Positions 1-64,000 of a DNA stretch of 64,000 bases are shown piece by piece; the stretch's first letter is position 1; every line of letters begins with the position of its first letter. The DNA is taken from NCBI GenBank assembly GCA_949752745.1, contig OX457027.1, positions 13,919,556-13,983,555 on the forward strand, given 5' to 3'. Origin of the DNA: Protula sp. h YS-2021 (lineage: Eukaryota > Annelida > Polychaeta > Sabellida > Serpulidae). The position numbers were made by a program, and so were the translations under genes. Below the pieces are notes generated by a model, which was not told the DNA's origin, did no database searches, and was given only the letters and a program-made list of their open reading frames with translations.

Positions 1-212
1 GGGAATACCCACATATATTATGCATAGTCCCCATGTGGGACTGCTATCTGGGTAACTCTAAAAGAGACAAAAGGGAGCAAAGGAAATAAAGTGAGGCAAA
101 CAGAAAATTAACTATAATGAGGTTGTGCGGAGGAACAAGAAAAACTTGCAGGAAACTGGGCATACATTACATGGAGGAAGAAAGTGCATTCTTGTACGGG
201 TGCGTTATTCAC

Positions 213-444
213 CTTCTTGTCGATTTCCTCCACTTTCTCCACAGTCTCATCCACCACCACTTCAAGCTCTTGCAGTTTTTCTGCCTGCTCTGCGACGTCT
301 GTTTTCAGTTCGTCCACGTTCTCATCGATCCTTTTCACGTCCTTTTCCACCTCGTCGACCCTCTCCTCAGTCTCGGTCACTCGCTCGTCAATCTGCTTGA
401 TTTCTTCCTTCTGTTCTGACACGTCTTCAGAGACGGATTGTAAG
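213..444 (-). CDS. Copy A exon 13: coiled coil
   Basis: Enters in phase 2 after acceptor tttccag-type sequence at 445 and leaves in phase 0 at a GTGAAT donor. It encodes about 77 residues of charged heptads (repeats such as [20 protein letters not shown]), a long coiled coil likely used for oligomerisation. The antisense strand is also open (serine-rich) but is a shadow. Confidence 0.85.
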
Positions 445-3400
445 CTGGAAAAGGGGCGTGAAAAACAGACTGTAAGCTGCAAAAGGGGCGTGATAAAGGT
501 CAAGGAATCTGCTGACAGCAACACCGTCAAAGGGACCGCCTTATTGTTTTGGATGACTTCTGTTCTCTGTTACAAAGTCCTTACTCTTGCCGTATTCCAA
601 AAATAAAAAATAAAATAAAATTACAAAATCAAATAAAAATTAAAAATCAACAAGGTTGAGGGGCTTTCAATAAACGAGCCGGGGATGTAAGCTCAAATGT
701 GTACGCCCCAGTACGAGGGTGGGAGGGTTCACCGCCATTATAAGTTATGCACGGTGTCAAAAATCACTAAAAACTGGCCTACATACTTAACGAACGGCCC
801 CTAAATGTACAATACACAGCAAAAACCTGCTGACATAATTGTGCCAAGTAGCAGATTTCTGTACAAAAGCCAAGCTGAAATATAGAAACGTCCATCTCGG
901 CAATCTAAGGAAGTGGTCTTATTTCCGAAGTGGTTTTCGTTGCGGCATGGTTATGTCTCGGGATGGTTATATCGGAATGGTTATATCGTGGGGTGCTTAT
1001 ATCGCGACTGGTGTAATTGGTTTTAGTTGCGTGTTACTGATATTCTTAATTATGGTTTTGTTCACAAAAATAATCAAAAAAAAAAATTATGTAAAATATT
1101 TTACATAAATTCAACAAGTTCTTTGCCTATAAACAAAATACATTAAAAGATAAAAAATCATTAAAATTTTATATGGCATATGTCCTCGGAAATGTACCTT
1201 CTTCCTGCCAAGATATCCAGTGCGTGCTGGGCGTGCTGTTTAAGGGTTGGATTGTTCAACGTTTCTGCAAAATTATAAGAAAATACGACTTAAGTACATG
1301 TGATGTTTATTGTAACGTGAGTTCTAATTGCAGCTTCAAATGATAGATGTACATGAGTGAAAAATGACGGGTGCACATGAGTGATAAATGGCGTTTCCAC
1401 ATGAGTCATAAATGACGGGCAAACTTGAGTGATAAATGGCGGATGCACATGAGGGGGGGGGCAGGAAGGAGGGGAGGGTTGCAACCTAGCACACCGTGGA
1501 TCTGCCAATGAAAGTGGACAGTCACTTGCCTTCCAGATACGCCTTGTGTTCTGCCATCTCTTCGCGATAATCCGCACCTATGGTACCAAGTTTGTAGATA
1601 CAATGGATATAGTGTGTTCCGTCGGATGTCTTTGAGATATCTACCAATGTTCTCATGTATTTCACCGCATATTTCTGATTAAAAAAACAATAACAATATA
1701 ACAAGAGAGTTTTGGGAAATATATAAGAGTAAGAAGAACAGCAAAACATGCATTGTTTTCGTTCAGCATCAGTATACAATGTTCCTACATGCAGATGGTT
1801 AGGAACTACCGGACGTCTGACCGCATTCTCATCTGAAATTTTTTATGGGTTTGAAACTCTTAGCAGTTATTCCAAGCATTCCCACAATAGCAGTTTCACA
1901 ACATTTAACAACATTTTACAATATTTTAAATCGGTTTTGGTTTTGACGTTTGGCTTTTATTCATAAAAAAAACAGAAAGAGACAAAAACATCAGAAGTGA
2001 AAAAATGAATTCATTTTAAAGAGATTAATCGAAAAAAATATAAAAGAGTACATTTGACAAAATGGTAATTTGATCAATATCGCAAATATATGGCAATCTA
2101 TAAGGTAGGGACGCAGATTTTTCATACCCCCTTCCTTCTCCACCCCTCTCCAGCACACCGTACACGAATAAGCCTAATCACACTCTCGTGCTTGTCGATA
2201 ATCTCGTCAATGTCAACCAATCAAAAGCGCACAAATTAAAGTAGGTCGGGTCAGGATTTCACCAAGTAATCTTTGTCATCTGGGTACGTTTTGTAAGCTG
2301 TGCATAGGAGAAGCCTCCGACATTAAACAACTGCAATGTTTGTGGGCAAGTGATAGCCAAGTGAATGCCGGTAATAAGAAAAAATCAGATTAATGCTTTC
2401 GGCCAGTACTTTTGGCTAACCTCTGCCAAGTGCAAAAAGAGGTGTGCACTAACACGATAATTCGAGTTTTTCTCCAGCTGATTTTGACGGATGTTGAAAG
2501 TCTGATTTGGATTATTTTATGACGTCACTGGGCGATTTGTAATATTTCTTCATGCACATCCCCCCATCAACCTCCCCCCCATCCTCCTCCCCCTGCGTAC
2601 GTACTTTATATATGATCCCTGAAGACCATTTTATACTCCAGTACTGAACAAAAGTTCAGTATATACGTACTTTTCCAAGTCCGGCCAGATGGCAGAGGAC
2701 TTCCGTTCCCATGGACGACATGGTGGGATTCTTACGCATACACGTAATAATTGCGTCATCATGCGGCAGCAGGTCCACTTGTCGTGTAGCGGCCAGCGTT
2801 TGCAAACTCAACAGACCTACGGCATTAGTCTCCTCTATCAGGAGTGAATTCACTATCTTTCCTATCACTTCTGTGGAAAATTCCTAAACAAAAAAAAAAA
2901 AAGAAAGAAAAAACTAACAAATAAAAACGAAGATTACTGTGGAACCCCGGACATGGGACCGCCGGTAGGACTGAATTAATGTGGTCAAATTTCCGGTGTA
3001 ATCCTATTTATTCTTCCTATTTGAACTGGAATTTTGAATTCAGTACTCAGCTTCGCTGCCACATGCCAGAGTCGATGTGAAGATCCCAAAGAGGTATTTG
3101 CGGATCCCAGAAGGGAAGTGCAGATCCCGCAGAAGCGAGGGGGATCCCATACAGTAGTTGTTGATCCCAGACGGGAGGTGCAGATTTCACAGAAGAGAGA
3201 CAAATCCTATACGGTAATTGCGAGTCCCAGAGAAGAAAGGTGCGGGACCCCAAGAGGATAGTATCTTAGAACAATAGGGGACGGAACAATTTGTGCCAAA
3301 AATAAATGAATAAATAAATAATGAACCAATGTGTAAAAACACATACACAAACAAAAAGTGAAAAAAACCATAGCAAAAATATACCTTTTTGTACTCTTTA

Positions 3401-6400
3401 CTTTTATTTCACAAATGATTTCTAATGCGTGAAAATTTTTGCCAACTTTTTTACACAACTTCTTACAACTTTTCTTTATCTTGAACTTACCTGAGGGTAA
3501 ATTTTGGCCATTTCCCAGATGAGATTCAGCCCATTGCCCAGGAAGTGGTTTTCTAGATTATCGAGTAGGGCGTTGGCTACTTCATTCACACGTTTTTCAA
3601 ACGGTGCCGGATTGGCTTTGAAAGCTTCAAGAATCTGAACTAAAACAGCAACACCCTTCGTTAGTTTTCATGTGGTTGGGATACAATGACCTAGTAAATT
3701 TTTACGACGTTAACTCAACGTTGGATATACGTAGCACCCGACGTCGGATCAACGTCGGGTTTTGGTTCTTTATGGAAGTCGAAACAACGTCTACCTTCCG
3801 GCCATAGACAGAAGCCTATTATCCGAGGTCTAACCACATTACGTGCAAAAAGAAGCAGAAACAACATCTGTCTTCCGATGTTTCATTGGCGTCGGGATAA
3901 TATTAATCGAGAATTGCATTCTAGACAGGGTCATTTATAACGCGATCACTCCTAGGTCAAACTACCCCAACTCTTGAGTTATCCAGCAACGCAGGATACG
4001 TATAAAGTCGATTTCCATGAAAAATCCCTCCTGAAATTCTCATATTTTGTGTTCTCATTTTGATCTATGTAGGGCTACCATTTCCTTTGATCATTCACAT
4101 TAGGAGGTTGGTTTTAGTTGTGAGCCACACGTCAATACAACATCGAGCTTTTGACGTGTCCCCAACGTCGATTTTCCGATGTCTGTTCAACATTGCACCA
4201 CGGTTGTGCCAACGTTGCACTGGAGAACGACGTTTTATAAACGTCAGAAAAATGCTAATCTAGAATAGTCAGCTAGACAGCGACAATTATAACCTCGGTC
4301 AAAGCGCCTCCTTCGTCAATGTGCCTCCATAACTGGTTCATCCAGTAACACAGGATATGTATGAGATCAATTTTCATGAATAGTTTTTTAAACAAAAGGA
4401 AAACTCGCGCGGTCGGTTTGAACCGACGAGTAGTCAACGTTCATTTCTCGACATCTATATGACGTTGATTTTCCAATCTCTTGTCGGTTTGCAGAAAAAA
4501 AGTTATTAGATATAGAAGAAATGTGGTTTTTTGACATTGATTTACCGGCGTCCTGTTGCTGTTTATTACACGTTGGAGAAATCGAGTTTTTGTTACGATC
4601 AAAAACAAGGTCTAAACAACTTCGCTTATCCAACACATATTCAACGCTGTTTCAAAGTCGTCAATCAGACGTTGATATATGGTCCAGGCCAATACCAACA
4701 AAATTACAACTAAATTTAATGTTGCGACTGGGTTGCATTTTCCGTCGCAACCTCAAACCAGTGTTGATCGATGTTGGAATCATAAATTACAAATTAATTT
4801 TTTTAACGATACCAAGTAGTAGAAAAACTACACAAATGAGGAAGAGGTTTAAGCCTTAACCTATGTTGTGGATGCTGACATTTTCCACAAACTCATCTAT
4901 GACATCACCCATGCGGTCCTTCATTAACTCGGCGATATTGCCGCGAAGCAAACGGACAATGTTGTTGGCATCTCGGCTCATGAGTTCATCCTCGGATTTG
5001 CGTAGCTTCAGCACAGTTTCAAACATCGGTTTGACGATTTCAGTTTCATTGCGGTGCTGTAACAAGAGCATTTTGTTCTCAAATATTCTACAGACACGGG
5101 CTTATTTTGACCTTTAGGTCAACATTTTTGTTATTGGTCAATGATGTTTTCATGATGACTCAAAATAAGTCAACATATGTTACGTTACCTATCTGGCTTT
5201 TTTTTCTTTACATACAACAGCTCTTTCCACAATTGCGTTCTTGTCAACAACGAGAAGGTTTTGACTTGGCATGAACCAATCAGATTACAGCATTTATCAA
5301 AGCCATACATAAACACAGCGCTGGCCTCTTCAGAAAAAAACTCTGCAATGTAGTAAACAAAAAGCGGATGTATATAAAAATTGTTTCACACTTTCAATAA
5401 GAGTAAAACCAAGGAGTTGTCAGTGATTCCACGGATCGAACAGGTCTACCGAACCCTCTTTGTTGTTGGAGATCCGCGAAGGAATAACTGAAATTTGAAT
5501 ATATTATCGTGGTTTAAGTCGATGACTGACTGTTCCCTGGCTTGTTTTCATACAACTCTTTAAAATGGAAAGTGGCACTGCCTACTGTTTGGATGTAGTC
5601 CTCCATGATTCTCATGCACAGTTGGTGATTGACTGTGGTTTTCTCCGGATTGTCTGGATCGATCCATTCTCCTTCCGCGCAGTAGTTAAACACTTTGGTA
5701 ATGACGTCAACAATGGCGATAACGGCGCGGTTGTTCATAGCACCACCTCCCCTGAAAAACACCAAACCAGAGGATCAGACACCACCACCCCTAAAACACA
5801 CAACCAGAGGATCAAGCACCACGCCCCTGAAAACACACCACCTGGGTATGAAGCACCACCATTCTTAAAAACACAAGCAGAAGATCAAGCACCCCTACCC
5901 ACGAAACCACACCACCAGAGGATCAAGCACCACCACCCCTAAAAAACATCACCGGAGGATCAAGCACCACCGGCCCTGAAAACACACCAACAGAGGATCA
6001 AGCACCATCGTCCCTGAAAACACACAACAGGGGGATCAAGCACCACCCCCCCTAAAAGCACACAATCAGAAGATCAAACACTACCACCCTTGAATACACA
6101 CCACCGGAGGATCAAGCACCACCACCCGTGAAAACACACAACCGGAGGATCAACCATTTTGATGATGGTGAATGACCGGTTAAAACATCACATTGCAGCA
6201 GCATCCTTGTATATGCAAGTAACATTCGTTAAAACTTACATACGTCATTGCTGCCTCTACATAAAAGAAATAATCGGATTAAAAAATTTAAAGCTTCGTT
6301 TTCGCATTTTTATTGTGATCAATACTGCGAGTCTGGTTTGAGCAAATACTGCCTGGTTAATTTTTTACAGTTTAGAGAAATACAAAGCAAAAAATTAAAA

Positions 6401-9400
6401 AGGTTATGATATATACATTTAATTTAAAGTTTGATTTTTCAGTAATTTAAAATAAACAATAGCAACGGACTTACGCTAAACTTTGAAAAATATGTCTCCA
6501 GAGTATGGCGATGGCGTGGCCCATGTCTCCCGAGTACGGCATCTCTGGATACTTCTGGACCATCTCGTACGTCCTCTCCATAACCGTCCGGATTCTATCC
6601 ACGTGTTTCTATGTAATGCCGTTTTAACATTTAATGATTATTCTTGGTATCAAAATATAATTAAAGATATTAATAAATCAATGTAGATCTCTATGGAATG
6701 CCATTTCATATTTATTAGGGAATTATTGATATCAAAACTTAATTTTACCTCAAAAGTTGATGTTTTTTGGTATCAAGAATTGACTTTTGATTTCAAAAAT
6801 CCGTATTTTGATAATTAATTTTTGCTATTTGTAATTGTAGTCTGTAAATAAATAATAACTGGTTCTTGTATACAGAATCTTTCTTTAAATGTTTAACGTA
6901 TAAAAAAGAAGCAATTCTTGAGATGAACAGTTGTGTTGTTATTATTAATCTGAATAATTCAAGTTTTCATCTCCAAAATTTAATTGGCGATTCGTTATAT
7001 TATATGTAGATATGTGTCTCTCTTATGATTTTTTCAAGTTTACAAAATTGATTTTTTGATCGCAAAAATAAATTTTTGCAATCTTAATATAAATTATTGA
7101 GATCAACATTGATTTAATGATATCTTTAATTATATTGGTATATTTATATTAAAAATAAGAATTAAATGTTAAAACGGCATTCCATTCAATTTTTGTGATT
7201 ATATTTTGATATTTTGAAATTAGTTTTCTTTTTTTGTTTTGAAGTTATTTTTAGATCTCTAATATCAGAACCTATTTTAACATCTACAGTTCAGCAAGAA
7301 ATGCTTGTGAATCAAATACTGAGTCCCCCGTGTGAAGACTATTTCTGGATCATATTAAAATTCAATTTAAATCTCCAAAATTTAAATGAAATTCTAATCT
7401 TTTAATATTAATCTTTGTGTTTTTATCAGATTTGAAAATAAGATTCTTTCTCAATTCACTTAGAAGCTCGAAAATTTAAGTGAAATTGTAAATTTGATTT
7501 AACTTTGTGCTTTTACGAGATTTGAAAATATCATTGATTTATTGATTTCTCTAATTAGAGAAATCAATAAATCAATGATATTTTCAAATCTCGTAAAAGC
7601 ACAAAGTTAAATCAAATTTACAATTTACCGGCCAGGTAACGAATTTTGACGAGACATCGATGCAACAAATCAATCGATTCTCTGTATCCCTCAAACCATG
7701 AGTTATTAATTCATAGAATCGTTCCTCATACTGTTTGGACATCTGGATTGCCCTGAAGATATAATTATTACATTGATACAGGAAAAAGTAACATCTTACT
7801 CACCGCTATAATGACATAATAATGCGATATAATAATATGATAATAGCTTGGTGAATAAGTAAAATTTTTAATACTATTTTAAACACTATGGGAAGAAATG
7901 TTTTGAGTTTTTTTTTTAGAAAGATGCGGTATTTTTAGGAATGGGGGTGACGTTTTAAATTCGTATATGCATTGTATAAAATTGCAAGAATAAAGCAAAA
8001 AGAAATCGTATTCAGCGTAAATTAAACTCCAGTATTTTGCATCGAAATCTGACACTGTAGGCAATTATGACGTAGTATGTGGTAGTTATGGCGTGGTAGA
8101 TGGCCGTTGTGACGTGAGTTTGTATTTATGACGTGGTAGGTGGCAGTTATGAGGTGGTAAGTGGTAGTTATGACGTGGTAGATGGCCGTTATGACGTGAT
8201 AGTTTGTATTTATGACGTGGTAGGTGGCAGTTATGAGGTAGTAAGTGGTAGTTATACATTGTAGGTGGCAGTTATGACGTAATAAGTGGTATTTATGACG
8301 TGGTAGGTGGTAGTTATGACTTGGTACGTGGTGGTTATGGAAGCAACCGAGCGATTTTAGGAATGTGAATAATCATTTGATCCAGCTGTAATAAAAGACT
8401 TGTGCACCTGCTCATTACGTAGAGTAACACCTCACCCCTCTCCATCCCCTGCCGCATCCCGCCCCCCAACCACGACTGCTACCACCCCCAGCATTTTACA
8501 GTGCGGCCGGACTCTCGGGATTCTATCACAACAGGAGGCTAACAAGTCCGGCGGTGATGGTGGTCGGGTGGCGTGAGATGGGTATATGGTTTTACAAGAG
8601 GCACACACATTTTGAGCGTAGGCCAAGAGAGACCAAAGGAATACCACAAACAAGCTTTTCTTACGGAAGTGGAGTCGTGGCACTTACTTGAGCAGTACTA
8701 TCATCTTATCCAGAGTGTCGAGGTAGTCCCTGGATCGCCAGAAACCAGGCTTCTCTGATGCAGGCTTCTGACCTCCTTGTATGAGCGAGTCAAAGAACTT
8801 GTCAAAGATCTCAGGATGTTTCTGTATAAAGACACACAAGCAAAATTGCATGAATGTTATTCTAAATCCTGACGTCGGTGATTTCATTTTGGCACTAAAT
8901 TCGCCCACCAAGGTTTTGTGTGATGTTCGGAAGGAGAGGGGACGCATCTGTTACTTACAGTAAACACTGCGGCGTTGCGCAATGTTGGATGGTCGAAAAT
9001 CGAAACAACGTCTACCTTCCGAAGTCGTAAATACATCGTGAAAATATTGATGTGGCATCGTCACCTAGACAGCGATAGGCATAGTGTTGCCATTCCTTCG
9101 TCACAGTGATGTAGTATATATGAAGTCGAATTCCATTGGTATTTTACAAAATTAAGTTGAAAAACTCGTTCTTGAAATTCCAGACCTCATGTCCTCGTTT
9201 TGGTCTGTTATCAAATTGACCCGTCATTGGTATCATTACCGGTAAGCAATAACACGTAAAGGTTGGTTTTTGTTGTGAGTTCGATGTCTGTCCAAAGCCA
9301 GCTTTGCGACGTCTGCTCAACGTTGCTTCAAAAACGTTGGTTAGACGTCGAAGAAAGCTGATTATTGACTGTGACAAAAAGTGACATCCAAACAATGTTG

Positions 9401-10643
9401 TTTATTCAACGTCTATTAAATAGTGTGTCAAAGCTATTGGTAAGATATTGATCTGTGGTCGCGACAAACACAAACCAATTACAACTAGAGGTAATGTGCT
9501 TTGGTCGCGTCGACGTCTCAACCTCAAATCAACGTTGGATCAATGTTTGAATGCTTACTAGGGACGCCAACTATAAAAAAAATGCATTGATGAACAGTAA
9601 ATTTGTGGTAGCACAAAAGAAGCGGAAAATAATTTACCGTTTCTGAAATTATTTTTAGTTCCACACTGTATATTTAAGAAAATTTTAAAAAAGTATGACT
9701 TGCATGGCAGCAGGTTTCATGCGGTTTTGGCGATGTCACGGCAAATAATAGCGTCACTGTATTGAACTGACCTTCCACTGAATTAGCTTCCTCTTGGTGA
9801 AAGTGCTTGCGGCAAATTTCAAGATGTCGTCATTTCCGCATTCAACGCAGGCAATAACCAGTTCCTGTACCTCCTGCCATTGATCGTCGCTATTTTACAC
9901 AAACACAATATTGCTTTTTGAAATGAAATTGCCGTAAATGGTCAGCCTTAAAACGCGAAGTGAATTTCGCGAAAGCTAGATCTGACATGGAAACTTTTGG
10001 ACGTTTCTGCTGTTGTCTTGGAAAAAAACACACGATATTCCAGTTAATACAATTACTGGAATAATTGCTGCCGATACCGCTTGCCAGTTATGACCATACT
10101 AATGCCATGATTTCAACTGGGGCTATCTGTACCACTACATTTTTAAATAACCATATTGATGGTTTTAATGAGATTATAGTGTATCGATATCTAGTGTTGC
10201 TGATATATTTGATTAAATCCAACTTGAACTTGTGCTTAGCGGGAGTTAAACGAAGCACAGTCATTTTTTAGCATGTCAGAAATACTCAGTTTAAACATCT
10301 CACCTAACGCCTGTAATCTATATTTGCGCTGTTGATCACTGCCCCACTATCACAGGGCATCAATTAGTTTACACATAGATATTGACCCCCGTCCGCCCCC
10401 TCCCTACCCGCTCTTCCCTGACTCTCACCCTTATTTTATACGTGCTATATCGATAACCCATCCCGTGCTCACACTCCTAAAGAATCAACTTTTATTAAAC
10501 CGTCATAGATTAAAAGAACAAACTTACTTGGCGGCTTCCAGCGTATTCTCGAAGTTCCCCCAGTGTTTCTTTGTTACCGTTTTCACATTTTCTTTTGTTT
10601 CAATCTCCCGTATATCTTTAATTAATTCTTTGAGTTGTGACAT
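213..10643 (-). CDS. Copy A of solenoid/coiled-coil (Death-TIR-TIR) gene, exons 1-13, 3' end outside window
   Basis: Minus-strand gene starting at ATG 10643. Thirteen exons join with matching phases (1914 nt, 638 residues): 10528-10643, 9772-9889, 8959-9015, 8688-8821, 7629-7752, 6475-6608, 5554-5751, 4861-5087, 3491-3639, 2671-2883, 1530-1674, 1198-1264, 213-444. They encode an alpha-helical solenoid and then a heptad-rich coiled coil. The last visible exon ends in phase 0, the phase in which copy B continues into its Death domain, so the Death and TIR exons should lie before position 1. No stop or frameshift was seen. Splice sites were read by eye, with no transcript evidence. The solenoid family is not recognised by name; HEAT/ARM-like is inferred from helix pattern and exon size. 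Confidence 0.82.
1198..1264 (-). CDS. Copy A exon 12: short solenoid exon
   Basis: 67 nt, phase 1 in and 2 out, acceptor tttgcag and donor GTACAT. Encodes the segment [20 protein letters not shown], an amphipathic helix like the end of an ARM/HEAT repeat. The phase requires a GC donor on the preceding exon. Confidence 0.75.
1345..1465 (+). repeat. 24-bp minisatellite in intron
   Basis: Degenerate copies of a unit around cacatgagtgataaatgacg. Copy B (33598-33838) has about twice as many units, so the array length changed after the duplication. Confidence 0.8.
1530..1674 (-). CDS. Copy A exon 11: solenoid, ends at a GC donor
   Basis: 145 nt, phase 0 in and 1 out. The acceptor is ttaatcag and the donor reads G|GCAAGT. 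Using the nearby GTGACT donor instead would put exon 12 in a frame with a stop in this copy. Encodes helices containing [16 protein letters not shown]. Confidence 0.78.
2671..2883 (-). CDS. Copy A exon 10: solenoid
   Basis: 213 nt, phase 0 to 0, donor GTACGT. 71 residues of paired amphipathic helices (for example [20 protein letters not shown]), typical of HEAT/ARM repeats. The intron before it (2884-3490) is the site that holds the Maverick in copy B. Confidence 0.82.
3068..3250 (+). repeat. 60-bp tandem repeat, unoccupied Maverick target in copy A
   Basis: About three degenerate units built around ggatcccagaagggaggtgc and cagatcccgcagaag. This array in copy B is split by the Maverick at 35762/51047, so copy A shows the uninterrupted site. 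Confidence 0.85.
3491..3639 (-). CDS. Copy A exon 9: solenoid
   Basis: 149 nt, phase 1 in and 0 out, acceptor gttttag, donor GTAAGT. Encodes about 50 residues including NALLDNLENHFLGNGLNLIW, helical and leucine-rich. Confidence 0.83.
3690..4800. repeat. Dispersed AACGTC/CAACGTTG-rich repeat
   Basis: Intronic sequence crowded with short inverted words such as tcaacgttggat and aacgtcgg. Related sequence recurs at 9000-9570, 51690-52930 and 58195-58780. It looks like a non-autonomous transposable repeat, but no clear termini were defined and the family is not identified. Confidence 0.55.
4861..5087 (-). CDS. Copy A exon 8: solenoid
   Basis: 227 nt, phase 2 in and 1 out. The acceptor is tctgtag at 5088-5094 and the donor GTTAAG. 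Includes ENKMLLLQHRNETEIVKPMF and a conserved run [20 protein letters not shown]. In copy B this acceptor is destroyed by an insertion and the first part carries 2 extra bases. Confidence 0.82.
5554..5751 (-). CDS. Copy A exon 7: solenoid
   Basis: 198 nt, phase 2 in and 2 out, acceptor tttttcag and a GTATGA donor. Encodes a segment with [20 protein letters not shown] followed by an acidic loop and further helices. The donor choice is the one that joins exon 8 in frame. Confidence 0.75.
5755..6155 (+). repeat. 38-bp minisatellite in intron
   Basis: About ten degenerate units built on ccctgaaaacacacaaccag and aggatcaagcaccacc. Also present in copy B at 54205-54780. The stop-free ORFs across it are an effect of the repeat. 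Confidence 0.8.
6475..6608 (-). CDS. Copy A exon 6: solenoid
   Basis: 134 nt, phase 0 in and 2 out, donor GTAAGT, acceptor ttacatag. Encodes KHVDRIRTVMERTYEMVQKY and a second helix; one helical hairpin per exon is typical of solenoid genes. Confidence 0.83.
6693..7185. mobile_element. MITE-like AT-rich element with ATGGAATGCC termini
   Basis: Starts atggaatgccatt and ends with the near-reverse complement aacggcattccat. The interior is built of tgatatcaaaaattga-type words. An inverted terminus fragment lies just before it (6612-6692), and a longer relative is at 15396-16265. Copy B has a decayed version (about 55365-55940). Confidence 0.6.
7483..7626. repeat. Perfect 144-bp palindrome beside a splice donor
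   Basis: Two 72-bp arms are exact reverse complements with no spacer (centre between 7554 and 7555, ctctaa|ttagag). The right arm ends immediately next to the intron-side GT of exon 5 (7627-7628). Nothing similar is seen at the matching place in copy B. Confidence 0.97.
7629..7752 (-). CDS. Copy A exon 5: solenoid
   Basis: 124 nt, phase 2 in and 0 out, acceptor cttcag, donor GTAAAT. Encodes about 41 residues including a helix around [13 protein letters not shown]. Confidence 0.8.
8064..8335 (+). repeat. 21-bp minisatellite in intron
   Basis: Units of ggtggcagttatgacgtggta, about 12 copies. The array in copy B (56700-57535) is about three times longer. Confidence 0.88.
8688..8821 (-). CDS. 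Copy A exon 4: solenoid
   Basis: 134 nt, phase 0 in and 2 out, acceptor tatacag, donor GTAAGT. Encodes [20 protein letters not shown] and a following helix. Confidence 0.85.
8959..9015 (-). CDS. Copy A exon 3: 57-nt exon, start inside a dispersed repeat
   Basis: 57 nt, phase 0 to 0, donor GTAAGT. Encodes VDVVSIFDHPTLRNAAVFT, which joins exons 2 and 4 in frame and is conserved in copy B. The acceptor (cttcggaag) has no good pyrimidine tract and falls in the AACGTC repeat, so the 5' edge is uncertain. Confidence 0.6.
9016..9570. repeat. Dispersed AACGTC-rich repeat in intron 2
   Basis: Same family as 3690-4800, with words such as caacgtctaccttccg and tcaacgttgga. It abuts exon 3. Confidence 0.55.
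9772..9889 (-). CDS. Copy A exon 2
   Basis: 118 nt, phase 2 in and 0 out, donor GTCAGT, acceptor aaaatag. Encodes [19 protein letters not shown] and a lysine-rich helix, the N-terminal part of the solenoid. Confidence 0.83.
10528..10643 (-). CDS. Copy A exon 1, start codon
   Basis: ATG at 10643-10641, then [19 protein letters not shown]. 116 nt, phase 2 out at GTAAGT. The start is the same in copy B, and no signal peptide is visible, so the protein is predicted cytoplasmic. Confidence 0.8.
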
Positions 10644-10872
10644 AGCTGTAACTCAATTTTATATGCTCAAATTGACCTATGCACTTTCATAGCTGGTGCA
10701 TGTATGTATTATTCATATATTTGGATTTTTCCATGGCTTTGCAATATTACATAAGCGCATTTGTCAAGATTAATCAATAGCAAATATGGATCTTTATAAT
10801 AAGCTGTGAGGGTTTTATTTGTTAGCTGTCCTTGACCTAAAAGGGACTCACAACTGCTGATCCCCAGTGGGC

Positions 10873-11071
10873 GTATTCACAAAAGTTAACTGTGCAGTGA
10901 ACTGACACCGTTAACTGTTCATTTAGCAAACTGAACTTTTGAAAGTTAATTCATAAATTTTACTTTTATATTGAAACAAATTCTTGTAAAAGGTATCTGC
11001 TTAATTTAGTTAAATCTGCTGCTTTCGCTTGTGCAGTGTGCAGTTAACTACATAGTTAACTTTGTGAATAC
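10873..11071. mobile_element. MITE with GTATTCACAAAAGTTAACT termini
   Basis: 199 bp with inverted ends gtattcacaaaagttaact and agttaactttgtgaatac, about 230 bp upstream of the start codon. The same element lies at 59880-60080 in copy B, so it was inserted before the duplication. Confidence 0.75.
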
Positions 11072-11335
11072 CGGAGCTGGTATCTAGTGGGCGGGATCAA
11101 TATAGGCCGGGAGATCTCTTGGTGTAATGAATGACAGCAACTAATACGGTATTGTATGATAACAGTTCCCTGTGTCAAGAGGTATCTTAGGAATTATCTT
11201 AGAGGCAAATTCTCATGAAAACACTCCGATACCACATTCTTCCACCGTGCTGTATAATAATATTTCACAGTATGGTTATGGCCGGTATGTAAATATGCTC
11301 AGGCAAACATGCTTAGATCTAAAAATAACATTGAC

Positions 11336-12135
11336 CGCACGAACAACACCTTATAAACAGGACCCACAAAGGGAACCGCTTGATTATGAAACTACAAACA
11401 GGACCGCACGAACAAGACCACACAAAGAGGACCTCACGAGCAAGACCATGCAAACAGGAAGTCACGCTCAAGCCCACCCAAACAGTACCTTACGAGCAAC
11501 ACAGCACAAGCAAGACCGCACACACAAGACCACACAAACAGGACCGCACGCATAAAATCACACAAACAGGACTGCATGAACAAGACCACACAAACAGGAA
11601 AGGACAAATAGGACCGAAAAGACAGGAAAGCACAAACAGGACCGTATGAACAGGACCGCACAGCCAGGACCGCACAAACAGGACCGCACGAACAGGACTG
11701 CAAAACAGCAGCCACAGACAAGTCCGCAGAGACAGGATCGCACAAACAAGACAACACGAACAACACCGTACAGACAGGACCCCACGAATAGAACCGCACT
11801 ATCAAGTCCACACAAACAGGACCCCACGTACAACACCGTACAAGCAGGACTGCACAAACGGGACGCCCGAACAAGATCACACAATCATTGCCGCACAAAG
11901 AGGGTCGCACAGACAGGACCGCACGAACAAGTCCACACAAACAGTACTGCACAAACAGGAATGCACGAACATGACTACACAAACAGAACCGCACAAGCAG
12001 GACCACACAAACATTACCGCACGAACAGAACCGCACGAACAAGACCAGGAAAACAGGGTCGTACAAACAGGACTGCACAAACAGTATCACACAAATCGGA
12101 CCACACAAATAAGACTACACAAGCAGGACCGCCTC
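11336..12135 (+). repeat. 14-bp minisatellite (cacaaacaggaccg)
   Basis: Degenerate array of a 14-bp unit with variant cacgaacaagacca. Because 14 is not a multiple of 3 and the unit lacks stops, several frames on both strands stay open. These ORFs are not genes. Confidence 0.93.
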
Positions 12136-12149
12136 GGACAATTTTAAAA

Positions 12150-13330
12150 GTATCTCTGATTGCTTTTATTTTCTTATTTTATTAAAGATACTTATAGAGT
12201 GCAATAATACTAACATACATGTAATAATACTAATAACAGAAAATACAAAATAGACTAAAATCAAATATTAAGATAAAACAGCTATGCATCTGGATATGCA
12301 ACTCTATAAAGATACGTCTCAAGCTGTTTTTAAAGTAAGACATATTACAACTGTTCTCAATACTAAAAGGTAATGAAATCCAAATCCTTGACGAAAAATT
12401 TACGAATGCTCTGTCACCTAATCTAGTAGCAGTTTTATTTTCATTGAGCAGTGTTTGATCCTCAGATCTCAAGGCACGACGGGTAGGATAAGGTGTGACT
12501 CGATCCAATAAATACTGTGGAGCATTCCTTAAATACTACTTTACACAATTATCAAATTTTTGAATAAAATTCTCTGTTCAGTGGTGAAGCCAATGAAGTT
12601 GCATCAAAATTGGCGTTATATGATCTTATCTCTTCTGCCTAAAGATAAGACGTGCAGCAGCATTTTGAACCAGCTGGAGTTTGCGTATTAGACATTTATT
12701 GATACCGAATAAAATTGAATTTGAATAATCAAGTCTGAAAACGACATAAGAGTGGACGAGCAGCTTGGTAGCATCTGGTGTCAGATATTGTCTTATCCTG
12801 CTATATTTCACAGATAAACTAGACATGAACTCACTTTAAGGTTTATAAATTTATCCATGGTCACAGAGTTATCGAACATGGAACTGAGATTTTTTACGTT
12901 AGATAACAATGTAATGATACTGTAACCAACAGTGATAAGTATTGATGAGAGATTTGTGAGGTGATGCTTCGACCCATAAAAATCAGCTCTGTTTTGTCAT
13001 CGTTCAATTTGAGAAAAAATTGCGCACATCAACCGTTTTAAGGCTGCAGTACACTGCTGTAAACTATTTAAACTATTATTTGAATTCCGTTTCAGGTCAA
13101 AAGCAATAAACAGTTGCGAGTCATCTGCATTGAAGTGAAGTGGCGATGTAGTGGAGTATCATAAACTGTAAAAAGGATTGGCCCAAGGGCCGAGTCTTGA
13201 GGTAAACCTTGGGATAAAACTGCAGAATCAGAACACTTTCCATTAATAACAACCCGCTGCTTACGCTGTTGTAGATATGATGTTAGCCATGATAGAGCCT
13301 TACCGCTAACACTTAAGTGAAGCTGAATTC
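12150..13330 (-). pseudogene. LINE (non-LTR retrotransposon) reverse transcriptase remnant
   Basis: Minus-strand fragments of a LINE RT in 5' to 3' order: a block with GLPQDSALGPILFTVYD (RT palm region, about 13160-13300), then RLDYSNSILFGINKCLIRKL and VQNAAARLI (12626-12826), then the C-terminal GDRAFVNFSSRIWISLP (12230-12508). Frameshifts and stops separate the blocks and the 5' part is missing. The clade (CR1/L2/RTE-like) is not resolved. Confidence 0.85.
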
Positions 13331-13815
13331 TGCTGTGGAAGAGATGTCAGTGTGCATGCTTTCAAACAATATTACATGTTATCAAAGAGATGTTAAAAAG
13401 ACTTTTGCTCTGGAAATTTGAAGCCTGTAAACATATTTCTAAACATATTTCTAATGCAGACGACGTGTCACAACTATATGAAATGGAATTGCTAGATTAT
13501 ATGAGTGCATTACAGCAGAAATGGAAAAAAAGCTGCGTCAGACTATCCTTCAGGTCAATCTATTTTATTGATCCTTTAGACTCCGCCGACAGGCATATTG
13601 TAATGACACTGCAACTACACTTAGGTCTATTACTCTACTTCTACCACAACAACTATTTCGGGGGGGGGGGGCTCTTTTAGGAAACAGCCTTCAGGCGCAG
13701 TCATTTTTAAACTAAATAGAGCCCTACGGGGGCATTATTCGGGAACAGTTTCCGATGTGTGCTTTAAGTCATACACGGTGGTCACAGTGAAATATTTGTG
13801 TTGGTTTTTTAAGAA

Positions 13816-14727
13816 CGACGCGTGGATTCAAATCTTACCTGGTCATTTCAAGCACACTGAATGTTCATATAAATTCTCATTCTCGTTTATGGAGAACGAC
13901 GCATTTATGGAGAATGACAAATAGGTCAGGACTTTACAACTGAACAAAACCTCTGGACAATCTTAAACATTGTTCTACATGTCTACATGTCTCAAAAATA
14001 AATTCGTCTAACGGTGAAAAAAATGCATTTAATAAAATTATTTCGATGCAATACATAAAGCTGTCACTTTTAAAACAAAATTAGTGCTATAAAACAGTAA
14101 GTACTTCAGCAAAAGTGTCAGTTACGACTGAGTAACAGAAAAGATTATTATAAGTCAGTACCCTAATTGTAAGCAAAACAAAACATACATGAGCGATTAC
14201 TTTGAAACAGTTCGGTGGTTTGTGTCTGTGCCTCGTATATTTAAAGGCTATACTGAACCTCCAGCAAAAGCTCTAATCTTAACAGAAAAACGGGGCAAAA
14301 AATCTACAAAGACCACTTCATTTCTTATAACTGATAATTCATGATGACCACTTTGATGTTAGAGTGTTAAAATTGTTTAAAATAAAGCGGGGTTAAAACA
14401 GCACAAAGATAACTGTGAATTTAACAAGTATGCTTTATAGATCATGCCATTATGAAAGAAACTAAGATACGCCACACAGACATTGCGTGTATCGGTAAAA
14501 CTTGTCATTTCCAAACCCGACCACCTATCCCCTGCTCCTTCACAACCACCGCTACTAATGATATCATAACACTTTTTCATTTATGTGTTTTGAAGAATCC
14601 TATTTCAGTTTGAATGAAATTGTACCGAAACACGATAATCGCACAATTATAATTTCATTTATTTCAGCGGTGGGTTGATATTGTTCAGTTGAGTGAAACA
14701 GCAGTTAGATCTGTGGAACATCGTACT
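13816..14727. other. Intergenic, no gene seen
   Basis: AT-rich unique-looking sequence between the end of the duplicated block and a minisatellite. The short ORFs show no recognisable domain. Confidence 0.6.
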
Positions 14728-15330
14728 GTTGTTCCACCTGGTGAGCAATGTTGTTCCACCCTGGTGAGCTCTGTTGTTTCACCCTGGTGAGCACTTTCAT
14801 TCCATCCCGGTGAGCACTGTTGTTCCACCCTGGTGAGCAATGTTGTTCCACCCTGGTGAGCACTGTTGTTGCACCCTGGTGAGCACTGATGTTTCACCCT
14901 GGTGAGCACTTTTGTTCCACCCTGGTAAGTACTATTGTCCCACCCTCTTGAGCAATGTTGTTTCATCCTGGTAAGCACTCTTGTTCCACCCTGGTAAGCA
15001 CTGCTGTTCCACCCTGGTGAGCAATGTTGTTCCACTCTGGTGAGCAATGTTGTTCTACCCCGGTGAGCACTGTTGTTCCGACCTGTTGAGCACTATTGTT
15101 CCAACCTGGTGAGCACTGTTACAACCTGGTGAGCACTGTTGTTTCACCCTGGTGAGCACTGTTGTTCCACCTGGTGAGCACTGTTGTTCCACCCTGGTGA
15201 GCGCTGTTGTTCTACCCTGGTGAGCAATATTAACCCGCCGAAATTATCACCCGGTGGAGAACATTTAAAATTCACAAAAGCACTGTTGTTCCACGCTGTT
15301 GAGCAATATTAACCCGCCGATCCGAAATTA
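14728..15330 (+). repeat. 23-bp minisatellite (tgttgttccaccctggtgagcac)
   Basis: More than 20 contiguous degenerate units, with a short non-repeat interruption near 15230-15290 whose motif (aacccgccgaaattatc) itself occurs twice. There are no spacers, so it is not a CRISPR array. Confidence 0.92.
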
Positions 15331-15395
15331 TCGCCCGGTGGAAAACATTTAAAATTCACAGAATTATTGTCTATGAACACTATAGTAAGAAATGT

Positions 15396-16265
15396 ATGGA
15401 ATGCCATTACCACATTTATTAGCGTATTATTGATATCAAGAATTATATTTTGATCTCAAATATTGATTTTTTGATATCAAGATATAATTGTTGGTTTAAA
15501 AAATCCATATTGTGATATCAAGCATTCATTTTTCCTATCTGTAAATGAATTTTTGATATGTCTAAATGTATTCTTGATCTCAAAAAGTAATTTTTAAGAT
15601 AAATAAGTGTTAAGAGATATCAAAAATTATTTATTGATATCAAAAATGGCTAATAATATCTAAAATTGATTTTTTTGGGATCAGAAATGTAATTCTCAAT
15701 AGCAGAAATTAAATATTTGAGAGCAAAAAATCAATTTTGTGCTCAATAGTTCCTTTTCCTTTATTGATATTAAAAATTTGTTTCAGACATCATTATTTCA
15801 GAAATTATTTTTGAAATCTGCAAATGATTTTATGATCTCAAAAATTGATTTTTGATATCAAAATATCAGTCTATTTTTAATTGAAATTTGAAATTCAGAA
15901 GCACAAATCTGTAAATTGATAACGACTGTTCCTTGTATACAGAATCTTTCTTTAAATTTTTTACTGCGCAAAGAAAAGCAATTCTTGAGATAAAAAATGG
16001 TGATGTTATTTTTGATCAAGTTTTCAGGTCCAAAATTTAATTGACGATTCGTTAAATTTTGCATAAATGTGTGTATTCTTTAAGATTTTTTAAGTTTGTA
16101 CAATTGATTTTTTGATCTCAAAAATAATTTTTTGCCATCTAAAATTCAGTTATTGATAGCAATATAATTAGCAATATAAATTATTGAGATCTTCATAGAT
16201 TTCTGGATATCTTTAATTATATTTTGATATAAAAATTGGCATTAAATGTTATAACGGCATTCCAT
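15396..16265. mobile_element. MITE-like AT-rich element, long form
   Basis: Bounded by atggaatgccatt and aacggcattccat, with an interior of repeated tgatatcaaaaattgattt and ttgatctcaaaaa words. Same family as 6693-7185. No transposase ORF. Confidence 0.65.
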
Positions 16266-17769
16266 AGAAATTACACTTGTTGAGTATTGTATATAAAGAC
16301 GATGTTTCATTCGCAAAACAACACCTAAAAACATGTTTTGTACTATCAAATATAGCAGTTGATACTTCTGTAAAGGAACACGAGCAGAAGCTTTTTTTAA
16401 ACCACACAGAAAGTCAGCGTTGAATGCAAAGGCAAAAATAAAAACACCAATTTTAGATTAGATGATTTACGTGAGAAAAAAGTTTAGATTTTGAAATATA
16501 TTGCTTGGTTGAAAATAGTTTTCAAATAACAGCAAATTCGATATGTTCCAGAAAAATTCGATCTTTGAGTGTGGTTCTGTGCTTCACAAATTGATGGCCT
16601 ATTTTGTAAGAGATTACAATACGAGTTTGATGTTTTCAGAAACCAAAAGTTCAACATTTTTACACGTGACCGCCAAATCGCTGCATTCAATTATGCAAAC
16701 TTGCATGTCACTTTATTTTTGCTATAGAAAACTGGTAAGAAGGAAATATATCATATTCTTTTTTTAAACTGGATTAATTCAGAATAGGTTCTGCAATATC
16801 TTTTTTATTTGTTTTATTTGTATTTGTTTCTAATGTGATTTTTGTGTCGTTTTTTAGATACAATTCTTTTGGTGGCTTCATTTTGACCTTTATTTTTCTA
16901 TCTTCATTTTAATTTCAGTATAGGCTTATCTGCTTGAAGTTTTGTGTTGTTGTAGGGCACATACTGTTACAGGTGAAGGGTTAGTGGGTTTAAACACAGG
17001 CCCACTGCAAGACTAACGCAGGAGTAGGAGTCTATAGCATGCAATGTTATACTGCACTTCTGTAATTACTGTCATTATGTGTGGTCACTTCTCGATATCA
17101 GGACAATAAGTACTAAAACACACGCCTGAACATTTTGGTTGCAAATCAAATATTTCACCAATCTAACTGTAGCTTTCTATTCAAACCAACAGAAGACGCT
17201 GGCCTTAAATGCTACATAATATCACCTGAAATTTTGTTTGTGCTTTCCCTCTAAATATTAAATAGCAATTAATCTAAACTCTAATCTCTTTATAACTGAC
17301 CATATTCAATTTTAAACCTGTTGAAACTTTGGATTAATGCGTTAACTAGCTCTGTTTGATAGCAACCGACCTCAACAGTGCCTAATGTTGTTACAGAGAC
17401 AGATGTTATAACCATTCATAAAGTAGTAGTCAGTAGCATGTCTTGTTGTCCCTCCACTTCTGTAAAAGGATACGCAAAGACATACAAGATGTAACGTTGG
17501 GGATTGTTTGTAGGAATTTTATATCTTGACGCACTTTCAATGAATTTGAATGGGGCAACGTTTCTAAAGCTCTTACTATCTCGAAAAGGCATAACGAATC
17601 GCTTCTTAAGTCTTTCATAAGCTAATATTTTCTGTGTTTATGTGTGAGTTAATGAAGGTGGCGACTCAACATTACATGATGCGAACGCTGCTATGTAACA
17701 TTACATTGTGTGGCCCCTCTCATGTAACATTTCATGCTATGAACGTTCTCATGTCGCTCCAGTATTGCT
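16266..17769. other. Intergenic, no gene seen
   Basis: AT-rich sequence with only short ORFs. A few short direct repeats (catgtaacatt words near 17690-17740) are visible, nothing else. Confidence 0.6.
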
Positions 17770-18165
17770 TTAAGGGAAAACTAACCCTAAACCGGGTCAA
17801 AGACACACACTATTAACCATGAGGGCAATGACCACCCCTCCCCGCCTGAAAACTAACCCTAAAATAGGCTAAAGACCCCTCCCCCGGAAAAAATTGCAAA
17901 CTAGAGATCAATATTCCCGGAAAATTTACCCTAAACAAGGCTAAAGACAACGCAGCTATTAGTCATACCCATGAGGGCGATAACCCCCTCCCTGGAAAAC
18001 TAACCCTAAACTAGGCTTAAGAACCCTCTATCCCACGGGAAAGTTACCCTAAACAAGGTTAAAGACACCCTCCCCCTGAAAAGTTATCCTAAACAAGGCT
18101 AAAGAATCCTTCCCCAGGAAAAAGTTACGCTAAACAAGGCCAAAGGCAACATAGCTATAAACCAT
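17770..18165 (+). repeat. Degenerate tandem repeat with aaactaaccctaaac units
   Basis: About nine irregular copies, roughly 40-70 bp apart, of aaactaaccctaaacaaggc followed by taaagac and a C-rich segment (ccctcccc). The ccctaa words are part of a longer unit and are not a telomeric array. Confidence 0.75.
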
Positions 18166-19257
18166 ACCCATGAAGGCGATGACTTAACCAGAAAATCCAT
18201 TATGCCCTTAATAAGCAAAGTTTCAAAGATTCACTTTATAGCGGAGTAGAGAACTCCGGTGAACGCCAAATTGTGCTATCTGCCGTTATGTTGCTCACAC
18301 TGTTGTCATGACGGCAATGACCCCCACCCCTACCCTCCATCTTATGACAGTTCTACTAATGGAATGGGGGATTTCTTCCCTCAGTAATTTGGAAACAAAC
18401 AGAGGAATTTGTCAAAGTTGTAATTTGCTGTTCTAATCAAATCTCACCAAAGTGTACAAAAATATATCAAAAACAAAAATCTAAATTGTCTATAAAGTAA
18501 TTTTGAAATAATTTAATTCCTTTATATTTTTTATATTGAATAGACAATATATATCGATTGTTCGATTGGATATCTGTACAATACCAACACTAGCACTGCG
18601 ATCGTGACTCCATTGCCACCTTGATGGTGATCATGATTTCTGCCGCGGCGTTTACTCTTGAGAACAGTATACGAGACTCAAGATCTGTTATCATTGGTTT
18701 GCAATCAAACTATAGACATCTCATGAAAAAACAGCATTTCAGCCTCTTTCAGTCTGGTGCCCAATTCCGTGGCTGTATACTTGCAACCAATAGTTTATCT
18801 CTAGTCGAATCACTTACCAGACCATAAACATACGTGAGTTCAACGGTTTATACATGATTACATTGTGGTTGTCCATCAAGGTTTTAATATAGGATTAAAT
18901 ATACAGGAATTTATTTGATAGCATATGGTAATAGTTACATAAGACTTGACAAGTTCATATGGTAATCATGTGGTCATCTAAAGTTTGAATGATGTCATAG
19001 ATAAGGGGCATACACGAGGCCTTTATCTGTTAAGCCTAAGCTTTGGGATCTGATTATGCTTTGCCAAACCCAGGTTTTGCATTACTTAGTTTATATATTT
19101 TTTTTATCAATATCGTACTTTACTGCCATATAATAAAATACTTAAGGGTAATCACAGATGGACACAAAAAATGTTTGATAGTATTGTTATGCCGATAAAA
19201 TATATGATATGCTTATAATGCAGTTAAGATATGTTTTATAATAAAGATTATATCATC
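18166..19257. other. Intergenic, no gene seen
   Basis: Only short ORFs without recognisable domains lie between the tandem repeat and the DIRS element. Confidence 0.6.
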
Positions 19258-19457
19258 GTTTTTACTTCGCAAAAGCTTTGAATTTGCTTATCTCCACTTT
19301 TATATGGGTTCCCTTCCGGTTTAAACCCTTCACGCAGAATAAAAACTTTTTTGTAGCAGTGAGAACTAGCCTATCCCGCCATCCATCCATCGACCAGTCG
19401 AAAGGGGGAATCCTCTGGTGTTTCGCCATTGATTAACAACGGGCATTCCCTTTAAGC
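19258..19457 (+). repeat. DIRS left inverted terminal repeat
   Basis: Reverse complement of 24337-24558 with scattered mismatches, running from gtttttacttcgc to the inner edge ccctttaagc. Confidence 0.87.
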
Positions 19458-20377
19458 GTGTGGTTGAAAACACACGCCATTCTGTGTGCTCCACGAATTT
19501 TCGTTGAGGAAATAGTGGAAAGGTACGAATTTGCTTTTGTTTAGTTTATTTAAGTAACAAAGGACTATTTTATCATTCTCTGGAAGCTGGATAAGTTGAT
19601 TCGAGTCAAAAGCAAAATCCAGCACTTGTAACTTCGGTCTGACAAAAATTGATTTTACACGTCGCAGTGACATTTGTGTGCCTCTTTTTCTCCTCCTGAA
19701 GCTGCAAGATGGAATAAAACACTTACTGGCTCTAGTACATATCGTCAGGAGCTGTTTTGAGTCTTTACAGTCCACATTGCCTGCATACATTCCAAGCTTT
19801 ATTCAGCTGAAGATGCCATAGCAGGAATGGCCGGTTCTGCTTAAGTTAGCTCTCCAAAAAGGGAATTTTCTATCTTGCACGAGCAAGTTATGCAGCATAA
19901 AACTTTGTCCTGGCGACAGAAGTCCTTTGAGGCGTTTTAGGGCTTGTAGCACCCATATTCTCGTCTATGGGCTTCGAAACAGACATCTTCCAAACACGGG
20001 TCCCTTTATGATACCTAGTAACGGTCCGCGGTGCCCATAGGGTACCATGACCCGTCCGCCTAGTCTTATGATGATTACCATTGGCGGACTTGTGGGATCT
20101 CGCTCAAATGACACCACATGATATCATGGGATCAGGGGTCATGGGACTTATGGGAACACGGGGCTATGGGATTCTTGGAAACATAGGTCCGTATGGAATC
20201 ATGTTTTTCGCCTAGAATCGTCTTAACTGCTAACGTTTTGACATTTTAAGATGATTTAATCACACTTAGGCCATTGCATAGCGTTTGGATTGATAGCATA
20301 AGTGTTTAAATGTGGCTGTTGACTTACAATGGCAGATACAGTTATTTATGGCGTCTTCTTTCTGCTTCCTTTTCAGA

Positions 20378-20660
20378 CATGACAGAGGCCACCCTACAGC
20401 ACCGGCACACTTCCGGCTACCCCTGCAAGAGATGGACTATGTACGGTCCCCAGTTCGTGGTCAATGTCTGTAGCGAGATCCGACAGCAGCGGGTCAACCA
20501 ATCAGGACCCCTCATCCTTGATCTCGCATCACCCGGGCAAGAGGGAACCCACTCGGTGACGTCATCATCCATAACTCCAGCGGAAGTTCATTTTAGAGAC
20601 GTAATACAGCAGATAGCTCGCCTCGCTAACGTTACCTGTGGCACTTCTTGTCTGAAAAGG
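20378..20660 (+). other. Exon-like open block inside the DIRS 5' region
   Basis: Opens after a strong acceptor (gcttccttttcag) and closes at a donor-like AAAAG|GTATGA. Between them one frame is open for about 94 residues with balanced base composition (for example PLILDLASPGQEGTHSVTSS). It may be Gag, or a captured host exon. No known domain was recognised. Confidence 0.35.
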
Positions 20661-20661
20661 T

Positions 20662-21034
20662 ATGAATCCTCATTCGGATGACTATGCTCAAACGAATTCA
20701 AGAAAATGGACGCCAGTGAATGCCTCACTTTCTCACGGTTTCACGCCTCGAAACACTGCGCCTTATCGCACATCCGACGACCAGATCCCGTTGGAGGCGT
20801 TAGAACAGCTAAGCAAACGGACGGTGTGGATGCCAACAGTGCTCGCAGACTCAGACATTCTACTAGTAGACGTCAAGACAATTGAGTCCTCTGCCCGTCA
20901 AGTGTTGAATATTATGTTATTCCAAGACCATACTCTTAAAGCCCTAAGGGCAAGATGGGAGGATTCACGCCTTAGCGAACCGGTGTCCTCCAAACTGCTG
21001 GAATGCCTTCCCTCGCAAGTCGCGATGTCGTGAA
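20662..21034 (+). pseudogene. DIRS Gag-like fragment
   Basis: Open frame of 123 codons in the place expected for the C-terminal part of DIRS Gag, upstream of the RT. Helical segment around RQVLNIMLFQDHTLKALRAR. Assignment rests mainly on position. Confidence 0.45.
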
Positions 21035-21294
21035 GCTCTCAACCTTCCTGTTGACCTCAATGGCCAATGACGAGACGCTTTCCTTCAGCACTGCTGGTCC
21101 AGTTTCAAAGGGTTACGGGACCTACGTTAAGGTACCTACTGTCCTGTAACTCGTCCTTGCCCGTTGGCAGAAGACTACGCAGATTCTGGCAAGTCTAGTA
21201 AAAATTAGAGGCTCCCCGGAGAATAGTCCAATGGCTCTGGAGCGGCTCTCCACTCCCTTTTAAGAGAGGCCCAAGGGGACGGGTTATAGATAAA

Positions 21295-22150
21295 ATGCTA
21301 GAAAACCAAGTGGGTTTTTTTCAGCAGAGTCTTTCTGGTACTCAAAAAATCAGGGGGTTGGAGACTACTGATAGATCTATCGTCAATCAGCCAGTTCCTG
21401 CAGGTAACCTCCTGCCAAATGGATACAGTGCTGCCTATAAAAGGGACTCTCCAAACAGGTATGTGGGGCACATCAATAGATCTGTCCGATGCTTATCTTC
21501 ACGTCTACCCCTACACCGTTGACCAGGAGGTACCTCTGTTTCCAAATACGACAAAAGTGTTTTTGGCTTCTGGCACTTCGCTTCGGTCAGTCACGAAGGG
21601 AGACGGTCCATCGCCACACGATCCAGCTTATCAAAAAGGCAATACATATAGGTCTTATGATAAATCTAGTCAAATCCGAATTGGTCCCAAACCAAGACAT
21701 CATTTCTTGGGAGAGCAATGGGACTTGGTGACAGCCCGAGCGTTCTCCACGGCAAACAGACAGCAGAAAATTTCACCGGCTTTTCAAAATATTTCTGCAG
21801 ACCAAAACGTAAGGATACAAGCCATGGAATCACTGTTGGGCCTATTAGTGGCGACAGAGAAGACGGTCCCATTGGGCCGTCTGCACTACAGACCGTTTCA
21901 AATGCTAGTTAGACGGGCTCTAGTGTAGAGAAGGTCCCCAAGACTACAATGACGGTTTCTCGAACTGCCCCTTTCCTTTCTCTGGTGGTGAAATCCGAAT
22001 ACCATGAACAAAGCAGTCATTTTTATTCCACGTCCCCGGAAATAGAACTCCAGACACACGCATCCAGGGAGGGAGGGATGGGGGATTCACTGTCAGGACC
22101 GAATGTGGAAAGGGGAATTGTCATCCTAGGTACCACATCAACTGGCTGAA
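21295..22150 (+). pseudogene. DIRS reverse transcriptase remnant
   Basis: Contains MWGTSIDLSDAYLHV, the first palm motif typical of DIRS RTs, at about 21460-21505, followed by frameshifted RT segments to about 21730. Several frames must be combined to follow the domain, so it is non-functional. Confidence 0.8.
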
Positions 22151-22157
22151 GCTCCGA

Positions 22158-22349
22158 GTGGTCTGGATGGATCTGAACAAGCTATCAAACGAACTTTCCA
22201 AATCCTGTTATTGGCACGGGATCTGCATCACGGCCCATCACCTCTCTGGAAAACTCAATGTCCTGACCGACTTAGTCTCTAGGACGGGCCAGGTTATTCA
22301 CAAAGAGTGGTGTCTGGCCCAATCGTCTTTCCAATGGGTGTCACGTTAA
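22158..22349 (+). pseudogene. DIRS RNase H C-terminal remnant
   Basis: Ends with ITAHHLSGKLNVLTDLVSR, matching the conserved H...G..N..AD.LSR end of retroelement RNase H, directly downstream of the RT. Confidence 0.78.
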
Positions 22350-22469
22350 TCCCCATGTGCATCTCCGACGTTAGACACATTCGCCAATGCACTGAACACG
22401 ACTACGCAGGTTTGTGTCCCCAAGTCCGGATCAAACAGCCTGGGCAGTGGACGCACTGAAATGCCTATG

Positions 22470-23115
22470 GCCCCTACAGGTACTCTATGCATTCCCCCAA
22501 AAGCAATCCTCCACCAAGTGTTACAGAGAATAGCCGAGCTGAAACCACCAACTCTGTTACTGATAGTCCCGTGGTTCCCAGAAGCCCCGCGGTTCGCTCT
22601 GCTCTTCCTCTGCAAGGTGATAAAGTTCAGTCCGATACCTTGCCACAGGGTACTCCTATCTTAAGCGCATTAGCAACATTTCCACCCGTCCCCAGATTTG
22701 CCAAACGTGGGGCCTAACCCGACATTCTTAGAGAATTAACGGACCTCTTAGATCACCTTTTTGCTGAAGGACAAGGTAGGGCACATATGTGCCCGGTCAG
22801 AGCGCTATGCCAGTATCTTATTCTTCAAAAACAACCATTACATTAGAAAGGTCATTTTGGCTGCTTATGAGCGAGCACAGACATACACGAGACTCCAAAA
22901 CGAATGCAGGTTGAGACCCATCATGCCCATCAAATCGCAAACTCACTCAGAGCTCTCCATAATGTTTCTGTATCAGATATACTTAAAACAGGCTGTTGTT
23001 CATCTCCCAATTCGTTTGTAAAGTACTATCTTAAAGAGTTCTTGCAAAATGAACTTAGAGGCCTTTACTCTTTAGGCCCCTTCATAGCGGCAGAAACTGC
23101 CATTACGGTCCCATC
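22470..23115 (+). pseudogene. DIRS tyrosine recombinase remnant
   Basis: Frameshifted segments end with a block (about 22904-23110) including HHAHQIANSLRALHNVSVSD and SPNSFVKYYLKEF, fitting the HxxR box and catalytic-tyrosine region of DIRS recombinases. At the HxxR position it reads HQIA, so the conserved arginine appears lost. Confidence 0.7.
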
Positions 23116-23154
23116 TGATTGCAGTCAATCCGCCCCCAACCTACCAGAATCCTT

Positions 23155-23565
23155 CGCTCACAAAATAGTTTTTTTCCTCGTAGAGCATAAAACTCGGAAT
23201 TCGTACGGTGATAGAGCATTTATGAATTATGCTCCGCGTGAATGGAACGCCCTTCCTATCTCTGTTAGATCAAATGACACTTTAGCTGGTTTTAAAAGAG
23301 CGCTTAAGACGCACCTTTTTATTCAATATTACAACAATTAAACATGGGTGTGTTTATTACATCAGTATTGAATTAAACAGTATTAGTTTCGTGTCAAACT
23401 GTTTCAAAGTTCTTTTTAGGTTATCTTTGTTTTATTGTAATGTTAAGCTGTTATACTATTGTGATTTGTATATTTTTACTTTTTGTAATGCGCTTTGAGC
23501 TTTAATTAGATAAAGCACAATAGAAACTGATCATAATAATAATAATAATAATAATAATAATTTCT
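23155..23565 (+). mobile_element. LINE 3' end fragment nested in the DIRS
   Basis: Plus-strand ORF end with YGDRAFMNYAPREWNALPIS and FKRALKTHLF, the usual C-terminus of LINE RT proteins, followed by an AT-rich 3' UTR and an (aat)n tail at 23537-23560. Strongly 5'-truncated, as is normal for LINE insertions. Confidence 0.82.
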
Positions 23566-24159
23566 GCTGTCCTCCACTCTTTTCGGGGCCCAAGGCCAGA
23601 AAAAGGGGGCATGCACGGTACGTTGGGTTCTTATCTTGAACCGGGTAATTGAGCTTTATCAATTACCTCAATTTGAACCTCCGAATAGCATGTTATTTGA
23701 TATTTTGAATACTGCTGGCTCGATTCCCAGCAGTGTCAAGTTTATTTCACGTAAATCACAGGGATTAACGATCGTATTGTCAAATATCGATGTTTGAGTT
23801 ATTTGATACTCTCGATGTTAAGTGCTTGAGGTCGGGGTCCATCCAGTGGGCGGAAGGAGGGGGCTGGCGCATATCACTCATAGACTATCTAACTATCAAC
23901 TACATGTATCAGACCTCGTCATGCTGATCCTATGCAACTTATCCGTACCAAGATCTATGGTGGGATTATGAGTGTTCCCCCAACCCAAGTTTATGGAAAC
24001 ATTAAAAGAAGTGGAACGTAGTTTGGCATTTAATTCAGACTTCAACTACAGTTCAACTTCACCTTCTTTTTGATGAACTTTTCTGTACCTAGCGTAATTC
24101 GCAACCCTTTGTTGTGGGTGCGGTTCAGAATGGCAGACTCCCCTGCTACGGACATAAGT

Positions 24160-24274
24160 CCCATCTAAAAGTTGAGATAAGCGAATTCAAAGCCTTTGCG
24201 AAGTAAAACTTACGTTTTATTTCGTAAAACGAGCTTTAACGAGCAAAAGCGCAATTCGGAATCTCCACTTTTAG
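24160..24274 (+). repeat. DIRS internal complementary region
   Basis: The first half (to about 24209) is the reverse complement of the outer edge of the left repeat. The second half is the reverse complement of the outer edge of the right repeat. The junction is near gtaaaacttacgtttt. Confidence 0.85.
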
Positions 24275-24336
24275 CCTGCTCTCCCACCCATCCACCTCAT
24301 AACTAGCTTGGAAGAGTTTTACAACCATCAAGTGGG

Positions 24337-24558
24337 GCTTAAAGGGAATGTCCGTTGTCAATCAATGACGAAACACCAGAGGATTCCCTCTTTCGATGGC
24401 TCGATGGATGGATGGCGGGATATGTTAGTTCTAACTGCTACAAAAAAGTTTGTTTTTATTCTGTGTGAAAGGTTTAAACCAGTAGGGAACCCATCTAAAA
24501 GTGGAGAACACGAATTGCGCTTTTACTCGTAAAAGCTTGTTTTACGAAATAAAACGTT
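24337..24558 (+). repeat. DIRS right inverted terminal repeat
   Basis: Inverted match to 19258-19457, ending aaataaaacgtt. Confidence 0.87.
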
Positions 24559-24641
24559 AGTATAATGTAGTATATAACATGGTTTATAATATGGTTTACA
24601 ATTGTCAAAATATGATTTATAATTTAATTATAATACGGCTA

Positions 24642-26530
<1,889 letters not shown>

Positions 26531-26539
26531 GTCCCCGAG

Positions 26540-26765
26540 AACACCTGCATGTGTTCATGTTGTCCGGGCATACAGTCTCCGATGAGACGAGCATGTGTCC
26601 ATGTAGTCCGGCCATGCCGCTCCAAGGACACGTGCACGTGTTCATGTAGTCCGGACATACAACCCGCGACGACACGCGCATGTTTTCATGTAGTCTGGAC
26701 ACATTCCCTAAGTAGACGTGCATGTGTTCATATATACCGGGCATACAGTCCCCAAGGACGCGTTG
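26540..26765 (+). repeat. About 44-bp tandem repeat
   Basis: Five degenerate units with the core catgtgttcatgtagtccgg, just beyond the 3' end of copy B. Confidence 0.85.
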
Positions 26766-26804
26766 AAGGTAGTATTGGGTGCATTAATAAGAGGCTCAGG
26801 TTCA

Positions 26805-26810
26805 TTTATT
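26805..26810 (-). terminator. Candidate polyadenylation signal AATAAA of copy B
   Basis: AATAAA on the minus strand about 90 nt after the stop codon at 26900, with no other canonical hexamer nearer to it. Confidence 0.5.
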
Positions 26811-26899
26811 GCAGTGCGTTTTACGCTCGACCTATCACAGCTCACTTTTTAGGAGTAGATATATTATGTTTGGAAGTTTAATGTTGATAATACTTGATG

Positions 26900-27880
26900 T
26901 TACAGTAACGAACATGTAGAAGACGTTTTCTTTGCAGTTTCTTTAGCGTTCTTTCCTTGGTTGTGACCACTGTTTTCTTTGTCTGCAGTTTGATTTGCCC
27001 ATGACTTAATGCTTGTTACTGGATCTTTCCAGCTGTTTGGATCAGACTTTCCGCTTTGCCCGTTTGCGGCATCCCAATTGCCCTCTTCAGGATTTTGATT
27101 GGTCGAGTCTTGACCTTCACCTTTGTCTGCAGGGTCACCTGATGGCTCTTGTTCTGCTGTAGCCGGTATATTTTCTTCTGTATTTTGATTGGTCGAGTCT
27201 TGACCTTCAACTTTGTCTGCAGGGTCATCTGATGGCTGTTGTTCTGCTGAAGTCGGTATGTTTTGTTCTGTATTTTGATTGGTCGAGTCTTGACCTTCAC
27301 CTTTATCTGCAGGGTCACCTGATGGCTCTTGTTCTGCTGTAGCCGGTATGTTTTCTTCTGTATTTTGATTGGTCGGGCAGTGAACTTCACCTTTGTCTGA
27401 AGCGTCATCTGAAGGCGTATATTGCTCAATGGGCTTTATTCTGGGCACATAGTTCATTAATTTACCAATAAGCTCGTCCATTTGCGGGCAGTTCCAGCTG
27501 TTCTGTACTTCAACATCAGGCTTACAGAAATCAATATATAGTAACTGTGTAAAAACCATGCTCATTGGTCCTTCAGGAGGCCACATTATCTTCTCCAATA
27601 ACAGCGGCACAATGGGTTTCTTAAGCGCGTCTGCCAGACTCACCTCCCTGCGGCAGTTAGCTGACAGCGAGTATTTGGGAGTGACACACGACAGAACGAC
27701 CTTACAGCCGCGCACTCCTTTGTCTATCTTCTCGTACAGTGAGTCGCCGCCACCCATCTGCATGATGTCCAGCCAACAGACATACCCCATTGATGTCAGT
27801 GTTTGGTACAGTTTCTTGATTTGCGGCTGTTTTCCCCATTGGTATGAAATGAATACTTCAGGACTTTCCACCTCGCTTTC
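26900..27880 (-). CDS. Copy B exon 19: second TIR domain, 30-residue repeats, CaaX box
   Basis: 981 nt, phase 0 in, acceptor ttcaatag. TIR2 occupies about the first 147 codons, from [20 protein letters not shown] through [18 protein letters not shown], a strand KVVLSC and [20 protein letters not shown]. The tail has about four degenerate 30-residue units rich in Glu, Gln and Asp (27090-27420). It ends in a Lys-rich stretch and the tetrapeptide CSLL, a prenylation-type box with Leu last, expected to favour geranylgeranyl transfer. Unlike TIR1, this TIR has no introns. Confidence 0.92.
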   Translation of the reverse strand, partial: ESEVESPEVFISYQWGKQPQIKKLYQTLTSMGYVCWLDIMQMGGGDSLYEKIDKGVRGCKVVLSCVTPKYSLSANCRREVSLADALKKPIVPLLLEKIMWPPEGPMSMVFTQLLYIDFCKPDVEVQNSWNCPQMDELIGKLMNYVPRIKPIEQYTPSDDASDKGEVHCPTNQNTEENIPATAEQEPSGDPADKGEGQDSTNQNTEQNIPTSAEQQPSDDPADKVEGQDSTNQNTEENIPATAEQEPSGDPADKGEGQDSTNQNPEEGNWDAANGQSGKSDPNSWKDPVTSIKSWANQTADKENSGHNQGKNAKETAKKTSSTCSLL

Positions 27881-28656
27881 CTATTGAATATCAGACATAA
27901 AATACAGTATATTACAAAGCATTAGACCACAGAGTGGATGACTTTTACAGATGTCCACGTACAGCAAAGGAGATTTTCCATGAAGTTGAGCATCAGCCAT
28001 TATATATAGTATATTACAAAGCATTAGACCACAGAGTGGATGACTTTTACAGATGTCCACGTACAGCAAAGGAGATTTTCCATGAAGTTGAGCATCAGCC
28101 ATTATATATAGTATATTACAAAGCATTAGTCCATAGAGTGGAGGACTTTCACAGATGTCCACGTACAGCAAAGGAGATTTTCCATTAAGCTGAGCATCAT
28201 CCATTATATATAGTATATTACAAAGCATTAGACCACAGAGTGGATGACTTTTACAGGTGTCCACGTACAGCAAAGGAGATTTTCCATTAAGCTGAGCATC
28301 AGCCATTATATATAGTATATTATGAAACACAACTCCATAGAGTGGATGACTTTTACAGATGTCCATGTACAGTAAAGGATATTTTTTGCATGAAGTTGAG
28401 CACCGTAGACATTTACAGCCCAACCCGTACAAGGAACCGTCAGGAAAAATGCACGAAAAGAACCGTAGCAACTTGGTGGCTTTGAAGTCCCCGGGTGTTT
28501 ATATTCAATAATGAATTGAAAACTTTTATTACTGACAAGTACCTTTTCATCTTTCTGGTTTTGCACAGCCGTACTCTTCTGTTCTTTGGGTTGTATTTGT
28601 ATAATTTCTTCTGGCGGGCTCCACCAGTTCTTGTAAAGTTCTGAAATGAAGAATAC

Positions 28657-28712
<56 letters not shown>

Positions 28713-31700
28713 GTCAATCAATCAATCTATCAAATGTCTGGGAGCGTCGTTACTGCAGGAACTTGTCCTGCCTCCGCAACACGTCTGAAGCATCTTGTTT
28801 CATTTGCTTTAGTATTTTTCGAAGTTATATTTTTCTTAAATTTCGACTGAGGTGGGGTAAAAAATTAAAAGTTTTAATTTCATTAAAATTTATAAAGAAA
28901 AAACAACAAAATGCTTGAATAAATGTTTCAGGTTAAATTTCCAACAATAATGATGAAAACTGACCGGAAGTAATGATTGACGCATCTGGGGCGTGGGTGT
29001 ATCTCAGCTGCATCAGCAGTTCTTGGAATTTGGCTGTAGGCCAAAACCTGTCATCTCCAGCGGTCTCGCCAGGGCGGGCAAAGAACCTCACAAAGATGTA
29101 CTCGCCGAATATGGGACCCATTGACCCCGGAGGGGGCCACGCAAGCTTCTCCATCAGCAGCGGTATCATGGGTTTTCCCAGCGTAACCGCAAGGTTAACC
29201 TATCACAGATAGGTTACGTTTTTAAAATTTTAAATAAAAATATATACTGTTTTACTATGTGCAGTCATAAACAACATATAAGTGGCATTTGATTAAATAT
29301 CCTTCAAAACAATTATACAGAATGTTTAATTTAAAATTTGAAACAAGTTTTATTAGATCTAACAGGTGTATATCGTAGAAAATACGAAGAAAGTAAAGTG
29401 AATATTTGGAATTATTACACCGGTAAATACTGCAATTTGATTGGTTAAAAAGTCAATGATTTTTCATTGTTGACCGGCATAAAAAAACTCGATACACATT
29501 GCCCTTTAAGCAAACCACCAATTAAGTCGTACAGCAAAGCATAATGACTTATTTCGAGTCAAAATGAAGATATTATTGACCAGTTACGATATGTTGACCA
29601 GAAGATCAATATTTTCATACTAGCAATAGTACTTTACTAAAATAGGTCAATATAAGGTAATTGTTGTGCATATACCGGCATACTAAACATTCGAGGTATA
29701 AATGTCGCTTTAAGTGAAGAAAATGTAAGGAAATGTGTAGCTTGATGACAGAGGATTGGCTTGAAATGAAGTGCGGACTGTACCTCTCTGTTGCAGTTGG
29801 CGGATTTGGCGTATTTCTCCGTCACACAGCAGATCACTACTTTGGCGGCTCTTATTCCTTGGTCAAGCTTGGCAAAGAGTTTGTCTCCACCTCCCATTTG
29901 TCCAATGTCCATCCAGCTAAAATTCATACATACTTCGAACTTAAATATCTGCAACGATTGTAAAAATATACTCGCACATTCACAAATTTTTCAGAACTGA
30001 AATTATGTGAGGTGTTTTTACCATTTTGACAATTGCCTCCAACTTCATACATATTTTGTTCTTTCTAATTCTGATGAATGCAAAATCTACTCAATACCTT
30101 TTTAGCATTGGAAAACCGGCTCAACATTTGATACATATTATAATCAATAATTAGCAATATTACCTTTTATATCCAGCCATTTTCAGATGCTTGTGGAGTA
30201 GTTTGACCTCGGGCTGGTGTGCCCACTGGTAGCTGATGAATATGGGAGGGGGATCCCACTGCTCAGTATCATCCTCCTCCACAACACCCTCTGTAAATTG
30301 CCAGGCGTTGAATTCCACAAAAACTTTGCTTTTTTCTCATAAACGGAATACTATATTCAAAACACACTAACGAGAGTTAAAAATAGAAATAAGTGAATTT
30401 CCCAAATTAAATACACGTTGTTTTAACATTCCTATAAGCTAGGATACCATATGTCACTGTTTGTGAATATTTTTATTTCCAAACTGAGTCCACAACGCTT
30501 CCCAGGCGCTGTATGAGTCCTACCTGCTTGTTTCAGAGCATTTTCCACAATCATGGCCGCATCTGTTCGATTCATTTCATTCAAAGCCTGCTCAATGGCA
30601 AAAGTGGCTTCCCGCGTCTTGTGCGTGGCGAACCACTCATCGAGTAAGCTCAAACACGGATCCGGCTGCGTGGCCCAGTTCCTGACGTCGTCGTTACTGT
30701 ATCCTAGTCTTGTTGCTAGGAAACGCCAGTCGTGTTCCGCTTCTGTATTCATGAGCTTGGCGACGTCACGTGACCATACGGGAGCATGGCTCAAAGTCTA
30801 AAAAATATATCCAGTTGCAAAGCAAACTGAGTTCCATTACTTTTTCGTGGGTGTAAAGGATATATCGTCGGAGATGGGGGATGGGGGAGGAGCATAGCGG
30901 CCATGGAGTCGGGTGATGCTTGCGAGTATCTAAACTTTGTGCAAAAATCATAAATGTACGTTTTCACATGCAATCCATTACAAGTTTAAAGTATCATTTT
31001 TACTTCATAACTAAATAGAGTAAGTTTTCCCAGTGTGTATTGTGACGTCATGGAATTTTCCATCGCAGTAATTCTGGTTGAAAGCGACTCGGTTTTCTGA
31101 TCCAGAGCGACAATTTTGGTATCAAGTTTTGAAAACAAATCTGCCATGTCTTCTGCAAATTTGTTTGGTTTGTTTTTCAAACATCCGGGACATGGAGAGC
31201 AATAGCTATTGTTTTAGCGTTCCGCCAGAACCTTTCGTGTGCTGGGGAGAATTTGAAGGAACAGAGTGATGGAACCGGATAAGGAAGTGAATGAAGGAAC
31301 AGAGTGAAGGAATAAAGTGAAGAATCATAGTGAAGGAACTGAATAAAGTAATATAATGAAGAAATTATGGTGATGGAACAGGGTGAAGGAACATAGCAAA
31401 AAAAAAACAGAGTGAATGACAGAGTAAAGGAACTAATTGAAGGAACACAGTGAAGGAACAAAATGCAGGAACAGAGTGGTCGGAAAGACTGAAGGACAAA
31501 TTCAACAAAGTAAAGAAGTAAGAAGCCAACGAAGTTAACATAATGAGAACAACAAAAGAATTTAGAAGAACAGGCATAAAAACAAACCATAGAACAACAA
31601 GGAAAAACATACAGAAAAACAAGATGAACATAAAACAACATATAGAACAACAAGGGGATCATGAAAAACACACAGAACAACAACAAGTACATAAAACAAC

Positions 31701-34700
31701 AAACTAAGCAAGAAGGGGAACATAAAACAACATACAGAACGACATTGGAACATAAAAAACATATAGAAAAAGGGTAACATAAAAATAACTCATATAATAA
31801 CGAGGTTAACATAAAAACAACATACAGAACGACAAGCAGAACATCAAAATTACATATAGAATAATAAGGAAAACACAAAAATTGCATAGAGAACAACAAC
31901 GAGAACATAAAAACAACATACAAAATAATAAGGAGACCATAAAAGCCACTTACAGAACAACAAGAAGAGCATAAAAACTACACACAGAATAACATGGAGA
32001 ACATAAAACCACATACATAATAACAAGGAGAACACAAAACCAACATAAAGAGACCATAAAAACAACAGACAGAACAACATAAGGGAAATAAAAAAATCAT
32101 ACAGAATGACAAGGAGAACACAAAACGACATAGAGAAAGGGGAACATAAAAACAACACAGAACAACATTGGGGACATAAAAACCACATATAGAATAACAA
32201 GAAGAGCATAAAAACAACATACAGACCAACAAGGAGAACATAAAAACGACACATATAAAAGACGGATGAGCAGGAGCAGATGAACATAAAAGAAAGTACA
32301 GAACAAGAAACGAATATAAGAAAAATGAGAGGAAAAGAGGCAAACAAGGAGCACTAGAGAATGGGAATGACAACATTAAAACGACTGACGAAATCCGAGC
32401 GAAAAAGAGCAACTCTGTAAGTAGCTGTAAGACCATAAAGATCTTCAAGGAGAAGAGCATTGAAATTCCAAAGTTATTAAGTCTAAAAGAGACAAAAGGT
32501 ATTAAAGGAAAAAAGTGAGAGAAAAACAGGAAATTTACCATAAAGAGGGTGTGCGAAGGAACAAGAAAGACCCGCAGTAAAGTGATGGGCACACATTACA
32601 TGGAGGCAGAAAGTGCACTCTTGTACGGGTGCGTTATTCACCTTCTTGTCGATTTCCTCCACTTTCTCCACGGTCTCATCCACCACCACTTCAAGCTCTT
32701 GTAGTTTTTCTGTCTGTTCTGTGACGTCTGTTTTCAGTTCGTCCACGTTCTCATCGATCCTTTTCACGTCCTTTTCCACCTCGTCGACTCTCTCTTCAGT
32801 CTCGGTCACTCGCTCGTCAATCTGCTTGATTTCTTCCTTCTGTTCTGACACGTCTTCAGAGACGGATTGTAAGCTGGAAAGGGGGCGTGAAAAACAGACT
32901 GTACGCTGCAAAAGGGCGTAATAAAGGTCAAGGACCGCCCTATTGTTTTGGATGACTTCTGTTCTCTGTTACAAAGTCCTTTCTCTTGTCGTATTCCCCC
33001 CCCCCCAAAAAAAAAATGAAATAAAATAAAAAGATCAAATAAAAATTAAAAATCAACAAGGTTGGGTGGCTTTCAATAAACGAGCCGGGGGTGTAAGCTC
33101 ACATATGCACGCTCCAGTACGAGGGTGGGAGGGGGTCCCCGCCACTGGTAGTTATACACGGTGTCAAAAATCACTAAAACCGACCAACATACTTTGTGAA
33201 GGGCCTCTAAATGTACAACACACAGCAAAAACCTGCTGATATAACTGTGCCGAGTAGCAGATTTTTGTACAAAAGCCAAGCTGAAATGTAGAAACGTCCA
33301 TCTCGGCAATCGAAGGAAGTGATCTTATTTCCGAAATGGTTTTCATTGCGGCGTGGTTATGTCGCAAGGTTATGGCAAGTTCTATTGCATACAGACAAAA
33401 TAAATTAAAAGATAAAAAATCATTAAAATTTTATATGGCATATATCCTCGGAAATGTACCTTCTTCCTGCTAAGATATCCAGTGCATTCTGGGCGTGCTG
33501 TTTTAGGGTTGGATTGTTCAACGTTTCTGCAAAGTTGTAAGAAAATATGACTTAATTACATGCGAAATTTGTTGTAACTTGGGGTCTCATTGGAGCTTTA
33601 AATGCTGGATGCACATGAGTGATGAATAACGGATGTATATGAGTGATAAATGACGGATGCACATGAGTGATAAATGAAGGGTGCACATGAATGATAAATG
33701 ACGAGTGCACATGAGTTATAAATGACGGGTGCATGAGTTATAAATGACGGGTGCACATGGGTGATAAATAACGGATGTACATAAGTGATAAATGGCGGAC
33801 GCACATGAGTGATAAATAACGGAGGTACATGGTTGGTGGATGTGCATGAATGTTGGTGTTATTCAAGTTATTTATCAATTAGTACAGAAAATACCACGGA
33901 CAAGTTATTTTAATTTATGTGGGTGTGGGAGTTTGGTCCTGGAAGGAGTTACGGCTTAGCTTATGAAACGATATGAAAACTTTCGCATGTTGGTTCTGGC
34001 GTGGGGGGGCAGGTAGGAGGAGAGGGTTGCAACCTAGCACACCGGGGATCTGCCAATGAAAGTGGACAGTCACTTGCCTTCCAGATACGCCTTGTGTTCT
34101 GCCATCTCTTCCCGATAATTCGCACCGATGGTACCAAGTCTGTAGATACAATGGATGCAGTGCGTATCGTCGGATGTCTTTGAGATATCTACCAATGCTC
34201 TCATGTATTTCACCGCATATTTCTGATTAAAAAAAACAACAACACCAACAATATAACAAGAGTGTTTTGGAACATATATAAGAGTAAGAAGAACAGTAAA
34301 ACAATGAGGAAAATACAGGGCATTGTTTTCGTTCAGCATCAGTATATAATGCTCCTACATGCAGATGGTTAGGAACTACCACACGACTGACCGCCTTCTC
34401 ATCTGAAATTTTTTTTATGGGTTTGGAATAGCAGTCTATTCCAAGTATTCCCACAATGCCACTTTCACAACATTTAGCAACATTTTACAACATTTTAAAC
34501 CGGTTTTGGTTTTGACGCTTGGTTTTTATTAATAAAAAAAACAGAAAGAAACAAAAACAGAAGAGATGAAAAAAATGAATTCATTTTAAAGAGATTAACT
34601 GAAAAAAATATAAAAGAGTACATTTGACAAAATGGTAATTTGATCAATATTAATAATTTCGCGAATATATGATCATCTATAAGGTACGAACGCAGAATTT

Positions 34701-37700
34701 TCATACCCCCTTCCCCTCCTCCACTCTCTCCCCAGTCCACCGTGCACGAATAAGCCTAATCACACTCTCGTGCTTCTCGATAATCTCGTCAATATCAACC
34801 AATCAAAGTACAAATTAAAGTGGGTCAGGTCAGGATTTCCCCAAGTAATTTTTTTCATCTGGGCACTTTTTGTAAACTGTGCATAGGATGAGACTCCGAC
34901 ATTAAACCACTGCAATGTTTATGGGCAAGTGACAGGCAAGTGAATGTCGGTAATAAGAAAAAAAAACAGATTAATGCTTTCGGTCAGTATTTATGGCTAA
35001 CCTCTGCCAAGTGCAGAAAGAGGTGTGCACTAACACGATATTTCCCGTTTTTCTTCAGCTAATTTCGCCGGATGTTGAAAGTCTGATTTGGTTTATTTTA
35101 TGACGTCACCGGTCGATTGTAATATTTCTTCATGTACATCCCTCCCCCTACCATCAACCTACCCCCCCCCCCCCCATCTCCCAGGACTTGTGCATGGTCC
35201 CTGAAGAGCATTTTATACTCCAGTACGCGCCCATGTTTGTTATTTTGGTGCGTGCCTATAAAGGTTTAGTATATACGCACTTTCCCAAGTCCGGCCAGAT
35301 GGCAGAAGATTTCTGTTCCCATGGACGACATGTTGGGATTCTTACGCATACACGTAATGATTGCGTCATCATGCGGCAGCAGGTCCACTTGGCGTGTAGC
35401 GGCCAGTGTTTGCAGACTCAACAGACCTACGCCTTTGGTCTCCTCTATCAGCAGTGAATTCACTATCCTTCCTATCACTTCTTTGGAAAATTCCTGAACA
35501 AAAAAGGAAAGAAAGAAAAAACAAACAAACAAATAAAAACGAAAATGATTGTCGAACACCGGAAATAGGACCTGCGGGAGGACTGAATTAATGTGGTTAA
35601 ATTTAGGGTGTAATCCTATTTCTTCTTCCTATTTGAACTTTCATTTTGAATTCAGTACTCAGTTGCAGATCATTTAACGCTGCCGCATGCCATAGTCGAT
35701 GTGAAGGTCCCACAGAAGAGAGGCAGATCCCATACGGTAGTTGCGGATCCCAGAAGGGAGCTAGTAGGGGAAAGTGGGGCTTCTAAGCCACCCTGTGACG
35801 TCATAAAGTCACTTGACCCCCCTCCCACTCCCCCTAGGAGGCATAACCCTAACCCTAACATCCGCTGACGTCATCAGTTACATGACCTGTCAATCATCAT
35901 GACGTCATCAGTCATGTGACCCAAACCCTAACCCTATATGAGGAATGTTTTCCAGAGCATTATCCTTCCGTCCTGAGTAGCTCAGTCGGTAAAGCATAGG
36001 ACTCATGGCCGGTTCGAGCCCACCGATGGGTGGCGTAACCCTAACCCTATATGAGAAGCCCCTAGGACATACCATGGCACCCCCCTAGGTGACACTTCTA
36101 CCATCTGTCTATCATACCATCACTCAGTCATTCATTCACTCACATTCACTCACTCACTCACATTCACCCATTCACTCATTGTGGCATACCCCCCAGGAAT
36201 TACCATGAATCCCCCCCCGCAGCACGTGATTCATCAACCTTCCCTTTATAAGTACATTGCGAGTGCACAGGTGCCATTGTTGTGGTTGCTGTTGTTGGAA
36301 ATACATGAGGAGGAAGTGGCAAAATGTTTGTGATAAGTAACATTCTTTTTTTTGCGTTATAACCTTATGTTAAATCTTTTCTACACCATTCTCCAGAACT
36401 GCTCTATAGCTCAGTCAGTAGAGCGTAGGACTCATGGTTAAACCCATAGTCAGAAGGTGGTTCGAGCCCACCTATGAGCCAACATTTTTTAAACATAGTG
36501 ACCATATTTCTATGACTATTTTCACTGGTAACATTTAATTGGTCATATTTCAGTGGTCCTATTACAGTAGTAGCATATGGGTTAATACAGATCCGTAGGC
36601 CCCATAGTTAACGGATCTCGGCTCAGCGGAGGGAGAGTAGCTGACCCAATGACGTCATGATCTATTTATAACAGCACATATCTGAATTTATGCTGACGGG
36701 TCGTGCGAATAGGGGTTTAGCAAAGTGATTTAAATGCACTGAAGCGTAAAATTATGTTAACATTGATTGGTGCATTACCCTTTAATTTAAGGCATATGTC
36801 AATTCGATTATAAGGCACATAATGAGGAAAATGCGTTTAAGATAAGTTGTAGGACATTGATCGGTAATTTAAATAGACGGTGTATTAGAATATTCTTCAT
36901 TTATAAGTCCGATCATGAAGCGAGCACATAAAGCTCTACAATGAAATACCTATATTTGACTTCAACTGATTCGTTGGATACACACCCGGAAAACAGTTCA
37001 TGGGATTTCACTGTGGAATTGCCCAGTATTTTAACTGGAAAATGGCAATGTGCCTTGGGCGAAATATCATACACTTCTCATAATGAAGAACTTTATGTAT
37101 TTACTGATATTTGCGAAGAAAGTTTAATAAAAGGCCAAAAACGTCCAATATTGAGAATAATTTCGAGGCCTGGAGAAGTCATGACACCCTACTTCCTTGG
37201 CATGTCTAGGGAGAATATCCAACGAATTCGACTATACATGAGAAACAATCAACTTGAAGAGCCAGCTTATGACGGTGGTCCTGTAAGCTGCACACTCCTT
37301 TTAAAGCGTGTCGACGACTAATATGTGTTGGATATTCACCCGACCTCAATGTACATAAAAAGACGGAGTGTTACTCTACGTCTTCATTTAGTAAAACGAA
37401 TTTGAACTGACAACATGTCTCAGTGTCCCGAGTGTCAACAAATTTTCTCTAGAAATGATGTCATGTTAAGACATTTTAAATCCAAACACACAAATAAAAT
37501 AGAACCGTCAGATATGCCATTTCCGCCGCCTCCGCCACCGCCGCCGCCTCCGCCGCCGCCACCACCACTACCACCGCCACCACCACCGCCGCCGTCGCAG
37601 CGGCAGCAAGATATGGAATTACATGACGCACCGATACATATATTCCACCATCCTTGTACCATCACTTGTTCAGCACCGACAGGTGGTGGTAAAACCAGCT

Positions 37701-40700
37701 TCATAATTAAGCGGTGGTCCTGTAAGCCGGTGGCGGCGGCGGCGGAGGCGGCGGCGGTGGCGGCGGAGGCGGCGGCGGCGGCAATGGCATATCTGACGGT
37801 TCTATTTTATTTGTGTGTTTGGATTTAAAATGTCTTAACATGACATCATTTCTAGAGAAAATTTGTTGACACTCGGGACACTGAGACATGTTGTCAGTTC
37901 AAATTCGTTTTACTAAATGAAGACGTAGAGTAACACTCCGTCTTTTTATGTACATTGAGGTCGGGTGAATATCCAACACATATTAGTCGTCGACACGCTT
38001 TAAAAGGAGTGTGCAGCTTACAGGGCCACCGTCATAAGCTGGCTCTTCAAGTTGATTGTTTCTCATGTATAGTCGAATTCGTTGGATATTCTCCCTAGAC
38101 ATGCCAAGGAAGTAGGGTGTCATGACTTCTCCAGGCCTCGAAATTATTCTCAATATTGGAGTTTTTGGCCTTTTATTAAACTTTCTTCGCAAATATCAGT
38201 AAATACATAAAGTTCTTCATTATGAGAAGTGTATGATATTTCGCCCAAGGCACATTGCCATTTTCCAGTTAAAATACTGGGCAATTCCACAGTGAAATCC
38301 CATGAACTGTTTTCCGGGTGTGTATCCAACGAATCAGTTGAAGTCAAATATAGGTATTTCATTGTAGAGCTTTATGTTCTCGCTTCATGATCGGACTTAT
38401 AAATGAAGAATATTCTAATACACCGTCTATTTAAATTACCGATCAATGTCCTACAACTTATCTTAAACGCATTTTCCTCATTATGTGCCTTATAATCGAA
38501 TTGACATATGCCTTAAATTAAAGGGTAATGCACCAATCAATGTTTACATAATCTTACGCTTCAGTGCATTTAAATCACTTTGCTAAACCCCTATTCGCAC
38601 GACCCGTCAGCATAATTCAGGTATGTGCTGTTATAAATAGATCATGACGTCAGTGGGTCAGCTACTCTCCCTCCGCTGAGCCGAGATCCGTTAACTATGG
38701 GGCCTACGGATCTGTATTAACCCATATGCTACTTACAGTAACCACTCACATACACACGGCGTTTGAATAAGTACATGAAAGACCTCAGAGCATGGGAACG
38801 ATCAATAAATTTGAGAGTGAAAGACCTCAGAGCGTGGGAACGATCAATAAATTTGAGAAGGAATGAGATTTTCCCCCACACTAAGTCTGATGTTATGTGT
38901 TATGCTATAGTAGTGGGAAAACGATGCTTCTAAATCAACTTTAACAAATTTAGTTTTTGAAAACATATTATGTATAAAATTGGTTTTAGGATTTTACCGT
39001 GCTACTTATACGAATACTCTGAAGTGATAGTAGTGGAAAAACGATGCTTCTACACCAACTTTAACAAATTTAGTTTTTGAAAACATATTATGTCATGGTA
39101 CGCGAGAGAAAATATAAGATTTTTGCATATTAACACGTTTCAGACAATTCTGCCAACAACCTTTCTTGATGCTTTCAAGGAGCTGACTGTGCAATTTGTG
39201 ATGGTAAAATAGAAGTGGGGGTGAAGTGAAGTCATCATTCAATGCGCAGCCATAGAGAAGACAAGCAGCTTTAAAATTAGGGTGAACTTAAACATTACTG
39301 TGGAGCATGGACAATTTGGGCCATTTCTTCGAATCAAACGTGGAGAGAAATGGCTTGCTTTAGCATCATCCTTGTGGAAGATTGTGTGTCAGAACTTGAA
39401 AAACTTACGCAACATGGGCTTCAAACTGTACTTAGCGCAAACGAAGTGGCTTGAAGTCATTTCATACCTAGACATGCGCTATGTGAATTTTGTAGCATAC
39501 ATCACTGTTTGAAGGGACAGTATACAAGTATTACATCAACATGAATGATGGTGAATGGGAGACAATGCTTCAGGAGATGGATAACATCAACTCAGTCTTA
39601 TTGGCTGAGCAATGTGCAGAATATCATGGCAAGAAAGCTGTTGTTAAACTGCAAAAAGACAATCGGATGAAGGTGTCAAAGCTATCCAAGAAAAAACTGG
39701 CTGAAGTTTAATTGGGGAATATGGACATGCAAAATCAACTTGGACTTATCTGTGAATATTGTGGTGCTTACGATATGCTGAGGATTATGATTGTCACTGC
39801 CACAAGTGTAATTGCAAGATATGTGAACCAGACAACTTCTGCAACAAGTGTGGCTCACTAAGAGTATCTGGAGAGTAAGACTATTTTGGAAGTCATTTTC
39901 ATTTGCTTGTCAGCTTTCAGAGTGTGCAGACGTGTTTTTTCAACCGTCATACGGAGATATGAAGCAAGGATGGATGTAGAAACAAACGTATTTCAAGGAG
40001 AAGTACGCGGACCACATGATAAGTGAACTGGTACGTTTTGGGTCTGTTCAACAACAACTGCAACACTTCAACATCTATTGGGAACTTGCTCATTCCACGT
40101 TGAACTTGCCAAACTTACGTGAGGATTTCATCAAAGAGTGTGTGCTTTCAGACATTGACGGAGCTGAGGATTTTGATGTGGAAGCAGCGTATCACTTTGC
40201 TCGATTTGATCCAAGATGAAGTGAGAGAGTGGTTAATCTATATTGCAGTATAAGGCAGACATTACTTTGAGGCAATATATTGTGCAAAAAACATATTGTA
40301 AAGAAATGCTATTAGTTGTAAAAAATTTGCATGTTCAGTATGTTCTGCTTGTCAGAATGAAGATTGTCAAGAACATACTTGTCATTCCACATGTATCTAT
40401 ACATAATGGAATGAAGCTAAATATTATATTCATTTAGATAAAGTGTTAGACAATGCAAATCAACGTTGTGAGAAATATGGTGTAGATGCTATAAAATTTG
40501 ATGAATTAAGTAGTTTTTTAGTGCACATTGAAGATCAATGGACTCCAATTATTCACACCATTGTGTCAATACTTGATCTATAAGATATGTTGATATGTTG
40601 ATTGAGTTATAAAATGTAAGATATGTTGGTTGCATTGTAAAAATATGTTGACTGAGTTATAAGGCAAAATAAAATGTAAGATATGTTGACAAGTGGTGAT

Positions 40701-43700
40701 CGACATGGAAAGACTACTTAACCAATATTTACTTTAAGCCTGGTCAACCCGGGGCATGTTTGCTGATCCTTACAAACTTTATCACGTATTAAAAACATGA
40801 TCAACTAGTCACTCATTCCAATGTGAAGAAATGGTTGCAAGATCAAGATGCATTTAATTTACTACAACCTGTAAAATACAGGTTTAAAATGCAACGTGAC
40901 ATTACAGGTGTTATTGATGACATGTGGGATATTGATTTAGCTGACACGGGAAACATAGCTCCCTATAATGATGACACCCGCTTTTTATTGGTTGTCATTG
41001 ATGTGTTTTCCAAATATTTGTGGGTGCAGCCAATACCCAACAAATCACATACCAACGTCATAAAAGCCTTCCAAAAAATTTGTCACGAAACACAACGAAG
41101 ACCACGAACTCTAAGGTCAGATAAAGAAACTGAATTTAAAAACAGATAGGTAAAAGCATTTTTGAAGAAGGAGTGAATACATGCCTATACGACAAAGAAT
41201 GAAACCAAAGCCAACTTTGCTGAGAGAGTCATTCGTACTGTAAAAGGAATGATGTATCGATATTTCCTACATAATCAAACTTATCGTATATGGACATCCT
41301 TCCAGACTTAGTGTATAATTACAACCATAGAACTCATGGCTCCCTCCCTAATAAGTATGCTCCTGCAGATATTCGAAAAAAAAGAATCTAAAGTGTGGAA
41401 GTATATGTATGTAGACAAATTGAAATTGAAACCAAAAAACCCTACAAATTTAAAATTGGTGACCATGTACGCATTTCCCACATGAAATACGTGTTTCAAT
41501 GGGATTATCATATAAAGTGAACCAAGACGTCTTCATTATCACACATCGTTGTAAGAAGCAAGAAATACACTTGTATCGTGTGAAAGACTTTTTGGACGAA
41601 TATATTGATGGATATTTCTATGAAGAAGAACTGCAGAAAGTGACAAAAGATATTGAATCTGTCTACAGAATTGAAAAGGCCTTGAAAACACGAAAAAGAC
41701 TAGGTGTTAAATAATTATTTGTTAAGTGGTTAGGTTGGCCAAAGAAGTTTAACAGTTGGGTGAAAGAAACAGACATTCAAAAATGAAGCATCCATTCACA
41801 TGTTTGGTCTATGCACCTACAGGCAGTAGTAAAACTTCTCTAGTCAGGAAAATTCTAGAACAAAAGTTAATTAAACCCTCCCCAAAAACTATTTTATGGC
41901 TCTATGCAGCAGATCAGCCTTTGTACAAGGGAATGAAAGGTGCGGAATTTTACCAAGGAATTCCAGACGACATTGAAGAGCGCTTTAACCCCCAAAAACA
42001 AACTTACTCATCATTAACGACTTAATGACCAAATGTCATAGTGATGAGCATATGATACGTCTCTTAAGTGTTGGTAGCAGTCATCAAAATCTAAGCATCA
42101 TTTTCTTGTGCATAATTTGTTACATCATGGTAGAGAAATGCGAAATATTAGTTTGAATACACATTACATCATTCTGTTTAAAAATCCTAGAGACAGTGAA
42201 CAAATAAGTAGATTAGCGCGGAAAATGTATCATGGCTATCATGACTATTTATTAATTGATTTGAAGCCAAAGACAAATGATCAACTATGCATTCGTACAG
42301 GCATTTTACCAAAAGATACACACTATGTATGTGCTGATAAAGTAGCGTATGAACAAGAACCAAGTCACTTGACCATTCGCAGTCAAGATGTCTAAACGTA
42401 TTCAAGCTAACCAGCCTTTTCTTCAGTTGCTCGCACGCAGACCTGAACGACGTTAAATCTTGCTACAAGCTACCAAGAAGTTATTAACTAGCTTGTTTAA
42501 AATTTGTTTAAATATATTGCGAGGGCATTTACCCTAAAGCTCAAAAAGGTATAAGGAATTCAAGTGTAAGATAAGAAGATTTGACTTCGAAGAAAAAAGA
42601 AGTTTGTTAATCAGAAAGGAGGAATCATTGGAGCTATTGCGAAATTCGCATCACCCTTGTTAGCTCAGTTGCTGTTAAAATGAAAATGGTCCTCATTCCT
42701 GAATATGAATATAAAATGTTAGAAAAGAAGGGAAAAGATGGTGGAATCAAAACGAAAGTTAATAAACTTTTACGTGGGAAACGAACTTGTGAAAAGGCAA
42801 TAGAAATGTCTCAAGTTCTTGTCGTCATTTACGAACAATTCAGTCACAGCAACAACATCAAAAGTCTGTTACAGCATTCAATGCAAGGAAAATCAGAAAA
42901 GTCGCAAGGGTTTCTAAACCATTTTCAACCTATTTATCATGTAAAACTAACACAACTTCTGGCAGAACTTAAGAGACATGGTACGAGATGGCCAGATAAA
43001 AATGAATTTGTTTTAAAAACGGGTACTATCATAAAGAATTCCAACATTATTGATTTGTTGAAAGAAGTATTGGTTGCTACAAGAAGAAAAGAACGACGAG
43101 AACCACCACATGGTTGGAAGCAGTTTATTGAGGAAATTTTAGACGCTAATATTCCAAAAACTGTTTTTTGGCAAAAAGACAACCCGTGAAGATATTACAA
43201 AAGAGATAAAACGACGTCAACAAAGGCTGTTTCCAGGAGGATGGGAAATTTTTTAACATGGATTAAAGAGTTATGGTGTTGTTGTTGTAAAGAAAATGAA
43301 AATAAAAATAATATTCCTATAAAAATTAGGTGTATAAGTGCTTGTTGTCAAGGAGAAGTAGTAGACAGCAATGTAAATCATGTAGACAGCAATGTAGATT
43401 ATGTAGACAGTGTGTCAAATATGAAGTAATGTATATAGACAACCAGTCTATCTACATCACATAAACGATTTAGCCGTCATGGAGTCAACAGTTTTTACAT
43501 TACTTTACCCGGAAATGTAAAACGTGTCAGAAGGAGAAAGGCAGTTAGAGGGATAACATCAACAAAACATAAGAAAGATATCTTTTGAAAATGTCTTTCA
43601 TTCATAATCATTCATGTGAATGTAGTCTTCCTCCATTGGAATGGTTTCACATACCCCCAATGCAAACTGCTGTAGAAAAACGTTATAATGTAGACTATCA

Positions 43701-46700
43701 ACCACTTACTACCATTAGAGAGGGTGCTCCAATAGAATTTTACATTCCTGCAAGTACAGAAGAATATCTAGATTTAAAGAAAAGTAGACTTCATATTGTT
43801 TTCTGCATTGTAAAGGGTGATGGAACACCGTGTGGTGCAGATGATAACCTATCATGTATCAATGATTTGTTTAATTGGTTATGGTCCAATATTGAATTAT
43901 TTCTGATTGATGGTTTGGAATCACATAGTAACAATACCCATGGTTATACCAGCATTATATCCCACCTCATTCATGATTCGGAAGAAAGTCTCAATTCTGA
44001 GCACTCTATGCGTCTTATCTATAAAGATACTGCTGAATCAATGAATACTAATGAAGTGAAAAGGGCTAATCATGAAAAGTATGTATCAGTTTTTCATGTA
44101 AATGCTGAGGGTGGTGATCTAGCTGAAGCAGGATATGATGGTTTACATTAACATCAGTTGTATACACGTCTAAGCCGTGAGTTTATGCTTTCATGCTTTA
44201 AGGGTAGATTTGTTTGAGCAGGATCGCTATCTTCCCAGTGGCATCAGTATGAAATTGCGTTTACAGAGACAAAAAGATGAATATGTATTAATGGCTGCAA
44301 ATAATGGTTTTAATGTAGAAGTGAAAGATGCGTTTTTAACCAATGGCAAAGTGAGGGTTAGTCCAGGTATGCAGTTGGGACATACAGATGCATTGATGAA
44401 AAGTCCTGCTAAGTTTCTTACTACTAGAAAAGAATGTAAAATTTTAGCCATTCCAGCTGGACTTCAATCTTTTGTGAAAGATAACATATTTTTAGGCCAA
44501 TTAACAAAACGTATTGTTCTGGGACTAGTTCTTAACGAATCCTTCGCTGGAACAGTATTGAGAAATCCATACAATTTTGAACATTTTAATCTCAACTACA
44601 TCCAACTTTACACTGATGGTGAACCAGTCCGATCCAAACCTCTCACGCTTAACATAAATCAAGGCAAATATCTTGACGCTTTTGAAACTCTTTACAAATC
44701 TTTTGATAAATTGAATGGAGAGAAAAGTTCCATCATAAAACGGGAAAATTGGCCTAGAGGTTATGCTTTATTTTCTTTTGACTTAACACCTGATTATGAT
44801 GGTGATGATCATTATGCCCTTACCAAACATGGGAATTTGCGGCTAGAGATGAATTTTGCCGGTTCCTTGCAAAATACAGTCAATGTTATAGTCTATGCTG
44901 AATTTGATAACATCATTGAAATAAGTGCAAATCGCAGCATTCAGTTCGACTACCAGTCATGAACACGAAGCAGATAGAGGCCGTACTGTTCCATGATGTC
45001 ACGACAAAAGACTTGTCATCAATACAGACGATCATGATGAGCCAGGAGAGCATTGGGTGGCAGTATATTATGACAAAGACCCTGCAGAATATTTTGACTC
45101 TTATGGACTTTTACCTATAGACAGTCGTTTGAATAAGTTTTTAACGTTTAATTTCATTTATAATTCAGTTCCATTACAAACACCGATATCATCTACATGT
45201 GGATTTTATTGTGTGTATTATATAATTCAAAGAGCTCGATGACATAGTCCTTTTGAAATCATTGCTGTATTAAGAAGAAGTGATGATGATTTTGTTGTAA
45301 AGAATTTTGTATATAGACATTATAAACCATTATTTTATTGATGTTGTATTAGTGGAATTAGTTAAGATGTATTAGTTAAGTTGTTGGTAATTGTCAATTT
45401 TATTTGTTATAAATATTGTAAATAAAAACAAGACAGTTTTATACAACATTCTTTTTTATTGTGTTATGCATTATTCCCATTTCAACAATTATTTTACATT
45501 TCAACAAATCTATTTAACATTAAACTTTTTTACAACTGCATTCAATACCTTAATAAACGAATGCCATTCATACCAATCTAAATTAATATATGTATCATAG
45601 ACATTATACCCACGTTTTTAAATGTTATGAAAACTCACATAACACTGTCCATTACCAAACTTTATTATTTTAACATTTTTATGTTCAGACAGTTTCAGTT
45701 CATATCTATGTTCATTCATGTCTATGTCCATCACCATAACCCACATGGGATGCGTCAGCTCAATGGACTAGGTTCCCCGCATGATTTGCATTTTCAAGTC
45801 CTCTTTAGAATGCACGGGTCAGGTTCTTTCCAATCCAATGCTGTAACAGAGCACACCATTCCAGTGTGTTTGGGGTGATGTAGTCATAGCGTTCTGTAAG
45901 CTCGTCATATTGGCGAAATCGTACAAACACGTCTAGACAGTTCTCAGTCACACGCACTTCTAAATCATTTGACAGCACAAGAAGAAAGCCAGGTATTCTC
46001 AACTTCTCTAGATGGTCTTTCAACACGGATTGTTCATCAGGCGATAGAATGATATACTTTCCAAAATGTCTTAGCACAATGTCATCTCAGATATGAGAAT
46101 CCATCTGTAATGCTTTCATAATCGGATAAAAAGTCTTCCATCTCTTTCAACAGTCAGATTAACTATGAGCTGTCTTCTTGTCTTCTAAGCCTTTTATCCA
46201 CTTCTTTCACTTGCTTTTTTAGCATTTTCCATTCAGGTATTGTTAGCAAAATACCCTTTTTTGTAGGACGGTTTCTTCCAGACCCCTCATCTCTGAGGTA
46301 CTTGCGAAAGTTCACAACTCCTCCAATGCTTTGTTTCATAACTTTAATGTACTTTCCATTTCCTAGAGAAAGCATTCCATCTCACGAATGTGGTGGTGTT
46401 GGTGGTGTCTCCACTTCCAATTTCTTGATGGTAGTGGTGGTAGTAGGATTTTTAACTTTTAAGTCTTTGACTGTAGCAGCAAGAGTATCCATATCAGTTG
46501 CAGATCTCTTACGATTTGTGACTTCCATGTTAACGCTTCAGTGTTTACACCTTCAATAACTCTTACGTTGGACAACCTCTCCCTTTTAAAATGTTGCCTT
46601 GTAATGTCCGTGCGCTAAGGTGGAATAGCCATCATTCAACACATATCGCTTGTCGTCATATTGGCAAAGGGCTTCTTTCCTCAACTTCTCCGAAAAAGGC

Positions 46701-49700
46701 TGGTGGTCATGACTTTGAATAATGTGTCCTGTAGCCATCGTTTGAGTTTGTTTGAAAAAATACTGTATATGTTTAATGCGTCTTTGACAAGCTCGAGTGA
46801 TGCCTTTGGCTGTATGTTTTTCTTTCCCACCACACATCAAACTGCACATTTTTGGTCCAACAAACTCTTCAATTTGGTTGCCTGCCGCCTCATCCTTTAT
46901 TTTCCCAAGCAATTTTTTGTTCACGTTGGAATGCAGGAAGTGATCTGACGGATAGTCACTTGTGTCGAACAGGTCAGCATCTTGTTGCATATCCTTGTAG
47001 ATAACTTCCGTTTCTATGTCATAGCATAGACTGTCGGTGTCGCTGAACAACAACTTGGCATTGGGATACTTGACAATGATGTAATTGTAATGAAAATCAA
47101 ACATAAGCACTTTGCTGTGGTCGAGAATGGTAAAGCCAACTTGAATGGATTTATCCAGAACCAAACCCACTTTACGCAAATGTACGGCAGTCAAATCTTC
47201 GTTGAAAATTTTGAATTTGTGGAGAGAAGGCTTGGTGACAAGTTTCTTGAACCGCTTTTCCTTGTGAACAAGTTCAACATTGATTCGCTTTCTCACATTT
47301 TCCATGGTTTTGTCAAACACAGAGTTGTTCATCAGTTTGAAGAAGTCTTTCTCGAATTGATTCTTGGCCAATTTTCTCTTTTCCGTGTTCAAGGTAATGA
47401 ATTTTGCCAACCATTTACTCTGTGCAATCATGATGGCACGGTGCACTTTGGTGACTTTCAACCCCAGTGAGACGTACTGCTGCAAACTCCTATAATGAAG
47501 CACATATTTCTTCTTGTCACACAAGTTAGGAATGAGCTTTTCACTAGGTTTGTCTGTCATGTTCAGATCTTTCCGTAGCTTCTGACTGTACTCTGACAAT
47601 TCTCCAACTTTGATACTTTTCCATTCTGGATCCACTGGGTAGTGATTATGACGATAATGGAGTGAATCTGGGTATTTCAAAAATCCACTTCCAAAATGCA
47701 TCCAATATCGTCATCTTCAGCCACATCCGTAAAGTCGAGGGATTCTGGCTCGCTTACCCACATAAATTCACTTTGGGGCATGCTTTTTGACATGGCCCAG
47801 CCATACCAGTTGTTTGCGTCGAGGTACATCACATAGTTGTTTGGTATCTCAAAATTGTAATCTGCTACGTAGGGGTTATTTGCCTTCGCATACTTGTGCG
47901 TGATCACAGATATTCCTCCACGTATGCCTTGCTCAACCATTTGGTACATGTCAATGTCAGTGATTAATTCCAACTTCACCTTTGTCGCTTTTAACATAGC
48001 ACCCCACGACAGTCCTGGCGCTTTATAATAATGAGCAGGATCCAATTCATACGTGTTGAGGCATACTTGACGAAAATTTTCAAACGCGTCAGCTAGCAGT
48101 AGCACATCTGATTTTAGGCATAGGTCGTGGTATTCACCGAATGTGGTACAGTTGAATGTATACCATACCTTCTGCGCATGAGCATAATCCTCATCGCTAA
48201 TGCCCCTTTCGCTGAGCTGACTGTAAAACTTATCCTTTGATGGTAGCTGCGTTTCAGCAAACTTGGATGGTTCATCCACGTAATCTTAGGGGTACACTCC
48301 CTTTCTCAACAGCAAATATTGTTGGTCACTATCGTGAATGTGAGAAGTCATGTTGTAGAAGTTATCTTTCCCTTCTGCCGCAAGATTGGATACTTACTTC
48401 TGTAGAGAGGTGCTCATGAACTGAAAGCTGTCCTTAAATTTCAGATTGCTCATGGTGAATGCAATATATTTCTCAATGGTGTTGGAAATAGCCGTAATCG
48501 TTTCGTCTTTGAATCTCCCAATTTCCTCCATGATCAAATGACTGTCATAACCTCGCAAATTTGGAAAAACACAGGAATGATAAAAGAATCTTTATCCCCT
48601 TGCTTATCCTTCTAAGTCGGAATTGCAATTTGCACTCACTATGTGAGCCCGCGGTATTTGCCATCGATGTGGCAAATGTAGCAATCAACAGCGTTCTCAA
48701 AATTTTCTTGGTCCTCACGGGTCATCACAATATCCTTTGGTTGCTCTAAACCACGCACAATACGATCACGCTCATTCACCATATGGTCTAAAAGGCCTTT
48801 ACGGCATTGTCTCTTCGATGCACGACTGGTGCACGTACTGGCTAACTGGCTAACAACCACATAGGCAAAGCTCTTTGGACGGTGATGCTGATACTTGTCT
48901 ATTTCTTCATGCTTTTGTGTGAAACATTCAAAGTCAGCATAAATCACAAAAGGTGTTTTCGACTGAGTTGTATCGGAACAACTACATCTTGTTGATATCC
49001 AAACACGTTGATTGACACATCGTTCTCCTTTTCAAACTTTGAACTGTCCGTAATCGGTGTGGGAAATGTCATGCCCTCTACCTTTAATTCCTTCTCAAAT
49101 GGTTTGTAATGACTCACGCGATATGGGTGTTCCTTATAAGGGTATGGGTGAAGGTGAGCCAATACTGACCATAAGAAACGCTTGTTGTCACCATTCTTAA
49201 TGTTTAGCACACCCTTCGTATTCTTCACTTTCTTCGGCAGTGTTATAAAACTGCTTGCTTCCAGAGGCACCAACGTAGCTGTATGTACTTCAATGTACAG
49301 TATGTTATCCAACACCCAGCCAGAGCCTTGTCGCTCATGTTCGTCAAACTTAGTAAACAATTCTTTATAGGCTTCTGGCAAGTCCTGTTCAATATCTGCT
49401 GGATTGTATGTGCCTCAAACAATTCCAAAGATGGAAATTCTACATTGCATTCATGGCAGAGGACTGGTGTATTCTTGACTGGACTGGCTGCTATTGTTGT
49501 TGTTGTTGCATCAATTGCTTAAACTGTTATGGTGAAATGTGGGTCTTGCCCATCCGTTTATAATACCTAGACATGCACTGGTGCACTGCGGAGACATCTA
49601 GCGGAGAGCGATGTGTTTTGACGCTATTCAAAGCATCAAGATAGGCTGTTGACAGAATCGCCTGAAACGTGTAAATATGCAAAAATCTCAAATTGTCTCG

Positions 49701-52700
49701 CGTGCCATGATATAATATGTTTTCAAAAACTAAATTTGTTAAAGGTCTTTCACTCTCAAATTTATTGATCGTTCCCATCCTTTTAGGTCTTTCAGTTACT
49801 TATTCAAACGCCGTGTGTGTGTGAGTGGTTACTGTAATAGGACCACTGAAATATGACCAATTAAATATTACCTGTGAAAATAGTCACAGAATCATGGTCA
49901 CTATGCTTAAAAAATGTTGGCCCATAGGTGGGCTCGAACAACCTTCTGACTATGGGTTTAACCATGAGTTCAACGATCTAGTCACATGACGTCACATAGT
50001 CACATAGTCACATGGTGTCACTTAGTCACATGACGTCACATGACGTCACATAGTCACATAGTCACATGGTATGTGGGCTGATCATGTCATTGAATTAAGG
50101 GGAGCTGGTCCTCCGATTCGAACACATCTTGTGAATGGGAGAAGCTTATCATTCGAGCACATCTTGTGAATGGAGAGCTTGTCAATCAAACACGTTCTTG
50201 TGTGAAGGGCGCGTGCCATTCAAACATGTTCTTGTCAATGGCGTGCGCTCTTCACCCCTGCCACAGAAAAAAGTTGTGTCGCCCATAGGTGGGCTCGAGC
50301 CACCTTCTGACTATGGGTTTATCCATGAGTCCTACGCTCTACTGACTGAGCTATAGAGCAGTTCTGGCAAATGATGTGGAAAACATTTAGCATAAGACTA
50401 AAACGCAAAAAAAGAAAAAAAAGAATGTTTTGCCACTTCCTCCTCATGTGTTTCCAACAACAGCAACAGCAACAATGGCACTTGTGCACTCGCAATGTGC
50501 TTATAAAGGAAAGGTTGATGCATCACGTGCTGGGGGGTGGGGTCCCATGGTATGTCCCGGGAGGAGTATGCCACAATGAGTGAATGAGTAAAAGTGAGTG
50601 AGTGAGTGACTGTGAGTGAATGAGTGACGGTATGATAGACAGATTGTAGAAGTGTCACCTAGGGGGGAGGGGGAGGGGGGTCCCATAGTATGTCCTAGGG
50701 GGTATGCCACAATGAGTGAATGTGGGTGAGTGAATGTGAGTGAATGAATGACTGAGTGACGGTATGATAGACAGATGGTAGAAGTGTCACCCAGGGGGGT
50801 CCAATGGTATGTCCTGGGAGGTGTTATCATATAGGGTTAGGGTTACGCCACCCATGGGTGGGCTCGAACCGGCCATGAGTCCTATGCTTTACCGACTGAG
50901 CTACTCGGAACGGAAGGATAATGCTCTGAAAAACATTCTTCATATAGGATTAGGATTAGGGTCACATGACTGGTGACGTCATGATTTACAGGTCACGTTA
51001 CCTTATGACGTCACAGGGTGGCTTTGAAGCCCCACTTTCCCCTACTGGAGTTGCAGATCCCGCAGAAGAGAGGCGTATCCCATACGGTAGTTGCGGATCC
51101 TAGAAAGGAGGTGCAGATCCCGCAGAAGAGAGGCGGATCCCATACGGTAGTTGCGGATCCCAGAAGGGAGGTACAGATTTCACAGAAGAGAGGCAGATCC
51201 TATACGGTAACTGCGGATCCCAGATTAAGAAAGGTGCGGGACCCCAAAAGGACAGAATCTTATAACAATAGCGGACGGAACAATTTGTGCCAAAAATAAA
51301 TGTTTAAATAAATAATGAACTAATGTGTAAAAAACATCCACACACAAAAAGTAAAAAAAACCATAGCAAAAATATATCTTCCTTTGTACTCTTTACTATT
51401 TTTTTACAAATGATTTCTTATGTGTGAAAATTTTTGACAACTTTTTTCACAATTTCTTACCACTTTTATTTTATCTTGAACATACCTGTGGATAAATTTT
51501 GGCCATTTGCCAGATGAGAGGCAGCCCAGTGCCCAGGAAGTAGTTTTCTAGATTATCGAATACGGCGTTGGCTATTTCATTCACACGTTTTTCAAACGGC
51601 GCCGGATTGGCTTGGAAAGCTTCAATAATCTGACCTAGAACAGCAACACCTTTCGTCAGTTGTGATGTGGTTGGGATACAATTAACAAGTAATTTTTACG
51701 ACGTTAAATCAACGTTGGATATACGTAGCACCCGATGTTGGATCAACGTCGGGTTTTGGTTCTTTATGGAAGTCTAAACAAGGTCTGCTATCCGACGATA
51801 GACAGACGTCGATTATCCGAGATCTTGTCAACATTGCGTGCAAAAAAGAAGTAGAAACAACATCTGTCTTCCAATGTTTCATGGCCGTCGGAATAATATT
51901 AATCGAGAATTGCATTCTAGACAGGGACTTTCATAGCGCTGTCACTCCTAGGTCAAAGTACCCCAACTCTTGAGTTATCCAGTAACGCAGGATATGCATA
52001 AAGTCGATTTACATGAAAAATCTCTCCTGAAATTGTCATATTTTCTTTTCTCATTTTGATCTATTTTCCAATTGACGTGTATGGCTACCATTTCTCGTGA
52101 TCATTCACATGAGGAGGTTGTTTTTTAGTTGTGGGCCAAACTTCAATACAACATCGATTTTCCGATGTCTGTTCAACATTGCACCACAGTTTCAACAACG
52201 TTGCACTTTAGAACGACGTTTTATAAACGTCAGAAAAATGATAATCTCGAATAGTCAGCTAGACAGCAACAATCATAATGTGGTCAACCCTCGGTGTCAA
52301 AGTGGTCAACTCTCCGTTAAACTGGCCACCTCCCGTCAAAGCGGTCACCAGTCCGTCAAAGTGGTTACCCCTCCGTCAAAGTGACAACCCCTCAGGTCAA
52401 AGTTTTTACATCTCAGTCGGAGTGGTCATCCCTCCGTTAAACCGGCCATCCCTACTTCGAAGCGGTCACCCGTCCGTCAGAGCGGTCACCCCTTCGTCGA
52501 AGTGCCTCAATAACTGGTTCATCCAGTAAAAGAGGATATGTATGAGATCAATTTTCATGAATATTTTTCAAACAGAAGAAAAGCTCGCGCGGTTCGGTTG
52601 TGACCAACGTGTACTAAACGTTAATTTCTCGGCCTCTGTATGTCGTTGATTTTCCGATTTCTTGTCGGTTTGTAGAAAAAGGTTTATGAGACATAGAAGA

Positions 52701-55700
52701 AGGTTGGATTTTTGATATTGACTTGCCGGGGTCCCGTTGATATTGATACACATTGGAGAAATTTTAGTTTTTGTTGCGATCAAAAACAACGTCTAAACAA
52801 CATCGATTATCCAACATATATTCAAAATCCGACCAATACCAACAAAATTACAAATAAATTTTATGTTGCGACTGGGTTGCATTTTCCGTCGCAACCTCAA
52901 ACCAGTGTTGATCGATGTTGGAATTATAAATTACAAATTAATTTTTTAACGATACAAAATTGTAGAAAAACTACAGGAATGAGGAAGGGGTTTAAGCCTT
53001 AACCTATGTTATGGACGCTGACATTTTCCACAAACTCATCTATGACATCACCCATGCGGTCCTTCATTAACTCGGCGATATTGCCGCGAAGCGAACGGAC
53101 AATGTTGTTGGCATCTCGGCTCATGATTTCATCCTCGGATTCGCGTAGCTTCAGCACAGTTTCAAACATCGGTTTGACGATTTCCATTTCACCGTGGTGC
53201 TGTAACAAGAGAGCATTTTGTTCTCAAATATTTAACGGGGGCGCGTTCATTTGGCTGCCCGGACAAATGACCATCCGCAATTTGACCATTCACCATTTGA
53301 CCATACCGCAATATGTCTATCCCCTTAATAAAAAACGGACATTTATCCAGATGGCCAAATGTCCTATATCCATTTAATGCATATTCACTTATTTTGACTT
53401 TTAGGTGAACAGTTTTGTTACTGGTCAAAACTATTTTCATATTGACTCAAAATAAGTCAACATATGTTATGTTACTTGGCTTTATTACAAACAACTGCAC
53501 TATCTATCCACATTGGCGTGTCACATGTCAACAATAAAAATGATTGACTTGGGAATGGACGAATCAGATTACAGTATTTGTCAAAGACTGTCAACAATAA
53601 AAATGATTGACTTTGGCATGGACCAATCACATTACAGTATTTGTCAAAGCCATGCATAAACACAGCTGGCGTTTGGAGAAAAAACTTGTGTAATGTAACA
53701 AACAAAAAGCCGATCTATATACAAAAATTAGTTCCACACTGAGCAAAACTTTCATTTGTCAAGTCTCAAGGAAACTTAGCATTTTATTGTATTACTTGCT
53801 TTTAAGCGCCGAACTGAACAATTATGTTTAAATGATATTTCCGTTATTCCTTGTTGCTGTGTAACAGCCAAGCGCCAAGGAGTTGCCAGTGATGCCACGC
53901 AGCCAGCAGGTCTAGCGAACCCCCGTTATTGTTGGAGAGAATTGAAGAAATAACTAAAATATCAATATATCTAGGTTCAAATCGATGACTGACTGTTCAT
54001 TGGCTTGTTTCAGAAACTGTATGCAAAGGAAAGGGGCACTGCCTACTCGCTGGATGTAGTTCTCCATGATTGTCTTGCACAGATGGTGATTGACTGTGTT
54101 TCTCTCTGGATTGTTTGGATCGATCCATTCTCCTTTCGCGCAGTAGTTAAACACTTTAGTGACGACATCAACAATGGCGATTGCGGCGCGGTTGTTCACA
54201 ACACCACCTTCCCTAAAAACACCCAACCAGAGGATCAGGCATCATCATTTTGATAGGATCAAGCATCACCGCCCCTGAAAACATACCAACAGAGGATCAG
54301 GCACCTTCAATTTGATAGGATCAAACATCACTGCCCCTGCAAACAGCCCACCAGAGGATCAGACACCATCATTTTGATAGGATCATGAATCACTGCCCCT
54401 GAAAACACACAACCACAGGATCAAGCACCACCATTTTCATAGGATCAAGCACCTCGGCCTCTGAAAACACACAACCAGGGAATCAAGCCCCACCACCCCT
54501 GAAAACGCACACACAACCAGAGGATAAGACACCACAGCCCGTGCAAATCCTACACCGGAGCATCAAGCAACTCTCCCCTCCCCTAAAACTCACTCTCGGA
54601 GGATCAAGTACCACTCTCAATGAAATTCACTAACAGAGGAGCAAAAACCACTACCCCGCAAATCCTCCATCGGAAGATCAAGCACCTCTGCCCCGCAAAT
54701 ACACCACCGGAGGATCAAACAAAACTGCCCCTGAATATAGAGGAGCACCACTAGAGGATCATACACCACAATTTCGACAGGATTAGGCACCACAAATTAG
54801 GATCATGCACTACTTTGTTTACAGGATGCAGCGCCACCATTGTGATGATGTATCACTTGACCTATTAGAACTCCACTGACTCAGGAAAGCATAGAAACTG
54901 TGGAAAAGCGGCGCCCTTTGCAGCGGCATCCTTGTAAATGTAAGTAAAAGTTGTTAAAATTTACATACGCCATGCTTACATCTGCATATAAGACGAAATA
55001 AACTATCAGATTAACAAAATGAAAACTACGTTTTCGCACTTCTATTGCAATCAGTGCTGTGGGTTAGATTTGAGCAATAATCGGCCGATTAAATTTTCAC
55101 AGTTTAGAGCAACAAAAAGCAAAAAAAAAATAATAAAAAAAAAAAAATGTTATGAAATGTTTTTTCAGTTTAAAGTCTGAGTTTTCAGAGATTTAAACTA
55201 AATAACAGCAATGAACTTACATTAAACTTCGAAAAATGTGTATCCAGAGTGCTACGATGGCGTTGCCCAGGTCTTCACTGTAAGGCATCTCTGGATAATC
55301 CTGGACCACCTCGTACGTTCTCTCCATCACCGACCGGATTCTATCCACGTGTTTCTGTACAGAATATCATTTTCTACTTTAAATTTATTTATACAAATAG
55401 TGATATCAAGAATTAATTTTGAGAGTAAAAATTCACTTTTTAGTATAAATTCATGATGTATTTGCATACAGTTTAGGTGAGTTATTATCTCAACAAATTT
55501 TTGATCCAATAAAACATTTTTGTTATCAGTACATATAATTTTTGATCTCAAAAGTATGTGTTGATGCCATAAAATACTCAAACACATCAAAATTTACTGA
55601 TAGAAAAATAATTTAATGATACCGAAAATTGATTTTAGGGAGCAAAATTCTAGATAACAAAAATGAAATACTTAGCTAGATCTTACTTATGAGATCAATA

Positions 55701-58700
55701 ATTTATTTTATTTTTATTGAATTAATTTAGGTTTTCATTTTTTTAGAATGACAATTTATGATATTTGAGATTTGATATTTTGAAATTAGCTTTTGATCTT
55801 AAAACTTATTTTTAGATATCTAATATCAGAAGCTAACTAACATACAATAATTAACAACAAAATATAAATTCATGAGATCTACATTGATTGACTGATCTCT
55901 CAAATATACTTTACTGTCAAGAATTAACGCTAAATGTGAAAAAGCAGTCGACATTTATGTAAAAATGTATGTAAAAATCGTTGTCACTATCAAAATTTAC
56001 CCTTTATTTATTTTTATTTTATTTTATTTATTTATTGGCGTGTGTGGGAGGTAACGTTGTCGGACGAGTGTCACATACATACTGTTTACATATTTATTTA
56101 TTGTCGTCTATGGCTACGAACGTTGTCGGCCGAGTGTCCCATACATACTGTTTACATATTTATTAATTGGCCTATGTGGCCAAGAACATTGTCAGCCGAA
56201 TGTCCCGTACATATTGTTTACATGTTTATTATTGTGTCTATGGGCGCGAACTTACCAGCCAGGGAACGAATGTCGACGAGACCGCGATGCAACAGATCAA
56301 TCGGTTCTCCGTACTACTCAAACCATGTGTTATTAATTCATAATATCGTTCCATATACTGCTTGAACATCTGGAGTGCCCTGAAAATAAATCCATTATAT
56401 TAATACAGGAAAAAGTAATATTTTAATTACCGTTATAATGCCATGATAATGCGATATCACAATATAAAAATAGATTGGTGACTAAGGATAATTATTAGTA
56501 CTATTTTGAATACTATGGGAAAAAATGTTTATAGTTTGTTTTTTTTTTGGAGAAAGATGCGGGGATTTTAAAAAAGGGAGTGAGTTTTTATATTCCAATA
56601 TGCACTGTATAAGGTGCAATAATAAAGACAAAGAAGAAATCGTAATGTGTGTAAAATTACACAAATTAAACCCCAGTATCAAAATCTTACCCTGCAGGAG
56701 GTTATGACGTGGTAGGTGGTGTGGCAGTTACGAAGTAAGAGGTGGCAATTGTGATATGGTAGGTGGCGGTTATGACATGGTAGGTGGCAGCTATGACGGT
56801 AGGTGGCAGCTATGACGTGGTAGGTTGCAGTTGTGATATGGTAGGTGGAGCTATCTCGGTAGCTGGCAGTTGTGATTTGGTAGGTGGCAGTTGTGATGTA
56901 GTAGGTGGCGGTTATGATGTATTAGATGGCAGTTATGACGTGGTAAGTGGCAGTTGTGAAATGGTAGGTGGCAGTTGTGATGTGATAGGTGGCAGTTTTG
57001 ACTGTAGGAGGCAGTTATGACGTGGAATTTGGCAGTTGTAATATGGTAGGTGGCAGTTGTGATGTAGCAGGTGGCAGTTATGACGTGGTAGGTTGCAGTT
57101 GTGATATGGTAGGTGGCAGTTATGACGGTAGGTGACAGTTATGACGTGATAGGTGGCAGTTATGAGGGTAGGTGGCAGTTATACCGTGGTAGGTGGCAGT
57201 TGTTATATGGTAGGTGGCAGTTGCGATGTGGTAGATGGCCGTTATGACAGCAGGTGGCAGTTATGACGTGGTAGAAAACAGCTATGACGGTAGGTGGCAG
57301 TTATGACGTGGGAGGTGGTAGGTGTGATATGGTAGGTGCCAGTTGCGATGTAGTTGCTGGCAGCTATGATGTGGTAGGTTGCAGTTGTGTTATGATAAGT
57401 GGCAGTTATGACGTAGTAGTTGGCAGTTGTGATATGGTAGGTGGCAGTTGTGATATGCTAAGTGGCAGTTATGACATTAGGCGGGAGTTTTGACGTGGGA
57501 GATGGTAGTTGTGATGTGGTAGGTGGCAGTTATGGAAACAACCGAGCAGTGTTAGGAATGGGATTAACCAAATGTCATGTGACTTTTCTTGGCCCAGCTG
57601 TAATAAAGGATGCGTGCACATGCTTATTACGTACAGTAACACCCCACCCCTTCCTCCATCCCCTGCTCCACCCACCCCCACCACCACTGGTACCACACCC
57701 AGCATTTTACACTGTTGTCGGACACTCTGTATTCTTTCACCGCATGAGGCCAACAAGTCCGGCGGGGATGGTGGTGGGTTGGAGTCTGGTGGGTTTATGG
57801 TTTTGCAAAAGGCGATGTCACACATTTTGTGCGAAGGCCAAGAGGGGCCAAAGGATTACCCAAAACAAGCTCTTATTTTTACTTGCGGAAATGGAGTCGT
57901 GGCACTTACTTGAGCAGTACTATTATCTTATTCAGAGTGTCGCGGTAGTCCCAGGATCGCCAGAAGCCAGGCTTCTCTGATGCAGGCTTCTGACCTCTTT
58001 GTATGAGCGAGTCGAAGAACTTGTCAAAGATCTCAGGGTGCTTCTGTATAAATACACACAAACAATGCTGCATAAATATTAGTTATTCTAAATCCTGACG
58101 ACTTTGGCTCGGCCAAGTGATTTCATCCGGGGGAGGAGGGTGTGGGACGCAACAGTTACTTACAGTAAACACTGCGGCGTTGCACAATGCTGGATAGTCG
58201 AAAGTCGAAACAACGTCTACCTTCCGAAGTTGTAAAAAAATGCATCGTGAAAATATTAATCTGGCATCGTCGTCTGGGCAACGATAGGCATAGTGTGGTC
58301 ATTCCTTCGTCACAGTGACGTAGGATACATATATGAAGTCGAGTTCCATTGGTATTTTTCTCAAAAATAAGTTGAAAATCCCAGATTTTATTTCCTCGTT
58401 TTGATCTGTTATCAAATTGACCTGTCATTGGTTTCATTCGCGGTAGGCGATATCACGTGAAGATTGGTTTTTGTTGTTGGTCAGACATCTAGCCATAGTC
58501 GATTTTGCGACGTCTACTCAACGTTGCTTCGAAGACGTTGGTTAGACGTCGAAGAAAGCTGCTTATCGGTTGTGATCAAAAGCGACATCCAAACACTGCT
58601 TCTCATTCAGCTTCTATTCAATAGTGTGTCAAAGATATTGTTAAATTATTTATCGGTGGTCGCGACAAATCACAAACCGATTACAACCAGAGTTTATGTT

Positions 58701-59624
58701 GTGGTTTAGTCGCATGGACGTCGTAACCTCAAATCGACTTTGGATCGACGTTGGAATGTTTGCTAGGGACTTCAACTATTGGTGTGCAACAAATTTGTGG
58801 TAGGATAAAAGAAGAGGAAACATTATTTCTGTTTCTGAAATTAACTTCACAGTACATATTTAGGGCAATTTTTAAAAAGTACAGACTTGCATGTCAACAG
58901 GCTTCAGGTGCTTTTGGCGGTGTCACTACAAAAAATGACGTCACTGTATTGAACTGACCTTCCACTGAATTAGCTTCCTCTTGGACAAAGTGGTTTTGGC
59001 AAATTTCAGGATGTCGTCATTTCCGCATTCAACGCAGGCGATAATCAATTCCTGTACCTCCTGCCACTGATCGTCGCTATTTTGTACAAGAACAATATAT
59101 AATTTGAATTGAAATTACCGTTAAAGTCAGCCTTAAAGCACAAAGTGATTTGATTAAATTGAACTTGAACTTGTGTTTGGTGGCAGTCAAACGAGGCACT
59201 GTCATTTTTTAGAATGTCAGAAATACTCAGTTTAGTCATCTCACCTTAATGAATAACGCCTGTAAACTTTATTTGCCCTGTTGATCACTGCCCCACTGCC
59301 CCTCCCACCTCTGAACCAAAATTATCTTATCTTAGGGCCTCAATCAGTTCACACATAGATACAGACCCGCGTCTGCTCCCTCCTACGCCCCCCACCCCCT
59401 GACTCCCACCCTCATTTTATACGTGCTATATCGATGACCCTTCCCGTGCTTCCAATCCTAAAGAACCAGGATTTATTGAAGTGTCATAGATGAACATAAT
59501 AAACTTACTTGACCTCTTCCAGCATATTCCCGAAGTCCCGCCAGTATTTCTTTTTTACCGTTTCCACATTTTCTTTGGTATCAACCTCCCGTATATCTTT
59601 AATCAATTCTTTGAGTTGTGACAT
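26900..59624 (-). CDS. Copy B: solenoid - coiled coil - Death - TIR - TIR - CaaX protein
   Basis: Minus-strand gene from ATG 59624 to TAA 26900. Nineteen exons join with matching phases to 3756 nt (1251 residues): 59509-59624, 58959-59076, 58164-58220, 57910-58043, 56256-56379, 55221-55354, 53990-54212, 53004-53199, 51486-51634, 35281-35493, 34078-34222, 33460-33526, 32642-32873, 30524-30797, 30164-30290, 29784-29916, 28965-29199, 28543-28640, 26900-27880. Order: helical solenoid, coiled coil, Death domain, TIR1, linker, TIR2, repeated tail, C-terminal CSLL. TIR domains act as adaptors or NAD-cleaving enzymes; both TIRs here keep a Glu in NCxRE, the position that is catalytic in SARM1-type TIRs. 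The protein has no signal peptide or membrane helix. The exon 7/8 junction is damaged relative to copy A and needs alternative sites. The Maverick lies in intron 9. No named orthologue is claimed. Confidence 0.85.
27090..27420 (-). repeat. 90-bp coding tandem repeat
   Basis: Units of 30 codons in the TIR2 tail. The first and third full units are almost identical, while the second differs more, suggesting gene conversion or a two-unit duplication. Confidence 0.88.
27890..28405 (+). repeat. 102-bp intronic tandem repeat, five units
   Basis: Units around acttttacagatgtccacgt and gtacagcaaaggagattttc recur every 102 bp. As 102 is 34 codons, frames on both strands remain open. The minus frame runs 196 codons and stops in the TAG of the exon 19 acceptor. 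Confidence 0.92.
28543..28640 (-). CDS. Copy B exon 18: inter-TIR linker
   Basis: 98 nt, phase 1 in and 0 out, acceptor atttcag, donor GTACTT. Encodes about 32 polar residues ([19 protein letters not shown]) linking the two TIR domains. Confidence 0.8.
28651..28730 (+). repeat. (AATC)n microsatellite
   Basis: About 18 tetranucleotide units with one variant (cggtc), in an intron of copy B. Confidence 0.95.
28965..29199 (-). CDS. Copy B exon 17: TIR1, C-terminal third
   Basis: 235 nt, phase 0 in and 1 out, donor GTCAGT, acceptor gtgatag. Encodes [20 protein letters not shown] and the last TIR helices, aligning with the same part of TIR2 ([18 protein letters not shown]). Confidence 0.9.
29784..29916 (-). 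CDS. Copy B exon 16: TIR1, middle third
   Basis: 133 nt, phase 2 in and 0 out, acceptor aattttag, donor GTACAG. Encodes [20 protein letters not shown], strand KVVICCVT and SANCNRE. The last codon (GAG, 29784-29786) is the Glu at the presumed catalytic position. Confidence 0.92.
30164..30290 (-). CDS. Copy B exon 15: TIR1, N-terminal third
   Basis: 127 nt, phase 1 in and 2 out, acceptor atttacag, donor GTAATA. Encodes an acidic lead, then [20 protein letters not shown], the first strand and helix of the TIR fold. Confidence 0.92.
30524..30797 (-). CDS. Copy B exon 14: Death domain
   Basis: 274 nt, phase 0 in and 1 out, acceptor tttttttag-type, donor GTAGGA. 91 residues with the Death-fold signature: [20 protein letters not shown], then [20 protein letters not shown] and [14 protein letters not shown]. 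It joins directly and in phase to the coiled-coil exon 13. Death domains mediate homotypic assembly of signalling complexes. Confidence 0.92.
31255..32290 (+). repeat. A-rich degenerate minisatellites in intron 13
   Basis: First gaaggaacagagtga-type units (31255-31500), then a roughly 32-bp unit around gaacataaaaacaacatacag (31560-32290). Long minus ORFs of Phe/Leu/Cys/Val composition here are artefacts of the repeat. Confidence 0.85.
32642..32873 (-). CDS. Copy B exon 13: coiled coil
   Basis: 232 nt, phase 2 in and 0 out, nearly identical to copy A 213-444. About 77 residues of uninterrupted charged heptads, followed in frame by the Death domain exon. Confidence 0.88.
33460..33526 (-). CDS. 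Copy B exon 12: short solenoid exon
   Basis: 67 nt, phase 1 in and 2 out, donor GTACAT. Encodes [20 protein letters not shown]. Confidence 0.75.
33598..33838 (+). repeat. 24-bp minisatellite in intron, expanded form
   Basis: About ten units of gtgataaatgacgggtgcacatga. Counterpart of 1345-1465. Confidence 0.85.
34078..34222 (-). CDS. Copy B exon 11: solenoid, ends at a GC donor
   Basis: 145 nt, phase 0 in and 1 out. Donor G|GCAAGT as in copy A. Encodes [19 protein letters not shown] and further helices. Confidence 0.78.
35281..35493 (-). CDS. Copy B exon 10: solenoid
   Basis: 213 nt, phase 0 to 0, acceptor tgttcag, donor GTGCGT. It is separated from exon 9 by the Maverick-bearing intron of about 16 kb. 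Confidence 0.84.
35690..35762 (+). repeat. 60-bp tandem repeat, part left of the Maverick
   Basis: The last unit is cut after cagaagggagct by the Maverick. The rest continues at 51047. Confidence 0.85.
35757..35762 (+). repeat. Target-site duplication of outer Maverick, left (ggagct)
   Basis: Pairs with ggagtt at 51047-51052 (5 of 6 bases). Six-base duplications are characteristic of Maverick/Polinton integration. Confidence 0.8.
35796..35907. promoter_or_regulatory. Cluster of TGACGTCA palindromes in the left repeat
   Basis: Exact TGACGTCA at 35796-35803, 35866-35873 and 35900-35907. This is the CRE site bound by ATF/CREB factors. The right repeat has the same word at 50974-50981 and 51006-51013. 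A regulatory role is inference. Confidence 0.45.
35970..36034 (+). ncRNA. tRNA-like sequence 1 in left repeat (truncated)
   Basis: Has tagctcagtcggtaaagc (A-box/D-arm) and ggttcgagccc (B-box/T-arm) around a gactcatgg anticodon-like segment. The 3' half of the anticodon arm is missing, so it cannot fold as a normal tRNA. Mirrored at 50847-50911. Confidence 0.55.
36401..36480 (+). tRNA. tRNA-like sequence 2 in left repeat, CAT anticodon-like
   Basis: Begins gctctatagctcagtcagta and ends with T-arm ggtggttcgagcccacc, giving good D and T arms. The anticodon loop reads ctcatgg (Met-like CAT), but the anticodon stem needs an intron-like gap and the acceptor stem pairs only partly. It may be a degenerate tRNA gene or a Pol III promoter module. 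Mirrored at 50281-50359. Confidence 0.5.
36563..36568 (+). repeat. Target-site duplication of nested element, left (tacagt)
   Basis: Identical to 38734-38739. The uninterrupted target can be read in the right terminal repeat near 49830-49840 (reverse complement). Confidence 0.92.
36941..37321 (+). CDS. Penton-like minor capsid protein, left arm copy
   Basis: 126 codons, ATG to TAA. It resembles the penton/minor-capsid family of Mavericks and adintoviruses, beta-rich with [20 protein letters not shown] near the start and a conserved C-terminal [10 protein letters not shown]. Assignment is from family resemblance. The mirrored copy at 37983-38362 has a one-base deletion. Confidence 0.65.
   Translation: MKYLYLTSTDSLDTHPENSSWDFTVELPSILTGKWQCALGEISYTSHNEELYVFTDICEESLIKGQKRPILRIISRPGEVMTPYFLGMSRENIQRIRLYMRNNQLEEPAYDGGPVSCTLLLKRVDD
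37415..37828 (+). CDS. C2H2 zinc finger-polyproline protein running into an ATPase start (truncated)
   Basis: Begins with a C2H2 finger (CPECQQIF...HFKSKH), then a long proline run encoded by ccg/cca/cct triplets, then [20 protein letters not shown] with a Walker A loop, as at the N-terminus of Maverick packaging ATPases. The ORF then passes into the inverted arm and becomes alanine-rich, so the ATPase is cut off just after Walker A. Confidence 0.75.
   Translation: MSQCPECQQIFSRNDVMLRHFKSKHTNKIEPSDMPFPPPPPPPPPPPPPPPLPPPPPPPPSQRQQDMELHDAPIHIFHHPCTITCSAPTGGGKTSFIIKRWSCKPVAAAAEAAAVAAEAAAAAMAYLTVLFYLCVWI
37707..37889 (-). pseudogene. Inverted copy of zinc finger-polyproline N-terminus
   Basis: Same C2H2 finger and proline tract as 37415-37600 on the other strand. 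It ends after a short foreign tail (AYRTTA) where the loop begins. Confidence 0.85.
37983..38362 (-). pseudogene. Penton-like gene, inverted arm copy with frameshift
   Basis: Near-identical reverse copy of 36941-37321. One base is missing near 38160, so the frame breaks after LIKGQK. The rest remains readable in another frame. Confidence 0.85.
38734..38739 (+). repeat. Target-site duplication of nested element, right (tacagt)
   Basis: Matches 36563-36568 exactly. Confidence 0.92.
38740..38870 (+). repeat. Outer Maverick left terminal repeat, inner part
   Basis: Continues the inverted match to 49710-49830. A roughly 50-bp piece (gaaagacctcagagc to aaatttgag) is tandemly doubled here. Confidence 0.85.
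39282..39512 (+). CDS. Unrecognised Maverick ORF
   Basis: 76 codons from a GTG, with no ATG in frame close by. Mixed beta/alpha pattern ([20 protein letters not shown]) that faintly recalls PC4-like ssDNA-binding folds. Function not assigned, possibly truncated at the N-terminus. Confidence 0.45.
   Translation: MNLNITVEHGQFGPFLRIKRGEKWLALASSLWKIVCQNLKNLRNMGFKLYLAQTKWLEVISYLDMRYVNFVAYITV
39541..39711 (+). CDS. Small Maverick ORF, unknown
   Basis: 56 codons, ATG to TAA, acidic N-terminal helix and a lysine-rich C-terminus ([13 protein letters not shown]). Followed after 11 bp by the cysteine-rich remnant. Confidence 0.4.
   Translation: MNDGEWETMLQEMDNINSVLLAEQCAEYHGKKAVVKLQKDNRMKVSKLSKKKLAEV
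39723..39878 (+). pseudogene. Cysteine-rich zinc-binding small protein, frameshifted
   Basis: Starts with CEYCG in one frame, then shifts to a frame reading [20 protein letters not shown]. Dense CxC/CxxC spacing suggests metal binding. Family unknown. Confidence 0.45.
40016..40219 (+). CDS. Unrecognised ORF in Maverick
   Basis: 67 codons, helical, ending [16 protein letters not shown] possible upstream piece in another frame begins at 39971. Function unknown. Confidence 0.3.
   Translation: MISELVRFGSVQQQLQHFNIYWELAHSTLNLPNLREDFIKECVLSDIDGAEDFDVEAAYHFARFDPR
40290..40582 (+). pseudogene. Cysteine-rich protein remnant, second
   Basis: One frame reads [20 protein letters not shown] and a further CxxxC. 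After a stop near 40404 another frame continues as a helical segment ending in HTIVSILDL. Likely one broken gene of unknown function. Confidence 0.4.
40755..41786 (+). pseudogene. Maverick retroviral-type (DDE) integrase with chromodomain, broken
   Basis: Core with all three catalytic positions in one frame: WDIDLAD (D), LRSDKETEF (D) and [15 protein letters not shown] (E). A later segment (41499-41714) ends in a chromodomain-like block [12 protein letters not shown], typical of Polinton integrases. In-frame stops (about 41146 and 41176) and at least one frameshift inactivate it. It would catalyse insertion and generate the 6-bp duplications. Its TGA overlaps the ATPase ATG. Confidence 0.9.
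41783..42395 (+). pseudogene. Maverick FtsK/HerA-type DNA packaging ATPase, frameshifted
   Basis: ATG at 41783. Walker A region [20 protein letters not shown], a Walker B-like LIINDLM (about 42012-42035) in a shifted frame, and the C-terminal part open from 42108 to 42395. At least two frameshifts. The enzyme would pump DNA into capsids. Unlike the nested element, it has no N-terminal zinc finger. Confidence 0.88.
42388..42640 (+). pseudogene. Small basic Maverick protein remnant
   Basis: ATG overlaps the ATPase stop. It reads [20 protein letters not shown], then stops at 42454, and basic segments continue in frames to about 42640. Position and composition fit a conserved small Maverick protein of unknown function. 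Confidence 0.45.
42680..43189 (+). CDS. Intact Maverick ORF of unknown function
   Basis: 169 codons, ATG to TGA, basic and helical ([20 protein letters not shown]), with a C-terminal [18 protein letters not shown]. One of the few unbroken genes in the element, between the ATPase and capsid genes, so possibly a virion component. No domain recognised. Confidence 0.6.
   Translation: MKMVLIPEYEYKMLEKKGKDGGIKTKVNKLLRGKRTCEKAIEMSQVLVVIYEQFSHSNNIKSLLQHSMQGKSEKSQGFLNHFQPIYHVKLTQLLAELKRHGTRWPDKNEFVLKTGTIIKNSNIIDLLKEVLVATRRKERREPPHGWKQFIEEILDANIPKTVFWQKDNP
43241..43429 (+). CDS. Small protein with N-terminal MGN and CCCC cluster
   Basis: 62 codons, ATG to TAA. Starts [20 protein letters not shown]: Gly2 with Thr6 fits N-myristoylation, and the four cysteines fit palmitoylation. 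The C-terminal half is an imperfect repeat of [11 protein letters not shown]. No family recognised. Confidence 0.5.
   Translation: MGNFLTWIKELWCCCCKENENKNNIPIKIRCISACCQGEVVDSNVNHVDSNVDYVDSVSNMK
43591..44962 (+). pseudogene. Maverick major capsid protein (hexon-like), one frameshift region
   Basis: Two long ORFs (43591-44151 and 44177-44962) make a protein of about 455 residues, broken only around 44150-44200. It matches the invertebrate Maverick capsid family (F54H12.2-like, double jelly-roll): early [20 protein letters not shown], middle [19 protein letters not shown], end [20 protein letters not shown]. The main shell protein of a virion-like particle. Confidence 0.88.
44959..45341 (+). 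pseudogene. Adenain-like cysteine protease, broken
   Basis: Catalytic residues are visible in one frame: His in EHWVAVYYD, acidic residue in EYFDSYG, Gln/Cys in [16 protein letters not shown]. The N-terminus is in another frame, and a TGA at 45240-45242 interrupts before the final HYKPLFY. It would process capsid proteins. Confidence 0.88.
45342..45804. other. Convergent intergenic region of the Maverick
   Basis: AT-rich spacer between the plus-strand protease and the minus-strand genes. No gene seen. Confidence 0.6.
45805..46077 (-). CDS. Unrecognised Maverick ORF, minus strand
   Basis: 90 codons, [20 protein letters not shown] to KNLTRAF. Alpha/beta pattern, intact. It follows the PC4-like gene in the same direction and may be co-expressed. 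Confidence 0.5.
   Translation of the reverse strand: MLRHFGKYIILSPDEQSVLKDHLEKLRIPGFLLVLSNDLEVRVTENCLDVFVRFRQYDELTERYDYITPNTLEWCALLQHWIGKNLTRAF
46163..46529 (-). pseudogene. PC4/p15-like ssDNA-binding protein, one premature stop
   Basis: ATG at 46529, a Thr/Lys-rich leader, an in-frame TGA at about 46383, then the PC4 core: [34 protein letters not shown] and a basic C-terminal helix. PC4 proteins bind single-stranded DNA and modulate transcription. Confidence 0.75.
46586..49510 (-). pseudogene. Maverick protein-primed DNA polymerase B, multiply frameshifted
   Basis: N-terminus (49381-49480) has a C2H2 finger [17 protein letters not shown]. Next come [16 protein letters not shown] (49300s), exonuclease motif YADFE (48940), [10 protein letters not shown] and GIRGGIS (47900-48030), palm motif [12 protein letters not shown] (47800) and palm motif C SDTDSL (47040). 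It ends at 46586. Breaks occur near 47690, 48284 (TAA), 48420-48640 and 48945, plus two in the N-terminus. This type replicates linear DNA from a protein primer. Confidence 0.9.
49527..49778 (-). CDS. Unrecognised ORF at the right end
   Basis: 83 codons from ATG 49778, starting inside the terminal repeat ([18 protein letters not shown]). No domain recognised; may be a first polymerase fragment or an unrelated small gene. Confidence 0.35.
   Translation of the reverse strand: MGTINKFESERPLTNLVFENILYHGTRDNLRFLHIYTFQAILSTAYLDALNSVKTHRSPLDVSAVHQCMSRYYKRMGKTHISP
49919..49971 (-). ncRNA. Partial tRNA-like sequence in right repeat
   Basis: Holds only the B-box/T-arm half and anticodon-like region of the module seen whole at 50281-50359. 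Apparently a local duplication that split the repeat. Confidence 0.5.
49980..50070. promoter_or_regulatory. Array of gtcacat/TGACGTCA motifs
   Basis: Short-period repeat of gtcacatagtcacatgacg with full TGACGTCA at 49987-49994, 50031-50038 and 50041-50048. Only in the right repeat. Confidence 0.5.
50281..50359 (-). tRNA. tRNA-like sequence 2 in right repeat
   Basis: Mirror of 36401-36480, with A- and B-box sequences intact (tagctcagtcagtagagc; ggctcgagcc-type T-arm). Confidence 0.5.
50847..50911 (-). ncRNA. tRNA-like sequence 1 in right repeat (truncated)
   Basis: Mirror of 35970-36034. The T-arm stem is better paired here (cccacccatggg). Confidence 0.5.
51047..51240 (+). repeat. 60-bp tandem repeat, part right of the Maverick
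   Basis: About three units continuing the array cut at 35762. The first six bases (ggagtt) are the right target duplication. Confidence 0.87.
51486..51634 (-). CDS. Copy B exon 9: solenoid
   Basis: 149 nt, phase 1 in and 0 out, acceptor gttctag, donor GTATGT. Homologous to 3491-3639 with several replacements (for example [13 protein letters not shown]). Confidence 0.84.
51690..52930. repeat. Dispersed AACGTC-rich repeat with internal tandem expansion
   Basis: Counterpart of 3690-4800. In addition it has a short-period array of gtcaaagtggtcacccctcc words at 52280-52500, which is much shorter in copy A. Confidence 0.55.
53004..53199 (-). CDS. Copy B exon 8: solenoid, shifted acceptor
   Basis: The acceptor used in copy A is gone. 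An internal ttgttacag|CAC gives phase 0 in and 1 out (196 nt) and a good reading frame, [20 protein letters not shown] onward. Upstream, copy B has a 2-base insertion and an approximately 160-bp insertion. Confidence 0.7.
53232..53390. other. Insertion that removes the exon 8 acceptor in copy B
   Basis: Sequence absent from copy A, beginning aacgggggcgcgttcatttg, with internal near-repeats (atttgaccattcaccatttg). Origin unknown. Confidence 0.65.
53990..54212 (-). CDS. Copy B exon 7: solenoid, donor moved
   Basis: Acceptor tttttag, phase 2 in. The position of the copy A donor is altered here. A donor CAGTCA|GTCATC at 53990 keeps phase 0 and fits the shifted exon 8. A weak alternative donor lies at 54017. 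Encodes [20 protein letters not shown] and following helices. Confidence 0.65.
54205..54780 (+). repeat. 38-bp minisatellite, copy B
   Basis: Longer and more diverged counterpart of 5755-6155, with many gaggatcaagcaccac words. Confidence 0.8.
55221..55354 (-). CDS. Copy B exon 6: solenoid
   Basis: 134 nt, phase 0 in and 2 out, acceptor tgtacag, donor [26 protein letters not shown] and a second helix. Confidence 0.84.
56256..56379 (-). CDS. Copy B exon 5: solenoid
   Basis: 124 nt, phase 2 in and 0 out, acceptor attttcag, donor [26 protein letters not shown] and following helix. Confidence 0.84.
56700..57535 (+). repeat. 21-bp minisatellite, expanded form
   Basis: About 38 units of ggtggcagttatgacgtggta, with ttgtgatatgg variants. 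Counterpart of 8064-8335. Confidence 0.92.
57910..58043 (-). CDS. Copy B exon 4: solenoid
   Basis: 134 nt, phase 0 in and 2 out. [20 protein letters not shown], then [18 protein letters not shown]. Confidence 0.85.
58164..58220 (-). CDS. Copy B exon 3: 57-nt exon
   Basis: [19 protein letters not shown], phase 0 to 0. Same repeat-borne acceptor as in copy A (cttcggaag). Confidence 0.6.
58221..58780. repeat. Dispersed AACGTC-rich repeat in intron 2
   Basis: Counterpart of 9016-9570. Confidence 0.55.
58959..59076 (-). CDS. Copy B exon 2
   Basis: 118 nt, phase 2 in and 0 out, donor [26 protein letters not shown] followed by a basic helix. Confidence 0.84.
59509..59624 (-). CDS. Copy B exon 1, start codon
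   Basis: ATG at 59624-59622, [20 protein letters not shown], 116 nt, phase 2 out at GTAAGT. Confidence 0.82.
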
Positions 59625-59879
59625 AGCTGTGATTTAATATTTATATGCTCCAATATACCATTATACCACGTAAAATACTTCACCTTTAAACTTTCATAGC
59701 TGGTGCATATATGTATTATTCAAATATTTGGATTTTTCCATGGCTTTGCAATATTACACAAGCACAAGTATCACGATTACTCAATAGCGAACATGGATCT
59801 TTATAATAAGCTGTAGGGGTTTTATTTGTTAGCTGTCCTTGACCTAAAAGGGACTCACAACTGCTGATTCCCAGGGGCC

Positions 59880-60080
59880 GTATTCACAAAAGTTAACTTT
59901 ACACACTGAACTGACTCCGTTAACTGTTCATTTATCAAACAGAACTTTTGAAAGTTAATTCATAAATTTTATTTTATATTGAAACAAATTCTTGTAAAAG
60001 GTATCTGCTTAATTTAGTTAAATCAGTAGCTTTCGCTTTTGCAGTGTACAGTTAACTGCAGAGCAAACTTTTGTGAATAC
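59880..60080. mobile_element. MITE with GTATTCACAAAAGTTAACT termini, copy B
   Basis: About 200 bp, counterpart of 10873-11071, about 255 bp upstream of the start codon. Confidence 0.75.
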
Positions 60081-60439
60081 TGGGGCTGGTGGCTAGTGGG
60101 TGGGACCGGGGATCTCTTGATCGATTCATTGTAATGAATGACAGCAACTAATATGGTATTATATGATAACAGTTCCGTCTGTCAAGTGGTATCTTAGGAA
60201 TTACATTGCAAGCAAATTCTTTTGAATAAACTCCGATGCCACATTCTTCGACCGTGCTGTATATTAATACTTCACAGTATGGTTGTGTGTCGATATGCAA
60301 ATATGCTCAGCCAAATATGAATAGATCTAAAAATAACATTGACGTAATGTCAAGGCCACAGCATACTGCAATTCTGGGTTATATCGTGTAGTGTGTTCGA
60401 TCTCCTTAGGTAACTTCAGATATATAGATCCCAGAAGGC

Positions 60440-62855
60440 CACCTAGCTCGCAAACAGGATCACACAAACAGGACCGCATGAACAAGACAACACAAAGAGG
60501 CCACACAAAAAATACCCACAAACAGGAACGCACAAACAGGCCGCACAAACAAGACCCCAAAAACAGGACGGCACAAGCAGCACAGCACAAACAAGACCAC
60601 AAGAACAACGCCGTACAAATAGGACCGCACGAACAGGACCATGCAAACAGGACCACATAAACAAGACCACATAAACAATACCGCATGAACAAGACCACAC
60701 AAACAGGCCGTGCAGACAAGACGGCACAAACACGATCGCACCAAGAGGACCGCACAAAAAAGCCACAAAAACAGGCCGCACAAACAAAACGCCACAAACA
60801 GGACCCCACGAGCAAGACCACACAAACAGGACGCACAAACAGGATCCCACAAATATGACATCACAAACAAGACCACACAAACAGGACCGGACAGACAGGA
60901 CCACCCAAACAGGACCCAGAAACAGGACCGCACAAGCAGGATCACACGAACAGGTCAGCGCAAAAAGAGTACTCAAACAGGAACGCACAAACAGGACCGC
61001 ACAGACAGGACAGCACGAACAGCACCTTACAAACGGCCGCACAAAGGGCACGCTCGATTAGGAAACCACAAAACGGGACCTCACGCGCAAGACCACCAAA
61101 CAGAAACAAAAAACCGAGGCACACGCACAAGACCACACAAACAGAACTGCACGCGAAAAACCACACAAACAGGATCGCACGAACAAAATCACACAAACAG
61201 GATCGGACAAACAGGACCGAAAAAAGAGGAAAGCACAAACAGGACCGCACGAACATGACCGCACAGCCAATACCGCACAAACAGGACCTCAGAGATAGGA
61301 CCGTACCAACAAGACCACACGAACAACACCGTACAAACAGAAATCTAAAAAAGGAAAACAATAACAAGACCACACAAACCGGACCGCACGCGAAAAACCA
61401 CACAAACAGCACTGCACGAATAAGACAACACAAACCGGACCGCACGCGCAAGACCATACATATAGGACCGCACGAACAAGACCACACAAACAGGACCGCA
61501 CGCAAAAAAACACACAAACAGCACTGCACGAACAAAACCACACAAACAGGATCGAACAAACAGGACCGCAAAGAGAGGAAAGCACAAATAGGACCGCATG
61601 AACAGGACAGCACAGCCAGGACCGCACAAACAGGACCTCATAGATAGGACTGCACGAACAAGACCACACGAACAACACTGCACAAACAGGAACCTAAACA
61701 AGGACCCCAATAACAAGACCACACAAACAGGACCGCACAAACAGGACCTCACAAACAAGACTGCTTAGACAGGAACATAAAAGCAGGACCGCTCGAACAA
61801 GACCATACAAAAAGGCCGTACAAAGAGAACCGCGCAGACAGGACCGCACCAACCAAACCACACGAACAACACCGTACAAACAGGAGCCCATAAACGGGAC
61901 AGCACAAACAAGATCAGATGAACAAGACCGCACGAAGAACACCGCAAAAACAGGACCGAACAAACAAGATCACACAAACAGGACGACACAAACAACACCC
62001 TACAAACAGGACCGCACAAACAGTACCCCATAAACAGGACCACACGAACAAGACCACAAAAACAGGACCGCAGAAACAGAACCACACAGACAGAACAGCA
62101 CGAACAAGACAACACGAACAACACAACGCCAACAAGACCAAACAAACAGGACCGCACAAACAGCAAAACACAGACAGGACAGCACGAACAACACTGTACA
62201 AACAAGACCGCACAAACGAGACCGCGCGGACAAAACCACACAAACAGGACCGCACGAGCAAGACCATGCAAACACGACGGCACCAACAAGATCACACAAA
62301 CAACACCGTACTGCACTAATGCACAAGCAAGACCACACAAACAGGACTGCACAGACAGTGCTGCAAAAACAGGACCGTACAGACAGGACTGCACAACAGG
62401 AGCCCACAGACAAGACCGCACAGACAGGACCCCACAAACAAGACAACACGAACAACACCGTACAGACAGGACCCCACGAATATAACCGCACTATCAAGGC
62501 CTCACCAACAGGATCCCACAAACAGGACCGCACGAACAACACCGTAGAAGCAGGACCGCACAAACGAGACCGCATGAATAAGACCACACAAACATTATCA
62601 CACAAAGAGGGCCTGACAGACAGGACCGCTCGAAGAAGTCCACACAAACAGTACCGCACAAACAGGAACGCACGAACAGGACCGCACAAGCAGAACCACA
62701 CAAACATTACCGCACGAACAGAACCGTACAAACAAGACCACGCAAACAAGGCCTACAAATAGGACCGCACAAACAGGATCGCATAGACAGAACCGCACGA
62801 TCAGGATCACACAAATCGGACCACACAAATAGACTACACAAGCAGGACCGCCTCG
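60440..62855 (+). repeat. 14-bp minisatellite, expanded form
   Basis: Roughly 170 units of cacaaacaggaccg and relatives, three times the length in copy A. Stop-free in several frames on both strands; these are not genes. Confidence 0.95.
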
Positions 62856-62869
62856 GAAAAATTTATAGT

Positions 62870-63212
62870 ATCTCTGATTACTTTTATTTTTATATTTTAT
62901 TACAGATATTTATAGAGCGCTTAATTCTGATAAGCTACAAGCGCTGTACATAACAATTTGCAATAATACTAACATACATGTAATAATACTAACAATAGAA
63001 AATACAAAATAGACTAAAATCAAATATTAAGATAAAACAGCTATGCATCTGGACATGCAACTCTATAAAGATACGTCTCAAGCTGTTTTTAAAGTAATAC
63101 ATATTAAAACTGTTCTTAATACTAAAAGGTAATGAAATCCAAATCCTTGGCGCAAAATTTACGAATGTTCTGTCTTGTAATCTAGTAGCAGTTTTATTTT
63201 CATTGAGCAGTG

Positions 63213-63278
<66 letters not shown>

Positions 63279-63645
63279 TATTGTTATTATTATGATTATC
63301 CGATAAATACTGTGGAGCATTCCTTAAATACTATTTCATAAAATTACTAAATTTTTGAATAAATTTCTCTGTTCAGTGGTGAAGCCAATGAAGTTGCATC
63401 AGAATTGGCGTTATATGATCTTATCTCTTCTGTCCAAAGATAAGACGTGCAGCAGCATTTTGACCCAGCTGGAGTTTGCGTATTAGACATTTATTGATAC
63501 CGACTAAAATTGAATTTGAATAATCAAGTCTGGAAATGACATAAGTGTGGACGAGCAGCTTGGTAGCATCTGGTGTCAGATATTGTCTTATCCTGCTATA
63601 TTTCGCAGATAAAATAGACATGAACTCACTTTGGGGTTTTTTGAA
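62870..63645 (-). pseudogene. LINE reverse transcriptase remnant, copy B
   Basis: Counterpart of 12150-12835, with RLDYSNSILVGINKCLIRKL at 63421-63687. Lacks the upstream RT palm block present in copy A, and is interrupted by a (tta)n array. Confidence 0.85.
63214..63290 (+). repeat. (TTA)n microsatellite
   Basis: About 24 units inside the LINE remnant. Absent from copy A. Confidence 0.95.
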
Positions 63646-63718
63646 AACAGTTTCCGATGTGTGGTTTAAGCCAAACACGGTGGTCATCGTGAAATATTTT
63701 TGTTGGTATTTTAAGAGA

Positions 63719-63726
63719 CAGAGAGA

Positions 63727-63804
<78 letters not shown>
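63719..63804 (+). repeat. (GA)n microsatellite
   Basis: About 40 ga units. It marks the end of homology with copy A. Confidence 0.97.
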
Positions 63805-63806
<2 letters not shown>

Positions 63807-64000
63807 GAGAAGGGATGCCATTTCACAGAATAAATAGCAAAGCTTTGTTTTTTTTCTAGAACGGTTTCGAACTGGAAAAATAGTTTCTTAGAAAGGTTTT
63901 GGAATCTGAATAAAGAAAAGTAAACCCAAAACCGGCTGAAAAAATTATAAAATTCTATTCGACGGGAAAAAGTGATTTCAAAAATCGGCTTTGAGAAGTA

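What the first reader, a model, noticed from the sequence alone, without database searches (positions are those of the whole stretch)
36569..38733. Fold-back (snap-back) Maverick with genuine integration footprints
Both halves are near-perfect inverted copies of the left end of a Maverick (terminus, penton-like gene, zinc finger-polyproline start), yet the element has matched termini and exact 6-bp target duplications. It resembles the defective snap-back genomes of linear DNA viruses, here captured as an integrated, trans-mobilised miniature Maverick. I do not know of a described class of such elements.
Basis: partly seen in the sequence, partly recalled or inferred. Interest (0 to 1): 0.8.

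Follow-up and report, generated by a model that had tools for sequence, protein, structure and literature searches.

The report
Snap-back Mavericks: palindromic mobile satellites
A virus-like jumping gene in an animal genome has repeatedly produced mirror-image copies of one of its own ends, apparently by folding back on itself while being copied, and such copies have inserted into the chromosomes and, in some families, spread.

Summary
Window 36569-38733 is an inserted element with matched termini, an exact 6-bp duplication (TACAGT) and two ~1-kb arms that are inverted copies (98%) of one Maverick end. It lies in the left terminal repeat of an older 15.3-kb Maverick whose right repeat keeps the empty site. 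It is not alone: a capped integrase search of the same 863-Mb genome gave 18 divergent integrase pairs among 144 loci; I read the middles of all 18 and 17 show inverted repeats, some as near-perfect 7-8.6-kb palindromes. Fourteen of the 15 elements whose two ends I compared have exact 6-bp duplications. For five fold centres a relative reads straight through and has a short hairpin exactly where the fold-back turns (stem 3-6 bp), as self-primed snap-back of a nascent strand would leave. In one seven-element family, variants that separate copies are, with one exception, present in both arms. No PolB match lies within 8 kb of the 18 pairs (capped list), while Mavericks with uninterrupted PolB and integrase persist. 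I read these as integrated, probably helper-dependent snap-back genomes: a new variant of Polinton-derived element. Replication mode and mobilisation in trans are inferred.

The parts
36563..36568 (.). target-site duplication TACAGT, left
   Evidence: single copy at the empty site 49831-49836
36569..37576 (+). left arm: Maverick terminus inward (the arm that runs on to the hairpin)
   Evidence: 88-93% identical to eight other loci of the family
36941..37321 (+). ORF1, 126 aa, open in the left arm; ORF of 125-126 aa without a stop in four related loci used later (L032, L034, L036, L038); identity unknown
37415..37701 (+). start of zinc-finger / polyproline / packaging-ATPase gene, cut off after the Walker A motif
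   Evidence: C2H2 match below cut-off; the gene runs on in related loci, whose DNA there is ~66% like the ATPase gene of the 8.1-kb element
37696..37712 (+). fold centre: remnant of the hairpin CAGCTT-AATTATG-AAGCTG, read here from the other strand
37713..37727 (+). 15-nt filler GGTGGTCCTGTAAGC, identical to 37274-37288; marks a ~120-bp deletion on one side of the centre
37728..38733 (-). right arm: inverted copy of the left arm; its copy of ORF1 is frameshifted
38734..38739 (.). target-site duplication TACAGT, right
35763..51046 (.). host element: decayed 15.3-kb Maverick in whose left terminal repeat the element sits (rve-like piece 40793-41149; MCP-like ORFs 43573-44962 by recall only; PolB-like piece 47677-48285 minus)
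   Evidence: rve 4e-7 but 30.6 bits against a cut-off of 32.6; DNA_pol_B_2 0.0028, below cut-off
49831..49836 (-). empty integration site in the right terminal repeat of the host Maverick (single TACAGT)

Best explanation
The element is an integrated snap-back genome of a Maverick/Polinton. During extrachromosomal, end-primed, strand-displacement replication a nascent strand that began at one terminus reached a short hairpin, folded back at its 3' end and copied itself to its own 5' terminus. The product is a palindrome with two identical Maverick ends, which the rve integrase of a Maverick could insert with a 6-bp target duplication. In the window element the fold lay on CAGCTT-AATTATG-AAGCTG in the ATPase gene; a later ~120-bp deletion with a templated 15-nt filler made the centre asymmetric. 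Shown: palindromic structure, integration footprints, hairpins at the fold points in read-through relatives, no room for PolB in the window element, presence of one fold-back family at several loci, near-complete sharing of variants between arms in that family. Inferred: protein-primed replication, the extrachromosomal stage, supply of enzymes in trans, and a hairpin intermediate as the cause of arm homogenisation.
For: Target duplications: exact and all different in nine of nine elements of the 8.1/7.5/7.1-kb kinds; also exact in the window element, the 8,555-bp palindrome and the 5,990-, 5,386- and 1,065-bp elements; 5 of 6 in the 1,245-bp one. Empty site in the same window. Fold points with a read-through relative: 8.1-kb family CTC-CTAATAACC-GAG in L070-L072; 7.1-kb AGC-TCCGGT-GCT in L059 (about 90% identical); C5:2.66M ATTT-ATACTA-AAAT in L070, 99.5-99.8% identical to its arms; 1.1-1.2-kb pair CCACC...GGTGG in L034; window element CAGCTT-AATTATG-AAGCTG in L034. 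Stems of 3, 3, 4, 5 and 6 bp have a combined chance probability of 3e-6 under a uniform-base microhomology model. Orientation: 18 divergent, 2 convergent and 5 tandem neighbouring integrase pairs among 144 loci; 17 of the 18 middles read show inverted repeats. PolB matches within 8 kb of 0 of 18 divergent pairs, against 37 of 108 other integrase loci with same-strand inward PolB, 14 of them with an open frame of at least 1351 aa. Arms: 45 of 55 variable columns are concordant in both arms of all 7 elements, 10 private to one arm of one element, 0 arm-specific variants shared between elements.
Against: No read-level data; the palindromes rest on one assembly, and polishing could even out arms. 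Stems of 3 bp are individually weak (P about 0.05 each), and base composition near the folds is biased. Of eight relatives of the window element only four have the full 6-bp stem; the others read AAGATG or AAGATA on its 3' side. Two more distant relatives (L067, L068) lack GAG at the 8.1-kb fold. The outer 1.16 kb of the 8.1-kb arm does not match L059 beyond a weak stretch of terminal repeat, and of L070-L072 only the fold region was read. The arms of the 1,245- and 1,065-bp elements are composite: parts matching the other end of the 2.8-3.0-kb derivatives joined to the ATPase start. Near the centre, 1 of 14 variable non-loop columns is an arm-specific variant shared by two elements. In the 7.1-kb pair 11 of 14 variable columns are arm-private. 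Several fold-backs have rearranged centres (L042, L043, L046/L058, L050, L053, L061, L063, L065, L066); L064, the middle of one divergent pair, shows no inverted repeat. No close parent of the window element is in the assembly. No extrachromosomal form has been seen.
Confidence: 0.8

Rival explanations
1. Assembly or sequencing chimera: an inverted read join made the palindrome.
For: Long palindromes are a known artefact type (recalled); no reads are at hand.
Against: Exact and different target duplications at many loci, an empty site beside the element, the same fold centre in five separate copies, with one-base loop differences in two, arm-private variants in single copies, termini on both sides.
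Confidence: 0.03
2. Two Mavericks inserted head to head, or recombination between inverted elements in the chromosome, followed by deletion.
For: Nested insertions occur here: the window element itself lies in another Maverick.
Against: One target duplication encloses the whole palindrome; several folds lie on hairpins of one relative with 6-9-nt loops; one centre is found at five loci, each with a different duplication.
Confidence: 0.04
3. Long-TIR non-autonomous elements that arose by chromosomal break repair or fork template switching and then moved as ordinary transposons; arms are kept alike by chromosomal gene conversion, as in sex-chromosome palindromes (recalled).
For: Microhomology and templated filler fit repair-type template switching; gene conversion also explains concordant arms.
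Against: Five different fold centres whose two ends I read keep a Maverick terminus on both sides, expected if the nascent strand starts there (though integration also selects for it); arm-private variants persist after insertion (5 in one arm of C4:11.08M).
Confidence: 0.11
4. The window element is a plain deletion derivative or MITE with long terminal repeats.
For: True deletion derivatives of 2.8-3.0 kb exist in the same family (L032, L033, L036).
Against: Those keep two different ends; here both halves are the same end far beyond the ~170-bp terminal repeat.
Confidence: 0.02

Closest known systems
AAV snapback genomes (5'- and 3'-SBG), PMC8235507 (outline, abstract and passages seen)
   Same: Subgenomic palindromes of one genome end, self-complementary, described as replicating with Rep and helper functions; template switching was proposed for non-unit-length genomes.
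   Different: AAV is a parvovirus; its SBGs are genomes in particles. Here they are chromosomal insertions of Maverick origin with integrase-type footprints.
Polintons/Mavericks, PMC6431247 (section 10 read; passages)
   Same: Ordinary members here have rve integrase, PolB, ATPase and terminal repeats.
   Different: The fold-backs hold one end twice, mostly without PolB, and are 1.1-8.6 kb instead of the typical 15-25 kb.
Foldback/Galileo-type transposons (PMC3573991, listing and start of abstract only)
   Same: Very long inverted repeats.
   Different: Galileo is classed with P elements by its transposase; here the enzyme is an rve integrase, the duplication is 6 bp and the arms are a coding genome end.
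Left-end inverted-duplication adenovirus genomes and palindromic or hairpin derivatives of pGKL-type linear plasmids (recalled; searches gave no paper on them that I read)
   Same: Protein-primed linear replicons that yield palindromes of one end.
   Different: Not integrated, as recalled.

Membership tests
Polinton/Maverick (autonomous) | terminal inverted repeats and 6-bp target duplication | tested here: met
   (that 6 bp is the Polinton rule is recalled)
Polinton/Maverick (autonomous) | protein-primed PolB | tested here: not met
   No room in the window element (2,165 bp, arms accounted for); no PolB match within 8 kb of 0 of 18 divergent pairs in a capped search, i.e. none of the 18
Polinton/Maverick (autonomous) | rve integrase | tested here: not met
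   Absent in the window element. Present in larger fold-backs: PF00665 5e-15; open frame 256-263 aa in seven 8.1/7.5-kb copies, 374 aa in one arm of each 7.1-kb copy, 366 and 370 aa in both arms at C5:2.66M and C1:41.93M
Polinton/Maverick (autonomous) | packaging ATPase and capsid genes | tested here: not met
   Only the first part of the ATPase gene; ORF1 unidentified
Snap-back defective genome | both halves are the same genome end in inverted orientation | tested here: met
   the 1,245/1,065-bp pair has composite arms
Snap-back defective genome | fold point at a short hairpin that a read-through relative carries | tested here: met
   five of five fold centres with a read-through relative in hand; for the window element the full stem is in 4 of 8 relatives
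Snap-back defective genome | exists as an extrachromosomal or packaged molecule made with a helper | not testable with these tools
   no reads; uninterrupted PolB and integrase frames exist elsewhere
Foldback (FB/Galileo) transposon | P-type transposase | tested here: not met
   the enzyme in fold-back arms is an rve integrase; the window element encodes none
MITE | short non-coding element (recalled definition) | tested here: not met
   2,165 bp with coding arms; relatives of 7-8.6 kb with integrase

The most novel reading that the evidence does not exclude
Snap-back Mavericks are a self-perpetuating class of satellite. Once formed, a palindromic genome is copied through a half-length hairpin when it moves, which homogenises its two arms, and it spreads with polymerase borrowed from resident Mavericks while some carry their own integrase in duplicate. 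Such genomes arise again and again at chance hairpins, so the chromosomes hold a fossil record of defective genomes of a protein-primed virus.
Probability: 0.4. Interest if true: 0.88.

Novelty: new variant of a known kind. Interest (0 to 1): 0.76.

Why it matters
How Mavericks replicate is inferred from their PolB (recalled); a recorded self-primed turn-round of a strand that starts at the terminus would be physical evidence for end-primed, strand-displacement replication outside the chromosome. It would also show that defective snap-back genomes of a DNA virus-like element can be inherited, spread and diversify as transposons, with junctions that can be read in a genome sequence. Annotators would need a class for them, because they are easily taken for long-TIR repeats or misassemblies.

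Tried and rejected
ORF1 as penton: Pfam, protein database, PDB sequences, AlphaFold model and Foldseek gave nothing usable; left open. Relatives in viral contigs by ORF1, fold-back integrase and ATPase: none. C2:30.6M (19.5 kb) as full-length parent: it looks like a 2.9-kb derivative with another element inside, so dropped. A genome-wide census by the terminal-repeat pattern did not complete. My first reading of the window junction as three template switches (note) was replaced by snap-back on the hairpin plus a later deletion with filler, which needs fewer steps. Alignment columns with a gap were dropped before the counts. Of the nine elements, only the one at C4:11.08M was read whole; for the others ends and middles were read. 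The host animal was not identified; most named ATPase relatives are bivalve, one is labelled a Sedimenticola MAG.
Full report
What was claimed and whether it is there. The window has an element at 36569-38733 with matched termini and a 6-bp duplication TACAGT on both sides. Its two halves are inverted copies of about 1 kb, 98% identical. The centre is not symmetric: about 150 nt between the arms hold the start of an ATPase gene, a hairpin remnant and a filler.

Where it sits. Its flanks are not unique DNA. They are the left terminal repeat of another, decayed Maverick of 15,284 bp (35763-51046). That identification rests on the terminal repeats, a near-duplication (5 of 6), an rve match just under its cut-off and a weak PolB match. 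The right terminal repeat, 49627-51046, is a paralogue of the target and carries a single TACAGT in uninterrupted context. So the pre-insertion site is preserved 13 kb away.

Other copies. A search of the window's own genome (863 Mb, unnamed) with the left arm gave 49 matches from 40 scored of 262 candidates. The window junction was found only once. Eight loci carry the same Maverick end at 88-93% and run on through the fold point. Pairs of inverted termini led to other fold-backs: the 8.1-kb kind (five read centres alike, two with a one-base loop difference), the 7.5-kb kind (same family, one-sided deletions near the centre), 7.1 kb (two copies, another centre), 5,990 bp, 5,386 bp, 3.5 kb, 1,245 bp and 1,065 bp. 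A palindrome of 8,555 bp with different termini (AGTAGTCTATGC) is a separate lineage. One at C5:28.72M appears to have PolB in its arms: the piece read is a 2.8-kb palindrome and divergent PolB matches lie just outside it.

Footprints. Nine of nine elements of the 8.1/7.5/7.1-kb kinds have exact and mutually different 6-bp duplications. The window element, the 8,555-bp one and the 5,990-, 5,386- and 1,065-bp elements are exact too; the 1,245-bp element matches at 5 of 6. That is 14 exact of the 15 whose two ends I compared. The 3.5-kb element has lost one terminus and is not counted; the ends of the other fold-backs were not read.

Scale. A search with the integrase of the 8.1-kb element gave 153 matches, 150 of which I tallied (7,103 candidates, 150 scored). 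Merged, they are 144 loci: 18 neighbouring divergent pairs within 8 kb, 2 convergent, 5 tandem, 104 single. Divergent is the orientation expected if the integrase end is mirrored. I read the middle of all 18 divergent pairs; 17 show an inverted repeat and one (L064) does not. PolB matches (PF03175, 84, capped) lie within 8 kb of none of the 18 pairs, but inward and on the same strand within 7 kb of 37 of the 108 other loci, 14 of them with an open frame of at least 1351 aa. So Mavericks with uninterrupted PolB and integrase frames are present and could act as helpers.

Fold points. Relatives that are not folded show what the sequence was before. Three (L070-L072) read CTGCCTC-CTAATAACC-GAG-TTTG where the 8.1-kb palindromes read CTGCCTC-loop-GAG-GCAG; L059 and L069 have the same with one loop change, and two distant ones (L067, L068) lack the GAG. 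For the 7.1-kb pair, L059 reads AGC-TCCGGT-GCT at the turn. For C5:2.66M, L070 reads ATTT-ATACTA-AAAT; its arms are 99.5-99.8% identical to L070, so this fold looks recent, and one arm has a further deletion near the centre. For the 1,245- and 1,065-bp elements, relatives read CCACC-loop-GGTGG across the Walker A codons; the arms of these two are composite, with parts of both ends of the 2.8-3.0-kb derivatives. For the window element, four of eight relatives read CAGCTT-AATTATG-AAGCTG and four a variant. The combined chance value of the five stems is 3e-6 with uniform bases; that model ignores base composition, and the two 3-bp stems are weak alone.

How far the arm equals a parent. The 8.1-kb arm follows L059 from 1158 to the fold at 4036 at 90%, but the outer 1.16 kb does not match L059 beyond a weak stretch of terminal repeat. 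Only the fold regions of L070-L072 were read. So the parent of that family is known at the fold and not at the terminus.

Concerted arms. In the 8.1/7.5-kb family I aligned the outer 1,500 nt of both arms of seven elements. Of 55 variable gap-free columns, 45 are the same in both arms of every element, 10 are private to one arm of one element, and none is an arm-specific variant shared between elements. One element (C2:27.02M) contributes many of the 45; without it the counts are 16 and 8. Near the centre (five elements, about 600 nt), outside the loop, 7 columns are concordant, 6 private and 1 is arm-specific in two elements, a counterexample to strict homogenisation. In the 7.1-kb pair 3 are concordant and 11 private. 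The pattern suits either a hairpin stage during movement or gene conversion between arms; private variants look like changes after insertion.

Mechanism. The best reading is self-primed snap-back during end-primed replication: the strand starts at a terminus, reaches a small hairpin, turns and copies itself. The double-stranded product has two genuine ends and can be integrated. Shown are structure, hairpins, footprints and presence of one family at several loci. Inferred are the replication mode, the extrachromosomal stage and supply in trans. The seven 8.1/7.5-kb copies carry an integrase with a shortened open frame (256-263 aa against 374); the 7.1-kb copies have 374 aa open in one arm each, and C5:2.66M and C1:41.93M 366 and 370 aa in both arms. 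Whether any works is unknown.

Relation to known things. Polintons are described as typically 15-25-kb elements with protein-primed PolB and a DDE integrase (PMC6431247 section 10). AAV has snapback subgenomes (PMC8235507, abstract and passages). I found no paper that joins the two: 'polinton' with 'snap-back' gave 0 papers. Other searches gave listings in which no listed title pointed to it; searches list only part of their hits (20 of 108, 20 of 28, 30 of 62). The library is open-licence PMC only. The class is therefore, as far as I can tell, a new variant of a known kind: a Polinton derivative that looks like a snap-back defective genome but is inherited as a chromosomal insertion.

Noticed in passing
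window 53-12844 against 32478-35760 and 51052-63639: The window holds two diverged copies of one ~13-kb region; the 15.3-kb host Maverick interrupts one copy, so the other copy is an approximate empty site for it as well.
   Followed up: partly
window 26903-27871, minus: ORF with a TIR domain (PF13676, 1.5e-21); 90- and 102-bp tandem repeats lie in and beside it.
   Followed up: no
G000 C3:98126045-98130955: PolB fragments in convergent inverted orientation; the piece read (L079) has inverted and direct repeats around an ATPase-like stretch.
   Followed up: partly
G000 C4:76906941-76917191: Five integrase matches in tandem at about 2.4-kb spacing, near a 1381-aa open PolB frame.
   Followed up: no
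L032, L033, L036 (also L034, L035): A family of 2.8-3.0-kb plain deletion derivatives with two different ends; exact 6-bp duplications in L032 and L033, none clear in L036.
   Followed up: partly
L050, L053, L061: One-sided deletions of roughly 0.5 kb next to the palindrome centre with differing breakpoints, perhaps stabilising events.
   Followed up: partly
G000 C9:33788153/33789801 and C2:35530717/35536191: Convergent pairs of more distant integrases (about 40% identity), possibly fold-backs of another gene order.
   Followed up: no
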